DNA from: Bacteroidota bacterium
GTDB lineage: Bacteria > Bacteroidota > Ignavibacteria > UBA10030 > UBA8401
DNA length: 55,314 nucleotides
NCBI GenBank assembly: GCA_005792285.1
Contig: SXSI01000024.1
Location: forward strand, 1 to 55,314
Direction of reading: 5' to 3'
Shown: positions 1-55,314 of the stretch, in pieces
Layout of the letters: each line of letters begins with the position of its first letter
Numbering within the stretch: position 1 is the first letter of the stretch
The notes under the pieces: generated by a model
Told to the model about the DNA's origin: nothing
What the model saw: the letters and a program-made list of their open reading frames with translations, nothing else
Databases searched by the model: none
Position numbers and translations under genes: made by a program

Positions 1-43
1 AAATAAATAGAAGTTTGTCTGTTGTTGTGAATTTTTTAAACAT
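1..43 (-). CDS. Possible 5' end of a gene running off the left edge
   Basis: An ATG at 41-43 on the minus strand opens a frame reading MFKKFTTTDKLLFI to the window edge, with no stop in its 14 codons. About 30 nt upstream (72-79) the minus strand reads TATTTTTG, which matches the TAnnTTTG -7 box of Bacteroidota promoters, although no good TTG -33 element is present at the usual distance. The gene would be transcribed in the same direction as the carotenoid operon and lie downstream of it. It is too short to identify. Confidence 0.3.
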   Translation of the reverse strand, partial: MFKKFTTTDKLLFI

Positions 44-141
44 GTCTTTTTATTTTTTTAATTGTTCGGTGCAAAAATACAAATTTTTATCTGTATTGTT
101 ATTTTTTTCAAATTTGATTTGTAGTTTTTATCTTTTAAAAT

Positions 142-615
142 TTAAATTATAATAAATCTCCCAAATCGCTTTTCTAAGGCAATTGTTCTGTAATCAAATA
201 TTTGTTGAAGTTGTTTTTTAATTAAAAGTGAATTTGCGATGGAACCTAATAGGCCAAAGGGAGGCTCATAAGTAACAATATCTGTCATTAAAATACCCCC
301 TTCAATGGGTTCAATTTTATGTTGATGATGCCATAGTTTATAAGGCCCAACTCTTTGTTCATCAACAAAATATTCATAATCTTTAACGTGGGTAATTTCA
401 GTCATCCAGTTAAGTTTTATGCCAAGTAGTGGGCTCACCTTGTAAGTAATAATCATACCCGGATACATTTTTTCTGCACCGGTATTACTGGATACAATAA
501 AGCCCATATGCTCTGGCGTAATTTCTTTTAAGTTATTAGGAGCTGAAATAAAATCCCATATTTCAATGATAGTGGAAGGTAATTTTTGAGTTTTAATTAA
601 TTGATAAATTGCCAT
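142..615 (-). CDS. SRPBCC-family protein of the carotenoid operon
   Basis: This 157-residue protein resembles the SRPBCC (START/polyketide-cyclase/Bet v 1) fold: an N-terminal strand-helix with a WDFISAPNNLKEITP segment, then alternating strands and a C-terminal amphipathic helix. Such proteins bind hydrophobic ligands in a deep cavity. No catalytic residues can be assigned. It is the last gene of the carotenoid operon and starts 6 nt after the SDR gene stops. SRPBCC genes also accompany crt genes in Bacteroidota (family knowledge from memory). A role in carotenoid handling or membrane maturation is inference from position only. Confidence 0.75.
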   Translation of the reverse strand: MAIYQLIKTQKLPSTIIEIWDFISAPNNLKEITPEHMGFIVSSNTGAEKMYPGMIITYKVSPLLGIKLNWMTEITHVKDYEYFVDEQRVGPYKLWHHQHKIEPIEGGILMTDIVTYEPPFGLLGSIANSLLIKKQLQQIFDYRTIALEKRFGRFIII

Positions 616-621
616 ATAGTT

Positions 622-1320
622 TTATATTTTTAAAGTAGAAATACCACCATCCACATGCATAATCTGGCCTGTTATCCAACTTGCTTTAGTGGAAAGTAAA
701 AATTCAACCATATTAACGATGTCATCAGTTGTTCCAATTCTTTTTAGAGGATGTCGCTGTGCGTTTGCTTCTATTTTTTGTTCGCTATTTAATAAAAAAG
801 CTGCCAAAGGAGTATCAGTTAGTGAAGGCGCTATACAATTCACTCTTATCTTCGGTGCATACTCTGCAGCTAATGCTTTTGTTAATCCTTCAATTGCACC
901 TTTAGATACAGACACTTGAGTGTGATAGGGTAAGCCTGTTTGAACAGCAACAGTAGAAAAGAATACGATAGCAGCGTTATCGCTTTTTCTTAATTTAGAG
1001 GCAACAGCTTGTATTGTTTTTATTGCACCTACGACCTGCAAATTAAAGTCATCAACAAAATCGGTTGGTTTAATTCTTTCAAATGGTCGAAGGTTGATGC
1101 TGCCTGGACAATATATAATACCGTTTAATATTTCTGGTAAAAAATCAAAAACAATATTTTCATCTAAAACATTTAATGGATAAAATTGAATTAAAGGGTT
1201 GTTAGAATGTGTTTCATTTTTACAATAAGTTCCAACTATATGATGCCCCGATTCGGATAATTGTTCAGCAAGTTTTTTTCCTATTCCCGATGATGCCCCG
1301 ATTATTAAGTAGTTTGCCAT
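622..1320 (-). CDS. SDR-fold protein with atypical catalytic site
   Basis: This 232-residue short-chain dehydrogenase/reductase fold protein has the N-terminal Rossmann motif GASSGIG (residues 8-14) and the C-terminal SDR signature around RVNCIAPSLTDTPLA and ITGQIMHVDGG. In the catalytic segment STVAVQTGLPYHTQVSVSK the lysine is present, but the residue four positions before it is Val instead of Tyr. The position of the catalytic serine is best aligned with Thr. It may therefore not be a classical oxidoreductase. I recall related SDRs with the same deviation in Bacteroidota, so this looks like a subfamily trait and not a mutation. It sits 46 nt after the lycopene cyclase gene and 6 nt before the SRPBCC gene. 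Confidence 0.85.
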   Translation of the reverse strand: MANYLIIGASSGIGKKLAEQLSESGHHIVGTYCKNETHSNNPLIQFYPLNVLDENIVFDFLPEILNGIIYCPGSINLRPFERIKPTDFVDDFNLQVVGAIKTIQAVASKLRKSDNAAIVFFSTVAVQTGLPYHTQVSVSKGAIEGLTKALAAEYAPKIRVNCIAPSLTDTPLAAFLLNSEQKIEANAQRHPLKRIGTTDDIVNMVEFLLSTKASWITGQIMHVDGGISTLKI

Positions 1321-1366
1321 AAATTTTTATTTTTTTACTATTTTTTAACAAGAAATTAGGATTGGG

Positions 1367-2062
1367 CTATTTTTGTGTATTGTTTTTTTTTGAAAGGTAT
1401 TCGTATATAGAAAGCGTGAGCATTATTAAGAGCATGCCATAAAAAATGTCTTCAACTGGAATAGTTAGCATTCTAATTCCTAAATTTTGATTGTCATCGT
1501 ATTTTACAACTGCGTCTTCGATACCCGTACCGGTTAATAGTCCGTTTACAATTAAAAAAGGGATCAATAAAATAAGATAAGTAAAGTAGAATTTATGCAG
1601 CCATTTTACCCTAAGTACATATTTCAATAGCAGAATAAAAAGCGCAAGCGCTGTAAAAGTAACAGAAGTATAAAGTCTGTTATAATTCAGTAAAGCTGTA
1701 ATTATAAGGAATAGCACAAGCGCAATAGAGATAATATTTTCTGCTTTTAAAAAACGGTCTAAATTAAAAAATTTATTTAAGATATGGTAGGTAAAAATAC
1801 AAGCATATGGGATACAGATAAAAAACAGAACCTCTTCGAAGGGAAGATTAAAAAAATTAATACCTAGCACATAATTACTATTAAATTCCCAAACGCCTAA
1901 ATGTGTAAATAAAATATCCCAAGGAATAAAAATAAAAAGGACAACGAGTAAGGCTTTAAAAAAATAACTAAACTTTTTAAAGAATTGAACTTTGGGATGA
2001 AATGAAAATAGAAACGGCACAATTACCGCTGCCATATTTATGATGAGGTATAAAGGTTTCAT
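1367..2062 (-). CDS. crtYcd: Lycopene beta-cyclase, CrtYc-CrtYd type (fused)
   Basis: This 231-residue integral membrane protein has about six or seven hydrophobic segments and two lycopene-cyclase domain repeats. The first carries PWDILFTHLGVWEF and LPFEEVLFF (residues about 47-80). The second carries the shorter IPVEDIFYG near residue 200. The paired PxE(E/D) motifs are the signature of the heterodimeric-type carotenoid cyclases (CrtYc/CrtYd), here fused in one chain. It converts lycopene to beta-carotene in the cytoplasmic membrane. Its ATG overlaps the crtZ stop codon by 4 nt (ATGA), indicating translational coupling. Confidence 0.9.
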   Translation of the reverse strand: MKPLYLIINMAAVIVPFLFSFHPKVQFFKKFSYFFKALLVVLFIFIPWDILFTHLGVWEFNSNYVLGINFFNLPFEEVLFFICIPYACIFTYHILNKFFNLDRFLKAENIISIALVLFLIITALLNYNRLYTSVTFTALALFILLLKYVLRVKWLHKFYFTYLILLIPFLIVNGLLTGTGIEDAVVKYDDNQNLGIRMLTIPVEDIFYGMLLIMLTLSIYEYLSKKNNTQK

Positions 2063-2532
2063 TTTTGGCTAGATTTAATGGGCTCTTTAAAATATTTTAT
2101 GGGTATCCATAGCATGCCAAACGATTCTCCATCGTGTTTTGTTAAATGTTTGTGATGCATTTTATGCGCCCTACGAATAGCTCTTAAATAAACGGAATCG
2201 AAATTTCTAAAGATCTTAAATCGTTGATGAATAAAAATGTCATGTACTAAAAAATAAGCTGCTCCGTACAAGGTAATACCATTTCCAACCATAATCAAAG
2301 CAAGGTTATAGTAAAAGCTTCCCAAAAGCAAACAAAGTATTCCTGGTATAGCAAATATCAAAAAAAAGAAATCGTTTTTTTCAAAAAAACCTTCAATTTC
2401 TTTTTGGTGATGGTCTTTATGTAAAAACCACAGCAAGCCATGCATTATAAATTTATGTGTAAACCATGCAACACCTTCCATAGAAAAGAAAGAAGCAAAT
2501 ACAATTAATGAATTTGTTAAAACTGTTTCCAT
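2059..2532 (-). CDS. crtZ: Beta-carotene 3-hydroxylase
   Basis: This roughly 157-residue membrane di-iron hydroxylase of the fatty-acid hydroxylase superfamily shows all the expected histidine clusters: HKFIMH, HKDHH, HDIFIHQR and HKMHHKH, with hydrophobic helices between the second and third. It hydroxylates the beta rings of beta-carotene, giving cryptoxanthin and then zeaxanthin. I chose the ATG at 2530-2532, which follows the stop of the preceding small gene by 1 nt. A TTG nine bases upstream is in frame but less plausible. No ketolase (CrtW) is encoded nearby, so zeaxanthin is the expected product. Confidence 0.93.
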   Translation of the reverse strand: METVLTNSLIVFASFFSMEGVAWFTHKFIMHGLLWFLHKDHHQKEIEGFFEKNDFFFLIFAIPGILCLLLGSFYYNLALIMVGNGITLYGAAYFLVHDIFIHQRFKIFRNFDSVYLRAIRRAHKMHHKHLTKHDGESFGMLWIPIKYFKEPIKSSQK

Positions 2533-2533
2533 G

Positions 2534-2710
2534 TTATTCAAATAATTTATTAGGAATATTTTTTTGGTAATTAAAAATGTATTTAATTTTTCTTCTCATG
2601 AACAACCACTCTGCAAGAATTTCTATAAATCCCAATTCGTGCACTAAAATTTTTTCCAATTTGCCCCATTGCTTATCTTTTTCGTCAACTAAAATTAGAT
2701 AGTAGTTCAT
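2534..2710 (-). CDS. Small 58-residue protein inside the carotenoid operon
   Basis: An open frame of 58 codons starts with ATG at 2708-2710, overlapping the stop of the upstream gene by 4 nt (ATGA), and ends with TAA at 2534-2536, 1 nt before the crtZ ATG. It fills the only gap between crtB and crtYcd. The product starts MNYYLILVDEKDKQWGK and contains LVHELGFIEILAEW, an amphipathic or mildly hydrophobic helix, then a basic stretch MRRKIKYIF. It is not recognised. The exact coupling on both sides argues that it is translated. It could be a membrane-associated accessory of the hydroxylase or cyclase, but this is inference. Confidence 0.65.
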   Translation of the reverse strand: MNYYLILVDEKDKQWGKLEKILVHELGFIEILAEWLFMRRKIKYIFNYQKNIPNKLFE

Positions 2711-3207
2711 GATTTTAAATTTTGCTTTTCTATTGATGATAAATATTCGGAAGATTTTAAAAAGGAAATTATCATTTGTTTTAACTGCAAATCCCTTATA
2801 TTATTTACAGTATTTAGCAGAAATGTTTTGTCATTAGAAATTGAAATATTGTAACCTAAAAATGAAGGAACATTAGATTGAATTATAAAACGGAGATAAC
2901 GGATTTCGGTATTTTCTTTATCAGCTGCTACACATTTTTCAAGTAGTTCTTTTCCTTCATTGAAACTTGATAATTTACTGAGTGGGTTAACCACATGGTT
3001 CGCCATCATCATAGTGGCACAAGCTTTATAGGCAGCCAGTGTTGAGTTGTTAGTTTCATTATACTGATTTAAAACACTCATTAACTTTTTGCAGGATTCT
3101 TCATTGGTAGCTGATTTATTAAATAATAATCGCACTTCATTTAGTGGAATATCCATAGCGTGGCTTGATGAACAGAATAGAATAACTACCCAAATAATAT
3201 TTCTCAT
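2707..3207 (-). CDS. Secreted protein of unknown function in the carotenoid operon
   Basis: This 166-residue protein has a short signal peptide (MRNIIWVVILFCSSSHA) and a helical body. A segment around KACATMMMANHVVNP and the region EIRYLRFIIQSNVPSFLGYN resemble a degenerate TPR-like helical repeat. I recall similar proteins beside crt genes in Bacteroidota but cannot assign a function. Its ATG overlaps the crtB stop by 4 nt, and its own stop overlaps the small gene downstream by 4 nt. It would act in the periplasm, unlike the membrane or cytosolic carotenoid enzymes. That makes its coupling to them notable. Confidence 0.75.
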   Translation of the reverse strand: MRNIIWVVILFCSSSHAMDIPLNEVRLLFNKSATNEESCKKLMSVLNQYNETNNSTLAAYKACATMMMANHVVNPLSKLSSFNEGKELLEKCVAADKENTEIRYLRFIIQSNVPSFLGYNISISNDKTFLLNTVNNIRDLQLKQMIISFLKSSEYLSSIEKQNLKS

Positions 3208-4040
3208 AATAGATTAATTTTGTATTGGAACATACTTTTTAACATCAATCCAAATTTTTCTCCATTGCTAATGCGTATTCTCTCTGAAAGAATTTTTTGA
3301 GCAGGCACTTTTTTTATTTTTTTGAACAAAGAATTATAATAAACATAAGCGAGATAAACACCTCCCTTAGCAGAAGAAGGAAGTTTTTTTATTCCAATCA
3401 AAGCTTCTTTAAAATCTTGTTCAATTTCATTTTCAATTTTGTGTTTTGTAAATGATGAAAACCTCGTCATGTCAACATTTGGAAAGTAGGTTCTTCCCAG
3501 AATTTGATAATCAGCTTTCATGTCTCGCAAGAAATTTATTTTCTGAAATGCTGCACCCAGCTTCATGGCAAAAGGTTTTAGTTCTTCATAAAGATTTTTA
3601 TTCCCTTCGGTAAAAACATGCAGACACATCAGCCCGACAACTTCTGCCGAACCAAGAATGTATTCATTATATTTTTCTGAAGTATAATTTACTTTCTCCA
3701 AATCCATTTCCATACTTTGTAAAAATGTTTCAATCAAATCGTGACTGATGTTGTATTGATGCACCACTTGTTGAAATGAATTTAAAATTGGATTTAATGA
3801 AATGCGATTTTCAATTGCTTCATAGGTTTCAACTTTAAATTTTCCCAACAATCGTTTTTTGTTATAACCTTCAAAGCTGTCGACAATTTCATCAGCAAAT
3901 CTTACAAATCCATAAATGGAATAAATTGGATTACGCAATTTGTTCTTCAGAAAATATATACCCAAAGAGAAACTTGTGCTGTATGTGCGGGTGGTAAGCT
4001 TGCTGCACCGCACTGACACATTATCAAATAATGACTTCAT
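3204..4040 (-). CDS. crtB: Phytoene synthase
   Basis: This 278-residue squalene/phytoene synthase joins two geranylgeranyl diphosphates into 15-cis-phytoene. The first Asp-rich motif is FVRFADEIVDSF (D50 to D54). The second is FLRDMKADYQILGRTYFP (around residues 172-190). Both bind Mg-diphosphate. Length is typical of the family. It overlaps the end of crtI by 17 nt and the next gene by 4 nt, so it is the second gene of one operon. Confidence 0.95.
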   Translation of the reverse strand: MKSLFDNVSVRCSKLTTRTYSTSFSLGIYFLKNKLRNPIYSIYGFVRFADEIVDSFEGYNKKRLLGKFKVETYEAIENRISLNPILNSFQQVVHQYNISHDLIETFLQSMEMDLEKVNYTSEKYNEYILGSAEVVGLMCLHVFTEGNKNLYEELKPFAMKLGAAFQKINFLRDMKADYQILGRTYFPNVDMTRFSSFTKHKIENEIEQDFKEALIGIKKLPSSAKGGVYLAYVYYNSLFKKIKKVPAQKILSERIRISNGEKFGLMLKSMFQYKINLL

Positions 4041-5520
4041 GATTTATTTTATTTAAATGTTTTAATAATTGTTCAGCGGCAATTTTGCCTGAAATGATAG
4101 AAGGAGGAACACCCGGTCCGGGAACTGTAAGTTGACCTGTGTAAAAAAGATTTTTTACTTTTTTGTTTCTGATTTTTGGTTTCAGAATAGCTGTTTGCAT
4201 TAAGGTATTTGCAAGTCCGTATGCATTGCCTTTGTAGGAATTGTAATCCATTGTAAAGTCATTAACACAATAACTTTTCTTATAATCAATGCGAGATAAA
4301 ATATTTTCATTTACCTGTTTTTCCAATCGTGAAATCATCACCTGAAAATATTTTTCGCGGGTCTCTTCATTATCTTCCAATCCGGGAGCAATAGGCAGAA
4401 GCAGAAATAAATTTTCATGACCAACTGGTGCAACTCCGTCATCAGACTTTGAAGGGCAACAGACATAAAACAAGGGTTTAGTTGGCCATTGCGAAGTTTT
4501 ATAAATTTCTTTTGAATGTTGGTCAATATCTTCATCAAAAAATAAAGTATGATGATGAAGTGATTTTAGTTTCTTGTTTATTCCTAAGAAATAAATTATA
4601 CAGGAAGGAGCAAATGTTTTTTTCTGCCAATAACTTTCATTGTAGTTTCTGAATTCTTCTGGCAACAATTTACTTTCAACATGATGATAATCTGCTGATG
4701 CGATAATAGCATCACAATGAATTATTTCTCCGTTGACAACAAGGTGCTTTGCTAAATTATTTTCTATTCCAATTTTTTCAACTGCTGAGTTCAGGTGAAA
4801 TGTTGCGCCATTTATTTTCGCAACATTTGTCATTGCATCGATAACTTTTCCGAAGCCTCCAACCGGATACCATGTTCCCAATTTTAGTCCTGCATAGTTC
4901 ATTAAACTATAAAGAGCAGGTGTGTCCTGTGGCATTGCACCCAGGAACAAAATAGGAAATTCCATCAGGGAAATTAGTTTTGGATTGGAAAAATATTTAC
5001 GCACATGTTTGCTGAATGATGAGAAAACCTGCAAACGAAAAACTCCTTTTATTAAATCCAAGTCAGCAAATTCTGCAATAGAAAGTCCGGGTTTGTAAAC
5101 TAAATTTTCAATGCCGGTTTTATATTTATACTCCGCTTCGTCCATAAACTTTTTGAGTTGTGCAGCACTTCCTGATTCAATGGATTCAAACAGTTTGCAC
5201 AATGCATCAAAATTTTCAGGCACACTCATTTTATCATCCTCTCCAAATACTACTTCAAAAGAGGGATTTAATAATTTTAATTCATAGAAATCCGAAACAG
5301 AATATCCAAAATCACTAAAGAATTTTTCAAACACATCCGGCATCCAATACCAACTTGGTCCCATATCAAATAAATATCCTGAATCTGTTTTCAGTTGTCT
5401 TGCTCTTCCTCCAATAGAAGTATTTTTTTCAAACACATGCACCTCATGTCCTGCTGCCGACAAATAAGCCGCAGCACTTAAACCTGAAAATCCTGAACCT
5501 ATGACCGATATAGATGACAT
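4024..5520 (-). CDS. crtI: Phytoene desaturase (CrtI family)
   Basis: This 498-residue FAD-dependent desaturase begins with the dinucleotide-binding motif GSGFSGLSAAAYL (residues 8-20) and EKNTSIGGRA, and ends with the CrtI C-terminal signature TGQLTVPGPGVPPSIISGK. It is expected to desaturate phytoene to lycopene. It is the first gene of the carotenoid operon. The leader just before the ATG (…AAAGAATTAT) lacks a Shine-Dalgarno sequence, as is usual in Bacteroidota. The ATG choice is supported by the Rossmann strand that begins at once. Confidence 0.95.
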   Translation of the reverse strand: MSSISVIGSGFSGLSAAAYLSAAGHEVHVFEKNTSIGGRARQLKTDSGYLFDMGPSWYWMPDVFEKFFSDFGYSVSDFYELKLLNPSFEVVFGEDDKMSVPENFDALCKLFESIESGSAAQLKKFMDEAEYKYKTGIENLVYKPGLSIAEFADLDLIKGVFRLQVFSSFSKHVRKYFSNPKLISLMEFPILFLGAMPQDTPALYSLMNYAGLKLGTWYPVGGFGKVIDAMTNVAKINGATFHLNSAVEKIGIENNLAKHLVVNGEIIHCDAIIASADYHHVESKLLPEEFRNYNESYWQKKTFAPSCIIYFLGINKKLKSLHHHTLFFDEDIDQHSKEIYKTSQWPTKPLFYVCCPSKSDDGVAPVGHENLFLLLPIAPGLEDNEETREKYFQVMISRLEKQVNENILSRIDYKKSYCVNDFTMDYNSYKGNAYGLANTLMQTAILKPKIRNKKVKNLFYTGQLTVPGPGVPPSIISGKIAAEQLLKHLNKINHEVII

Positions 5521-5793
5521 ATAATTCTTTATAAATATTTTAACATATATTTTGGATGGAGCACAAAACTTTCGGATACCACTAAACTGTCTGTGGAGTA
5601 TGAAACACCGATTATTGCAAATGTGCTGTTAGCTAGTGGGATTCTTTATAGGTTTTACAAATCTTAAAATCTTCTTCTTGTTTAATTAAATTTTTACAAA
5701 GGTCGTTTCAGGCATTAAGCACTTCACTCGCCATCATATCTTTAATAAACTTAGTCAATTAAAGGTTCAAATGAAATGCCCGCTGGTTCATTA
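5521..5793. other. Intergenic gap between rhodopsin and crtI with possible gene remnants
   Basis: This 273-nt gap should hold the crtI promoter. No clear terminator for the rhodopsin gene was found. On the plus strand, one frame is open from about 5529 to a stop at 5666-5668. It reads FGWSTKLSDTTKLSVEYETP and then ANVLLASGILYRFYKS, which is protein-like but has no start. On the minus strand, short segments such as LTKFIKDMMASEVLNA are broken by stops. Either could be a decayed gene; neither is identified. Confidence 0.3.
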
Positions 5794-6507
5794 TTACTCT
5801 GTTCTTGAGAGTAAATAGATTACTAAGCCAAAACCAACTTTATTAATCACATCTGCAATGTTGTAGACAATATTCATGAAACGAACGGCAGCAGTTGGGT
5901 CGGAAACTAACTGAATTCCGAATAATCCTCCTGGTGTGCCTAAAATATAACCCAATGGATAAATCGCCCAACCAACCAATACGAACCATGCTAAAACTCT
6001 TGTCGCTTTGGCAACCTGTGGGCCTGCTGTCTGAGCCAATTTTGCAACTTCACCAAACCAAATTAAAAAGACAATGTAGAAGTAGGCTGCTCCAGAAATC
6101 ATTCCCCACATAACACTATTGTCACGGTCGACTGTTTCTCCAAAATAACCTGCGATAAGCATTATCAGTGAGGTAAAAATCAACTTCCATAATAGAGAAA
6201 TTTTCGCTCCAGCTTTTTTGGTAATGAGATAGAATTCAACACACATTAGAGGCACAGTAAGAATCCAATCCACGTAGCGGAAAAAAGTTGGGGATTCTCC
6301 TGTTTCAAGATTGTAACCTCTCATGTAGTGGTAATGCACTGCTGCAATAAAGGTTATTAATCCCGATACAAGTACCGAAGTTCTCCATTTTTGAGATGTG
6401 TTGTTTAGTTCAAAAAAGAAGAAGACAGATGCGGCCATCATGGCCATGGTTCCGATGAAGAAAGTGAATGCGACATAATTCTGACTGTCAATTTTTAAAT
6501 GTTCCAT
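5794..6507 (-). CDS. Proton-pumping rhodopsin with antenna-type fenestration glycine
   Basis: This 237-residue, seven-helix type-1 rhodopsin is of the proteorhodopsin kind. Helix C reads RYVDWILTVPLMCVE, giving D80 (Schiff-base counterion), T84 and E91 (proton donor): the DTE set of outward proton pumps. H58 matches proteorhodopsin His75. The retinal lysine is K223 in ADVINKVGFG, with D219 four residues before it. M88 is at the spectral-tuning position, predicting green absorption. In helix E, MWGMISG puts G135 where xanthorhodopsin and Gloeobacter rhodopsin have the fenestration glycine, where bacteriorhodopsin has Trp138. It lies upstream of, and co-oriented with, the carotenoid operon. No signal peptide is obvious. 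Confidence 0.95.
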   Translation of the reverse strand: MEHLKIDSQNYVAFTFFIGTMAMMAASVFFFFELNNTSQKWRTSVLVSGLITFIAAVHYHYMRGYNLETGESPTFFRYVDWILTVPLMCVEFYLITKKAGAKISLLWKLIFTSLIMLIAGYFGETVDRDNSVMWGMISGAAYFYIVFLIWFGEVAKLAQTAGPQVAKATRVLAWFVLVGWAIYPLGYILGTPGGLFGIQLVSDPTAAVRFMNIVYNIADVINKVGFGLVIYLLSRTE

Positions 6508-6761
6508 TTTTTTATTTTTTTATTTTTCCTACTCTTCAGGATTTTCGGAATCTCCAAGTTTTTTTTATTGATTTTCATCTTCAATATATGTTTAACAAAC
6601 ACAAGAGCGTTTTGTTTTTAAGTCGATTTAATTGTTATAAATTCTTTCTTTATAAAATTTAATTTTTTCCAATCAAATGTAATTTAGTTTATCTGTTTAC
6701 GAAAAACTGTCTTAACCAAAACACTCACCTAATATACTGAATTAAAGACTCAAATCAATTA
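6508..6761. other. Leader and promoter region of the rhodopsin gene
   Basis: This 254-nt AT-rich region lies upstream of the rhodopsin. Immediately before the ATG the minus strand reads AAAAATAAAAAAATAAAAAA, with no Shine-Dalgarno sequence. This A-rich leader is typical of Bacteroidota translation starts. A TACATTTG octamer (minus strand of 6674-6681) matches the TAnnTTTG -7 box, but I found no TTG at the right distance, so the promoter is not assigned. Confidence 0.35.
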
Positions 6762-7292
6762 TTATTTTATTTTAGTTAACCAATTTTGTTTTTGGCTTTG
6801 TGGAGACTTATTTCTGGAATCGTAACTAAACTCAGAAGTTTCATCGGATTCAGTTAACAAAACCCAATATCCTTTTGCAAGTCCTTCTCGTTCTACAGCA
6901 TCAAATATATTTAATGGAATTAATTTCCCAAAAAATCCCAACTGTGTACCAAAAAACTGAGTTGACTGTTTATCCCAAACTATCCCAAGACCCCAAATTA
7001 AAAAAGATGTTTTTGGTTTTCCTTTGTAAATATCGGTGCAAATTAAAATCATCCAATCATCATAAATAGTAAATCCAAACAAATTCATAGCTACTCTTTG
7101 CTTAATTTCTTTCACGAACCTTTGAGTTCCATTTAATTTGAAATATTTTAACGCATATTTTTCATGTGCGAGAAGTTTATTGCTAAAGGAATTAGTTTTA
7201 TTTTTACTATCGTACGCACCAAATACCAACCGACGCAAAAACTGCATACTTTTAAAAGAGGGTAGCTTTTTATTTAGATATGCTTCCGCCAA
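6762..7292 (-). CDS. Unrecognised protein, probably truncated or decaying at its 5' end
   Basis: This reading frame of 176 codons is not recognised. It contains a well-ordered alpha/beta-like core (MNLFGFTIYDDWMILICTD, FFGTQLGFFGKLIPLNIFD) and a polar Ser/Gln-rich tail. The listed start is a TTG. The same frame stays open for a further 44 codons upstream with protein-like content (NKTEWTNFDRGRVKLYC, SIVLVGTSIPPIKQFS) but no ATG, GTG or TTG, up to a TAG at 7425-7427. The frame beyond that stop is again protein-like. The gene may have lost its start or carry a nonsense mutation. No function is proposed. Confidence 0.45.
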   Translation of the reverse strand: MAEAYLNKKLPSFKSMQFLRRLVFGAYDSKNKTNSFSNKLLAHEKYALKYFKLNGTQRFVKEIKQRVAMNLFGFTIYDDWMILICTDIYKGKPKTSFLIWGLGIVWDKQSTQFFGTQLGFFGKLIPLNIFDAVEREGLAKGYWVLLTESDETSEFSYDSRNKSPQSQKQNWLTKIK

Positions 7293-7621
7293 AATAGCAC
7301 TGTGATGAATTATCGAGAATTGTTTTATTGGAGGAATAGAGGTGCCAACTAAAACGATCGAATTACAATAAAGCTTTACTCTTCCACGATCAAAATTAGT
7401 CCACTCTGTTTTATTGGTTTGCAGCTACAAGAAGTTGGCGATTTCGGTGACGAAAACTCTCAACTGTACTATAATTTTGGTTTTATCAATCTATTAATTT
7501 GAGTCGTATTTTATTGAAATAAAAAAATAAAAAAATAATTTGATATAACAAAACAATGGCAAAATCAAAAAAAATCCTACCCAAAAGGATAGGATTTATA
7601 ATTAAAATTGAAATGATTACA
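7293..7621. other. Gap with upstream extension of the preceding frame and a terminator
   Basis: This 329-nt gap holds the possible 5' extension of the unrecognised minus-strand frame (to 7424). On the plus strand it holds an open segment ending in GDFGDENSQLYYNFGFI and LLI (stop near 7502), which could be a decayed gene end. It also contains the terminator of the large secreted-protein gene. No complete gene was found. Confidence 0.4.
7562..7600 (-). terminator. Rho-independent terminator of the large T9SS cargo gene
   Basis: Read on the minus strand, AAATCCTATCC and GGGTAGGATTT form an 11-bp stem with one mismatch and a TTTT loop. It is followed by a run of eight T. The hairpin begins about 22 nt after the stop of the 1981-residue protein gene, as expected for an intrinsic terminator. 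Confidence 0.9.
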
Positions 7622-10600
7622 TTATTTCATCAAAATCATTTTTCTTGTTTGAATAAGTTTGTTGTTCTGATCAGACAAGTCCACAGCAATAATTTTATAA
7701 AAATACATTCCTGTTGGTAAATTACTAGCTTCCCATTTTATTTCATAAAAACGAGCCGATAATTTTTCATCAATTAGTGCGTTTACTAATTGGCCGAGCG
7801 AATTATAAATTTCTAATTTTACATACGATTCATTTGGCAATCCAAACTTTATTATTGTTGCTGGGTTAAACGGATTTGGGAAATTTTGCGACAATGAAAA
7901 TACAGTCGGGATTTCAACTCCAATAGGAACTTTTGTAACTACATTTGCAACTAATTCAACAGAATCTTTTGTAACAACATTTAGGTTGTTGCTCATAATA
8001 AATAGTTTAGCTATTACACTTCCAAGATTTTGAAGAGGTTTAAAACTTATCTTCTCGTCAGATTTATTATTTGGTGCAATTGACCTAATTGTTGATGTAG
8101 TTCCAAAAGTGAATTGACTATTTGTAAGTTCCATTTTAGCAATATGCAAAGTGTCATTTCCAATATTTTGAATTGTTAAAGTTGAATCTTTTGTTAGATG
8201 CTGTTTAACGCTTCCAAAATCAATTTTACTAACACTTAATTTAATTTTTGGATTACCTATGCCAATCATTATAAATTTAACTGAATCCATTCCAACATTA
8301 TGATTGATTTTTAACATAGCACTTCTCAATCCTAAATTTAATGGCAATGCAGTTACTTCAAGATCATATTCCTTTGATGGTGCCATAGATGTTCCGGTAG
8401 CGGGAGGTTGCTGAAATGAAAACTCTGTTGAACCAAACAAACTAAAATTCTTAATAAATAATGTGTCGTTTCCAGAATTTTTTAGTTTAACAGATAGTTT
8501 TTTAGAATCATTTATTTTTACTTTCCCAAAATCAAGATTATTAGTAGATAAACTTAAAATTGCTTTACCAGTACCAATACCTTCAACATAAATAGTATCC
8601 GAAAAATATGCAGTTTCAATTACAATTTTGCCTTTAAATATACCAACCATTTTTGGCGCAAACCAAACTGAATCGGTATAAAAATTATCGGGTGCAATTT
8701 TAACAACAGTATAATTATTTATAAAAAAATTACTGTCTAACGATTTCCGAGCTTTAAAAACTAAAGTATCATCTCCGCCATTTTCCATGGTAAAGAGTGC
8801 AAATTTTTTATCGCCAACTTTTAAACTTCCAAAATTAGTGATTGTTTTTGGAGTTAACGAAAAATAATTTCCAAATTTATTTCTAAATATTGCAACTTTA
8901 TCGGAAGCATAAGCAGTTACAATTAATTCCGGTCGGCTATCTCCATTTAAATCGCCAAGCAACACGCTGGAAGGATTATTCTGATAAGTAATATTGCCGT
9001 TTTCGCTAAAAAATTTAAACGAACTATTTGTAATTGCACCACTTGTTTTAGTATTAATATAAAGTGGAGCCGATTGATATCCCCAGCTTCCAAATACAAA
9101 ATCAATCCAACCATCTCCATTTACATCGGATGTTGCAACTGAGTGTGGACCTACTAGCAAGTTAGTTGTTGAAAATAAATATGGCACTTTAAATTTTGCT
9201 GCTTTTTTAAACTGGACTAAACTTGTTGTGGTAGTGTTTTGATAAACAGTAACACTATCTTCTTCATAATTTGGAACAACAAAATCTTCAAGTCCATCAT
9301 TATTAAAGTCGGCAAAGGCAATATCTCTCGGGTTTTTCCCAGTTGGGATTTCAACCTTTGGCTCAAATAAAATTGTATCGGTAACCGATTTATTTTGTAA
9401 ATAATTTATGTAGCTACTTGGAGTGCTATTTTCGCTAACAACAAACAGATCCGGTTTTCCATCTTCATTTGCGTCTCTAACTACAATTCGTTTTGGATTT
9501 TTCCCAGTTGGGAAATTCTTTTGAGGTGCAAAAGAAATTATTTCTTGTGTGGAGGTGTTTTTAAAAATTGAAACACCAAACTCGTTAACGCTATTATAAT
9601 CGGTTGTAATTAAATCAAGTTTGCCATCGCCATCAACATCCGAAAGTGCAACATCGCCCGGCTTTCCATTTGAAGAAACTACAATATCTTGTTTAGCAGC
9701 AAAACTACTTGCTGTTAAACTTCCGCTTGTGTGAATATTTTTAAATACCGAAATACTATAACTCCAGAAGTTTGAAACTATAATATCCATTTTGCCGTCG
9801 CCATTTATATCTCCAATTGCAACTCCATTGGGGTTCGAACCAACTGCTAATTCGAATTTTGACAAGGAAGAATTTTTTATACTGTCTTTAAAGTTAATCG
9901 AGTTATTGTAAATGGAAATATTTGATGAGCCGTAATTTACAACAACCAATTCTTGTTTCCCGTCGTCATTAAAATTGGCAAGTACCGAACGAGTAGGATT
10001 ATTTCCAGTTAAAATTGATGCGGCAGATGTTCCAAATAATGAACTTGGATATGGTGAGTCGCTACCTTTAAAAGTTACTGAAAATGGTTTTGGAGAAGTT
10101 GTCTGAAATGAATCGGCAAAAACAACCGGATAAGAATAAGTTGCCCCTTGCGGTACAACAGCTTTTAATTCAGAATTAGAAACACTTTGCAAGACAGCTT
10201 TAATTCCGCCAAACCAAACCGAGTTATTATTTAAAGTTGGTGCAAAATTTGAACCTTTAAAAGTTACAACACTTCCGACAGCACCAAACGGTGGGGAAAG
10301 TGAATAAATTTTTAAAAGTGTATCTAAATTACCGGTTACTTTTATATTATTTTTTTGAGTAGCAAACAAACCTTGCAAGTCGGAAACTTTTACAACAAAT
10401 AGTGTGTCGCCAATATTTTTATTTGAGGGCGTTCCACTAATAAGTCCAGATTTTGAAATTGATAACCAAGTCGGCGCAACATCGAGCGAGTAAGCCAGCG
10501 TATCTCCATTTGAAATATCGGCATCAATAGCTTCTACTTGATATGTGTATAAAATATTTACTTGAGTAAATTGTTCAGCAATCGATTTTATAACTGGAGC

Positions 10601-13567
10601 ATTGTTTACTTGTGCAACCCCTGTTCCTTTTAATAAAATTTTTGATTGTAAATTTGTAGAAGTAATAAAAATTGAATCGGAATAATTATTAGCTTCTTTT
10701 GGTTTAAATCGAATATCTATTTTTGTTTCGGAAATTAACCCGTTAGTTGGCACAATTTTAATTAACTTAGAAAATGTAGTTGAACTAGAAATTTTAATTT
10801 CAAAATATTCGGAAGATGCTAATTTTAAAGTATCACTAATATTTCCACCTGTAATTGTAAAACTTAAAGTATCCGAATATTTACCAACAGTTGTATTTCC
10901 AAAAATAATTAACGAATCAGATGAAACTATAAATGGAACGGCAGTTGCTGTGCCATCTCCATCAACTGTAATATTTTTTTCTGTTGCATTTGTTGAAGAT
11001 ATTTTAATTGAACCAGAATAATGCTGAACGGTAGTTGGTGCAAATCTAACATCAACTGTTGTTTCGTTTACAGCGCCATTTGAAACAGAAAGCGAAATCG
11101 CATTTGCAGAAAAATTATTAGTACCAGTTCTAATCTCAAATCCTGTTGGAGGAGTAATTGTAATATTACTTGTTAAATTACTTCCGCTAACTTTAAAATT
11201 TTGAGTGGCAGAAGTTGAGCCAATTGCAATTTTTCCAAACAGTAATTGACTAGCTGTTAATGTAATTGCAGGATTATTTGAACTTGATGAAAGTTTAAAT
11301 CTTGGATATGGAGTTGGAATATTTGCCGTAGTTATTCCATCTGAGACAGTTACTCTACACTCATATAAAACATTTGTTTGCAAAACCTGGCTCATATTTT
11401 TTATTGCAACGCACTTTGTTTCTCTAGCTCCATATTTTACACTATCGGCATAATTATATTTATCAGCAATAAATGATGTAACTAACGAATTTAATTGAGT
11501 ATTAAAAATATTATAAGTGTAAACTAATGTATCGCTTTTATTATAATCCGATGCTGGCACAACTCTAAATGTAATTAAGCTATCTTTGTGAATTGTTGTA
11601 TCGTATCCGGGAGAAATATAAAATGTTGTTCGAGTTGAACCTGGAATTTTTAACACTCGACTATTTTCCCATAGAGGTGCAATGTTCCCCTCAGTTACTT
11701 CCATTTTCCATGAATCGAATAATGTGTCGTTAGTAGGTGTTATAATTTTAACCTGCGCAGCGGTAGTCATTGCGCCACCTTGGAAAGTTGGAACACCTTT
11801 TACTAAACCCGTTGCACTTACTGATTGCAAAAACCAACCATTGTTGGTTAATTGATATTTTAAAACAGATGGTGAATAAAGAATCCCATTTTGATCTTTA
11901 ACTTCTATTTGATAACTAAATGCTTGTCCGGTAGATAATTTAGTAACTGGAGTTGAAACCACTCTTGGAGATTTTTTATTTACAACCCAAATTTTAAACT
12001 TTGCTGTATCTACAGATGGTTTCCTAAATACATCATGTACAAATAATTTTACATTCCAATTTCCAAAATCATCTGGCTGGGGAATACCAACTATTTTCCC
12101 TTTTGTTGTAGCAGCACCAAACCATGGATAATTTTCCCAAACTGTTTTGTAAAAAATTATATCTCCAAATGGAACATCCTCATCCGATGCATCAAAAAAT
12201 TCTGATTCAAAATTTTCACCGATGTAAGCTACCATTCCCAAGTGAGTTTTTTTCAATAATTTAGGAGCCCTGTTTGTAGAAGAATTAAAACTTAAATTTT
12301 TAAATCGTTGTATTAATTTTGTTTCTGCATATCTACTCCTTAAACCCCAACCATTATAATTGTTAAACAAATTATTTATTGCATCTGATTCAGAATTATC
12401 TCCAAAAATCATAGCGCCATTAGGGTAACCCAAAGAATCTGATACATTAAAATATGCTTCAAATAAATTTGATTGAATTTCCTCTGCATCAAGTATTCCA
12501 TTTTTATTGTAATCATCCGCCGATATTAATCCTTTAGGTTCAGTTAATCCAATATTTGTAATATCTCTTATTTGAAATCCTAGCTCAAGCGCAACAATTG
12601 GTTTAGTTGGATATCTACTTAAAACAGGCTTAACATATTTAACTAAAAAATCTTTAAATTTTGTTTTAAAATAATTAACTGTATTAACAGTTGTTGTTGT
12701 AGTATAATTAGCAGTTGTTGGTCTAACTGCATCGTAAAGGCTTACACCGATTACATCAAAATTTGCATCGCTCCATAAATTATGCCATTGAGTATCAGCT
12801 TTAGTAGTTGTAACAGCTCCTTGCCAAGTACCAACATGCATATAGTATGCAATTTTACCAGTATAATATTTTCTAACAGAATCCATTAAAGTTTGAATTT
12901 GAGTTTTGTAATTAACTTTGTATTTGGTCCCAATATTTGCTGATCTAAATAATTCTTGCGATTCTGCTCCAACTTCAAATAATTCTACTCCCAATTCCTG
13001 ACAAAGTTTTGCATGATAAAGTGAAACTTGTGTATAGCTATTCCAAAAAGATTTAACAAAATTTTTATTATTTGTATTGGTTGTATCCCAAGGCCAATCA
13101 GCAGCAGTGTATCCTGTTGGAGCTTTTGGTTGTCCAATTTGATAACGCCAAGCTGGCTTACTGCCTGCTGGTAATGCCGGATTTGGAGTTCCATCCTCAG
13201 GCCATGGTTCATCAATCCCTTGCGCCAGTACAACTTTAAAACCATTGCTATGAAGTTGTTGAATCATTGTTCTAAGAGTTGCATCTGGCCAACTTGGAAC
13301 AAAATTTTTATAATCGTTCGAATAAAAAAGTTCAACTGTGCTATCAACAGAATTTTTAATATGAAGTGCATTTCCAATTACAACCCATTGGGTATTTGTT
13401 CTTTTTAAATAAGCGAGATAATCAGGATGAAGTTCGGTAATTCCTTCCATTGTTCCCCAGTTTCCAATAATACCCATTCCGCGTTTATAATCATCTTGTG
13501 CAAAAAGTTGGTAACTATTAAATAGCACAATAAAAAGTAAAATTATTTTTTTCATCAAACATTCCAT
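7622..13567 (-). CDS. Giant T9SS-secreted protein: TIM-barrel glycosidase-like plus FG-GAP repeats
   Basis: This 1981-residue exported protein has a signal peptide after a second possible start (MKKIILLFIVLFNSYQLFAQ). The ATG encoding residue 5 (13553-13555) is the better start by signal-peptide shape. Residues about 25-420 look like a glycoside-hydrolase TIM barrel (GH113/GH53-like), with FEVGAESQEL and IVALELGFQ as candidate catalytic-acid regions. Next come choice-of-anchor (ASPM/Hydin-like) and putative-Ig modules, an IPT/TIG-like domain (SLSPPFGAVGSVVTFKGSNF), and six FG-GAP/VCBS calcium-type repeats (DINGDGKMD, DVDGDGKLD, DANEDGKPD and similar). Three more FGxVK choice-of-anchor domains follow, and then a T9SS type-A sorting domain (NFPNPFNPATIIKF). 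It likely acts on the cell surface on a polysaccharide; the substrate is unknown. It starts 1 nt after the M3 peptidase stop. Confidence 0.85.
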   Translation of the reverse strand: MECLMKKIILLFIVLFNSYQLFAQDDYKRGMGIIGNWGTMEGITELHPDYLAYLKRTNTQWVVIGNALHIKNSVDSTVELFYSNDYKNFVPSWPDATLRTMIQQLHSNGFKVVLAQGIDEPWPEDGTPNPALPAGSKPAWRYQIGQPKAPTGYTAADWPWDTTNTNNKNFVKSFWNSYTQVSLYHAKLCQELGVELFEVGAESQELFRSANIGTKYKVNYKTQIQTLMDSVRKYYTGKIAYYMHVGTWQGAVTTTKADTQWHNLWSDANFDVIGVSLYDAVRPTTANYTTTTTVNTVNYFKTKFKDFLVKYVKPVLSRYPTKPIVALELGFQIRDITNIGLTEPKGLISADDYNKNGILDAEEIQSNLFEAYFNVSDSLGYPNGAMIFGDNSESDAINNLFNNYNGWGLRSRYAETKLIQRFKNLSFNSSTNRAPKLLKKTHLGMVAYIGENFESEFFDASDEDVPFGDIIFYKTVWENYPWFGAATTKGKIVGIPQPDDFGNWNVKLFVHDVFRKPSVDTAKFKIWVVNKKSPRVVSTPVTKLSTGQAFSYQIEVKDQNGILYSPSVLKYQLTNNGWFLQSVSATGLVKGVPTFQGGAMTTAAQVKIITPTNDTLFDSWKMEVTEGNIAPLWENSRVLKIPGSTRTTFYISPGYDTTIHKDSLITFRVVPASDYNKSDTLVYTYNIFNTQLNSLVTSFIADKYNYADSVKYGARETKCVAIKNMSQVLQTNVLYECRVTVSDGITTANIPTPYPRFKLSSSSNNPAITLTASQLLFGKIAIGSTSATQNFKVSGSNLTSNITITPPTGFEIRTGTNNFSANAISLSVSNGAVNETTVDVRFAPTTVQHYSGSIKISSTNATEKNITVDGDGTATAVPFIVSSDSLIIFGNTTVGKYSDTLSFTITGGNISDTLKLASSEYFEIKISSSTTFSKLIKIVPTNGLISETKIDIRFKPKEANNYSDSIFITSTNLQSKILLKGTGVAQVNNAPVIKSIAEQFTQVNILYTYQVEAIDADISNGDTLAYSLDVAPTWLSISKSGLISGTPSNKNIGDTLFVVKVSDLQGLFATQKNNIKVTGNLDTLLKIYSLSPPFGAVGSVVTFKGSNFAPTLNNNSVWFGGIKAVLQSVSNSELKAVVPQGATYSYPVVFADSFQTTSPKPFSVTFKGSDSPYPSSLFGTSAASILTGNNPTRSVLANFNDDGKQELVVVNYGSSNISIYNNSINFKDSIKNSSLSKFELAVGSNPNGVAIGDINGDGKMDIIVSNFWSYSISVFKNIHTSGSLTASSFAAKQDIVVSSNGKPGDVALSDVDGDGKLDLITTDYNSVNEFGVSIFKNTSTQEIISFAPQKNFPTGKNPKRIVVRDANEDGKPDLFVVSENSTPSSYINYLQNKSVTDTILFEPKVEIPTGKNPRDIAFADFNNDGLEDFVVPNYEEDSVTVYQNTTTTSLVQFKKAAKFKVPYLFSTTNLLVGPHSVATSDVNGDGWIDFVFGSWGYQSAPLYINTKTSGAITNSSFKFFSENGNITYQNNPSSVLLGDLNGDSRPELIVTAYASDKVAIFRNKFGNYFSLTPKTITNFGSLKVGDKKFALFTMENGGDDTLVFKARKSLDSNFFINNYTVVKIAPDNFYTDSVWFAPKMVGIFKGKIVIETAYFSDTIYVEGIGTGKAILSLSTNNLDFGKVKINDSKKLSVKLKNSGNDTLFIKNFSLFGSTEFSFQQPPATGTSMAPSKEYDLEVTALPLNLGLRSAMLKINHNVGMDSVKFIMIGIGNPKIKLSVSKIDFGSVKQHLTKDSTLTIQNIGNDTLHIAKMELTNSQFTFGTTSTIRSIAPNNKSDEKISFKPLQNLGSVIAKLFIMSNNLNVVTKDSVELVANVVTKVPIGVEIPTVFSLSQNFPNPFNPATIIKFGLPNESYVKLEIYNSLGQLVNALIDEKLSARFYEIKWEASNLPTGMYFYKIIAVDLSDQNNKLIQTRKMILMK

Positions 13568-13568
13568 G

Positions 13569-15581
13569 TTATTCTTTGTTTAACCACTGTTTCCAACCAT
13601 CGAAATTAAAATTTCTACCTAAAAAGTTTTTAACTAATTTATCAGCCGGAAGTGAGCCTCCGGGATTTAAAATATTTTCACGATATTTTTTGGCTACAAT
13701 TGGTTCCATCATATTCTCCTCATTGAATATACTTATAAAATCTTTTGCAATGACAAGCGACCACATGTAAGTATAATAAATTGCCGAATAGCCATCCAAA
13801 TGGCCAAAAGAAGTTTGCATATGAGTTCCTTCAACATTTTTGTAAGGTGTATATTTTTCGCGCAAGTTTTTTATTAATTCATTTGTATTTACTTCGCTCG
13901 GATTTCTATCGTAACAGGAAAGTGAAAGTTTCGCATAATACATTTGTTGGCGAACTTGCAATCCTTTTCCAAATTCACTTGCACGCCGCATTTGATTTAC
14001 AAGTTCAGTCGAAATTGGCTCATTAGTTTGATAATGCTTTGCAAATGTTTGAAGTGTTTTCGCGTCCCAAGCCCATTCTTCCAATAATTGCGAAGGAGCT
14101 TCAACAAAATCCCATTCAGTAGAAATTCCGGTTATGCCAGCCCATTTTTGACTTCCTCCAAAAATTGAATGTAGTAAATGTCCAAACTCATGAAAGAAAG
14201 TTTCAACATCGGAGTGTTCCATTAAACCGGGATCATTTTCAACACCTCCGGGAAAGTTGCAAATTAATGCTGCTTCGGGAATTTGTCCCGCAGTTAAACG
14301 ATCTGGATTGTTTTTTACACCAGCTCGAATATCAAATTGTGCTGCGTGATTATATTTATTTTCTCTCGGATGCATATCAAGATAAAAACGCCCGGTCATT
14401 TTCCCATTTTCAAAAACCTCCCAACATTCAACTGAAGGATGCCAAACAGGTGCATCTTTATTTTGTTTATAAGTAACTCCGAAAAGTTTTGAAGTAATAT
14501 CGAGCACACCTCGTTTTACTCTATTATAACTAAAGTACGGACGAACTTTTTGTCCGTCGAAATTATAATCTGACTTGCGAACTAACTCAGAATAATATCC
14601 AGATTCCCACGGAAAAATTTCGGTAGCATTTGAAACATCAGATTTTTTTCTAGAAAGAAGTTGCTGATAATCTTTTTTGGATTTTTCAAGAGAAGCTGCT
14701 GCAATTTTTTCGATAAACTGAGATGCATTTTTTTCACTTGCAACCATTTTATCTGCAGTTACATAAGCAGCATAATTTTGGAAGCCGACAACAGAAGCAA
14801 GTTCCCCACGTTTTGAAATTAACTTATCAAGCACAGAAATATTTTTTGGATATGCACGATTATTAAATTCCATGTAAAGTTTTTTGCGTAAATCCTCATT
14901 CTTTGCATAAGTGAAAACAGGAACAGCATCGGGATAGTTAATTGTTATTTTAATTCTTCCATTGGATTCCGGTTTGTGAAGATCAATAAAATCTTTTGGC
15001 AATCCATCCAGTTCGGAAATATTATTTGCGAAAACAAATCGTACATCTTCACGAATATTTCTGGCAAAATCCTGACTAATTAAAACCAATTCATCGCGTA
15101 GTTCTTTAATTTTTTTTCTCGATGCTTCATCCTTATCAACTCCAGCAAGTCTGAAATCGCGCAGAGTTTTTTGAAGAAAAAATTTAGTTGTTTCATCTGC
15201 TTCAGAAATATCGATTGAATTGAGTGCTTCGTAAACCAATCTATTTAATGAAAGTTCCGAAGCAAACGTGGAAACTTTCTGAGAGAATTCTTCTGACATT
15301 TTACGAATTGTAGAATCAGGATGAACGTTTTCAAGTAATCCGGATTGACTTCCCGCCGCATTTATTAATATTAGAATTTCATCAAATGGAGCGAGTGTAT
15401 TTTGAATTGTTCGTTTTCCATTACTGGAAGAAATTTTTTCAAGCAATACTTTAGCTTTAGAAAGTCGTTCTTCCTGTTTTAATTTATATTTTTCTGCAGT
15501 TGAGACATTTCCATAAAAGGGCGTATCGTCAACGAGTGGAGTTACTAATAAAGTCATAATTAATCCTAAAATAATATTCAT
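13569..15581 (-). CDS. M3-family zinc metallopeptidase (oligopeptidase/peptidyl-dipeptidase type)
   Basis: This 670-residue protein has the M3 active-site motif HEFGHLLHSIFGG near residue 462, with the downstream glutamate in FVEAPSQLLEEW as the third zinc ligand. A short hydrophobic N-terminus (MNIILGLIMTLLVTPLV) suggests export to the periplasm, so Dcp-like or oligopeptidase-A-like cleavage of short peptides outside the cytosol is likely. Length matches the family (about 680). Only 1 nt separates it from the giant secreted protein, so the two are probably co-transcribed. Whether they are functionally linked is unclear. Confidence 0.93.
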   Translation of the reverse strand: MNIILGLIMTLLVTPLVDDTPFYGNVSTAEKYKLKQEERLSKAKVLLEKISSSNGKRTIQNTLAPFDEILILINAAGSQSGLLENVHPDSTIRKMSEEFSQKVSTFASELSLNRLVYEALNSIDISEADETTKFFLQKTLRDFRLAGVDKDEASRKKIKELRDELVLISQDFARNIREDVRFVFANNISELDGLPKDFIDLHKPESNGRIKITINYPDAVPVFTYAKNEDLRKKLYMEFNNRAYPKNISVLDKLISKRGELASVVGFQNYAAYVTADKMVASEKNASQFIEKIAAASLEKSKKDYQQLLSRKKSDVSNATEIFPWESGYYSELVRKSDYNFDGQKVRPYFSYNRVKRGVLDITSKLFGVTYKQNKDAPVWHPSVECWEVFENGKMTGRFYLDMHPRENKYNHAAQFDIRAGVKNNPDRLTAGQIPEAALICNFPGGVENDPGLMEHSDVETFFHEFGHLLHSIFGGSQKWAGITGISTEWDFVEAPSQLLEEWAWDAKTLQTFAKHYQTNEPISTELVNQMRRASEFGKGLQVRQQMYYAKLSLSCYDRNPSEVNTNELIKNLREKYTPYKNVEGTHMQTSFGHLDGYSAIYYTYMWSLVIAKDFISIFNEENMMEPIVAKKYRENILNPGGSLPADKLVKNFLGRNFNFDGWKQWLNKE

Positions 15582-15835
15582 TTATTTTTATTTTATTTGT
15601 TAATAAATATAAATGAAAATAACAAAATATCCCGATTAGTTAAATGAAAAGTGATTTTACGCACAGATATTATGCGTAATTAAAGAAAATATATTTTATC
15701 TCAGGTTAAAGGTATCCTAATAAAACGACAACAATACTCATTAAAATTAGGATTTAAGCAAAGTCTCTTAGTAAAGTTTTGTTCGTATGATCTCCTTGAT
15801 TATATAGTAATATTTTAATTTTTCAGTTTATAAAG

Positions 15836-15880
15836 TACCCAACTCCCTCCTCATCCCCCTTGTGAGGGAGGGTGTGGGTA
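15836..15880. repeat. GC-rich imperfect hairpin, possible interspersed element
   Basis: The arms TACCCAACTCCCTCCTCA and TGAGGGAGGGTGTGGGTA pair imperfectly (inner CCTCA/TGAGG perfect, small bulges outside) around a loop TCCCCCTTG. Its base composition stands out from the AT-rich surroundings. It lacks a T-run and lies more than 250 nt from either gene, so it does not look like a terminator. It resembles a REP-like or miniature element, but only one copy was seen in the window. Confidence 0.55.
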
Positions 15881-15943
15881 ATTTTATTACTACAAATATA
15901 TTTTTAGTGAGTTTCATTACTTGATACTTTTATATTACAGAGT

Positions 15944-15965
15944 CCTTACAATAAGTATTGTAAGG
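15944..15965. promoter_or_regulatory. Perfect 22-bp palindrome, operator candidate for the paa operon
   Basis: CCTTACAATA, a 2-nt spacer AG, then TATTGTAAGG form a perfect 10-bp inverted repeat about 205 nt upstream of paaA and 360 nt upstream of the divergent peptidase gene. It is not followed by a T-run. The size and symmetry fit a dimeric repressor such as a TetR-family PaaR, but no regulator gene is in the window, so this is inference. Confidence 0.5.
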
Positions 15966-16170
15966 GGCATGTAATTTGAGCTAAGTTGTTGAGTAACAAG
16001 GACGTAGCTATTTATTTAATAAAAAATAAATAATTTTTTTATTTAGTATATTTCAATTTAAACTCTATAAAAATTAGATTTGAAGACATTTTAAGACTTG
16101 TTGAATAGAGAGGCTATTTTAGTTATTTTTTAAAAAATTATTAAATCCTATAAACAGTTTAAATAAAATT

Positions 16171-17106
16171 ATGGTTGACTTAGAATTAACATTTGAGAAA
16201 AATTTATCTATCGGACAAAAAATTGAGCCGAGAGACTGGATGCCTGAGAATTATAGAAAACAACTTATCCGTTTAATTTCACAACACGCACATTCAGAAA
16301 TTGTTGGAATGCTGCCGGAAGGTAATTGGATTACCCGAGCTCCTTCGTTAAGAAGAAAAATTGCTTTGCTAGCAAAAGTTCAGGATGAAGCTGGGCATGG
16401 TCTCTATTTATATTGTGCAGCGGAAACTCTCGGAATTTCACGCGAAGAAATGTTTGATCAACTTCATACTAAGAAAGCAAAATATTCTTCCATATTTAAT
16501 TATCCAACTCTTACTTGGGCCGACATCGGAATGATTGGTTGGTTAGTTGATGGCGCCGCAATTATAAATCAAACTACAATGGCAAAATGTTCGTACGGTC
16601 CGTATAGTCGAGGTTTGTTAAGAATTTGCAAAGAAGAAAATTTTCATAAAATTCAAGGAATGGAAATTGTTGGAATACTTTGTTCCGGCACAAATGAACA
16701 AAAAGAAATGGCGCAAGAATCACTAAATCGTTGGTGGTGGCCATCGTTGATGATGTTCGGTCCACACGATACAAACTCTCCAAATAGTTCCGACTTAATG
16801 AAGTGGAAAATAAAAATAAAATCAAATGATGAATTACGGCAGAGATTTGTTGATATGACTGTTGAACAAGCCAAAGTTTTTGGATTAACAATTCCAGATC
16901 CCGAATTGAAATTTAATACAGAAACAAGGAGTTGGGAAACTGGAGAAATAAATTGGGATGAATTTTATTCTGTAATAAACGGAAATGGATTATGTAACAA
17001 CGAACGAATTTCCGCAAGACGAAGTGCTTACGAAGATAACAGTTGGGTTCGCGATGCAGCAACTTCCTATAAAATCAAAAAAAATAAAAAGGCAGAGGCT
17101 GCATAA
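16171..17106 (+). CDS. paaA: Phenylacetyl-CoA epoxidase subunit A (oxygenase)
   Basis: This 311-residue catalytic subunit of the ring 1,2-phenylacetyl-CoA epoxidase is close in length to the E. coli protein. It has the di-iron ligand pattern [11 protein letters not shown] (helix 2 ExxH) and KEENFHKIQ (second ExxH), with an earlier glutamate in [15 protein letters not shown]. Together with PaaC it forms the core that epoxidises the aromatic ring of phenylacetyl-CoA using O2. It is the first gene of the operon. Its stop overlaps the paaB start by 1 nt (TAATG). Confidence 0.97.
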
Positions 17107-17420
17107 TGTCAACTGAACAAAATAAAAATGAGCAATGGGAAATTTGGGAAGTTTTTTTACAGGAAAAATCGGGTGAACCACACTCGCATGCTGGAAGTGT
17201 TCGTGCGGCAGATAAAGAAATGGCGCTTCAAAATGCAAGAGATGTTTATGGAAGACGCGACACAATAAATAATATTTGGATAGTCAAAACAAAAGATATT
17301 ACTGCAACCAATATTGAAGATAAAACTTCATTCTTCGATTCGACTGACGACAAAGTTTACAGACATCCGCAATTTTACAAACTTCCTGACGGGATTAAAG
17401 ATGCATTTAAAAAACGATAA
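17106..17420 (+). CDS. paaB: Phenylacetyl-CoA epoxidase subunit B
   Basis: This 104-residue small subunit has the family segments QWEIWEVFLQEKSGEPHSH, GSVRAADKEMALQNARDVY and RRDTINNIWIVKT. PaaB bridges PaaAC heterodimers and is needed for assembly of the epoxidase complex. It overlaps paaA by 1 nt and paaC by 20 nt, indicating coupled translation of the complex subunits in stoichiometric order. Confidence 0.96.
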   Translation: MSTEQNKNEQWEIWEVFLQEKSGEPHSHAGSVRAADKEMALQNARDVYGRRDTINNIWIVKTKDITATNIEDKTSFFDSTDDKVYRHPQFYKLPDGIKDAFKKR

Positions 17421-18168
17421 CTCACTTTTTGAATATTTAGTTCGATTAGGAGATGATCGTTTAATTCTCGGCCACCGATTATCGGAATGGTGTGGACACG
17501 CACCAATTTTAGAGGAAGATATTGCACTCGCAAATATTGCACAAGATTGCATTGGACATGCGACACATTTTTTGAATGCTGCATCCGAAGTTGAAAATAA
17601 AATTAAAACTGCAGACGAACTCACATATTTTAGGGATGCTATTGATTATAAAAATCTACTAATTATGGAATTACCAAAAGGGGATTTTGCTTTTACAATT
17701 GTTCGTCAATTTCTTGTCGATTCGTTTACATTTTTATTGTATGAAAAATTACAGAACTCCGGCAATAAATTTATTTCTGATATTACAACAAAAGCATTAA
17801 AAGAAGTTCAATATCATTTGCGACATTCGAGCCAATGGGTTTTAAGACTTGGAGATGGAACTGAATTGAGTCATGAAAAAACGCAAAATGCATTAAATAT
17901 TTTATGGCTTTATACAAATGAAATGTTCGAAAGTGATGAAATTGAAAACTCTCCATCATTAAAAAATTTTATTACTAAAAGCTCTGATCTTGAAAGTGAA
18001 TGGGAAAACAAAGTTATCTCACATCTTCAAAATGCAACATTAAAAATTCCTGAGATGCAAACAAATTATTTAAGTGGCGGAAGAAGAGGAATTCATACTG
18101 AACATTTAGGACATTTACTTTCCGAAATGCAAATAGTTGCGCGAACTTATCCGGGAGCAAAATGGTAA
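17401..18168 (+). CDS. paaC: Phenylacetyl-CoA epoxidase subunit C (structural)
   Basis: This protein of about 255 residues is homologous to PaaA's fold but serves as the structural partner. Family segments include YLVRLGDDRLILGHRLSEW, APILEEDIALANIAQD and HLRHSSQWVLRLGDGT. The frame is open further upstream (an ATG at 17314), but the ATG at 17401 gives the family's usual length of about 250 and a 20-nt overlap with paaB. It overlaps paaD by 7 nt. Confidence 0.95.
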   Translation: MHLKNDNSLFEYLVRLGDDRLILGHRLSEWCGHAPILEEDIALANIAQDCIGHATHFLNAASEVENKIKTADELTYFRDAIDYKNLLIMELPKGDFAFTIVRQFLVDSFTFLLYEKLQNSGNKFISDITTKALKEVQYHLRHSSQWVLRLGDGTELSHEKTQNALNILWLYTNEMFESDEIENSPSLKNFITKSSDLESEWENKVISHLQNATLKIPEMQTNYLSGGRRGIHTEHLGHLLSEMQIVARTYPGAKW

Positions 18169-18653
18169 CCGTAGAAACTGAAACAATTCAACAAATTTAT
18201 AATTTGCTGAAAACTATTTCAGATCCTGAAATTCCAACAGTTAGCATTACCGATCTTGGTCTTGTAAGAAATGTAGAATTTATAAATAATAAAGTTATAG
18301 TGACTATAACACCGACTTATTCCGCTTGCCCTGCGATGCATTTTATTGAACGTGAAATAATTAATACACTTCAACTTAATTTATTTGAAAATGTAGAAGT
18401 AAAAATAAATTTAAATCCTGCGTGGTCAACAGATTGGGTTACAAAAGAAGGAAAAATAAAATTAAAAGAAAGCGGAATTGCGCCCCCTTTACCAATAATT
18501 AATAAAGTTGAATTCAAACAAAATACAATTACATGTCCGTATTGTAATTCAAACAAAACAATTTTAAAAAGTGAATTCGGTTCAACTGCATGTAAATCAT
18601 TTTATTTTTGCGAAGATTGTTTAACTCCATTTGATTATTTTAAACCAATTTAA
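18162..18653 (+). CDS. paaD: Phenylacetyl-CoA epoxidase maturation protein D
   Basis: This 163-residue protein has an N-terminal MIP18/DUF59 domain (ISDPEIPTVSITDLGLVRNV, then TYSACPAMHFIE) and a C-terminal zinc ribbon with CPYC and CEDC pairs. PaaD is thought to act in Fe-S or di-iron cofactor assembly for the epoxidase. Full length is retained compared with E. coli. The gene normally next to it, paaE (the Fe-S flavin reductase), does not follow. Confidence 0.94.
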   Translation: MVTVETETIQQIYNLLKTISDPEIPTVSITDLGLVRNVEFINNKVIVTITPTYSACPAMHFIEREIINTLQLNLFENVEVKINLNPAWSTDWVTKEGKIKLKESGIAPPLPIINKVEFKQNTITCPYCNSNKTILKSEFGSTACKSFYFCEDCLTPFDYFKPI

Positions 18654-18656
18654 AAA

Positions 18657-19439
18657 ATGAACAACATTAATTTTACATCTGAAAATCAAATCGGGATAAT
18701 TCGTTTAAATCGCCCCGATGTATTAAATAGTTTCACAATTGAAATGTCAAAAGAAGTTGCTTCGGCACTTCAACAATGCGGCGAAGATAATAATATCCGA
18801 GCTATTTACATTACTGGAAACGGAAGAGGGTTTTGCGCCGGACAAGATATAAATGAATTTCTTTCAGGTGGTTTAGAGGAAATTCATCTCGGAAAAATTT
18901 TGGAGGAAACTTATACACCTATTATTCGTGCAATTCGCACAATTGAAAAACCAATTATTTGCGGTGTAAATGGAGTTGCGGCAGGTGCCGGAGCAAATAT
19001 TGCATTAGCTTGCGATTTTGTTGTTGCAAGCGAACGAGCAAGTTTTGTTCAGTCATTTAGTAAAATTGGATTAATCCCGGATGCAGGAGGTTCATTTTTT
19101 CTTCCGCGATTAGTTGGATTTGCAAAAGCTACAGAATTATTTATGCTTGCTGATAAAATTTCTGCAGCCGATGCAGAAAAACTCGGAATGATTTATAAAT
19201 CCGTTCCTGAAAATGAAATGGAAATAGTTGCAATTAAGCTTGCTGAAAGATTTTCTTTACTTCCGACAAAAGCAATTGGATATATTAAAAAATTGTTGAA
19301 CTCTACTTTTTCAAATTCATTGGAGGATCAACTTTCTATGGAAGGTGAATTACAGGAACTCGCCGGAATGACAAAAGATTTTAAAGAAGGAATTAATGCA
19401 TTTCTAGAAAAGCGCAATCCGAAATTTTTAGGTGAGTAA
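18657..19439 (+). CDS. paaG: 1,2-epoxyphenylacetyl-CoA isomerase (crotonase family)
   Basis: This 260-residue enoyl-CoA hydratase/isomerase fold protein has an oxyanion-hole region GRGFCAGQDINEF and GVNGVAAGAGANIALACDF. The segment SKIGLIPDAGGSFFLPRLVG carries the PaaG-type Asp and not the second Glu of true hydratases. PaaG rearranges the epoxide to the oxepin-CoA. It is the only crotonase in the operon. PaaF, which hydrates 2,3-dehydroadipyl-CoA, has no separate gene here, so either PaaG is bifunctional or PaaF is elsewhere. Confidence 0.9.
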   Translation: MNNINFTSENQIGIIRLNRPDVLNSFTIEMSKEVASALQQCGEDNNIRAIYITGNGRGFCAGQDINEFLSGGLEEIHLGKILEETYTPIIRAIRTIEKPIICGVNGVAAGAGANIALACDFVVASERASFVQSFSKIGLIPDAGGSFFLPRLVGFAKATELFMLADKISAADAEKLGMIYKSVPENEMEIVAIKLAERFSLLPTKAIGYIKKLLNSTFSNSLEDQLSMEGELQELAGMTKDFKEGINAFLEKRNPKFLGE

Positions 19440-19442
19440 TAA

Positions 19443-20609
19443 ATGAGCCAGTTTCCTGTTATTGGAATTATTGGTGCTGGAACAATGGGGAGTGGAATTG
19501 CGCAAGTTGCTGCAACTGCCGGACATAATGTTTTAATTTTTGATAATATTTTTGAAGTCGCAAATAATTCTATCCAAATAATTCAGAAATCACTAAATAA
19601 ATTTGTTGAGAAAAATAAATTATCCAAACTCGAATTAGAAAAAATTATTAGAAGAGTAGTTCCAGTAAAATCTCTAAAAGAGTTTTCAAATTCAGAATTA
19701 ATTATTGAAGCGATAATTGAAAATGAAAATATAAAGCAAAAACTTTATTCCGAATTAGAAAAGATAGTTACTCCAAATTGTGTAATTGCAACAAATACTT
19801 CATCGTTCAGTATTCAAAAACTTTCGGAACAATTAATAAAGAGAGACCGATTTATTGGAATGCATTTTTTCAATCCACCAGTTTTAATGGAATTAGTTGA
19901 AATTATTTTTTCATCTGAAACAGATTCAGTATTGCCCGAGAAAATTAAATCACTTTTAATAAATTGGAAAAAAGTTCCGGTAATTGTAAAAGATACCCCG
20001 GGCTTTATTGTAAACAGAATTGCACGCTCCTATTATCTTGAAGCATTAAAAATTCTCGAAGAAAAAATAGCAAATATTCAAACGATTGATTGGGCAATGC
20101 GCGAATTTGGAAAGTTCAAAATGGGACCATTTGAATTAATGGATTTAATTGGGCTGGATATAAATTATTCTGTAAGTAAATCGGTTTATAAATCATTTCA
20201 AAATAATCCAAGATTTAAACCTTCAGAACTTCAAAAAAAAATGGTTTCCGAAAACCAGCTTGGCAGAAAAACCGGAATCGGTTTTTACAATTACGCGAAT
20301 GGAAATATTCAAATTGAGCCAACAAAAGATGAAAAAATTGGAAAAGAAATATGTTACAGAATTATTTCGATGTTGATAAATGAAGCTGCATTTTCGTTGG
20401 AAGAAAATATTGCATCTTACGAAGACATTGAATTAGCAATGCAAAAAGGGGCAAATTATCCGAAAGGATTATTTGATTGGGGAAACGAAATTGGCTATCA
20501 AAATATTATTACTATTTTGAACAAGCTCGAGTTCGAAAAAACAGACAAACGATATTCTGCATGTTCGTTACTACTTGAACTCGATAAAAATAAAATAAAA
20601 ATTAAATAA
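19443..20609 (+). CDS. paaH: 3-hydroxyacyl-CoA dehydrogenase (3-hydroxyadipyl-CoA)
   Basis: This 388-residue protein has the NAD-binding motif GAGTMGSGIAQVAATAGH at residues 11-28, the substrate motif GMHFFNPPVLMELVEII, and two C-terminal 3HCDH domains (LMDLIGLDINYSVSKS; MGANYPKG-like QKGANYPKGLFDWG). It is shorter than E. coli PaaH (about 475) because the interdomain linker and second domain are compact. It oxidises 3-hydroxyadipyl-CoA to 3-oxoadipyl-CoA with NAD+. It overlaps paaI by 1 nt. Confidence 0.93.
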   Translation: MSQFPVIGIIGAGTMGSGIAQVAATAGHNVLIFDNIFEVANNSIQIIQKSLNKFVEKNKLSKLELEKIIRRVVPVKSLKEFSNSELIIEAIIENENIKQKLYSELEKIVTPNCVIATNTSSFSIQKLSEQLIKRDRFIGMHFFNPPVLMELVEIIFSSETDSVLPEKIKSLLINWKKVPVIVKDTPGFIVNRIARSYYLEALKILEEKIANIQTIDWAMREFGKFKMGPFELMDLIGLDINYSVSKSVYKSFQNNPRFKPSELQKKMVSENQLGRKTGIGFYNYANGNIQIEPTKDEKIGKEICYRIISMLINEAAFSLEENIASYEDIELAMQKGANYPKGLFDWGNEIGYQNIITILNKLEFEKTDKRYSACSLLLELDKNKIKIK

Positions 20610-21040
20610 TGAATTCAAAACAAATCGCAATACAATCCGTTGATGCTATGATGAAGAATGATGCATTTAGCAAATGGATGAGAATTAAAATTTTAAATGT
20701 TAAGCCGGGATATTGTAAACTTAAAGCAACAATTACAAAACAAATGCTGAATGGATTTTATATTTGTCATGGCGGAATTCTTTTTTCGATTGCAGATAGT
20801 GCGCTTGCATTTGCATCGAACTCTCATGGAATAATTTCAGTAAGTATTAGTTCAAGTTTTAATATTCCAAACTCTGCAAAAAAAGGAGATGTTGTTACTG
20901 CGGTTGCAAAAGAAATTAGTAAAAGTAATAAAATTGGTCATTACAATATTATTCTTACAAATCAAAAAAAAGTTAATGTTGGAATATTTAAAGGGACAGT
21001 TTATCGAACAAGTAAAAAAATAATTCAAAATGAAAAATGA
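20609..21040 (+). CDS. paaI: Hydroxyphenylacetyl-CoA thioesterase
   Basis: This 143-residue hotdog-fold thioesterase has the family motif LNGFYICHGGILFSIADSALAF (HGG with the catalytic Asp in the following helix). PaaI hydrolyses dead-end ring-hydroxylated CoA esters and releases trapped CoA. It overlaps paaH by 1 nt and paaJ by 11 nt. The C-terminus is lysine-rich. Confidence 0.92.
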   Translation: MNSKQIAIQSVDAMMKNDAFSKWMRIKILNVKPGYCKLKATITKQMLNGFYICHGGILFSIADSALAFASNSHGIISVSISSSFNIPNSAKKGDVVTAVAKEISKSNKIGHYNIILTNQKKVNVGIFKGTVYRTSKKIIQNEK

Positions 21041-22241
21041 AGTTTATATAATTAGTGGAGTTCGAACTGCAATTGGAAAATATGGTGGCGCACTTTCAAC
21101 TATCCGTGCAGACGATCTTGCGGCAACTGTAATTCGATCGCTAATCGAAAAAAATAAAAATATTGATCCCGCCGAAATTACAGATGTTATTTTGGGTTGT
21201 TCAAATCAAGCTGGCGAAGATAATCGAAATGTTGCTAGAATGGCGTTGTTGCTTGCAGGACTTCCACATTCTGTTCCCGGCGCAACAATTAATAGGCTTT
21301 GTGCTTCGGGAATGAATGCAGTTGCGATTGCTGCGAATTCAATTTCTGCAGGAAATGGTGATTTATTTATTGCCGGTGGAGTTGAACAAATGACTCGTTC
21401 ACCTTGGGTAATGGCGAAATCTGGTGAAGCATTTTCACGAAATCCTGAAATGGTAGATACAACTTTAGGATGGCGATTTGTAAATCCCAAAATGAAAGAA
21501 ATTTATGGAATTGATTCAATGGGACAAACAGCAGAAAATGTTGCTGAGTATTTGAAAATTTCAAGAGATGATCAAGATAAATTCGCTTTTAAATCGCAAC
21601 AGAAAAATTTAATCGCAAATAACAGAGAAAGATTCAAAAAAGAAATTATTCCGATTGAAATTCAAAAAGGAAAAGAAAAAATAATTTTTGATAAAGACGA
21701 ATATCCACGACCAGATTCAACATTAGAAAAACTTTCAACATTAAAACCAGCATTCAGATTAGATGGAAAAGGAAGTGTAACTGCAGGAAACTCTTCGGGA
21801 ATAAATGATGGAGCTTGTGCATTACTTCTTGCTTCTGAGTCTGCTGTGAAAAAATATAATCTCAAACCAATTGCGAAATTTATAAATTCAGCAGTCGCCG
21901 GAGTTGAACCTCGACTTATGGGATTGGGTCCGATTCCTGCCATAAAAAAAGTTTTGAAAAATTCTTCACTCGGATTAAATCAAATCGATATAATTGAAAT
22001 TAACGAAGCTTTTTCTGCACAAGTTCTTGGTTGTTTAAAAGAATTAAAAATCGAAGATAATGATCAACGAATAAATCCAAATGGTGGCGCGATTGCAATG
22101 GGACATCCACTTGGAATGTCTGGCGCAAGATTAATTTTAACTGCTGCTTTGGAATTACACGATCAACAAAAAAAATATGCGCTCTGTACAATGTGTGTTG
22201 GAGTTGGACAGGGAATGGCAACAATAATTGAAAGAATTTAA
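21030..22241 (+). CDS. paaJ: 3-oxoadipyl-CoA/3-oxo-5,6-dehydrosuberyl-CoA thiolase
   Basis: This 403-residue type-II thiolase has the acyl-accepting Cys in TINRLCASGMNAVAIA (near residue 90), the His of NEAFSAQVLG, the motif NPNGGAIAMGHPLGMSGAR, and the second Cys in LCTMCVGVGQGMA. Length equals that of E. coli PaaJ. It carries out the two thiolytic steps of the phenylacetate pathway, giving acetyl-CoA and succinyl-CoA. Confidence 0.94.
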   Translation: MKNEVYIISGVRTAIGKYGGALSTIRADDLAATVIRSLIEKNKNIDPAEITDVILGCSNQAGEDNRNVARMALLLAGLPHSVPGATINRLCASGMNAVAIAANSISAGNGDLFIAGGVEQMTRSPWVMAKSGEAFSRNPEMVDTTLGWRFVNPKMKEIYGIDSMGQTAENVAEYLKISRDDQDKFAFKSQQKNLIANNRERFKKEIIPIEIQKGKEKIIFDKDEYPRPDSTLEKLSTLKPAFRLDGKGSVTAGNSSGINDGACALLLASESAVKKYNLKPIAKFINSAVAGVEPRLMGLGPIPAIKKVLKNSSLGLNQIDIIEINEAFSAQVLGCLKELKIEDNDQRINPNGGAIAMGHPLGMSGARLILTAALELHDQQKKYALCTMCVGVGQGMATIIERI

Positions 22242-22246
22242 CTTTT

Positions 22247-22879
22247 ATGGCGCGAAAAAAAAATAAAAGTTTTCCAACACCAATGGTTTATTCTTTTAAT
22301 GGATTTATTCCAATAATCGATCCTTCAGCATATATTCATCCAACTGCCACAATTACTGGAAATGTTACAATTGGAAAAAAAGTTTACGTTGGTCCATCGG
22401 CAAGTTTGCGCGGAGATTGGGGAGAGATTATAATAGAGGATGGATGCAACGTACAAGATGGTTGTATTCTTCATGCTTTTCCGGCTGCGAAAGTTCATCT
22501 AAAAAAATGCGCGCATATTGGTCATGGTTCAATTATTCACGGCGCAACAATTGGCGAAAACACTTTAGTTGGAATGAATTCTGTTGTAATGGATTATGCT
22601 GAAATTGGCGACGAATGTATAATTGGTGCATTAAGTTTTGTTCCGGGAGAAATGAAAATCCCGCCGAGGAAAGTTGTAGTTGGTTCGCCGGCAAAAATTA
22701 TTAAAAATGTTTCAGATAAAATGTTGAATTGGAAAACTAATGGAACAAAATTATATCAACAACTCACAATTGATAATCATTCAAAAATGAAATTAGTTCC
22801 TGCTTTAACAAAGCCGAAAAGATTGAAAAAAAAACAATCGAGATCTTTCGAAACTTGGAAAGAAACTAAAAGAAAATAA
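22247..22879 (+). CDS. paaY: PaaY-like hexapeptide-repeat protein (gamma-carbonic-anhydrase/thioesterase family)
   Basis: This 210-residue left-handed beta-helix protein contains imperfect hexapeptide repeats (IHPTATITGNVTIG, VYVGPSASLRGDWG, ILHAFPAAKVHL, HIGHGSIIHGATIG). The histidines at zinc-ligand positions of gamma-carbonic anhydrases are present (LHAF, HIGHGSIIH). In E. coli PaaY is a thioesterase that protects the paa pathway from inhibitory CoA derivatives. The N-terminus and the lysine-rich C-terminus are slightly longer than usual. Confidence 0.9.
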   Translation: MARKKNKSFPTPMVYSFNGFIPIIDPSAYIHPTATITGNVTIGKKVYVGPSASLRGDWGEIIIEDGCNVQDGCILHAFPAAKVHLKKCAHIGHGSIIHGATIGENTLVGMNSVVMDYAEIGDECIIGALSFVPGEMKIPPRKVVVGSPAKIIKNVSDKMLNWKTNGTKLYQQLTIDNHSKMKLVPALTKPKRLKKKQSRSFETWKETKRK

Positions 22880-22896
22880 GTTTAGTAAAATAAAAA

Positions 22897-24924
22897 ATGC
22901 AAGTTCAAAGTTATATTAATGGAAAATGGATTGAGGGAAGTGGGAAAACAACTCAACTTAAACACGCTGTAAATGGATCTATTGTAGCTGAAGTTTCGAG
23001 CATCGAAAATTCATTCGACCAAATTCTTAAATATGGTCGTGAAGTTGGTGGAACAAAACTTAGACAATTTACAATTCATCAACGAGCAAATATGTTGAAA
23101 GAGTTGGGAAAATATTTAACAGAAAGAAAAAAAGAATTTTATAAACTTTCAGCTTGGAGTGGCGCAACAAAAGGTGATTCATGGCTCGATATAGATGGTG
23201 GATTTGGAACTTTATTTACGATCTCAAGTAAAGCGCGAAAAGAATTATCCAACAAATCTTTTCATCTCGACGGAGGAGTTGAGGAACTATCGAAACTCGG
23301 AACTTTTAAAGGAAGACATTTAATGCTTCCACTTCAAGGAGTAGCGCTTCATATAAATGCTTTTAATTTTCCGAACTGGGGAATGTTAGAAAAATTTTCA
23401 CCATCGTTTATAGCAGGAATGCCGACAATTGTAAAGCCTGCAACGCAAACTTGTTACGTTGCTTATGGAATTGTAAAAGAAATTATTGCTTCAGGAATTC
23501 TTCCCGAAGGATCGTTGCAGTTAATTTCTGGAAGTGCCGGAAATATTTTTGATTATCTCACCTCACAGGATGTTGTAACATTTACCGGCTCGCAATCAAC
23601 AGGATTAAAACTTCGTCAACATGAAAATGTGCAACGCAATTCAATTCGCTTCAACATGGAAGCTGATTCATTAAATAGTTCAATTCTTGGAAGTGACGCA
23701 AATCCCGACTCGGTAGAATTTACTTTATTTATAAATGAAATAATTAAGGAAATGATTTCCAAAGCGGGACAAAGATGTACTGCGATTCGAAGAGCAATTG
23801 TCCCTTCAAAATTTGTAAATGAAGTTATTAAGGAATTAAAAAATAGAATCTCAAAAATAATTATTGGTGACCCATCCGAAGAAGGTGTAATGATGGGACC
23901 ATTAGTTAGCCATGAACAAGTTTCAGAAGTTGGAATAAGAGCAAAGGAAATACAAAAAAGTTGCGAACTAGTTTATACTCAAAATGAAAATGTAAAATTT
24001 CGAGGAGTTGGAATTTCAGCAGGATCATTTTTTAGTCCCACTCTATTATATTGCAAAGAGCCGATGACTTCTGAAGAGGTTCACAATATTGAAGCGTTCG
24101 GTCCGGTAACTACTGTAATGAGTTATAAAAATATTGATGAACTTTGTTTGCTTGTAAAAAAAGGAAATGGAAGTTTAGTCGCATCATGTTTTACAAATGA
24201 TGATTCGTTTGCTAGAAAAGTTGTAATGGAAATTGGTTCGTATCACGGAAGATTGATGATTGTTAATCGATATTGTTCAAATGAATCAACCGGACATGGT
24301 TCACCGATGCCGCAATTAGTTCATGGTGGTCCAGGAAGAGCTGGTGGTGGTGAAGAACTTGGCGGGACGAGATCGATTTTACATTATATGCAACGCGTTG
24401 CAATTCAAGGATCTCCAACTACATTAATGAATATTTCAGATGAATATGTAAAAGGCGCTCAAACTGAAGAATCAATTCATCCATTTAAAAAATATTTTGA
24501 AGAATTAAAAATAGGGGACTCATTATTAACCGAGCGACGAACAATCACCGAAGAAGACATTTCTAATTTTGCGGATTTAAGTGGCGACCATTTTTATGCG
24601 CATATGGAAGATGAACTATCTAAGCAATCAATTTTTGAAAGAAGAGTTGCACATGGTTATCTTGTACTTTCTGCTGCAGCCGGATTATTTGTTTGGCCAG
24701 ACCCAGGACCTGTACTTGCAAATTATGGACTTGAAAGTTTGCGATTTATTAAACCGGTTTTTCCAAATGATAGTATTCAAGTAAAACTAACTTGCAAGAA
24801 TAAACAGGTTAAAGAAGGTGATCAAAATGGAGTTGTGCATTGGGATGTTGTTGTAAAAAATCAACTTGAAGAAGACGTTGCACTTTACACACTTTTAACT
24901 TTGGTGAAAAGAAAAGATTTTTAA
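22897..24924 (+). CDS. paaZ: Bifunctional oxepin-CoA hydrolase / 3-oxo-5,6-dehydrosuberyl-CoA semialdehyde dehydrogenase
   Basis: This 675-residue fusion is the same size as E. coli PaaZ (681). The N-terminal aldehyde dehydrogenase has its catalytic Cys in KAGQRCTAIRRA (about residue 294), and the glutamate is in the preceding NMEADSLN. The C-terminal MaoC-like R-hydratase has LSGDHFYAHMED (about 560-571), with the Asp-His pair that opens the oxepin ring. It catalyses ring cleavage and oxidation of the resulting aldehyde. The gene begins 17 nt after paaY. Confidence 0.96.
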   Translation: MQVQSYINGKWIEGSGKTTQLKHAVNGSIVAEVSSIENSFDQILKYGREVGGTKLRQFTIHQRANMLKELGKYLTERKKEFYKLSAWSGATKGDSWLDIDGGFGTLFTISSKARKELSNKSFHLDGGVEELSKLGTFKGRHLMLPLQGVALHINAFNFPNWGMLEKFSPSFIAGMPTIVKPATQTCYVAYGIVKEIIASGILPEGSLQLISGSAGNIFDYLTSQDVVTFTGSQSTGLKLRQHENVQRNSIRFNMEADSLNSSILGSDANPDSVEFTLFINEIIKEMISKAGQRCTAIRRAIVPSKFVNEVIKELKNRISKIIIGDPSEEGVMMGPLVSHEQVSEVGIRAKEIQKSCELVYTQNENVKFRGVGISAGSFFSPTLLYCKEPMTSEEVHNIEAFGPVTTVMSYKNIDELCLLVKKGNGSLVASCFTNDDSFARKVVMEIGSYHGRLMIVNRYCSNESTGHGSPMPQLVHGGPGRAGGGEELGGTRSILHYMQRVAIQGSPTTLMNISDEYVKGAQTEESIHPFKKYFEELKIGDSLLTERRTITEEDISNFADLSGDHFYAHMEDELSKQSIFERRVAHGYLVLSAAAGLFVWPDPGPVLANYGLESLRFIKPVFPNDSIQVKLTCKNKQVKEGDQNGVVHWDVVVKNQLEEDVALYTLLTLVKRKDF

Positions 24925-24941
24925 TATTATTTATAATTAAA

Positions 24942-25745
24942 ATGAATTCTAAAGAAATGTTTAAAAAATATGTTTTAATAACAGGTGCATCGAGTGGAAT
25001 TGGACTTGAGCTGGCACATCAATTTGCTAAAAATGGATATGATTTAATTTTAGTTGCACGAAGGAAAAAATTATTACAAACATTAGCAAACGAACTTCAT
25101 ACTAAATATGGAAGTGAAAGTGAATTAATTGAAAAAGATTTAGAAGAACCAAATGCAGCAAAAGAAGTAGTTGCAATTCTACAAAGAAAAAATATTTCAA
25201 TAGAAATTCTTGTAAATAATGCAGGCTTTGGAACTTTTGGAGATTATAACTCGTCGGATGAAGAAACAAATTCAAGAATGGTTCAGCTAAATATAACTTC
25301 ATTAATGTCTTTAACGAGATTGCTGATTCCTTCAATGTTAAAAAGAAAAGTTGGAAAAATTTTAAATGTGGCTTCCATGGCAGCATTTCAACCGGGACCA
25401 TTTATGGCAGTTTATTACGCGTCGAAATCTTTTGTACTCAGTTTTTCAGAAGCACTTTCATCAGAATTAGAAGGAATGGGAGTTACAGTTACAGCACTTT
25501 GTCCAGGTCCCGTACCAACAGGATTTCAAGAACGTGCAAGAGTTGGAAAAGCGTTAATGATGAAATCAATAATGACAAAGTCAGCACAATTTGTTGCAGA
25601 AGAAGCTTACAAAGGAACAATGAAAGGAAAACAAATTGTAATTCCCGGAGCGATAAATAATATTTTAGTAGTGATGGGAAAATTCATGCCGAGAAAATTT
25701 TTAATAATGGTTGTTAAAAGAATAATGCATAAAAGAGAAAAATAA
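24942..25745 (+). CDS. SDR-family oxidoreductase
   Basis: This 267-residue classical short-chain dehydrogenase has TGASSGIG (residues 13-20), NNAGFGTFG, the catalytic serine in NVASMAAF and the YYASK motif with Tyr and Lys intact. The C-terminal half ends in a basic, somewhat hydrophobic tail (NILVVMGKFMPRKFLIMVVK). This fits the DltE/HSD17B-like subgroup that can associate with membranes. It lies 17 nt after paaZ and 1 nt before the glutaredoxin-like gene, so it is probably the tail of the paa transcript. Its substrate is unknown. Confidence 0.88.
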   Translation: MNSKEMFKKYVLITGASSGIGLELAHQFAKNGYDLILVARRKKLLQTLANELHTKYGSESELIEKDLEEPNAAKEVVAILQRKNISIEILVNNAGFGTFGDYNSSDEETNSRMVQLNITSLMSLTRLLIPSMLKRKVGKILNVASMAAFQPGPFMAVYYASKSFVLSFSEALSSELEGMGVTVTALCPGPVPTGFQERARVGKALMMKSIMTKSAQFVAEEAYKGTMKGKQIVIPGAINNILVVMGKFMPRKFLIMVVKRIMHKREK

Positions 25746-25746
25746 A

Positions 25747-26010
25747 ATGTCAAAAAAAATTATAATGTATTCAACATCGTGGTGCAGTGATTGTGTAAAT
25801 GCAAAAAGATTTCTTGCACAAAAAAATATTCCGTACGAAGAAATTGATATTGATGCAGACGATGCTGCTGCGAAACAAGTTATAGAATGGTCAGGAGGAA
25901 GGAGAGTGATTCCAACATTTCAGATTGTCGATGAAAACAATTCAAATACAATAATAATGCACAACCCACCAATTTCTAAATTAGCTGAAGTGTTAGAAAT
26001 AGAGTATTAA
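25747..26010 (+). CDS. Glutaredoxin-like (mycoredoxin-type) protein
   Basis: This 87-residue thioredoxin-fold protein has a redox motif C13-S-D-C16 in TSWCSDCVNAKRFLA, the cis-Pro segment RVIPTFQI and a C-terminal helix. The acidic CSDC motif resembles mycoredoxin/NrdH-like glutaredoxins. It sits at the 3' end of the paa operon, 1 nt after the SDR gene. Any link to phenylacetate metabolism is inference, for example repair of oxidised thiols produced by uncoupled epoxidase. Confidence 0.85.
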   Translation: MSKKIIMYSTSWCSDCVNAKRFLAQKNIPYEEIDIDADDAAAKQVIEWSGGRRVIPTFQIVDENNSNTIIMHNPPISKLAEVLEIEY

Positions 26011-26045
26011 TTTGCAATCGTTTTAATTTCATTTCATAAAAAATA

Positions 26046-27023
26046 TTACCAGCCTAAAATGTATGCAAACATTAAAGGGCAAACAATCGAGGCATCCGAC
26101 TCTATTATATACTTTGGTGTATCAACATTAAGTTTGCCCCAAGTAATTTTTTCGTTTGGGACTGCTCCGGAATATGAACCGTAACTTGTTGTCGAATCAC
26201 TTATCTGGCAAAAGTAACCCCATTCTGGTGTGTCGGTTTTTTTCATATCCTGATACATCATTGGAACAACACAAATAGGAAAGTCTCCGGCTATTCCTCC
26301 TCCAATTTGAAAAAAACCAATTGATGAACTTTTACAATTTTTAGAATACCAACTCTCGAGCGACATCATATATTCAATTCCGGTTTTTACCGTGTGAGGA
26401 TTTTTAATTTCTTTTTTTATACATCTTGCAGCGTACATATTTCCGCTTGTGGAATCTTCCCAGCCGGGAACAAACATTGGTAAATTTTTTTCTGCTGCTG
26501 CAACCATCCAACTATTTTTTGTATCAATTTGATAATCATTTTTTAATTTACCACTCAAAATAAGTTCGTAAATAAATTCGTGAGGGAATTGACTTTTCCC
26601 CTGGCTATCATATCTCGTCCATAATTCTGCCAAGTGTCGTTCAATTCTGCGCATTGCTTCTTCTTCCGGAATACATGTATCAGTAACTCGATTCAAATGT
26701 CGGTCTAATAATTTTTTTTCATCTTCAGGAGTAAGATCTCTATAATTTGGTACACGTTCGTAAAAATCATGTGCAACAAGATTATAAATATCTTCTTCTA
26801 AATTTGCTCCTGTGCAAGTTATTGCATGAACTTTATTTTGACGAATCATTTCTGCAAGCGAAATTCCTAACTCGGCAGAACTCATTGCTCCTGCCAGTGT
26901 TAACATAAAAATCCCGCCATCGTCTAAATGTTTTCTGTATGCTTTTGATGCATCAACTAAAGTTGCAGCATTAAAATGCCGATAATGATGTTCAATAAAT
27001 TTTGAAATATTTCCTTTTTCCAT
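26046..27023 (-). CDS. Deoxyhypusine synthase-family protein
   Basis: This 325-residue NAD-dependent spermidine-aminobutyl-transferase fold protein has family segments GGIFMLTLAGAMSSAELG, ITCTGANLEEDIYNLVAH, GGGIAGDFPICVVP and SGAVPNEKITWGKL. The lysine of TWGKL (about residue 293) aligns with the catalytic lysine of eukaryotic and archaeal DHS, and the DASIVCP segment matches the C-terminal family motif. Bacteria lack eIF5A, so a homospermidine-synthase-like polyamine role is more likely. It is transcribed convergently with the paa operon. Confidence 0.88.
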   Translation of the reverse strand: MEKGNISKFIEHHYRHFNAATLVDASKAYRKHLDDGGIFMLTLAGAMSSAELGISLAEMIRQNKVHAITCTGANLEEDIYNLVAHDFYERVPNYRDLTPEDEKKLLDRHLNRVTDTCIPEEEAMRRIERHLAELWTRYDSQGKSQFPHEFIYELILSGKLKNDYQIDTKNSWMVAAAEKNLPMFVPGWEDSTSGNMYAARCIKKEIKNPHTVKTGIEYMMSLESWYSKNCKSSSIGFFQIGGGIAGDFPICVVPMMYQDMKKTDTPEWGYFCQISDSTTSYGSYSGAVPNEKITWGKLNVDTPKYIIESDASIVCPLMFAYILGW

Positions 27024-27484
27024 TTTGAGTTTACCTTTCTGATAATCTGATGTAAATATAATTTAAAAAAAGTAAAATTTTATAAATAATAATTATGTCG
27101 GCAAGTTACTATTTTAAACATCCATCAAATATTTTTTATTGAATTTTAACAATCAGCAAAAAGCAGATTAAAAAAGGTAAAACAGACTATTTATTGATTG
27201 TACTGTTATATACAAACACTTGTGAAAACCCCGCAACCCTTATTACTCTACTATAATAGTACGTGTTCTTAAACTCACTATATCTATCAAACTTCTTTAA
27301 AATGCTTATGTTTTATAGTCTTTTTGTCGGAGTGCATATTAAACGGAGCAAATTCCTTAATTTTCCCATTTCAGTCTTATAAATGTAAATATTAAAAAAA
27401 TGAGAATTTTAATTGACATTAACTAAGATAATAGTTTAATTAGGTATAGTATTTTTCAACTAACCATTATTGGAGGATGTTAAG
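27024..27484. other. Regulatory gap before the SusC/SusD pair
   Basis: This 461-nt AT-rich region between a divergent DHS-like gene and susC holds no credible ORF. Near 27413 a TTGACA is followed 17 nt later by TTAATT, a weak sigma70-type promoter candidate. An imperfect palindrome CTCTACTATAATAGTA lies at 27244-27259. GGAGG at 27472-27476 is the susC ribosome-binding site. Confidence 0.45.
27472..27476 (+). promoter_or_regulatory. Shine-Dalgarno site deciding the SusC start
   Basis: GGAGG ends 8 nt before ATG at 27485. A TTG at 27470, also in frame, overlaps this site and so cannot be the start. Such a consensus site is rarely seen in Bacteroidota and supports an Ignavibacteriota-type host for this region. 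Confidence 0.85.
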
Positions 27485-30400
27485 ATGAAAAGTTATTTAA
27501 AGGTATTAGTTTTATTTTTATTACCCGTCATGTTGTACTCACAAGCAGGAACAGTTGCAGGAAAAGTTTCTTCAACCACTGGAGAAACATTACCTGGAGT
27601 TAATGTTGTAATTCAAATTCAAGCATTAACACTTGGAAGCGTAACTGATCCAAACGGGAATTTTACAATTTCAAATGTTCCGGCAGGAAAACACAAAGTA
27701 ATTTCACGATTGATTGGTTACAGAAGTGAAACAAAAGAAATTAATGTTGATGTCGGTCAAATTGCAGAATTAAATTTTGCTCTATCAACTTCCGCTGTTC
27801 AGATTGATGAAGTTGTTGTTACAGGAGCAGGTGCTGCAGTTGAAAAAATGAAATTGGGGAATACAGTTTCAACTATTTCATCTCAAGCATTGAAAGAAGC
27901 ACCAATCTCTTCATTCTCAGATGCGTTGTCAGCAAGAGTTGCAGGAGTTATGTTGATGCCAACTGGAGGATTAACTGGTGAAGGTGCGCAAATAAGAATT
28001 CGCGGTAATGCAAGTTTATCGCAATCGAACGAACCAATAGTTTATGTAGATGGTATTCGAGTTGATAATGGTGGCGGATTTGCCGGAATTGGAATTGGAG
28101 GAGGAGGCACACCATCGCGACTCGATGATATTAATCCAGCTTCAATTGAAAGAGTTGAAATTTTAAAAGGTGCTGCTGCTGCAACTTTGTATGGCTCACA
28201 AGCTAATGCAGGTGTCATTCAAATTTTTACAAAACAAGGATCTGTTTCACCTTTAAAATTTAATTTTGAAATGCAACAATCTTCAACACAGTTTTCAGAA
28301 ACTGCGTACAAAAAAAATGCTGGCTTCGCACGCGATAGCGCATCAGCGGCAAGAATGAGTACAATTTATGGTACTACAATTAAACCATTTGAAATTGTTG
28401 AAAGAACTAATGTAAACGATCTATTTGATAATAGTTTCACTGGAAGTGGAGTTGGAAGTTCTTATTCACTATCTGCATCAGGCGGTGGTACTGGCGTAAC
28501 TTATTTTATTAATGGTCGCTACATGCAACAAGGAAGTCCGATTAGTCCGCAATCATCAAATTTCTTTGATAGAACAAAATTAGGCGATGCAACTAGTTCT
28601 GTTGCTCGCGGTCAAATGAGTGCTACAATAAATGTTGTTCCAACCGATGCATTTCGATTAAGATTAAGTACTATGTATAGTAACATTTCACAACAGGCAA
28701 TTGATAATAATAATAATATTTATGCACCGGTTACTTTAGCACAATTTAGTAAACCAGAACTTGTTCAAAAAATTGGTGTTGCTGGTTCTTTGGTTGACAA
28801 TGCAATGGGTAATGCTGCATTTGCTACTGTTAGAGAAGGGTTTTTTCAGGAAACAAAAGATCGAACAGACCATGGTAATGTTGCAATTACTGGAAGTTAT
28901 AATATTGGTACAACACTAACTCTCGAAACAACTGCCGGAATAGATTATATTTCTCAAAGAAGTTCGAACTTTAATCCTTTTGGATGGAATGTTGACAGTA
29001 AGGTAACTGTAAGTACTAATGGCGAACTTTCCGTTGGAACAAATATTAAAAGAAATATTACTTTTGATTCTAAAGCAATTTGGAATACAAATTTTGCTGA
29101 AAACTTATCATCACAATTAATTCTTGGTTTACAAGCATTTCAAACTTCTGTTAATACTGCCGGTGGATATGGACAAACATTCCCAGGTCCCGGAATTGAA
29201 ATACTTGGTGCTGGACAAACACAAACAACATATTCAGGATTTTCAGAAATTAAACAATTAGGGTATTTAGTTCAGAATCAATTAGGTTTTGAGGATTACG
29301 CATACTTAACTACCGGTGTGAGATTAGATGCAAACAGTGCATTCGGTACTGAATTTAAAACTGCAACTTATCCTAAAGTTAGTTTATCATTCTTACCAAT
29401 TAAAGCTGGTTTAATGCCGGGCGATTTAGGAGTTTCAACTTTAAGATTACGTGCTGCAGTTGGAAGTTCCGGACAACAACCTGGTGCTTTCGATCAGTTA
29501 ACAACTTATCTTGCATTCCGTGCCCCGGATGGTTCAGGTGTTGCTCCAGGAAATCTTGGCAACCCACAATTAAAACCTGAAACTTCAACTGAAATTGAAT
29601 TCGGCGCAGAAATTGGATTACTTGATGATCAACTCGCATTAGAATTTACAAGTTGGAACAGAGTTGTAAAAGATGCACTTGTTGCCCGAGCTTTTGCTCC
29701 ATCAGGTGGATTTTACAGAACACAACTTGACAATATTGGTGAGTTAACAGCCAACGGTCTTGACTTGCAAATTACTTACCACGCAATCAGAACAGAGGAC
29801 TTCTCATTTTCAGTAAATGCAAGTGCTGCAAATTTAACAGAAAAAATTACAAACTTGGGAGGTGCACCACCATTTAAAGTTGGCGGTTCTTATCCACGTT
29901 ATAGAAACTTTACAAAAGAAGGTTTTGCTCCAGGTGCTTTTTTTGGTCCAAAATTAGCTCCTGTTGATATTCCAATTGATATGAATAAAGATGGAATTGC
30001 AGATACACGTGATACAATTAGAAAATATGTTCATGATGCAAATGTTGGGAAATTATTTAATCCAGGAAACCTTCTTCCACTATTACTTGCAAAAGATGAA
30101 GTTTCTTATATCAAAGGTGGAGCAACACCATATCTTGAACATTATCTCGGCAAACCAACTCCCGATTGGCAAGGTTCTTTTGGAACTAATATGACATTCA
30201 TGGGAAACATCAGATTAAATACAGTGTTCGAATATAAATTTGGTGAGTTTTATGTTCATAATTTAACAGATGCATTCCGCAGAGCACATCCAACAATCGG
30301 AAGAAATTTATTACGCCCTGCAGAACTCGAAGCTATTTTAGCAAATCCTGCAAGTACAGCAGATCAACGAGTTGATGCTGCAATTGAATGGGTAAAAACA

Positions 30401-30712
30401 ACTACAGCTCTTTCCCCTTACGATGGATTAAATGAAGTTGAAAATATTTATTTAGTTCGCTTAAGAGAAATAAGTTTGACTTATGATGTCCCGGCAGAAA
30501 TGTCTTCGATGTTTGGTGTAAGTAATGCTTCTGTAACTTTTTCAGGAAGAAATTTAATGATCTGGACAGATTATTCCGGTACCGATCCTGAAATTAATGA
30601 ATACAGCAGAGGTGCAACCGGAACACAAGAACAAAATTTTGGTGTAGGAATTGATGCATTTGGTATTCCGATTCCAAAACAATATTTCTTCACATTACGA
30701 TTTGGTTTATAA
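27485..30712 (+). CDS. SusC/RagA-family TonB-linked outer-membrane receptor
   Basis: This outer-membrane transporter of about 1075 residues has a signal peptide (MKSYLKVLVLFLLPVMLYSQ) and then a carboxypeptidase-like regulatory domain (GTVAGKVSSTTGETLPGVNV … TSSNVPAGKHKV-like). A plug follows (DEVVVTGAG, QIRIRGNASLSQSNEPIVYVDGIRV split by loops, VEILKGAAAATLYGSQANAG), and then a beta-barrel ending in QYFFTLRFGL with the terminal aromatic-x-Leu pattern. It would import oligomers, with the SusD-like lipoprotein as lid. Glycine-rich GGGFAGIGIGGGGT in the plug is unusual. No glycosidase is linked, so the substrate is unknown. Confidence 0.95.
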   Translation: MKSYLKVLVLFLLPVMLYSQAGTVAGKVSSTTGETLPGVNVVIQIQALTLGSVTDPNGNFTISNVPAGKHKVISRLIGYRSETKEINVDVGQIAELNFALSTSAVQIDEVVVTGAGAAVEKMKLGNTVSTISSQALKEAPISSFSDALSARVAGVMLMPTGGLTGEGAQIRIRGNASLSQSNEPIVYVDGIRVDNGGGFAGIGIGGGGTPSRLDDINPASIERVEILKGAAAATLYGSQANAGVIQIFTKQGSVSPLKFNFEMQQSSTQFSETAYKKNAGFARDSASAARMSTIYGTTIKPFEIVERTNVNDLFDNSFTGSGVGSSYSLSASGGGTGVTYFINGRYMQQGSPISPQSSNFFDRTKLGDATSSVARGQMSATINVVPTDAFRLRLSTMYSNISQQAIDNNNNIYAPVTLAQFSKPELVQKIGVAGSLVDNAMGNAAFATVREGFFQETKDRTDHGNVAITGSYNIGTTLTLETTAGIDYISQRSSNFNPFGWNVDSKVTVSTNGELSVGTNIKRNITFDSKAIWNTNFAENLSSQLILGLQAFQTSVNTAGGYGQTFPGPGIEILGAGQTQTTYSGFSEIKQLGYLVQNQLGFEDYAYLTTGVRLDANSAFGTEFKTATYPKVSLSFLPIKAGLMPGDLGVSTLRLRAAVGSSGQQPGAFDQLTTYLAFRAPDGSGVAPGNLGNPQLKPETSTEIEFGAEIGLLDDQLALEFTSWNRVVKDALVARAFAPSGGFYRTQLDNIGELTANGLDLQITYHAIRTEDFSFSVNASAANLTEKITNLGGAPPFKVGGSYPRYRNFTKEGFAPGAFFGPKLAPVDIPIDMNKDGIADTRDTIRKYVHDANVGKLFNPGNLLPLLLAKDEVSYIKGGATPYLEHYLGKPTPDWQGSFGTNMTFMGNIRLNTVFEYKFGEFYVHNLTDAFRRAHPTIGRNLLRPAELEAILANPASTADQRVDAAIEWVKTTTALSPYDGLNEVENIYLVRLREISLTYDVPAEMSSMFGVSNASVTFSGRNLMIWTDYSGTDPEINEYSRGATGTQEQNFGVGIDAFGIPIPKQYFFTLRFGL

Positions 30713-30715
30713 GAA

Positions 30716-30720
30716 AGGAG
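30716..30720 (+). promoter_or_regulatory. Shine-Dalgarno site deciding the SusD start
   Basis: AGGAG lies 7 nt before the ATG at 30728 but only 1 nt before an in-frame ATG at 30722. The downstream start is therefore preferred. Confidence 0.75.
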
Positions 30721-30727
30721 CATGAAA

Positions 30728-32020
30728 ATGAAAACAAATAAAATTCAAAAAATATTTTCTGTTATACTTCTTTCTCTGCTAATTATTAGTGGATGTTCTG
30801 AAGGATTAAAAGTAACAAATCCAAATAACTTATTAGAAAAAGATTTAGAAGATTATACAGGTGCGGCAGGAATAGCCAATGGCGCAAATGGAACCGTACT
30901 TCAAGGCATAGGTTATGTTTATGCACCTTACGAAACTGCAACAGACGAAGTTTATTGGATTGGTTCTCGCGATGCTTGGAATGAATTAGATAAAGGAAAT
31001 ATCTCCGATTATTATAATGAGTTCGTAGATCAATCTTGGCCATATATTTCTGAAGGAAGATGGATGGCTGATAAAGCAGTTTCACAACTTGAAGGATTCA
31101 GATCGGCTAACACTTTAATTAATGTAACTGATCTTGGAAGATGTTATTTATATGCTGGTTTAGTTAGAGTTGTTATTGGCGAAACTTTTGACAATTTCGT
31201 TTATTCAGATAAAACAGCATCAGGAACACCGATTGGAAAAAGTAAAATGAATACAATTTTTGACGAAGCAATTGTGAAACTTGACTCTGCTTATAATATC
31301 GGAAATCGAGCAGCCAATGCCGATATGAAAAAAAGAGCAATGGGTTTAAAAGCAAGAGCTTTACATTCCAAAGCAGTTTGGACTTCATTAAATAATCCGG
31401 AAGGTACTGTTGCAAAACAATATGAAGATGCAGGCGCTACAGAAGCAACTTCCGCAATAGCTTTAATGGGAGCAACTACTGACTACAGATGGAAACCAGA
31501 TTATTTTGGTGTAGTATTATTTAACGAACTAGCTTGGGAAATTGTTGGACGCAGTGAATTACAAATTAACGCTGCACCAATTGATCCTGTTACAAAAGCA
31601 AGAGACACTAGATGGATTGCAGATAGTGCAGATTTCAAAAATAAAGTTGCTTACAGCGATCGTTATTCTCCAATTACATTTACTTCAACAAAGGAAATGC
31701 ATTTGATTGTTGCAGAGTCGCAAGTTTCTAAAAATGATTTTGCAGGAGCAATTGCAACTTTGAATAAAATTAGAGCATTAAATACTGGATTGGCTACAAT
31801 TTCATCAACAATGTCAAATGACTCAGTCAAAATACAATTGAAACATGAAAGAAGAGCTAACACTCTTTTACAGGGAAGAAGATTGAATGATATGTATCGA
31901 TGGGATGTAAAAGATGCTAAATGGCTTCCAGCTAATATTACTTTTACAGCGTCGGGTCGTTTGTTACCAATTACTATTCAAGAAAGACGTGCAAACGCTA
32001 ATGTAACTGATAACGATTAA
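30728..32020 (+). CDS. SusD/RagB-family outer-membrane lipoprotein
   Basis: This nutrient-binding lipoprotein of about 430 residues has a signal peptide with lipobox LIISGC. The SusD fold is indicated by the helical TPR-like region (GRCYLYAGLVRVVIGETFDN), the KARALHSKAVW segment and the C-terminal NKIRALNTGL and RRANTLLQGRRLNDMYRW segments typical of RagB/SusD. It pairs with the SusC gene 15 nt upstream and would cap the transporter. It is followed by a strong terminator, so the locus is a two-gene operon without enzymes. Confidence 0.93.
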   Translation: MKTNKIQKIFSVILLSLLIISGCSEGLKVTNPNNLLEKDLEDYTGAAGIANGANGTVLQGIGYVYAPYETATDEVYWIGSRDAWNELDKGNISDYYNEFVDQSWPYISEGRWMADKAVSQLEGFRSANTLINVTDLGRCYLYAGLVRVVIGETFDNFVYSDKTASGTPIGKSKMNTIFDEAIVKLDSAYNIGNRAANADMKKRAMGLKARALHSKAVWTSLNNPEGTVAKQYEDAGATEATSAIALMGATTDYRWKPDYFGVVLFNELAWEIVGRSELQINAAPIDPVTKARDTRWIADSADFKNKVAYSDRYSPITFTSTKEMHLIVAESQVSKNDFAGAIATLNKIRALNTGLATISSTMSNDSVKIQLKHERRANTLLQGRRLNDMYRWDVKDAKWLPANITFTASGRLLPITIQERRANANVTDND

Positions 32021-32044
32021 TCCGGGATTTATTTAATTTGGTTT

Positions 32045-32078
32045 AATGGCTCGTCATTTGACGAGCCATTTTTTTTTA
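32045..32078 (+). terminator. Rho-independent terminator after SusD
   Basis: AATGGCTCGTCA and TGACGAGCCATT form a perfect 12-bp stem around a TT loop. A T-run follows directly, and the hairpin lies 24 nt after the susD stop. It closes the SusC/SusD operon. Confidence 0.95.
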
Positions 32079-32088
32079 TATTTACTTT

Positions 32089-32571
32089 ATGAAAATAGCA
32101 ATTCTGATAATTTCGGTTTTGTTTTTAAGTTGTAACACTTCCAAAGAAACAATTAAACGTGAAGCCACCGTTTTCGATTTAGCACATAATGCTCAAAGAG
32201 AACAAATCACAATGGAGGTTCTTTCAACACTTCCACTTTATAGTTTTCTTTTAGAAATAAACGATCCACAAACAAATAGAAGAACTATTCAATCTTCATG
32301 GCGAACACAGGAATTGAGAGATAGTAGTTTAAATAATACAATTCAAATTCGCGACCGCGCGATTTTAAATATTACACCAAGAGGGAAGAGCAGCGTTTAT
32401 GTAAATGTATATGCAATGGTAAATGCAGAAATAGAATTTGAAATTGAAAAAAAATCTTCACGCGAAAGTCAGTGGAAAAAAGGTGCTCCAACAAAAGAAA
32501 TGGAAGATCATTATAAAAAACTCGTGAGAGATATTAGAAATAGAATGCTCAGATATAATAATGAGTTTTAA
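32089..32571 (+). CDS. Predicted lipoprotein of unknown function
   Basis: This 160-residue protein has an N-terminal signal ending in the lipobox VLFLSC and is therefore a probable lipoprotein. The mature part has an alpha/beta pattern with charged segments (IQIRDRAILNITPRGKSSV, VNVYAMVNAEIEFEIE) and a long C-terminal amphipathic helix (KEMEDHYKKLVRDIRNRML). No family was recognised. It starts just 19 nt after the terminator stem arm, so its promoter would have to lie within or before the terminator, or it depends on read-through. It is followed after 6 nt by another envelope protein. Confidence 0.75.
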   Translation: MKIAILIISVLFLSCNTSKETIKREATVFDLAHNAQREQITMEVLSTLPLYSFLLEINDPQTNRRTIQSSWRTQELRDSSLNNTIQIRDRAILNITPRGKSSVYVNVYAMVNAEIEFEIEKKSSRESQWKKGAPTKEMEDHYKKLVRDIRNRMLRYNNEF

Positions 32572-32577
32572 TCAAGT

Positions 32578-33230
32578 ATGAATTTATTTACTAAAAAAAT
32601 AATTTTACTTCCTCTAATTTATTTAATTAGTTGTTCGTTGATTTTCACTCCGGTGTTTGCAAAATATTCAGATGATGTAATTCGAGTTCGAGTAATTTTA
32701 CTTGGTTCCGGTAACAATCCAACAGAATATCAGAAAAGTATAAATACCCAACTCAGAACTTTATTTTTGATGGAGCCAAACATTGAACTCGTTGCGGATA
32801 TAGAAATTGAAAACCTTAATCAGCAATATAATTTAGATTCTCTTTTACGAAACCCATCAAAAAAATATTTAACGAATATTGTACAAAATTAGAAGCCGAG
32901 CACCTCTATTATAGTGTAGTTGAGAATATAAGCAAAGATCCAACTAAAATAGTATTAGCTGGACAAATAGTTAGATTCGATAAGTCAACTCTCGCAATTT
33001 TTCCATTAAAAGTTTTAAGTTACTCTTCCGAATTTTACGAACAACTCCGAATTGCACGTGAACAATTAATTCTAACAATTCTTCCACAATCAAAACAAAA
33101 ATTAAACTCATGGCCAGTTTGGTTCTTTGGTGGAATTGTAATTTTCTCAATTGCATTTATTATATTTGGTGCAACAAATACTTCTGCCGATGGAAAACAA
33201 TCTCCGCCGATTGATCCAACCCAAAAATAA
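32578..33230 (+). pseudogene. Envelope protein of unknown function, frameshifted at an A7 run
   Basis: The first reading frame (32578-32892, 104 codons) has a signal peptide (LLPLIYLISCSLIFTPVFA) and ends at TAG. At the A7 run 32859-32865, a -1 shift continues as IFNEYCTKLEAEHLYYSVVE to a stop at 33228-33230, including a transmembrane helix SWPVWFFGGIVIFSIAFIIF and a short polar tail. The joined product would be about 217 residues, with the bulk probably extracytoplasmic and a C-terminal anchor. The run lies in register as A AAA AAA, so slippage could join the frames. Alternatives are an indel or an assembly error. No family was recognised. Confidence 0.7.
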
Positions 33231-33253
33231 TAATTAACTCAAAATATTCTAAA

Positions 33254-35236
33254 ATGAATTACTCTTCATTCGATAAAAATATTCCAACCGATAAATTAAT
33301 TTCAATTTATAAATCATTATTGCTGCCAAGATTGTTCGAAGAAAAAATGTTACTCCTTCTTCGACAAGGAAGAATATCAAAATGGTTTTCAGGAATCGGA
33401 CAGGAAGCAATTTCTGTTGGCGCAACTTTGTCGCTAAATAATGATGAATACATTTTGCCGATGCATAGAAATCTCGGAGTATTCACTTCGCGCGGAATTC
33501 CAATTGCAAAACTATTTGCACAGTTACAGGGTAAGATGAGTGGATTTACAAAGGGAAGGGAGCGTTCATTTCATTTTGGTTCAAAAGAATTTCACATTAT
33601 CGGAATGATTTCTCATCTCGGTCCTCAACTCGCCGTTGCAGATGGAGTTGCACTTGCGTATAAATTGAGAAATGAAAAGAAAACTACAATTGTTTTTACT
33701 GGAGATGGAGGAACAAGTGAAGGAGATTTTCATGAAGCACTTAATGTTGCCGCAGTTTGGGATTTGCCAGTTATCTTTATAATAGAGAACAATCAATATG
33801 GACTCTCGACACCAACTTCTGAACAATACAAATGCAAAAATTTAACAGATAAAGGAATTGGTTATGGAATTGAAGCAATCCAAATAGATGGGAATAATAT
33901 TTTAGAGGTTTATTCAACAATTTCAAAGATTGCAGAAGAACTCAGGCAAAAGCCACGCTCTATTATAGTAGAGTGTCTAACTTTCAGGATGCGTGGCCAT
34001 GAAGAGGCTTCTGGAACAAAATATATTTCGAAAGAGCTCTTTACCGAATGGGAAAAGAAAGATCCAGTTCTGAATTACGAGAGATATATAATAGAGTCAA
34101 AACTTCTTTCCCAAACAGAAATACAGAATATCCGTCAATTAATTAAAACGGAGATTGAAACTGAAGTAGAGAAAATTTTTATTGAACCAGAAGTAATGCC
34201 GAATAGTGAAATTGAATTAGCAGATGTTTATGCGCCATATAATAGAGTGGAAACACCACCCTCAACAAATAAAAAAAATATGAGATTTGTTGATGCAATT
34301 TCTGATGGATTAAAAGAAGGAATGAGAAAATTTCCAAATTTAATTTTAATGGGACAAGATATTGCCGAGTATGGAGGAGTATTTAAAGTAACGGAAAATT
34401 TTATAAATGAATTTGGAAAAGACCGAGTTCGCAATACACCACTTTGTGAATCTGCAATTCTCGGAGCATCACTTGGTATGTCAATTGTTGGAATAAAATC
34501 TGTTGTCGAAATGCAATTCGCAGATTTTATTTCAAGCGGCTTCACGCAAGTTGTAAATAATCTTGCAAAAATTTATTATCGGTGGGGAGCAAATGCTGAT
34601 GTTGTAATTCGAATGCCATGCGGAGCTGGAAGTGGCGCTGGTCCATTTCATTCTCAAACAAATGAAATGTGGTTTGCGCATACACCTGGATTAAAAATTG
34701 TTTATCCTTCTTCGCCGGAAGATGCTAAAGGATTATTATTATCTGCAATCGAAGATCCGAACCCAGTTTTATTTTTTGAACATAAATCTTTGTATCGAAG
34801 TGTGACTGGTGAAGTACCGGAAAATTATTTTACAATTCCAATTGGAAAAGGAAAAATTGTACGCGAAGGAAATGATGTTACAATAATTACTTACGGTTAC
34901 GGAGTGCATTGGGCAACAGAAACAGTTAATCAATTAAAAAATATTTCTGCAGAAATTATTGAATTGCGTTCAATTGTTCCACTTGATATGGAAATAATTT
35001 ATTTATCTGTTAAAAAAACGGGACGTGTAATTATATTGCACGAAGATTCTTTATTTGGTGGAATTGGTGGAGAGATTTCTGCTCGCATAACTGAAGAATG
35101 TTTTGCAAATCTCGATGCACCTGTTATCAGGTGTGGCGCATTGGATACACCAATTCCATTTGCAAAACCACTTGAATTAAATTACCTACCAAAGCAAAGA
35201 TTTATTGAAGCACTCAATAAGCTTGTAAAATATTGA
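33254..35236 (+). CDS. 2-oxoacid dehydrogenase E1, fused alpha and beta subunits
   Basis: This 660-residue protein combines an E1-alpha (residues about 1-320) with the thiamine-diphosphate motif TGDGGTSEGDFHEALNVAAV and IENNQYGLSTPTSEQ, and an E1-beta (about 342-660) with MGQDIAEYGGVFKVTENF, PCGAGSGAGPFHSQTNE and HEDSLFGGIGGEI. It decarboxylates a 2-oxoacid (branched-chain or pyruvate type; the family does not settle which) and passes the acyl group to lipoyl E2. No E2 or E3 gene lies in the window. It follows the frameshifted gene by 23 nt. Confidence 0.93.
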   Translation: MNYSSFDKNIPTDKLISIYKSLLLPRLFEEKMLLLLRQGRISKWFSGIGQEAISVGATLSLNNDEYILPMHRNLGVFTSRGIPIAKLFAQLQGKMSGFTKGRERSFHFGSKEFHIIGMISHLGPQLAVADGVALAYKLRNEKKTTIVFTGDGGTSEGDFHEALNVAAVWDLPVIFIIENNQYGLSTPTSEQYKCKNLTDKGIGYGIEAIQIDGNNILEVYSTISKIAEELRQKPRSIIVECLTFRMRGHEEASGTKYISKELFTEWEKKDPVLNYERYIIESKLLSQTEIQNIRQLIKTEIETEVEKIFIEPEVMPNSEIELADVYAPYNRVETPPSTNKKNMRFVDAISDGLKEGMRKFPNLILMGQDIAEYGGVFKVTENFINEFGKDRVRNTPLCESAILGASLGMSIVGIKSVVEMQFADFISSGFTQVVNNLAKIYYRWGANADVVIRMPCGAGSGAGPFHSQTNEMWFAHTPGLKIVYPSSPEDAKGLLLSAIEDPNPVLFFEHKSLYRSVTGEVPENYFTIPIGKGKIVREGNDVTIITYGYGVHWATETVNQLKNISAEIIELRSIVPLDMEIIYLSVKKTGRVIILHEDSLFGGIGGEISARITEECFANLDAPVIRCGALDTPIPFAKPLELNYLPKQRFIEALNKLVKY

Positions 35237-35255
35237 TTTTTGCCTAAAATCGCCC

Positions 35256-35327
35256 TTTATTAATATTAATAAAAAAGTAAAAAAAATAATAATTTGTATT
35301 GACATCAATACAAATTATTTGTAAAGT
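35256..35327 (+). promoter_or_regulatory. Promoter with overlapping 32-nt palindrome before the second TonB receptor
   Basis: TTGACA (35299-35304), 17 nt, then TAAAGT (35322-35327) form a sigma70-type promoter. A 14-bp perfect inverted repeat, AATAATTTGTATTG and CAATACAAATTATT with an ACAT spacer (35288-35319), covers the -35 element and half the spacer. This is the arrangement of a repressor operator. Just upstream is another perfect palindrome, TTTATTAATATTAATAAA (35256-35273), which is AT-only and less informative. The start codon of the receptor follows at 35404. Confidence 0.65.
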
Positions 35328-35390
35328 GGTCCCAATGCAAACGAAAGCATTAGCAACTGATATGAATTTTATCACAAACAATTATTTATT

Positions 35391-35396
35391 AGGAGG
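35391..35396 (+). promoter_or_regulatory. Shine-Dalgarno site deciding the start of the second TonB receptor
   Basis: AGGAGG ends 7 nt before the ATG at 35404. The frame is open upstream from 35299, but that stretch includes the promoter and cannot be coding from its own transcript. The downstream ATG also opens the signal peptide. Confidence 0.88.
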
Positions 35397-35403
35397 TATT
35401 TCT

Positions 35404-38400
35404 ATGGTCTTACGTAGACTAGTTTTACTTTTTACTTTTTCATTTTTAGTTTTACCAATTGTGTTGTTTGCACAAGATGGTAAGATGCGTGGAAAAGTAA
35501 CTGACAAAGCAAACGGCGAAGCGCTTATTGGAGCAACAGTTTCAATTAGTGGTACATCGCTTGGTGCTGCAACAGATGTAAATGGTGAGTATGTAATTTT
35601 GGGTGTTCCCGCAGGAAGTTATTCTATAAAATCTTCATTCGTGGGATATGCGACAGTTACAATTTCTAATGTTCGTATTGCATCTCAAACTACAACTTCT
35701 CAGGATTTTGCAATGCAAAGTTCTGACGTTCAAGTTTCAGCAGTAGAGGTTACTGCAGAGCGTCAACTTATTCAGCGTAACACAACAAATACTGTTCGTG
35801 TTAACACGCAAGAAAGTATTGAGAACCTCCCAATTCGAGGACTTCAAAATATTGTTGCACTCGAAGCAGGTGTTTCGCAAAAAGATGGAAAACTTTATGT
35901 ACGTGGAGGTCGGGCTGGTGAAGTTGCATATTTTATTGATGGTGCAAACACTACGAACCCATTCGACAATTCACAAAATATAAATGTTATTCAAGAAGCT
36001 CTTGAAGAAGTTCAAATTCAAACCGGTGGTTACACCGCAGAATATGGCGGAGCAAACTCAGGTCTTGTAAGAAGTACATTACGAACCGGTGGTTCAAATT
36101 ATAATGCAACTATTGATTTACAAATGGATGGTACTGAGGGTGCCGAACAATTTGGAACAGTTGCAAATGGATACAAAAATTTTGTTGTAACAGCTGGTGG
36201 TCCACTTTTAATGGATGATCTTAGATTCTTTGCTGCTTACCAAAATAACAGCATAGATAACAGACAAGGAATTTGGTTAGAGCCATTTAAATTTGAAGGA
36301 TTAACAACAGACGACAAGGGTTCACTTGCTTCTGGTATTCCGCTTCCTGGTCCTGTTGAATTAAAGAAAAATTCTTTACCAGGTAATTATCTTAAAAATT
36401 CCCAAATGCAAGGAACACTTCTTTACAATATGGGTGATATGAAATTAAAAGTATCAGGCGCATATGAGACCTCAGAAACTCAAGGTGGAACTTCATGGCC
36501 TTCATATTTAACTTATATTTTTAATCAAAAGAAGAATATGATAAACGAAACGCAACGAACATTTGTTTCGGGACGTTTAACTTATATTTTAAACCCAACC
36601 ACATTTGCTGAATTTGGTGTTTCTGCACAATCAAGAGCTTCTCGTTCATACGATGGAGATTTTGGTGATGACTGGAAATTATATGTTGATAGTGCTGCAA
36701 ATTATGAAAAAGGTTATGGCGCAAGTGATTACATTGTTGATGGAGATACTTTTAAAACCGTAAATAAATGGAAAACCAGATATAATGGTCCTGATGTATT
36801 TTCAACAATTTTCCAATTTAACTTTGCTGCTCCAGACGCACCAAATAATAGTTATTCAAAGAGTTCGCAAAAATCAATTGGGTTAACTGGAGATTTTACA
36901 TCGCAAATTACTCCTCGTTGGGAAGTTAAAGCCGGATTCAATTCTGAAACTTGGGACATTCGTTCTTACTCAGTTGGAAGTATTTCTGGTTATTTAACAA
37001 AATTAGATCCAGATAAAAATGGAGTAGCTAACGAAACACAGTTTACAAGTGATTATGAAAGAACTATTTCATTAATCAGAGCTGGTGGTATCTCAAATAT
37101 CGGTTGGAATTATGATGGAACTGCAGAAGCAGAAGGTAGTGATGTAGTTACAAAACCAGGAGCACCAGTAACAATGAGTGCTTACCTTCAAAATAAATTA
37201 GAGTACAGTGATCTTATTTTCAACTTTGGTCTTCGTTATGAAAGCTTTACACCAAACGGAACAACAATTAAAGCAACTACAAATCCAGTTTCAAAAGTAG
37301 ATGATTTAAATCAACCAGAAGTAAACGAATTAAATCAGTTGGTGGAAGCAAGTAAAGGCGAGACAGATTCATATACTTATATATTGCCACGGGTTAGTTT
37401 TAGTTTCCCAGTAACTGACAAAACTGTTTTCTATTCTCAGTTTGGAAAATATGTTCAAATGCCTTCATTAAACCAACTTTATGTTAGCGACGTTACATTG
37501 AGTTCATTGGTAAATCAATCAACACGCTCACCTTATAACCTTGGTGGTTCAGCAATTGGATTTATGATGAAGCCAGAAAGATTAACTTCATACGAACTTG
37601 GTTTCAGACAAATCTTAACAGACAATCTTGGATTTACTCTAACAGGATTCTACAAAGACACAAAAGACCAACTTCAATTAAAACGTGTTTTTAATTCTCA
37701 AGGCAATCCAATGTTTGTTGCATTCCAAAATGATGATTTTGGTACACAATCAGGTGTTGAGTTAACTTTAGAATTACGCAGAACAAATAGAATATCTGCA
37801 AAATTAAACTACACATTATCTGAAGCAAGAGGAACTGGCTCAACATCACGATCTGCACAAAATGCAGTTACAGATGATAGTCAAGCAAGATTCCCAAATT
37901 TTGTATATTCACTTGACCACAACTATACACATCGCGGTAGTGGAATGATTGACTATCGTTTTGCAAAAGGTGAAGGTGGATTATTAGAAGGTGCCGGAGT
38001 AAATGCACTTCTTACTTTTAATAGTGGACATAACTATACAAAAATTCTTGAACCACAAAACCTTGGACAAGCAACAGCTTGGAATATTGGAGTTCGTGCA
38101 TTGATAGACTCACGAAGCAGAAATCCAGTAGAACCAATTAATAATTCTTCAACACCATGGTATTTTAATATCGATTTAACAGCAAACAAAACAATTTATG
38201 TTGGTGGAATAAATCTTGATCTTTATGTTCGTGTTGAGAATTTCTTAAACACAAAACATATCTTGAATATCTTCCCAACAACAGGTACAACTGGTGATGA
38301 TGGATGGTTGAAGAGTCCATTTGCTGTCTCTTATAAAGATATTCCAAACTACGAAGCATTCTACAGAGATGTTATTCTTGCTAACCGTTGGGCATATATG

Positions 38401-38496
38401 GGTATTGGTGCTGGTGGCGGATTGGGTGGAATGGCCGGTGGTGATCTTTTTGGTGCTCCACGTAAAGTTCAATTTGGCTTGAAAGCCGAATTATAG
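35404..38496 (+). CDS. TonB-dependent receptor with carboxypeptidase-like N-domain
   Basis: This outer-membrane receptor of about 1030 residues has a signal peptide (LLFTFSFLVLPIVLFAQ), a carboxypeptidase-regulatory-like domain (MRGKVTDKANGEALIGATV to SSFVGYATVT) and a plug (LYVRGGRAGEVAYFIDGAN, EEVQIQTGGYTAEYGGANSG). A long barrel ends in KVQFGLKAEL and is preceded by a Gly-rich segment MGIGAGGGLGGMAGGD. It lacks a SusD partner and instead is followed by a T9SS cargo protein and a PorV-like protein. This three-gene layout recurs in Ignavibacteriota by my recollection. Ligand unknown. Confidence 0.93.
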   Translation: MVLRRLVLLFTFSFLVLPIVLFAQDGKMRGKVTDKANGEALIGATVSISGTSLGAATDVNGEYVILGVPAGSYSIKSSFVGYATVTISNVRIASQTTTSQDFAMQSSDVQVSAVEVTAERQLIQRNTTNTVRVNTQESIENLPIRGLQNIVALEAGVSQKDGKLYVRGGRAGEVAYFIDGANTTNPFDNSQNINVIQEALEEVQIQTGGYTAEYGGANSGLVRSTLRTGGSNYNATIDLQMDGTEGAEQFGTVANGYKNFVVTAGGPLLMDDLRFFAAYQNNSIDNRQGIWLEPFKFEGLTTDDKGSLASGIPLPGPVELKKNSLPGNYLKNSQMQGTLLYNMGDMKLKVSGAYETSETQGGTSWPSYLTYIFNQKKNMINETQRTFVSGRLTYILNPTTFAEFGVSAQSRASRSYDGDFGDDWKLYVDSAANYEKGYGASDYIVDGDTFKTVNKWKTRYNGPDVFSTIFQFNFAAPDAPNNSYSKSSQKSIGLTGDFTSQITPRWEVKAGFNSETWDIRSYSVGSISGYLTKLDPDKNGVANETQFTSDYERTISLIRAGGISNIGWNYDGTAEAEGSDVVTKPGAPVTMSAYLQNKLEYSDLIFNFGLRYESFTPNGTTIKATTNPVSKVDDLNQPEVNELNQLVEASKGETDSYTYILPRVSFSFPVTDKTVFYSQFGKYVQMPSLNQLYVSDVTLSSLVNQSTRSPYNLGGSAIGFMMKPERLTSYELGFRQILTDNLGFTLTGFYKDTKDQLQLKRVFNSQGNPMFVAFQNDDFGTQSGVELTLELRRTNRISAKLNYTLSEARGTGSTSRSAQNAVTDDSQARFPNFVYSLDHNYTHRGSGMIDYRFAKGEGGLLEGAGVNALLTFNSGHNYTKILEPQNLGQATAWNIGVRALIDSRSRNPVEPINNSSTPWYFNIDLTANKTIYVGGINLDLYVRVENFLNTKHILNIFPTTGTTGDDGWLKSPFAVSYKDIPNYEAFYRDVILANRWAYMGIGAGGGLGGMAGGDLFGAPRKVQFGLKAEL

Positions 38497-38497
38497 T

Positions 38498-38502
38498 AGG
38501 AG
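38498..38502 (+). promoter_or_regulatory. Shine-Dalgarno site for the 1183-residue cargo protein
   Basis: AGGAG lies 6 nt before the ATG at 38509. This supports the longer N-terminus (MNKMTIKKEMKNNMK) ahead of the signal peptide, although internal ATGs exist. Confidence 0.7.
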
Positions 38503-38508
38503 CCCACA

Positions 38509-41500
38509 ATGAATAAAATGACCATTAAAAAAGAAATGAAAAACAATATGAAAACAAAATTTATCTTGAGCTTACTTGTGATTTGCTTACTGTCCTTTGT
38601 TGCAGAAGCAAAAACACCAAAAGATCAAAAACAAGAATCAAAAGGATCGCTATCTAATTCAGCAGGTGATCCAAAATACCAGATTCTAAATATTAATAAT
38701 TTAACAACATGGCATGCCCATGATGGAAAATCTAACCACTCACCAAATGGTGTTGATGGAACAAGATTCCCAAGAAATGCCTATACCCTAATTTATCAGG
38801 ATGGTGTTGTTTGGGGTGGTAAAGTTTTTACAGATACTGCTATAACAACCCCAGCTTCACTTCAACCGATACGTGTTGGTGGTGGAACTTATGGAGTTGG
38901 AACAAAAGCTGGTTGGATAAACGGAACTGGTGCTACAGCTACTGCAGAACCAATTACTTCAGCTGGTGTAAAAATTTATCGTGTTCGTCGTGATTTTAAA
39001 TCGATGTCACAAAATGAATTAAAAATTGATGCTGCTGAATCATATGAAAAATCAATCGATGAAGTTAGCTCAGGAGAAATGGCTGCGATTATAACCCAGT
39101 ATCAAACGGATTGGGATACATGGCCAGTTGCAAAAGGTGCTCCATATATCGAAAGAAATGGAACAACCGGTTATCAAGCTCCACCAGCTGGTTGGACAGT
39201 TGATGATTTAATTGCAAACAAACTTGATGAACCAGGATTAGCAGGTTCAGATCCAAATTCACCAGCAGATCAAGTTCTTTGGACAGTTTATAATGATTTG
39301 GATGCAACACAATCCACAGGATTTTTGGGTTCAAACCCAATTGGTATTGAGTGCCAAAAAACAATTTGGGGCTATAAACGCTCTGATGCTCTCGGGAGTA
39401 TTTATTTTGGTAAATACAAACTAATTAATAAAGGTGGAGCAACAACTGAAGGTACCACTAAAGGAACATTCACAATTGATAGTATGTATGTTTGTCAATG
39501 GTCAGATCCTGATATGGGAACCTTCTCTGATGATATAATTGGTTGCGATACACTTTTAAGCATGGGATACGTTTATAATGCAAATGCAGTCGATCAAGTT
39601 TATCGTTCATACGGTTATCCACCACCAGCAGCAGGATATGACTTTTTACAAGGTCCTGCAGTTTCAAGTGTTGCGGGTGACTCAGCTGTATTTAATTTAA
39701 AATATGTTAAAGGAAAGAAAAATCTTGGTATGTCTTCATTTTCTTATTTCTCCGCAGGTAGTGCTTACTCAGACCCACCAGGTGGAGCAGCAAGTTATGA
39801 TGCAGGTTCAGGAAGATGGTGGAAGATGTTAAGAGGATTTGCTCCTTTGGGAGATTTTAAAACCGCAGATATACCTTATGCAAGTGGTCCATTTCCAGCT
39901 TCTAAATTTCCACTTTCAGGTGACCCAGTAAAACGAACAGGATTTCTTGATGGACTTGGTCAAGCATACTCAGTTGCTCCTGGTGATCGTCGTTTATTAT
40001 TAACAACTGGACCATTCAAGATGCGTCCTCAAGAAGAACAAGAAATTGTTGTTGGACTAGTTTGCGGTATGGGTTCAGACAGATTATCAAGCGTTTCAGT
40101 TATGAAATTCAATGATCAATTTGCTCAAAACACATATAATGGTTTATTCGCAGTTGCTTCTGCTCCAGCAGCTCCTTCACTTGGAATTACAGAACTCGAT
40201 GGTAAAATAGTTTTAGATTGGGGAAGTAATTTAACTGTTGTAAAAAATACAGAAACAAAAATTAATCAACCAGGTGGATATAGATTTGAAGGTTATAATC
40301 TTTATCAACTTCCTTCAAAAGCTTCAACATTAGCTGAAGCAAAAAGAATTGCTACATTTGATACCGATGCTGATCCAACAACTGTTCTGGATATACAATT
40401 TGATCAAAGATCTGGTCAAATTTTAAGTATTCCAGTTCAATACGGATCCAACAGTGGAATAAGTAGAAATTTTGTTATCGACCGTGATTGGGTTAAGGAC
40501 ATTGGTAAATTAAATAACGGACAAGAATATTATTTTGCTGTTACAGCTTATTCAGTTGCAACAGTTTCTGGTTTCTTGCCGGCTGCTTTAGAATCTTCAC
40601 CTTTAATTTATGTAGCAAAATCTAAAATACCATTTGGTACTAATTATGCAAATAAATATGGCGATACCTTAGCTTACAGAAAATATATTGTTACAGGAAG
40701 CGGTGCATTATCAACCGATGGTTCTGTTGTACCAATTGTTGTTAGCCCTTCTTCTGCAAATGGAAAAGCTTATAGAGTTAATTTTGATACAACTGGTGGT
40801 TCTACTTCATGGAAATTAACTAATACTACAGATAATAAAATTATACTAACCGGAAAATCAAACCAAAATGATGATGGTAATTATGATATGGTTGAAGGTG
40901 GAATATTTTTAAAAGTTCTCGGACCACCACCAGGTTTAAAGCGTAGAGATATGTTTGATGCTGCAGATCCAAACCTATGGGGTTGGAATTGGGTGTCTGG
41001 TTTACGAAACTTAACTTGGGGTGGCGGTGCCAACGCATTAGCTTTTGAGAGTTTCCAAGGTGCAGTTGGTTATACTACTGCTGCAACATACTTTAACGGC
41101 ATCCCACCGGCAATTTCTGCTGCAAATTTAAAAAAGGTTGAACTCAGATTTGCTAATGTTACAATAGATGCAGCAACAGGAAATTTCACATGGGATAAAA
41201 ACCAAGCAAATGCTTCTTTTGGATATCGTTATGTGAGAGCAGGTGCGTCGGCCAGTGCAAAACCTGAATTCTCTCCATTCTTACTTAGACCATGGAATGG
41301 TTCTTATGGATTTAATGCATTTGAAAAAAATGTACCACTTGCTGTTTATGATATGGATGCTACGCCTCCAAGAAGATTAACAGTTGGATTTCTTGAAAAT
41401 AACGTAGCTGGTGGAAGAGTAAATGGTGTATATGATCCTCCTAATTTTAATGTTGGTGATAATGTTGCATCAACTGGACCTCGTGAATGGCTATTTATTT

Positions 41501-42060
41501 CTAATCGAACATATTCAGAAACCTTGAATCCATTGGATACACTTAGTGCACTTTCAAATGTCATGCAATATATGTATTTTGCAACATGGGCTAGAAGAAA
41601 TGATAATCCATGGACAGCTGTAGGAACTGATGCACAAAAACTACAATTAATTCCAAATAGAATTAATACATTAAATCATTTCTACGAATATACAGTAACT
41701 GCTCCTACGAAAAATGATTCATTAGATAATGCTAGTTGGGATAGAGTTGGTGTATATCCAAATCCTTATTATGCATCGAACGCACAAGAAACTAATCGCT
41801 TCTCACGGTTTGTAGTATTTAATAATTTACCAAAAGTAACTAAAATTAAAATCTACAACCTAGCTGGGCAGTTAGTAAGAACACTTAGTAAAGATGATAG
41901 TGAACAATTTCTTAAATGGGATTTACTTAACACAGATAACTTCCCAATTGCAAGTGGAATGTACATTGCATATGTAACAGGTACAGTCACAAGTGGAGAA
42001 AAAACTAAAATTCTTAAACTTGGTGTAATTCAAGAACAAGAAATATTAACAAGCTTTTAA
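38509..42060 (+). CDS. Large T9SS-secreted protein of the TonB/PorV module
   Basis: This 1183-residue exported protein has a basic N-extension, a hydrophobic signal (FILSLLVICLLSFVAEAK) and a C-terminal T9SS sorting domain (VGVYPNPYYASNAQETN, KIKIYNLAGQLVRTL, SGMYIAYVTG). The body is rich in Gly, Ser, Asp and Tyr and has segments such as GGYRFEGYNLYQLPSK and EYYFAVTAYSV that resemble fibronectin-type or extracellular beta-sandwich domains. No catalytic motif is evident. It starts 12 nt after the receptor stop and ends 2 nt before the next ATG, so it is exported by T9SS and probably works with the receptor at the surface. Confidence 0.8.
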   Translation: MNKMTIKKEMKNNMKTKFILSLLVICLLSFVAEAKTPKDQKQESKGSLSNSAGDPKYQILNINNLTTWHAHDGKSNHSPNGVDGTRFPRNAYTLIYQDGVVWGGKVFTDTAITTPASLQPIRVGGGTYGVGTKAGWINGTGATATAEPITSAGVKIYRVRRDFKSMSQNELKIDAAESYEKSIDEVSSGEMAAIITQYQTDWDTWPVAKGAPYIERNGTTGYQAPPAGWTVDDLIANKLDEPGLAGSDPNSPADQVLWTVYNDLDATQSTGFLGSNPIGIECQKTIWGYKRSDALGSIYFGKYKLINKGGATTEGTTKGTFTIDSMYVCQWSDPDMGTFSDDIIGCDTLLSMGYVYNANAVDQVYRSYGYPPPAAGYDFLQGPAVSSVAGDSAVFNLKYVKGKKNLGMSSFSYFSAGSAYSDPPGGAASYDAGSGRWWKMLRGFAPLGDFKTADIPYASGPFPASKFPLSGDPVKRTGFLDGLGQAYSVAPGDRRLLLTTGPFKMRPQEEQEIVVGLVCGMGSDRLSSVSVMKFNDQFAQNTYNGLFAVASAPAAPSLGITELDGKIVLDWGSNLTVVKNTETKINQPGGYRFEGYNLYQLPSKASTLAEAKRIATFDTDADPTTVLDIQFDQRSGQILSIPVQYGSNSGISRNFVIDRDWVKDIGKLNNGQEYYFAVTAYSVATVSGFLPAALESSPLIYVAKSKIPFGTNYANKYGDTLAYRKYIVTGSGALSTDGSVVPIVVSPSSANGKAYRVNFDTTGGSTSWKLTNTTDNKIILTGKSNQNDDGNYDMVEGGIFLKVLGPPPGLKRRDMFDAADPNLWGWNWVSGLRNLTWGGGANALAFESFQGAVGYTTAATYFNGIPPAISAANLKKVELRFANVTIDAATGNFTWDKNQANASFGYRYVRAGASASAKPEFSPFLLRPWNGSYGFNAFEKNVPLAVYDMDATPPRRLTVGFLENNVAGGRVNGVYDPPNFNVGDNVASTGPREWLFISNRTYSETLNPLDTLSALSNVMQYMYFATWARRNDNPWTAVGTDAQKLQLIPNRINTLNHFYEYTVTAPTKNDSLDNASWDRVGVYPNPYYASNAQETNRFSRFVVFNNLPKVTKIKIYNLAGQLVRTLSKDDSEQFLKWDLLNTDNFPIASGMYIAYVTGTVTSGEKTKILKLGVIQEQEILTSF

Positions 42061-42070
42061 TCATGAATAC

Positions 42071-42074
42071 GGAG
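42071..42074 (+). promoter_or_regulatory. Shine-Dalgarno site choosing the PorV-like start
   Basis: GGAG lies 9 nt before the ATG at 42084, while an in-frame ATG at 42063 has no such site. The downstream start also places the signal peptide at the N-terminus. Confidence 0.65.
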
Positions 42075-42083
42075 AAAAAAACA

Positions 42084-43130
42084 ATGAAAAATTCTTTTAA
42101 ATTTATCAGTGTGCTCTTATGCATGATTATTCTTGTATCAGAGTATAACACACAAGCACAAAACAAACGAACTGGAACTGCAGCTGCAACGCAACTTCTA
42201 ATTCCATCGGGTGGCAGAGATTTTGCACTTGGCGGATCTAGTATTGCAACTACAAGTGGTGTTGAAGCTATGTATTGGAATCCAGCTGGACTTGCACGAA
42301 TGAAAGATGCAGCTCAAGGAATGTTTTCCGATATGACATACATTGCTGATATCGGTGTAAGTAATTTCGCAGTTGGCGGAACATTTGGCGATTTTGGTAC
42401 AGTTGGTATGAGTATCAAATCACTTGATTTTGGAGATATTCCAAATACAACTGAAGATGATCCAGAAAATTCAGGTGAAAGATTTTACTCACCAGATTTT
42501 TCAACTCTTGCTTTCACATATGCAAAAAATCTTTCAGATGCCGTAACAGTTGGTTTAACAGGAAAAATAGTTTCTGAGAAAATTCTTGATGCCAATTCAA
42601 CCGGATATGCATTAGATATGGGTGTACAGTATGCAAACCTTGTTGGTATTACAGGTTTGGATCTTGGTATTGCAATTAGAAATATCGGTCCAAAAATGCA
42701 ATATGGTGGATCTGGTTTATACAGAAAAGCAGAAGGAACATCTGGTTCACGTCCAGAACAAGCGTATAAACTTGAAGCAGCAACATTTGAACTTCCTACA
42801 ACTATTGATCTTGGAGTAGCATATAATGTGGATCTCGATGGTATAAAAGCATCTTTCACTAGTGCTTATTCAAACAATAGTTTGTATGTAGATGAATTCA
42901 AATTTGGTGGAGAAGTTTCTTACACTGCAAGTGATGGATTGATTATTTATGGTCGTGGCGGAAAAGCTGCTGCACAAGTAACAAATGCTGATGATGATAT
43001 ATTTGGTATTGTAATGGGTGGTGGTGTTACTTTTACAACAGAAGGTTTAGCAATTACAGTTGATTTTGCAAACCGTGCCGTTAAAGATCTTGGTAACAAC
43101 AACGTACTTTCAGTAAAATTAGGTTTCTAA
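42084..43130 (+). CDS. PorV/PorQ-family outer-membrane beta-barrel protein
   Basis: This protein of about 348 residues has a signal peptide (FKFISVLLCMIILVSEYNTQAQ) and the family N-terminal signature LLIPSGGRDFALGGSSIATTSGVEAMYWNPAGLAR. Alternating amphipathic strands follow to the C-terminal VLSVKLGF. PorV delivers T9SS cargo to the attachment complex, and paralogues often sit next to particular cargo genes. Here it directly follows the 1183-residue cargo. A dedicated shuttle role is inference. Confidence 0.9.
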   Translation: MKNSFKFISVLLCMIILVSEYNTQAQNKRTGTAAATQLLIPSGGRDFALGGSSIATTSGVEAMYWNPAGLARMKDAAQGMFSDMTYIADIGVSNFAVGGTFGDFGTVGMSIKSLDFGDIPNTTEDDPENSGERFYSPDFSTLAFTYAKNLSDAVTVGLTGKIVSEKILDANSTGYALDMGVQYANLVGITGLDLGIAIRNIGPKMQYGGSGLYRKAEGTSGSRPEQAYKLEAATFELPTTIDLGVAYNVDLDGIKASFTSAYSNNSLYVDEFKFGGEVSYTASDGLIIYGRGGKAAAQVTNADDDIFGIVMGGGVTFTTEGLAITVDFANRAVKDLGNNNVLSVKLGF

Positions 43131-43152
43131 AAATCTAATAGTTTTTAATTTT

Positions 43153-43190
43153 AAAAGGCTGATTCCTAAAAGAGTCAGCCTTTTTTATTT
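43153..43190 (+). terminator. Rho-independent terminator of the TonB/T9SS-cargo/PorV operon
   Basis: AAAAGGCTGATTC and GAGTCAGCCTTTT form a stem of about 13 bp with one G-U pair around a loop CTAAAA. It is followed by TTTTTTATTT and lies 22 nt after the stop. Confidence 0.93.
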
Positions 43191-43202
43191 GTATTTTGAA
43201 GA

Positions 43203-45413
43203 ATGAAAATTATATTTACAATATTATTAATAACTACATTGTTATATAGCTCCGATCAAAGCTCTAAACTTAACTTCCTTGGGAAAGAATTAAAAAGAGA
43301 TTTATCTGTACTATTTATTTCTCAAGAACCGGGGCAGGAAGATTTTGCAACTATCGCATATTTTAGATATCAGCTTGGCGCAACAATTACAAGTGCTTAT
43401 GTAACTAATGGAGAGGGAACTTACCATTTAAGAGAAGATAAATTACCTGCGGATGTTGCTCCAGTTCGGCGTGAGGAAGCTGCAAACATTATTAAACTTG
43501 TAAAGGGTGAACATTTCTTTATGAATATGATTTACACCGTCCCAAATTCGATTAAAGAATTACAGCAGGATTGGGAAAAAGTAGAATTAGAAAAAAATAT
43601 TAAAGAGCTATTACTAGCTTCTCAGCCGGATGTGATAATATTATTTAAAGAGAAGAATTACCTGCAAAATAATTACAGAAGTAAATTATTTACAACAACA
43701 CTCTCCGCATTTCTAAAAAAGTCAGCAGTCCAAAAAGAGTTTGGCAAAATAACTATTCTTGAAGAAGGTGGTACTGGAAATGAAATAAATATAAACCAAT
43801 TCAGCGAAGAACTTCACGAAAGCTATCAAACATACGGTCAGTTTATTAAAATGTTTTATCGTTCGTTGCCTCAAAATATTCAAGCTGCAGATTCAATATC
43901 CAAAAATAGTTTTTATTCCGTTGCTGGCTCTTCAACAAAAGTAAAATGGGAAAGTATTATTTCGCCAGAATTGCAGGAAACAAAAAATTTAGTAACAGAA
44001 ATCGGTACATTACTACAGAATAAAACAATTAAAAAACTGCCATTACTTGAAAATATTGCAATTGCAATTAGTGTAATAGATTCAAAATTAAGAAATAAAA
44101 AAATCAGGAATGATAAAAAATCTGTATCGGTATTATTCAACTGGAAAAAGAAACTTGAAAATGCACGAGTTAATTTACTTGGAGTAAAAATATATTACAC
44201 CCTTTCAGAAAAAACAATTGCTCCTGTTCAGCTTACATATTTGGATATTGATTCAGTTGTCTTCCCAAAAGAGTTAAAAGGAAAAACCGAAATTTATTTT
44301 CCATTAACTTCTCAAGGATGGATTATAAATGAAGAATTAACAAGTTTGATGCCATTCGAAAGCGGAACCAGATATCGGATAATATCACCAAGAGATCTTA
44401 CATCGTTTTTACCAGCTCACCGATATTATACTTATAGAAGAACAATAACTTTACCATTTAAATATTTTGTAATTCATTACGATGATGATCCATTTTATAA
44501 TTTTATGTTGGAAGATAATTTGGAATTTATTCCTGCAGATCGGTTTATAGTTGAACCAAGGTGGCCAATAATTAAATTACAAAAAAATGAAAAAGTACCG
44601 ATGTATTTGGCAAATAATTCAAGAGATCCAGTTCGTGATAAACTTAATGTAAATGATTCACTCGCTACAGGACCGGAAATAAATTTCAGATTAATGACAA
44701 AAGGAGATATTCAAGAAGATACGCTTGTTATAGAAAAAGTTCGTCCTGCACAAGATGGAAATTATTTATTAAATATTGCAATTCAAGGCGATGTTGTTTC
44801 AAGAGTTGCCGCAAGAAAGTTTGACGTAAAAACTGATTCAACAAAAAGTATATTCATCCGAACACAATCTAAGATTGAACCAATTATAAAAATTGCATTA
44901 AATAGAATTAGATTAAATACAACTGCGAGTTCCACGATAACAGGAGATATTTTGTCTGATATTATTATAATTGATAGAAATGATTTATCTAAAAAAGCAT
45001 TTAAAGAAGAAGAAATAAAAATACTGTTTACATTTCTACAAAATGGTGGAAAGGTAGTTGTCCTTTCACAAGAGTCAGTTTCATGGAATACTCAATCTCT
45101 GTCAAATGAATTGAATATAATGTGCGATCCGACAAAAGTTGAACAGAATATTCTGAGTGAAGGTAAAATACTTCTCTCTCCAAATAACATTGAAACTAAA
45201 TTATTTGAAAATTGGTTGTATCAAAAAGTTGATAATAGAATTGTTTATAGTGGCGAAATAGATTTATTGGAAGGAGATAAAAATAATCCAGGAATAATTG
45301 GTAAGCAACTTGGAAAAGGTTATTTAATGTATATAAACCTAAATATTCATCATCAACTTATGAATATTGATCCCGCTACATATAAATTGTTGGGAAATAT
45401 TATTTCCTACTAA
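43203..45413 (+). CDS. Secreted PIG-L-like protein with degenerate metal site
   Basis: This 736-residue exported protein has a short signal peptide (MKIIFTILLITTLLYSS). Residues about 33-150 follow the PIG-L/LmbE N-acetylglucosamine-deacetylase pattern: strand, motif, helix, then VTNGEGTYHLREDKLP, a VRREEAANI helix and QPDVIILFKEKN. The canonical HPDDE motif is replaced by EPGQED (residues 42-47), and the second HPDH-type motif is missing, so zinc-dependent deacetylation is unlikely. The C-terminal part (ILFTFLQNGGKVVVLSQES, GKGYLMYINLNIHHQL) resembles a class-I glutamine-amidotransferase/ThuA-like fold often fused to secreted PIG-L. Possibly a binding protein for glycans. Confidence 0.7.
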   Translation: MKIIFTILLITTLLYSSDQSSKLNFLGKELKRDLSVLFISQEPGQEDFATIAYFRYQLGATITSAYVTNGEGTYHLREDKLPADVAPVRREEAANIIKLVKGEHFFMNMIYTVPNSIKELQQDWEKVELEKNIKELLLASQPDVIILFKEKNYLQNNYRSKLFTTTLSAFLKKSAVQKEFGKITILEEGGTGNEININQFSEELHESYQTYGQFIKMFYRSLPQNIQAADSISKNSFYSVAGSSTKVKWESIISPELQETKNLVTEIGTLLQNKTIKKLPLLENIAIAISVIDSKLRNKKIRNDKKSVSVLFNWKKKLENARVNLLGVKIYYTLSEKTIAPVQLTYLDIDSVVFPKELKGKTEIYFPLTSQGWIINEELTSLMPFESGTRYRIISPRDLTSFLPAHRYYTYRRTITLPFKYFVIHYDDDPFYNFMLEDNLEFIPADRFIVEPRWPIIKLQKNEKVPMYLANNSRDPVRDKLNVNDSLATGPEINFRLMTKGDIQEDTLVIEKVRPAQDGNYLLNIAIQGDVVSRVAARKFDVKTDSTKSIFIRTQSKIEPIIKIALNRIRLNTTASSTITGDILSDIIIIDRNDLSKKAFKEEEIKILFTFLQNGGKVVVLSQESVSWNTQSLSNELNIMCDPTKVEQNILSEGKILLSPNNIETKLFENWLYQKVDNRIVYSGEIDLLEGDKNNPGIIGKQLGKGYLMYINLNIHHQLMNIDPATYKLLGNIISY

Positions 45414-45427
45414 CAAGAAAAGATAAA

Positions 45428-46456
45428 CTATTTATTTAAAGAATATTCTTTGTATTGTCTTCGAATATCTGCAAGAACATCTCTATCAATTTTATTATCT
45501 TGTCGAATGCGGACATCATAATTTTCCCATCCCATAAAATCCTGTAATGCTTTTTTAGTTGCGTTTGTATAAATACCATCAATCGGTCCTGAGTAAAAAA
45601 GCATTCCTTTATACGCCTTGTCACTAATAATATATTGCAACTCCTTACAAATTGTTTGAGTGATATCAATTAAATTTGAAGGATCGCTTTTAAAGAAAAA
45701 TAATTTGTGAATATTATATAATCGCTCTAATTCTTGCAGCGGTTTTTGATGATCGTAGACGCTAATGTCAACAAGATCGTCGGTTGTATTATCGTAACCA
45801 GCACCTGCACGTTTTACCAATAATGCTGCTGATTGTTCGCCACGTCGATCTCCTCCTGCTTTTCCACCTGCAATAAGTGAGGCAAGCAATCGATCTGCAA
45901 GAGAACCTTTTGTATTTCGAAAAGTATTTGCAAGTGCTTCGACAGTTTCTTTTCCGACAAGAATATTTCCTTGAGCTGCGAATCCTTTGCCAACAATAAT
46001 TTCTCCTTTTCTACCAAAATTATTTATTGCTGAATTTGCACCAACAAGTCCACCAGCCCAATCAAAACATTCTCCACCGCTCCAACTTGCTGCGTTTCCT
46101 TTTGAATCAATAATTCCGACTTGTCGTGTATGTTTTCCTTCATCACTATTTACGAGAATTCGAAGTGCATCTTCTGCAGTTGCACCTTCACGCATTAAAG
46201 TTAATCCTCTTTTACCGAATGAAACATTTGCAAATGACTGCGTTGCAACTGCGCCGACACCGGCTTCTGCCCAAGGAACTACCGGTCTTACATTTGGAAA
46301 TTTTGATTGAACAGCTACACCAACATCTCCGTTCAAAGTATCAATTGCAACAATTGAAAATGTTGAAATAAGTTGTGCGGTTGAATTTTTTGGTAAACTC
46401 AAAATGTAAATAATTGTTAAGCCAAAAGTTAATGTAGCAATAATAATTTTTTTCAT
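45428..46456 (-). CDS. Secreted DUF1028 (Ntn-hydrolase-like) protein with peptidoglycan-binding tail
   Basis: This 342-residue protein has an export signal (MKKIIIATLTFGLTIIYILS … TAQ). The DUF1028 domain (residues about 30-240) begins STFSIVAIDTLNGDVGVAVQ and includes GVGAVATQSFANVSFGKRGL, ECFDWAGGLVGANSA and GEQSAALLVKRAGAGYDN. DUF1028 proteins are Ntn-hydrolase relatives. A C-terminal helical segment with YSGPIDGIYTNATKKALQDF matches a putative peptidoglycan-binding module (PG_binding_1-like). The combination suggests a wall-targeted amidohydrolase, but the substrate is unknown. It lies 18 nt after the FAD oxidoreductase gene. Confidence 0.85.
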   Translation of the reverse strand: MKKIIIATLTFGLTIIYILSLPKNSTAQLISTFSIVAIDTLNGDVGVAVQSKFPNVRPVVPWAEAGVGAVATQSFANVSFGKRGLTLMREGATAEDALRILVNSDEGKHTRQVGIIDSKGNAASWSGGECFDWAGGLVGANSAINNFGRKGEIIVGKGFAAQGNILVGKETVEALANTFRNTKGSLADRLLASLIAGGKAGGDRRGEQSAALLVKRAGAGYDNTTDDLVDISVYDHQKPLQELERLYNIHKLFFFKSDPSNLIDITQTICKELQYIISDKAYKGMLFYSGPIDGIYTNATKKALQDFMGWENYDVRIRQDNKIDRDVLADIRRQYKEYSLNK

Positions 46457-46474
46457 ATTATTCCTTTCTTTAAT

Positions 46475-47644
46475 TTATAATAAATGTAAATCTAAGTTCG
46501 GTTCTCCTTCATCAAATCTTGAAGGACGAAGTGGATGAATATTTATTGTACTTGCTTTACCGTCAAGAATTTCTTCCGAAAGCAATTGTCCGAGAGCAGG
46601 AGAGTGCATTGCACCATGTCCCGACGAGCCATTAATATAATAAAAATTATCAAGTTTTGATTTACCAAGGATTGCGTGGTTATCGGGAGACATTTCATAT
46701 AATCCAGCCCAGCTTGCCATAATATCGATTGTTGAATGTTTGAGATTTGGAATTCTTTTTTTAGCAATCTCATGTGTAGTTTTTAACCAATTCGATTCGA
46801 CGGTTGTGTCAAATAGATTACTAGTTTCAGGAATTGTAGATCGCAATAAAAGTAATTGGCGGTTTCTAACTCGAAAATGAAAACCGTCACTTAAAAATAT
46901 AGTCATCGGTAAGGTTGAAGGGAGTAAATCAATTTCCTGTAAAACCGCAACTTGTCTTTTTAAAGGTGCAACTTGTAAATCTAACCCAGCTTTTTTAGAA
47001 ATATCTGCAGCCCAAGGGCCACAAGCATTGACAAAAGATTCAGCAAAAAAGACACCAAGTGAAGTTGATACAGTTACAATTTTATTGTTTAAAACCTCGA
47101 AAGATTGGCAATCGCATTTTTGTAAAAACCGCGCACCAAGTTCTTTAGCTTTTTTAGTATAACCTTGTAAAATATTCATCGGATTAATAAAGCCATCACT
47201 TCCGCAAAATACTCCTCCGATAATATTATTTAAATCTATAAAGGGTTGAAGTTTATGAATTTCAGAAACAGAAAGTTCGACAACATCACTTAAGCCACAT
47301 TGTATTTGAAATTGACGAACAGCTCTTATTTTATTCAACTTTTCTTCATCTTCAATAAGAAACAAATATCCCTGGGGAGAATATCCTGAATCAATTCCAA
47401 TTTCAGAATGAAATAATTTTAATTTTTCTAGTGAGAGTAATGATAGTTGAATATTAATTTCTGTACTGAATTGTGTACGAAAACCACCAGTTGCTTTTCC
47501 CGTGCTTCCAGTTCCAAACGATTCACTTTTTTCTAACACAAGTACATCTGTACAACCACGTTTTGCTAAATGATATGCAAGTGAAGCCCCCATAATTCCA
47601 CCACCAATAATAATTACTTCAGCTGTTTGAGTTGTTAATTTCAT
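46475..47644 (-). CDS. FAD-dependent amino-acid oxidase-type oxidoreductase (DAO family)
   Basis: This 389-residue DAO-fold enzyme begins with the FAD motif IIIGGGIMGASLAYHLAKRG (residues 11-30) and has GSTGKATGGFRTQFS, as in sarcosine-oxidase beta or dimethylglycine-dehydrogenase relatives. The C-terminus has GLYEMSPDNHAILGKSK and GSSGHGAMHSPALGQLLSEE. It would oxidise a secondary amine or amino acid and feed electrons to O2 or a carrier. The specific substrate cannot be told. It lies 55 nt after the VOC gene, in the minus-strand cluster. Confidence 0.88.
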   Translation of the reverse strand: MKLTTQTAEVIIIGGGIMGASLAYHLAKRGCTDVLVLEKSESFGTGSTGKATGGFRTQFSTEINIQLSLLSLEKLKLFHSEIGIDSGYSPQGYLFLIEDEEKLNKIRAVRQFQIQCGLSDVVELSVSEIHKLQPFIDLNNIIGGVFCGSDGFINPMNILQGYTKKAKELGARFLQKCDCQSFEVLNNKIVTVSTSLGVFFAESFVNACGPWAADISKKAGLDLQVAPLKRQVAVLQEIDLLPSTLPMTIFLSDGFHFRVRNRQLLLLRSTIPETSNLFDTTVESNWLKTTHEIAKKRIPNLKHSTIDIMASWAGLYEMSPDNHAILGKSKLDNFYYINGSSGHGAMHSPALGQLLSEEILDGKASTINIHPLRPSRFDEGEPNLDLHLL

Positions 47645-47699
47645 TATCAGATTTACTATTAACTGAAAATACCGAATCTTTTTCGGTTGTCAAGTAAAT

Positions 47700-48119
47700 T
47701 TAAGGAGTAAAAATTTCGGCAGGATTTTTGAACGTTTTAAATTCAATTGGGTTATTGCTTAAATCAGTTAAGAACATTGTCATTTGTTCTGCCGGTTGAT
47801 TTGCATACCGAATTGTAGGTTCAATGATAAACTTAATATTGTTTGAACGAATTCTTTCTGCAATTGTATTAAAATTATCCCACGGAATCACACATCCAAA
47901 ATGTGGAATTGGAACTATAATTTTATCTACATGTCCGCAATTTATTGCAGGAGGAATTTCAGTAGAAATATGTGCTGATAATTGATTTCCAAAAAAATCA
48001 AAATCAACCCAAGTGTCAGTTGAGCGACCTTCTTTACACCCCAAAATATCGCAATAAAATTTCCTTGTTGATGAAAGATCTTTTACAAGAAACGCGTAAT
48101 GAAAAGGAAGTTGAGCCAT
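47700..48119 (-). CDS. VOC-family (glyoxalase/dioxygenase fold) protein
   Basis: This 139-residue protein has the vicinal-oxygen-chelate fold: PFHYAFLVKDLSSTRKFYCD with a metal-ligand His near the N-terminus, and ADLSNNPIEFKTFKNP-like NNPIEFK with a C-terminal Glu. The central HFGCVIPWDNF matches the YraH/glyoxalase-like dioxygenase subgroup. Metal-dependent chemistry is likely, but the substrate is unknown. It is encoded 12 nt after phoH. Confidence 0.85.
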   Translation of the reverse strand: MAQLPFHYAFLVKDLSSTRKFYCDILGCKEGRSTDTWVDFDFFGNQLSAHISTEIPPAINCGHVDKIIVPIPHFGCVIPWDNFNTIAERIRSNNIKFIIEPTIRYANQPAEQMTMFLTDLSNNPIEFKTFKNPAEIFTP

Positions 48120-48131
48120 AATTATTTATTA

Positions 48132-49475
48132 TTAAAGTATTGTGCTTGCTAAATCAGCTAGAACAGAGCGCTCACCTTTTTCTAAGTTGACATGCGCGTA
48201 TAAATTCTGCCCCTGCATTTTTTCTATTAGATAACTTAATCCATTTGTGTGACTATCGAGATAAGGATGATCAATTTGGAAAAGATCTCCTGTAAAAATA
48301 ATTTTAGTTCCTTCTCCAGCGCGAGTAATTACTGTTTTAACTTCATGTGGAGTTAGGTTTTGAGCTTCATCAATAATAAAAAATATTTTTACCAAACTTC
48401 TTCCCCGAATATAAGTTAATGGCTCAATCAATAATTTATTTGATTCCATCATTTGTGTAATTCTAGTATAATTATTATCTGTTTCTTTATACTGATTTTG
48501 TATTACCGATAAATTATCCATTAATGGTTTCATATATGGATCAATTTTAGCTTGAACATCACCCGGTAAAAATCCAATATCCCTATTACTTAAAGGAATA
48601 ATTGGACGGGCGATATAAATTTGGCGATAAAGTTTTCTTTGTTCAAGAGCAGCAGCCAAAGCAAGCAAAGTTTTCCCAGTTCCTGCTTTTCCGGTTAAAG
48701 TTACTAATTGGATTGTGGGATTAAGTAAAGCATCCAATGCAAAAATTTGTTCTACATTTTTAGGTTGAATTCCATATGCAGAACTTTTATCAACTTTTTG
48801 TAATGTTTTTAAGGTAGAATTAAAAGATGATAATCCGGAATGCTTTCCATTTTTTAGAAGTACATATTCGTTTGCTATAATAGCTTTTTTAAAACTAAAA
48901 CTCGAAACATCAACTCCATTTTGACTATATAATTTTGTGATTACTTCTTCTTTAATATTGTCTTCATATCGATGTCCTTTGTATAAAGAATGAATATCAG
49001 TTACCTGATCATTTTTATAATCTTCAGCTAATAATCCAATCGCTTTTGCTTTCATCCGGAGATTAACATCTTTTGTAACTAAAATTACGGGACGAGGTTT
49101 ATTCTCAATTGCAATTGTATATGCAACGTTTAAAATTTTATGATCTGTTTTTAAAGGGGAAAAAGTACCAATTAAATCTGGATGAAATATTTTATCCAAA
49201 TGAATAGAAATTTTGCCAAGCCCTTTTCCTCTGGAAACACCACCATTAAATAAATGGTTGCTTGATAAAACATCAACTGATCTTGTAAATTCGCGGGCAT
49301 GAAAATTTACAGCATCATTTCCTTTCTTAAATGCGTCAAGTTCTTCGAGCACTGCAACCGGAACAATTACATCATGTTCATCAAATTGATGAATGCACTC
49401 ACTATCGTGAAGAATTACATTTGTATCGAGTACAAATATTTTTTTCTTTTGATTTAATTGAGATTTATTTTTCAT
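48132..49475 (-). CDS. PhoH-family ATPase with N-terminal PIN domain
   Basis: This 447-residue protein couples an N-terminal PIN ribonuclease domain (FVLDTNVILHD, VPVAVLEELDAFKKG, VTKDVNLRMKAKAIG), whose conserved acidic residues are present, with a PhoH ATPase. The Walker A motif is LTGKAGTGKT (about residue 260) and Walker B is FFIIDEAQNLTPHE, with FTGDLFQID as sensor. PIN-PhoH proteins act as ATP-driven RNA helicase-nucleases in several bacteria. Length is typical (about 440-450). Confidence 0.95.
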   Translation of the reverse strand: MKNKSQLNQKKKIFVLDTNVILHDSECIHQFDEHDVIVPVAVLEELDAFKKGNDAVNFHAREFTRSVDVLSSNHLFNGGVSRGKGLGKISIHLDKIFHPDLIGTFSPLKTDHKILNVAYTIAIENKPRPVILVTKDVNLRMKAKAIGLLAEDYKNDQVTDIHSLYKGHRYEDNIKEEVITKLYSQNGVDVSSFSFKKAIIANEYVLLKNGKHSGLSSFNSTLKTLQKVDKSSAYGIQPKNVEQIFALDALLNPTIQLVTLTGKAGTGKTLLALAAALEQRKLYRQIYIARPIIPLSNRDIGFLPGDVQAKIDPYMKPLMDNLSVIQNQYKETDNNYTRITQMMESNKLLIEPLTYIRGRSLVKIFFIIDEAQNLTPHEVKTVITRAGEGTKIIFTGDLFQIDHPYLDSHTNGLSYLIEKMQGQNLYAHVNLEKGERSVLADLASTIL

Positions 49476-49645
49476 ATTAAATATTTTAGAAATGGATTTC
49501 GAAATGTTAAGGGATAACCGAAGGTTATTCGAGAGAGGAGCAATCTGTTATGTAGTTTAGTTAGCAATATGCTTTACAAATTAACGCTAAATCAAATAAA
49601 CAAAAATAGTTACCAATTGCAAGTTAAATTTACAAAAAAATTATA

Positions 49646-50707
49646 TTACCAAATCTTTGTTTCGCCTATTTTAAAAGGTTGTACTGCATTCCAATTTAAT
49701 CCACGTTTTTCAACTTCAGCTAAAAAATCCTTTGGTGGTTGATCAATTGGTTCATCAGCCATTCTGAAAGTTCCCCAATGAATCGGCAACATCATTTGTG
49801 AGTTGACATCTAAAAATGCTTGAACAGCTTCTTTTGGATCAACGTGTACAGGACCCATTATATTTCTTGGAAGATATGCACCAATTGGAATTAATGATAA
49901 TTGGAATGGCCCATATTTTTCTCCAATCTGTTTGAATCCTGAGAAATAAGCTGAGTCGCCGCCAAAGTAAAATCTTTTTTCTTTTCCAATTACAGCCCAT
50001 GATGACCATAAAGTATTGTTACGATCAAATGGACTTCTTCCAGAAAAATGTTGAGCAGGAGTACAAACAATTTTAAATGAACCAAAAGTTTCTTCTTGCC
50101 ACCAATCCATTTCATGTAGATTTTGAATTCCATAATCAGCGAACCATTCCTTTAACCCGAGTGGGATAAAAAAATGTGTCTTTTTATTTTTAGCGAAACT
50201 TAGGACAGAATTTAAATCTAAATGATCGTAATGGTTATGTGAAATTAAAATTATATCAATATCAGGTAATTGCTCAATTGAAATTGTTTCAGAAGTATAA
50301 CGCTTCGCACCAACTAAATTATATGGACCGGCAGTTTCGCTCCAAACTGGATCAGTTAAAAATAATTTCTTTTCACATCTAACAAGTGTAGTTGAATGTC
50401 CAATCCAAGTAACGCTATTGGTATTTACATTTTCAACAAGAATATTATTAAAAGTAGTTGATGGAATTTCAGCAGTTTCTTTTGAAAAAGATCTTCTTGT
50501 TCCGCGAGAGATTAGCCAATTAAATACATCGAGACCATCAGCTTGTTTAAAGTTGGGATCGGTGTTTCGAAATCCATCGCCTGTATGATGAGGAGGTAAA
50601 GCGGAAGTTAAAGATTTAACCTTCCATGGAAAAATATATGTTAAAACTAAACCGAAGAAAGCTCGAAAAAAACTGCGTCTGTTAAACCTTTTTCCTAATT
50701 TAAACAT
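49646..50707 (-). CDS. MBL-fold metallohydrolase (UlaG/NAPE-PLD-like) with twin-arginine-like N-terminus
   Basis: This 353-residue protein has the metallo-beta-lactamase motif SHNHYDHLD (HxHxDH), a TPAQHFSGRSPFDRNN segment and GGDSAYFSGF with the bridging Asp; a further His is in LPIHWGTFRMADEP. These match the NAPE-PLD/UlaG-type subgroup, which hydrolyses phosphodiesters of lipids or lactones. The N-terminus NRRSFFRAFFGLVLTYI resembles a Tat signal, suggesting export of a folded metal enzyme. The substrate is not determined. Confidence 0.88.
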   Translation of the reverse strand: MFKLGKRFNRRSFFRAFFGLVLTYIFPWKVKSLTSALPPHHTGDGFRNTDPNFKQADGLDVFNWLISRGTRRSFSKETAEIPSTTFNNILVENVNTNSVTWIGHSTTLVRCEKKLFLTDPVWSETAGPYNLVGAKRYTSETISIEQLPDIDIILISHNHYDHLDLNSVLSFAKNKKTHFFIPLGLKEWFADYGIQNLHEMDWWQEETFGSFKIVCTPAQHFSGRSPFDRNNTLWSSWAVIGKEKRFYFGGDSAYFSGFKQIGEKYGPFQLSLIPIGAYLPRNIMGPVHVDPKEAVQAFLDVNSQMMLPIHWGTFRMADEPIDQPPKDFLAEVEKRGLNWNAVQPFKIGETKIW

Positions 50708-50739
50708 GTTATAAAATTACTTTAAAGATTTGTAAATGG

Positions 50740-51789
50740 TTAATTAATAAACCAAGTATCTCCACCATTTAACAGCTTTTCCAAATTTCCTTTTCCCTTT
50801 TTTTGAATTGCGAGATCAATTTGCTTTTGCATTTCATCTTCGTAACAATGTTCAGCTGTATCTAAAAATATTCCAAATGGTCGTGGTAGTTCGGGATTAT
50901 AAGACATGTTGCCGAGAATAAAAGCGAGTGTTGAATCATTCTCATTATGAATTAATAAATCATTTGCAGAATATTTTCCATCTGTGAGTGAAACAACTTT
51001 TGGAGTAAATCCATCTAAACGAACTCCTTTATCTTTTGCTTTTCCAAAAATTAAAGGTTTGCCATGTTCAAGAATAACTGAGTTTTCATCTTTCGATTCT
51101 TTTTCTGTGAAATGGAAAAATGCTCCATCGTTAAATACATTACAGTTTTGATAAATTTCGATAAAAGAAGTTCCTCTATGTTGAACGCCACGTTTAATAA
51201 CTGTTTGCATATGTTTTGGATCGCGATCCATTGTTCGCGCAACAAATGTACCACTTGAACCAAGAGCTAATGTTACAGGGTTAAATGGATTATCAATTGA
51301 ACCTTGCGGAGTTGATTTTGTAACTTTACCAAATTCAGAAGTAGGTGAGTATTGACCTTTTGTTAAACCATAAATTTGATTATTAAAAAGTAAAATATTT
51401 ATATCAAGATTTCTGCGAATTAAATGTATTAAATGATTTCCGCCAATACTTAAACCATCGCCATCGCCAGTAACAACCCAAACTTGAAGTTCTGGGCGAG
51501 TCATTTTCAAACCAGAAGCAATTGTAGTTGCGCGGCCGTGAATTCCATGAACTCCGTAAGTTTCCATGTAATATGGAAATCTTGACGAACAACCGATTCC
51601 TGAAACAAAAACCGTTTTCTCTCTTGGAAAATTAAAATCTGGAATTATTCTTTGTACTTGTGCAAGTATAGAATAATCTCCGCAACCGGGACACCAGCGA
51701 ACATCCTGATCTGTTTGAAAATCCTTTGCGGTGTATTTTACCGAAGCGGTTTCTGATTTGGTTACAACTTCATCGACTAGTGTACTCAT
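50740..51789 (-). CDS. korB: 2-oxoacid:ferredoxin oxidoreductase beta subunit
   Basis: This 349-residue thiamine-diphosphate subunit has VRWCPGCGDYSILAQVQ (Fe-S ligand Cys pair), GIGCSSRFPYYMETYGVHGIH and the ThDP motif VTGDGDGLSIGGNHLIHL with NNQIYGLTKGQYSPTS. These features match KorB-type 2-oxoglutarate ferredoxin oxidoreductases. Its ATG overlaps the korA stop by 4 nt. With KorA it converts 2-oxoglutarate (or a related 2-oxoacid) plus CoA to acyl-CoA and CO2 while reducing ferredoxin, reversibly. Confidence 0.94.
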   Translation of the reverse strand: MSTLVDEVVTKSETASVKYTAKDFQTDQDVRWCPGCGDYSILAQVQRIIPDFNFPREKTVFVSGIGCSSRFPYYMETYGVHGIHGRATTIASGLKMTRPELQVWVVTGDGDGLSIGGNHLIHLIRRNLDINILLFNNQIYGLTKGQYSPTSEFGKVTKSTPQGSIDNPFNPVTLALGSSGTFVARTMDRDPKHMQTVIKRGVQHRGTSFIEIYQNCNVFNDGAFFHFTEKESKDENSVILEHGKPLIFGKAKDKGVRLDGFTPKVVSLTDGKYSANDLLIHNENDSTLAFILGNMSYNPELPRPFGIFLDTAEHCYEDEMQKQIDLAIQKKGKGNLEKLLNGGDTWFIN

Positions 51790-53627
51790 TTTAAATCTCC
51801 TGATAAAATAGATTCAATTTTTATTTCCAATTCACGTGCTGTAAATGGAAGTCCTTGAACTTTATTATAACTCAATGCTGGTACTAAATATTTTGCTCTT
51901 ATTAATTTACTTAATTGACCGAGATTAATTTCGGGAATTAATATTTTTTTAAAATTATATAAAACTTCACCAAGATTTTTTGGGAATGGATTTAAATGTC
52001 GAAGGTGAAGATGTGAAACTGACATACCATTTTTTCTGTGAGTTGAAACAGCAGTTCTAATTGCACCATAAGTTCCACCCCAACCTAAAACAAGTAAATC
52101 GCCGGAAGCATCTCCTTCAGGTTTTGCTAATGGAATATCATTTGCAATTCGTTCAATTTTTTCTGCACGAAGATGAACCATCTTTTCGTGGTTTTCCGGT
52201 TCGTAGTTTATATTTCCCGTTTTATCTTCTTTTTCCAAACCACCAATTCTATGTTCAAGTCCCGGCGTTCCCGGAATTGCCCATTCTCTTGCTAAAGTTT
52301 CTGCATTACGTAAATAGGGAAGATAATTATTTGGGTCTTTTCTGAATTTTGTAGAAATATCGGGAAGTGAATTTGCATCCGGAATCACCCAAGGTTCGGA
52401 ACCATTCGCAAGATATCCATCAGTAAGACAAAAAACCGGAGTCATATATTTTAATGCGATTCGTGCTGCTTCAAAAACTGTATAAAAACAATCTCCCGGA
52501 GTTGATGCAGCTACAACTGGAACAGGAGCTTCGCCATTACGTCCGTAAACTGCTTGAAGTAAATCTGCTTGCTCGGTTTTTGTTGGAAGTCCGGTACTTG
52601 GTCCGCCACGCTGAACATTAATAATAATAAGTGGTAATTCAACCATAACAGCCAAACCAATTGCTTCAGTTTTTAGTGCAATCCCGGGACCACTTGTAGT
52701 TGTTACTGCAAGTGAGCCGCCAAACGAAGCGCCTATTGTGGAAGTTATTGCTGCAATTTCATCTTCTGCCTGAAAAGTACGAACATTAAATTCTTTGTAC
52801 ATCGAAAGCTCGTGTAAAATATCACTCGCAGGAGTAATTGGATAAGTTCCGAGGAAGAGATTAAGATTTGCTTTTTCTGCAGCGGCAACAAGACCGATTG
52901 CAGTTGCTGAGTTACCAGTAATATTTCTATATTTTCCTTTTGGTAAACTTGCCGGTTCAACAGTATATTTTACAGTAAATATTTCTGTAGTTTCAGCAAA
53001 ATTCCATCCGGCTTTTAACACACGAATATTTGCCTCAACAATTTCTGGTTTTGATTTAAATTTATTTTGAACCCATTTTATCGATTGATCAATCGATCGA
53101 TTATACATCCAATACATCATTCCAAGTGCAAAGAAATTTTTAGTTCTTTCAACAATTTTATTTGAAAGATTCATATCCAGCAAAGCAAGTGTTGTAAGTT
53201 TTGTAATATCAGTTTGATAAACTTTATAACTACTTAACGAATCATCTTTTAGTGGATTAGTTGCGTATTTGGCTAGTTTTAAATTTTTATCATTGAAGCC
53301 ATCTGTATTTGCAATTATTGCACCACCGGGAATTAGTCCTCTTAAATTTACTTTCAGAGCTGCGGCGTTCATTGCAACAAGAACATCGCAATTATCTCCG
53401 GGTGTATTTATTTCTGCACTTCCAAAGTGAATTTGAAAACCACTAACGCCAAAAAGTGTACCTTGCGGTGCGCGGATTTCTGCAGGATAATCTGGGAAAG
53501 TGCTTAAATCATTTCCCATCATAGCTGTTGTGTTAGTAAACTGTGTACCTGTAATTTGCATTCCGTCTCCGGAATCTCCCGCAAAACGTATGGTAACTTC
53601 TTTTAATTTCTTTTCAATTTTTTCCAT
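51786..53627 (-). CDS. korA: 2-oxoacid:ferredoxin oxidoreductase alpha subunit (gamma-alpha fusion)
   Basis: This 613-residue fusion has an N-terminal gamma domain (VTIRFAGDSGDGMQITGTQF, about 1-195) and an alpha domain from about 225 with GTYPITPASDILHEL, FQAEDEIAAITSTIGASFGG, TTTSGPGIALKTEAIGLA and RGGPSTGLPTKTEQADLL. This fusion order is the two-subunit KorAB architecture common in Bacteroidota and Ignavibacteriota. It lacks a ferredoxin domain, so electrons go to a separate ferredoxin. Confidence 0.95.
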   Translation of the reverse strand: MEKIEKKLKEVTIRFAGDSGDGMQITGTQFTNTTAMMGNDLSTFPDYPAEIRAPQGTLFGVSGFQIHFGSAEINTPGDNCDVLVAMNAAALKVNLRGLIPGGAIIANTDGFNDKNLKLAKYATNPLKDDSLSSYKVYQTDITKLTTLALLDMNLSNKIVERTKNFFALGMMYWMYNRSIDQSIKWVQNKFKSKPEIVEANIRVLKAGWNFAETTEIFTVKYTVEPASLPKGKYRNITGNSATAIGLVAAAEKANLNLFLGTYPITPASDILHELSMYKEFNVRTFQAEDEIAAITSTIGASFGGSLAVTTTSGPGIALKTEAIGLAVMVELPLIIINVQRGGPSTGLPTKTEQADLLQAVYGRNGEAPVPVVAASTPGDCFYTVFEAARIALKYMTPVFCLTDGYLANGSEPWVIPDANSLPDISTKFRKDPNNYLPYLRNAETLAREWAIPGTPGLEHRIGGLEKEDKTGNINYEPENHEKMVHLRAEKIERIANDIPLAKPEGDASGDLLVLGWGGTYGAIRTAVSTHRKNGMSVSHLHLRHLNPFPKNLGEVLYNFKKILIPEINLGQLSKLIRAKYLVPALSYNKVQGLPFTARELEIKIESILSGDLK

Positions 53628-53711
53628 TAAAATATAGACCTTTATGATAAATTATGGTTTAAAGTACAACGAAGTTGTTGATGTAACAAGACTTGAAAAA
53701 GTGAATAATTA

Positions 53712-54254
53712 TTACTTTTCTTTTATTTGATAAAGCAAATTATCGTCAACATTAAAAAATAGTGGTGCGACTAAAATTTTTGGATATCTAAAACGCAATC
53801 TATCGGCTTCACCAATTACAAAATCAATTTCATTTCCAATCTCAAATTGTGGCGCATTGTGCCAAAAGTGTTCTTCGGCATCATTTTTTTTCCAACCAGC
53901 GTTTTCTACAAGTCCTTTTATAAATTCCTCTTTGCGAGAAATAAGATTTACCATTCCACAATTATTATGGCAAATAAGTGCGAATGCATTTACGTTTCCA
54001 ACTGAAATTGCATAGGAAATTTTAAATTCATCGTTACGAAAATTTGCTCCGCCATTTCGTAAAATAAAAGCAAAGTTATCAGGTATGTGCAGATATTTTC
54101 TATTATCCATACACATCCCAACAAGTAGTTGTGCATTCGCAAAATTTTTAAATGGTTTCGATAAATTATGAAATTCAAAAAGTGACTCGATTGGTGTTTT
54201 CCGGAATTGAGGAAGCAAATCTTTTTTATTTTTTACTGCAATTAGTCTATTCAT
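53712..54254 (-). CDS. Beta-carbonic anhydrase-like protein
   Basis: This 180-residue protein has the beta-carbonic anhydrase zinc-site pattern: C48-x-D50-x-R52 (GMCMDNRK) and H96-x-x-C99 (ICHNNCG). Family strands sit between them (FAFILRNGGANFRNDEFKIS). The remainder (AGWKKNDAEEHFW) is slightly different from typical enzymes, so it may be a divergent clade. It may interconvert CO2 and bicarbonate. It lies 84 nt upstream of korA on the same strand, so supplying or removing CO2 for the ferredoxin oxidoreductase is possible but unproven. Confidence 0.82.
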   Translation of the reverse strand: MNRLIAVKNKKDLLPQFRKTPIESLFEFHNLSKPFKNFANAQLLVGMCMDNRKYLHIPDNFAFILRNGGANFRNDEFKISYAISVGNVNAFALICHNNCGMVNLISRKEEFIKGLVENAGWKKNDAEEHFWHNAPQFEIGNEIDFVIGEADRLRFRYPKILVAPLFFNVDDNLLYQIKEK

Positions 54255-54386
54255 GATATTAAAATAAGGTAAAAAAGAATAAAAATAGCATCCATTACTT
54301 CAGCAATTATTAATGCGGGAAAATTAAGTAGAAAATTGAAGCAGGGAGCCAATAAGTTGCTTTTGCAAATAGAAAAAACAATTTTG

Positions 54387-54458
<72 letters not shown>

Positions 54459-54660
54459 ATTGTCTTTCAAGGAAAGCAAATTTATTAAAAACTGTTCAGT
54501 AATACAACGAATTTCATTATGCTATTTAAATTCTGTTTTCTTGATTTACCTTCTATATTTCGATAAATTTATTCTCAAAATGTAAGAAGTAGAAACTGAG
54601 GTTGCATATAAACAGTTTAGTTTTTGTAGAAATAAATTTAAAAGAAAGAAAATTATAATA

Positions 54661-55314
54661 TGGAAGGAAATTTTTCAAATCGTGTTCAAGATGTAATTCG
54701 TTTAAGTCGAGAAGAAGCAATTCGGCTCGGTCATGATTATATCGGCACTGAACATTTATTATTAGGAATTATTCGCGAAGGTGAAGGGATTGCCGTAAAA
54801 ATTCTGCGCAATATCAGTGTTGATCTTTATAAATTAAAAAAATCAATTGAAGATACAGTTCGCACTTCAGGCGGAACATTAACTATTGGCAATATCCCAC
54901 TTACAAAACAGGCAGAAAAAGTTTTGAAAATAACTTATCTCGAAGCAAAGTTATATAAAAGTGATGTAATTGGAACTGAGCATTTACTACTTTCACTTTT
55001 ACGCGATGATGATAATATTGCATCACAAATATTGCATCAGTTTAATGTTCAATACGATGCTGTAAGAAATGAGCTTGATAATATTATTAGTGGAAAACCA
55101 TCTGCAACCGGAAGTGCAAAAGAAACCAGTGAGAAAAAAACTCAGGAAAAATCTAAAACACCAGTGCTCGATAATTTCGGACGTGATTTAACAAAACTTG
55201 CATACTATGGAAAATTAGATCCAGTTATTGGTCGTGAAAAAGAAATTGAACGTGTTGCACAAGTATTAAGTCGTCGCAAAAAAAATAATCCGGTTTTAAT
55301 TGGTGAACCGGGAG
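54661..55314 (+). CDS. clpC: ClpC-type AAA+ chaperone, 5' part (runs off the window)
   Basis: The frame is open from ATG at 54661 to the end, about 218 codons. It shows two Clp_N repeats ([20 protein letters not shown] and [20 protein letters not shown]), a charged linker ([20 protein letters not shown]) and the start of the first AAA+ domain with the Walker A motif of VLIGEPG cut at the edge. This matches the ClpC/ClpA family of protease-associated unfoldases; the ClpC assignment rests on the GREKEIERV segment and the N-domain. No heat-shock promoter element was identified upstream. Confidence 0.95.

Follow-up and report, generated by a model that had tools for sequence, protein, structure and literature searches.

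Our data suggest that three adjacent genes in the window, i.e. the whole stretch of 55,314 nucleotides that was analysed, encode a tailored outer-membrane surface unit, in which a dedicated barrel of the PorV family would collect a large T9SS cargo and anchor it beside a TonB receptor, similarly to PorQ and PorZ. We estimate the probability of this reading at about one half.

Organization of the locus

All three genes of the trio are present, complete and located on the + strand in the order receptor, cargo, PorV-like barrel, with intergenic gaps of 12 nt (receptor-cargo) and 2 nt (cargo-PorV). The features of the locus are as follows:

35288-35302/35305-35319, no strand: perfect inverted repeat, 15+15 nt with 2 nt between the arms, a candidate operator overlapping the promoter-like -35
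35299..35327, +: promoter-like TTGACA-N17-TAAAGT, a consensus match only
35404..38496, +: TonB-dependent receptor, 1030 aa, with a carboxypeptidase-regulatory-like domain at the N-terminus, then plug and barrel
38509..42060, +: T9SS cargo, 1183 aa, with a body of unrecognised family and a conserved acidic stretch (D333, D335, G337, D341, D342, G345, D347)
41752..42060, +: C-terminal domain of the cargo, residues 1082-1183, type-A-like with W-D-L
42034..42057, +: 8-residue C-terminal tail of the cargo, residues 1176-1183, past the end column of ordinary and PorU signals
42063..43130, +: outer-membrane barrel of the PorV/PorQ family, 355 aa, belonging to the main trio clade and distinct from canonical PorV and PorQ
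43153..43184, +: terminator-like hairpin at the end of the trio, 3' of the PorV gene, with 13 pairs and a T-run behind them
43203..45413, +: PIG-L-like protein, 736 aa, the fourth neighbour, behind the terminator

The receptor is read from the ATG at 35404, which lies behind GGAGG; the listed ORF begins earlier, with the TTG at 35299. The receptor scores above the cut-offs of PF00593 (74.3 bits), PF07715 (35.1) and PF13715 (66.8). The sorting domain of the cargo exceeds the TIGR04183 cut-off of 23 with 28.5 bits and stays below that of PF18962 (18.6 bits, cut-off 27); judged from sequence, the protein is a type-A-like substrate of the T9SS. The third protein matches the PorV/PorQ family model NF033709 with 124.6 bits (cut-off 90) and the PorV structure 6h3i in the PDB with an E-value of 3.2e-9. 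The first-pass annotation had described an adjacent TonB receptor, 1183-residue T9SS cargo and PorV paralogue, and the ORFs and profile matches agree with it; its "PorV-like shuttle" is borne out as to family.

Nothing was recognised in the cargo outside the C-terminal domain when Pfam, NCBIfam and PDB relatives were sought (when the cargo profile was run against PDB sequences, the best E-value was 0.67), and the body gave no catalytic or sugar-binding match, in agreement with the earlier remark that no catalytic domain is recognised in it. The AF2 model of the whole cargo, built from a 3-row alignment, has a mean pLDDT of 30.9, and that of the read-through from the cargo C-terminal domain into PorV at locus L079 (4 rows) has a pLDDT of 48.3, both too low for a structural reading; these alignments are shallow because the single-sequence query of genome contigs gave 2 loci only.

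Conservation of the gene trio

The order TonB-dependent receptor, cargo, PorV was found for 70 of 94 distinct homologous cargos, which chance would not yield. For another 7 of the 94 the trio is interrupted by contig ends, and 17 have both neighbours visible yet form no complete trio, 11 of these adjoining another cargo. Trios occur within the same order and class, in other classes too, and on a plasmid of Rhodothermus marinus, pRMAR01, which carries one of the 70; five are present in the window's 1.68-Mb genome. Of 72,556 plasmid records, 1 matched, and cargo and PorV both hit this record, and among viral contigs 10 stretches fit a pattern, none of them a relative. An earlier description of the trio was not found in the open-access literature, among the matches listed.

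Distances also vary in parallel among the three proteins (r of 0.845, 0.789 and 0.805, 0 of 2000 permutations reaching the value in each case), in a comparison that covers the 51 trios, out of 70, whose members are full-length and that is confounded by species relatedness; the three proteins share one nearest neighbour in only 26 of the 51. One could argue that three unrelated surface genes have simply clustered in the ordinary way, since PorV-like and TonB-receptor genes are abundant in such genomes. The linkage, with its order constant for 70 of 94 cargos from different classes and from the Rhodothermus plasmid, contradicts this notion, as does the coupling of the cargo tail to the PorV clade described below, and we regard it as very improbable. 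The dedicated three-gene unit of the first-pass annotation, which was to be sought in relatives and which unlinked genes would have spoken against, is thus well supported by both the retained order and the parallel distances.

The cargo signal and its barrel

The C-terminal signal of the trio cargos differs from the comparison signals in two respects. A tail of 7-8 residues past the usual signal end is present in 66 of 70 trio cargos; among the 55 comparison signals the tail amounts to 0 residues in 19/19 ordinary and 17/17 PorU signals and to 0-2 residues in 19 PorZ signals. Secondly, L follows W-D/N/E in 68 of 70 trio cargos, versus 1/19 PorZ, 0/17 PorU and 0/19 ordinary signals. The window cargo has an 8-residue tail with a final F, whereas signals of the comparison set stop with the last motif and close on K or R. 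Among 24 neighbouring ORFs that form one similarity cluster, 22 rows (two of them identical) have a signal that is complete and recognisable, and by eye each of these was seen to end in K or R.

The barrel of the window falls below the models of canonical PorV (NF033710, 63.1 versus 250) and canonical PorQ (NF033711, 85.8 versus 220). Elsewhere the same genome encodes a canonical PorV (279.2 bits) and a PorQ (232 bits); separate SprA, PorU, PorV, PorQ and PorZ are all present, each above its model's cut-off, and therefore the trio barrel is an extra one. The sortase PorU of this genome could cleave the C-terminal domain, an observation that runs against anchoring.

In the PorV tree, which comprises the 65 trios (out of 70) whose PorV has at least 300 aa, two probably wrong ORFs included, one branch with support 100/100 unites 61 trio PorVs, and the tail is present in 61/61 of their cargos. 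The remaining 4 trio PorVs sit on the PorV/PorQ side and all 4 of their cargos are tail-less. The trio of R. marinus DSM 4252 likewise belongs to the tail-less kind. This coupling of tail and clade argues for the trio barrel being a dedicated partner of the cargo.

It could also be that the trio PorV is a specialised shuttle only, which passes the cargo to PorU for cleavage of the domain, the cargo then becoming LPS-bound or released and the receptor being co-regulated rather than a physical partner. PorU and PorZ are indeed encoded in the genome, canonical PorV acts as a shuttle collecting cargo for PorU (PMC5562754), and 7 of the 16 cargos that lack a PorV neighbour have a terminal K or R, as ordinary signals do. 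Against this stand the coupling itself (61/61 versus 0/4) and the resemblance of the cargo-barrel gene pair to the type B/PorP-SprF pairs, whose barrel was found bound to its cargo (PMC9143113, PMC12618676). We consider a pure shuttle unlikely.

Comparison with known T9SS systems

A close parallel to the proposed anchoring unit is offered by the PorZ-PorQ and PorU-PorV pairs, in which, according to PMC5562754, a PorV-family barrel keeps at the surface a protein that the T9SS has exported and that ends in a type-A-like domain. By analogy, the trio barrel probably holds the cargo on the cell surface. The likeness extends to sequence, as 17 of the 20 cargos in alignment A1 give a match to the PorZ model at an E-value of 0.001. 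However, the main trio barrels form their own branch and the cargos match PorZ at its C-terminal end only (model positions ~661-757): the C28 cargo, for instance, reaches 30.1 bits over 664-757 of NF052228, whose whole-protein cut-off is 260, and the cargo of the window itself is missing from the PorZ-model matches. Additionally, the trio cargo has the extra tail and a TonB receptor belongs to the unit.

Type B cargos with PorP/SprF (SprB-SprF, PG1035-PorP) share with the trio the layout of a cargo gene followed by a dedicated outer-membrane barrel gene, as described in PMC12618676 and PMC9143113; in contrast to them, the trio signal is type-A-like (TIGR04183) and the barrel belongs to the PorV family. 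Neither of the type B domains PF13585 and TIGR04131 was found in the window cargo at an E-value of 0.1, and PF13585 matches 2 of 20 cargos (best E 0.003). The NCBIfam models PorV2 (NF052325) and inactivated M6-like T9SS protein (NF052323) carry names that likewise refer to a paralogue of PorV and to a protein of the T9SS, and the C-terminal domain of the window cargo matches the last positions of NF052323; the whole-protein cut-offs are, however, far off (63.4 versus 325 and 22.1 versus 600).

The receptor and the question of uptake

In SusC-SusD pairs the gene directly after that of the TonB receptor codes for a large partner exposed at the surface, and the trio shows the same order. Nevertheless, the suggestion that the cargo replaces SusD was not supported: the receptor reaches 49.5 bits against the SusC model TIGR04056, far short of the cut-off of 368.25, the cargo has no SusD match at an E-value of 0.1 and carries a T9SS signal where SusD has a lipoprotein anchor, and the genome keeps its own SusC/SusD pair, located elsewhere in the window (27470-32020). 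There is one SusD match in the whole genome. Gene order and surface location together reasonably suggest a SusD-like capture of ligand by the cargo.

The proposed surface unit would work as follows. The cargo would be exported by Sec and then cross the outer membrane via the T9SS translocon, to be collected by the PorV-like barrel coded next door, not by the general PorV. The barrel would recognise the altered C-terminal domain together with its tail, as the coupling of tail and clade implies, and the domain would probably stay uncleaved on the barrel, like PorZ on PorQ. The cargo body of ~1050 residues would then be tethered on the cell surface, next to the TonB receptor that the upstream gene encodes. 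In the least certain step, the body would probably bind a ligand or substrate to be taken up in a TonB-dependent manner, a SusD-like role reached by another route of export and anchoring.

Alternatively, cargo and receptor could form a structural, adhesive or signalling assembly tied to envelope biogenesis. Among the 80 downstream neighbours scanned, the commonest families are GWxTD (19), lipid A acyltransferase (11) and GT9 (6), which are not uptake or degradation genes, and this fits such an assembly, as does the cargo body devoid of catalytic or sugar-binding matches. On the other hand, the receptor retains its plug and barrel, and five paralogous trios in 1.68 Mb would fit a diversification of ligands better than a single structural role; a non-uptake unit seems to us unlikely. 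The neighbours of ~450, 300 and 290 aa had been taken for a sugar ABC transporter, a candidate dropped when Pfam gave the three families above.

More tentatively, the uptake reading could be extended to a phylum-wide class of TonB-dependent uptake, in which a T9SS-exported surface partner (lid or capture protein) sits on its own PorV-type barrel anchor, paralleling SusCD function with secretion-system parts and using a T9SS signal of a third kind, type-A-like but extended by a tail and served by its own barrel clade. If true, a PorV-like clade that goes with such a tailed signal would be an exception to the rule, stated in a 2025 study, that all type A signals are recognised by the one PorV (PMC12618676). 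The eight-residue tail would provide a clean handle on the choice of T9SS between release, LPS attachment and barrel anchoring. With five trios and one SusD match, the trio may be a leading surface-capture system in this genome, in which SusD was counted, and perhaps it is so in related lineages.

Promoter-like and terminator-like elements

The trio had been placed between a regulated promoter and a terminator. In the region, promoter-like matches number 37 (shuffle mean 44.4) and terminator-like matches 7 (shuffle mean 5.9), with no clear excess of either, so both calls rest on position and on relatives. The inverted repeat overlapping the promoter-like match makes a regulated promoter ahead of the trio plausible, but upstream of the trio receptor no inverted repeat was found in L064, a locus of the same genus, or in L061 and L062, and the one in L059 is imperfect and of another sequence. 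The repeat was consequently dropped as a conserved feature. As to the terminator, loci compared by eye show no hairpin with a T-run behind PorV in L065, whereas L064, L066 and L070 have counterparts 3' of PorV, the stem sequence differing in L066. The PIG-L-like fourth gene is also retained in near relatives of the window trio.

Organization and recurrence of the trio

The three open reading frames claimed in the first-pass annotation are all complete in the ORF listing and lie where it placed them. Its description of the cargo as a protein without a recognised catalytic domain agrees with our searches: the sorting domain scores above the TIGR04183 cut-off and there is no further match. The third protein belongs to the PorV/PorQ family by NCBIfam, and its sole match among PDB sequences is PorV (6h3i).

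Features of the trio in the window
35404-38496, + strand: TonB receptor; carboxypeptidase-regulatory-like, plug and barrel domains (Pfam)
38509-42060, + strand: T9SS cargo, 1183 aa
42063-43130, + strand: PorV-like barrel
5' of the trio: perfect inverted repeat, overlapping a promoter-like match
3' of PorV: terminator-like hairpin

By eye, a hairpin with a T-run stands at the equivalent site in three of four other loci inspected, and the DNA upstream of the receptor in a same-genus locus resembles that of the window. A fused dehydrogenase E1 alpha-beta component (33254-35236) lies immediately 5' of the trio.

The genome of the window (1.68 Mb) contains five receptor-cargo-PorV trios, on contigs C15, C28, C43, C21 and C33, and C43 additionally carries a receptor-PorV pair without a full cargo in between. 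At E 1e-3 the cargo is matched in all 60 genomes searched (its own and relatives), and the cargo profile in 180 of 296 genomes of a phylum sample, where many matches are weak and may be accounted for by the C-terminal domain alone; the best E is below 1e-50 in 83 of these genomes, counted from the match listing. Fetched regions were annotated with profiles built for the purpose, a distinct cargo being counted if at least half of the profile was covered. The same triplet, sought in relatives as the first-pass annotation had proposed, keeps its order as a complete trio around 70 of 94 distinct cargos. Each region had been selected for a strong match, in most cases a single one per genome, and the rates therefore apply to strong members and not to all homologues.

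Complete trios by sample
Own genome and order sample: 16/31
Order, best per genome: 16/20
Same class: 19/21
Other classes: 18/20
Named records: 1/2

Seven of the 24 cargos outside complete trios are truncated by a region or contig end, and 11 of the remaining 17 adjoin another cargo. Tandem cargos without an adjacent PorV occur at loci L067, L072, L074, L075 and L142; they end in W in L075 and in a non-aromatic residue in the others. The trio among the named records is carried by the Rhodothermus marinus plasmid pRMAR01 (L083, NC_013502.1 3212-23800); its three genes bear no annotation beyond TonB-dependent receptor, hypothetical protein and PorV/PorQ family protein, and an Amidase_2 protein and a serine hydrolase are coded behind them. 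In L080, the second named record, no PorV adjoins the receptor and cargo.

A C-terminal tail coupled to a PorV clade

The C-terminal 115 residues of the cargos from 70 trios were aligned with those of 19 PorZ, 17 PorU and 19 ordinary T9SS proteins. The ordinary set was picked from matches to the PorU model, and PorZ L198, PorU L228 and ordinary L277, with the ORF wrongly picked or missing, were left out before counting. All 36 PorU and ordinary signals terminate in one column. PorZ signals extend 0-2 residues past it, and 66 of the 70 trio cargos extend 7-8 residues past it. The final residue of the trio cargos is F in 32, Y in 26, L in 5, K in 4, I in 2 and W in 1. The position after W-D/N/E is L in 68/70 trio cargos; in the 55 comparison signals it is G in 36 and L in one. 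One review credits the regulation of contacts with PorM and PorV to the D and E motifs of type A signals (PMC10202324), and in our reading of the alignment the changes in the trio-cargo signal appear to map onto these motifs. A second comparison drew on the 24 ORFs of one similarity cluster located beside trios: as read by eye, K or R is the last residue of all 22 rows in which a complete signal is recognisable, two of these rows being identical.

The tree of 65 trio PorVs, 18 PorVs, 18 PorQs and one other protein places 61 trio PorVs on one branch (support 100/100). PorQ row L171 falls within it on a very long branch; this row and PorV row L254 are probably wrong ORFs, and both were kept. The other four trio PorVs, three from the window's genome (L060, L061, L062) and that of R. 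marinus, lie on the PorV/PorQ side. The tail follows this division: it is present in all 61 trios of the main branch, and the tail-less trio cargos are exactly the four with a PorV outside it. Five further trios, in which PorV is cut, have the tail. Cargo bodies without their last 130 residues divide alike by a quick method (47 vs 4). In the 99 distinct cargos whose end is complete, the last residue is aromatic in 68/81 with an adjacent PorV, 6/16 without one and 2/2 at an edge (adjacent PorV, Fisher p 3e-4, uncorrected for kinship).

Of the 70 trios, 51 have full-length members. Across these 51, pairwise distances correlate between receptor and cargo (r 0.845), cargo and PorV (0.789) and receptor and PorV (0.805); none of 2000 permutations reached any observed value, and the nearest neighbour is identical for all three proteins in 26/51 trios. 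Species relatedness contributes to these parallel distances, and they do not prove contact between the proteins.

Cargo body

All Pfam and NCBIfam matches of 20 aligned cargo homologues, taken from trios and from outside them, fall in the C-terminal domain, save one chance-level match in one member, and a search of PDB sequences gave no related chain (best E 0.67). An acidic stretch (D333, D335, G337, D341, D342, G345, D347), conserved at 90% or more over 51 trios, could be a calcium site.

Proposed working of the trio

Beyond the observed linkage, family membership, signal type and coupling of the tail with the barrel clade, we propose that the trio PorV would collect its own cargo, whose C-terminal domain would be retained as an anchor; the cargo would thereby be placed beside the TonB receptor and might hand its ligand over to it. 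The trio would work like PorQ-PorZ with a TonB receptor added. Precedents for domain retention are described for PorQ-PorZ and PorV-PorU (PMC5562754) and, for type B signals, PorP/SprF (PMC9143113), and a review suggests that cognate PorV-like barrels may shield domains from cleavage (PMC10202324). Among 80 downstream genes, GWxTD, lipid A acyltransferase and GT9 stand out as the commonest Pfam families, which counts against an uptake role.

By family, the trio parts fall under the T9SS type A signals, broadly defined, and the PorV/PorQ family; no named subfamily among those tested takes them in. A description of the trio was not found among the matches listed in the open-access literature searched.

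The general T9SS machine is coded elsewhere in the genome, and therefore the trio barrels are additional to it.

General T9SS components of the genome (bits; cut-off)
SprA: 1030.8; 200
PorU: 949.4; 420
PorV: 279.2; 250
PorQ: 232; 220
PorZ: 377.6; 260

Neighbouring genes

A 17-locus similarity cluster lies near trio PorVs (L079, L114, L115, L119, L124, L125, L136, L139-L141, L143-L145, L147, L149, L152, L153); two members are GWxTD by Pfam, a word absent from the open-access literature searched, and genes for lipid A acyltransferase (in 11 loci) and GT9 often accompany the cluster. Next after the trio, in the window as in near relatives, comes a PIG-L-like protein (736 aa, 43203-45413 in the window), with a PIG-L match below the cut-off (26.7 vs 28.2); its similarity cluster has eight loci, of which L068 and L079 represent one contig stretch. 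The PIG-L family carries an HPDD-type motif. As PGxED replaces it at the expected site in the window and six relatives, the protein may be inactive.

The window also codes, at 27470-32020, a separate SusC-type receptor (27470-30712; 443.3 vs 368.25 bits) beside a SusD protein, which is the one SusD match of the genome. A T9SS protein of 1981 aa, coded at 7622-13567, combines a GH113 match with FG-GAP repeats and several Ig-like domains.
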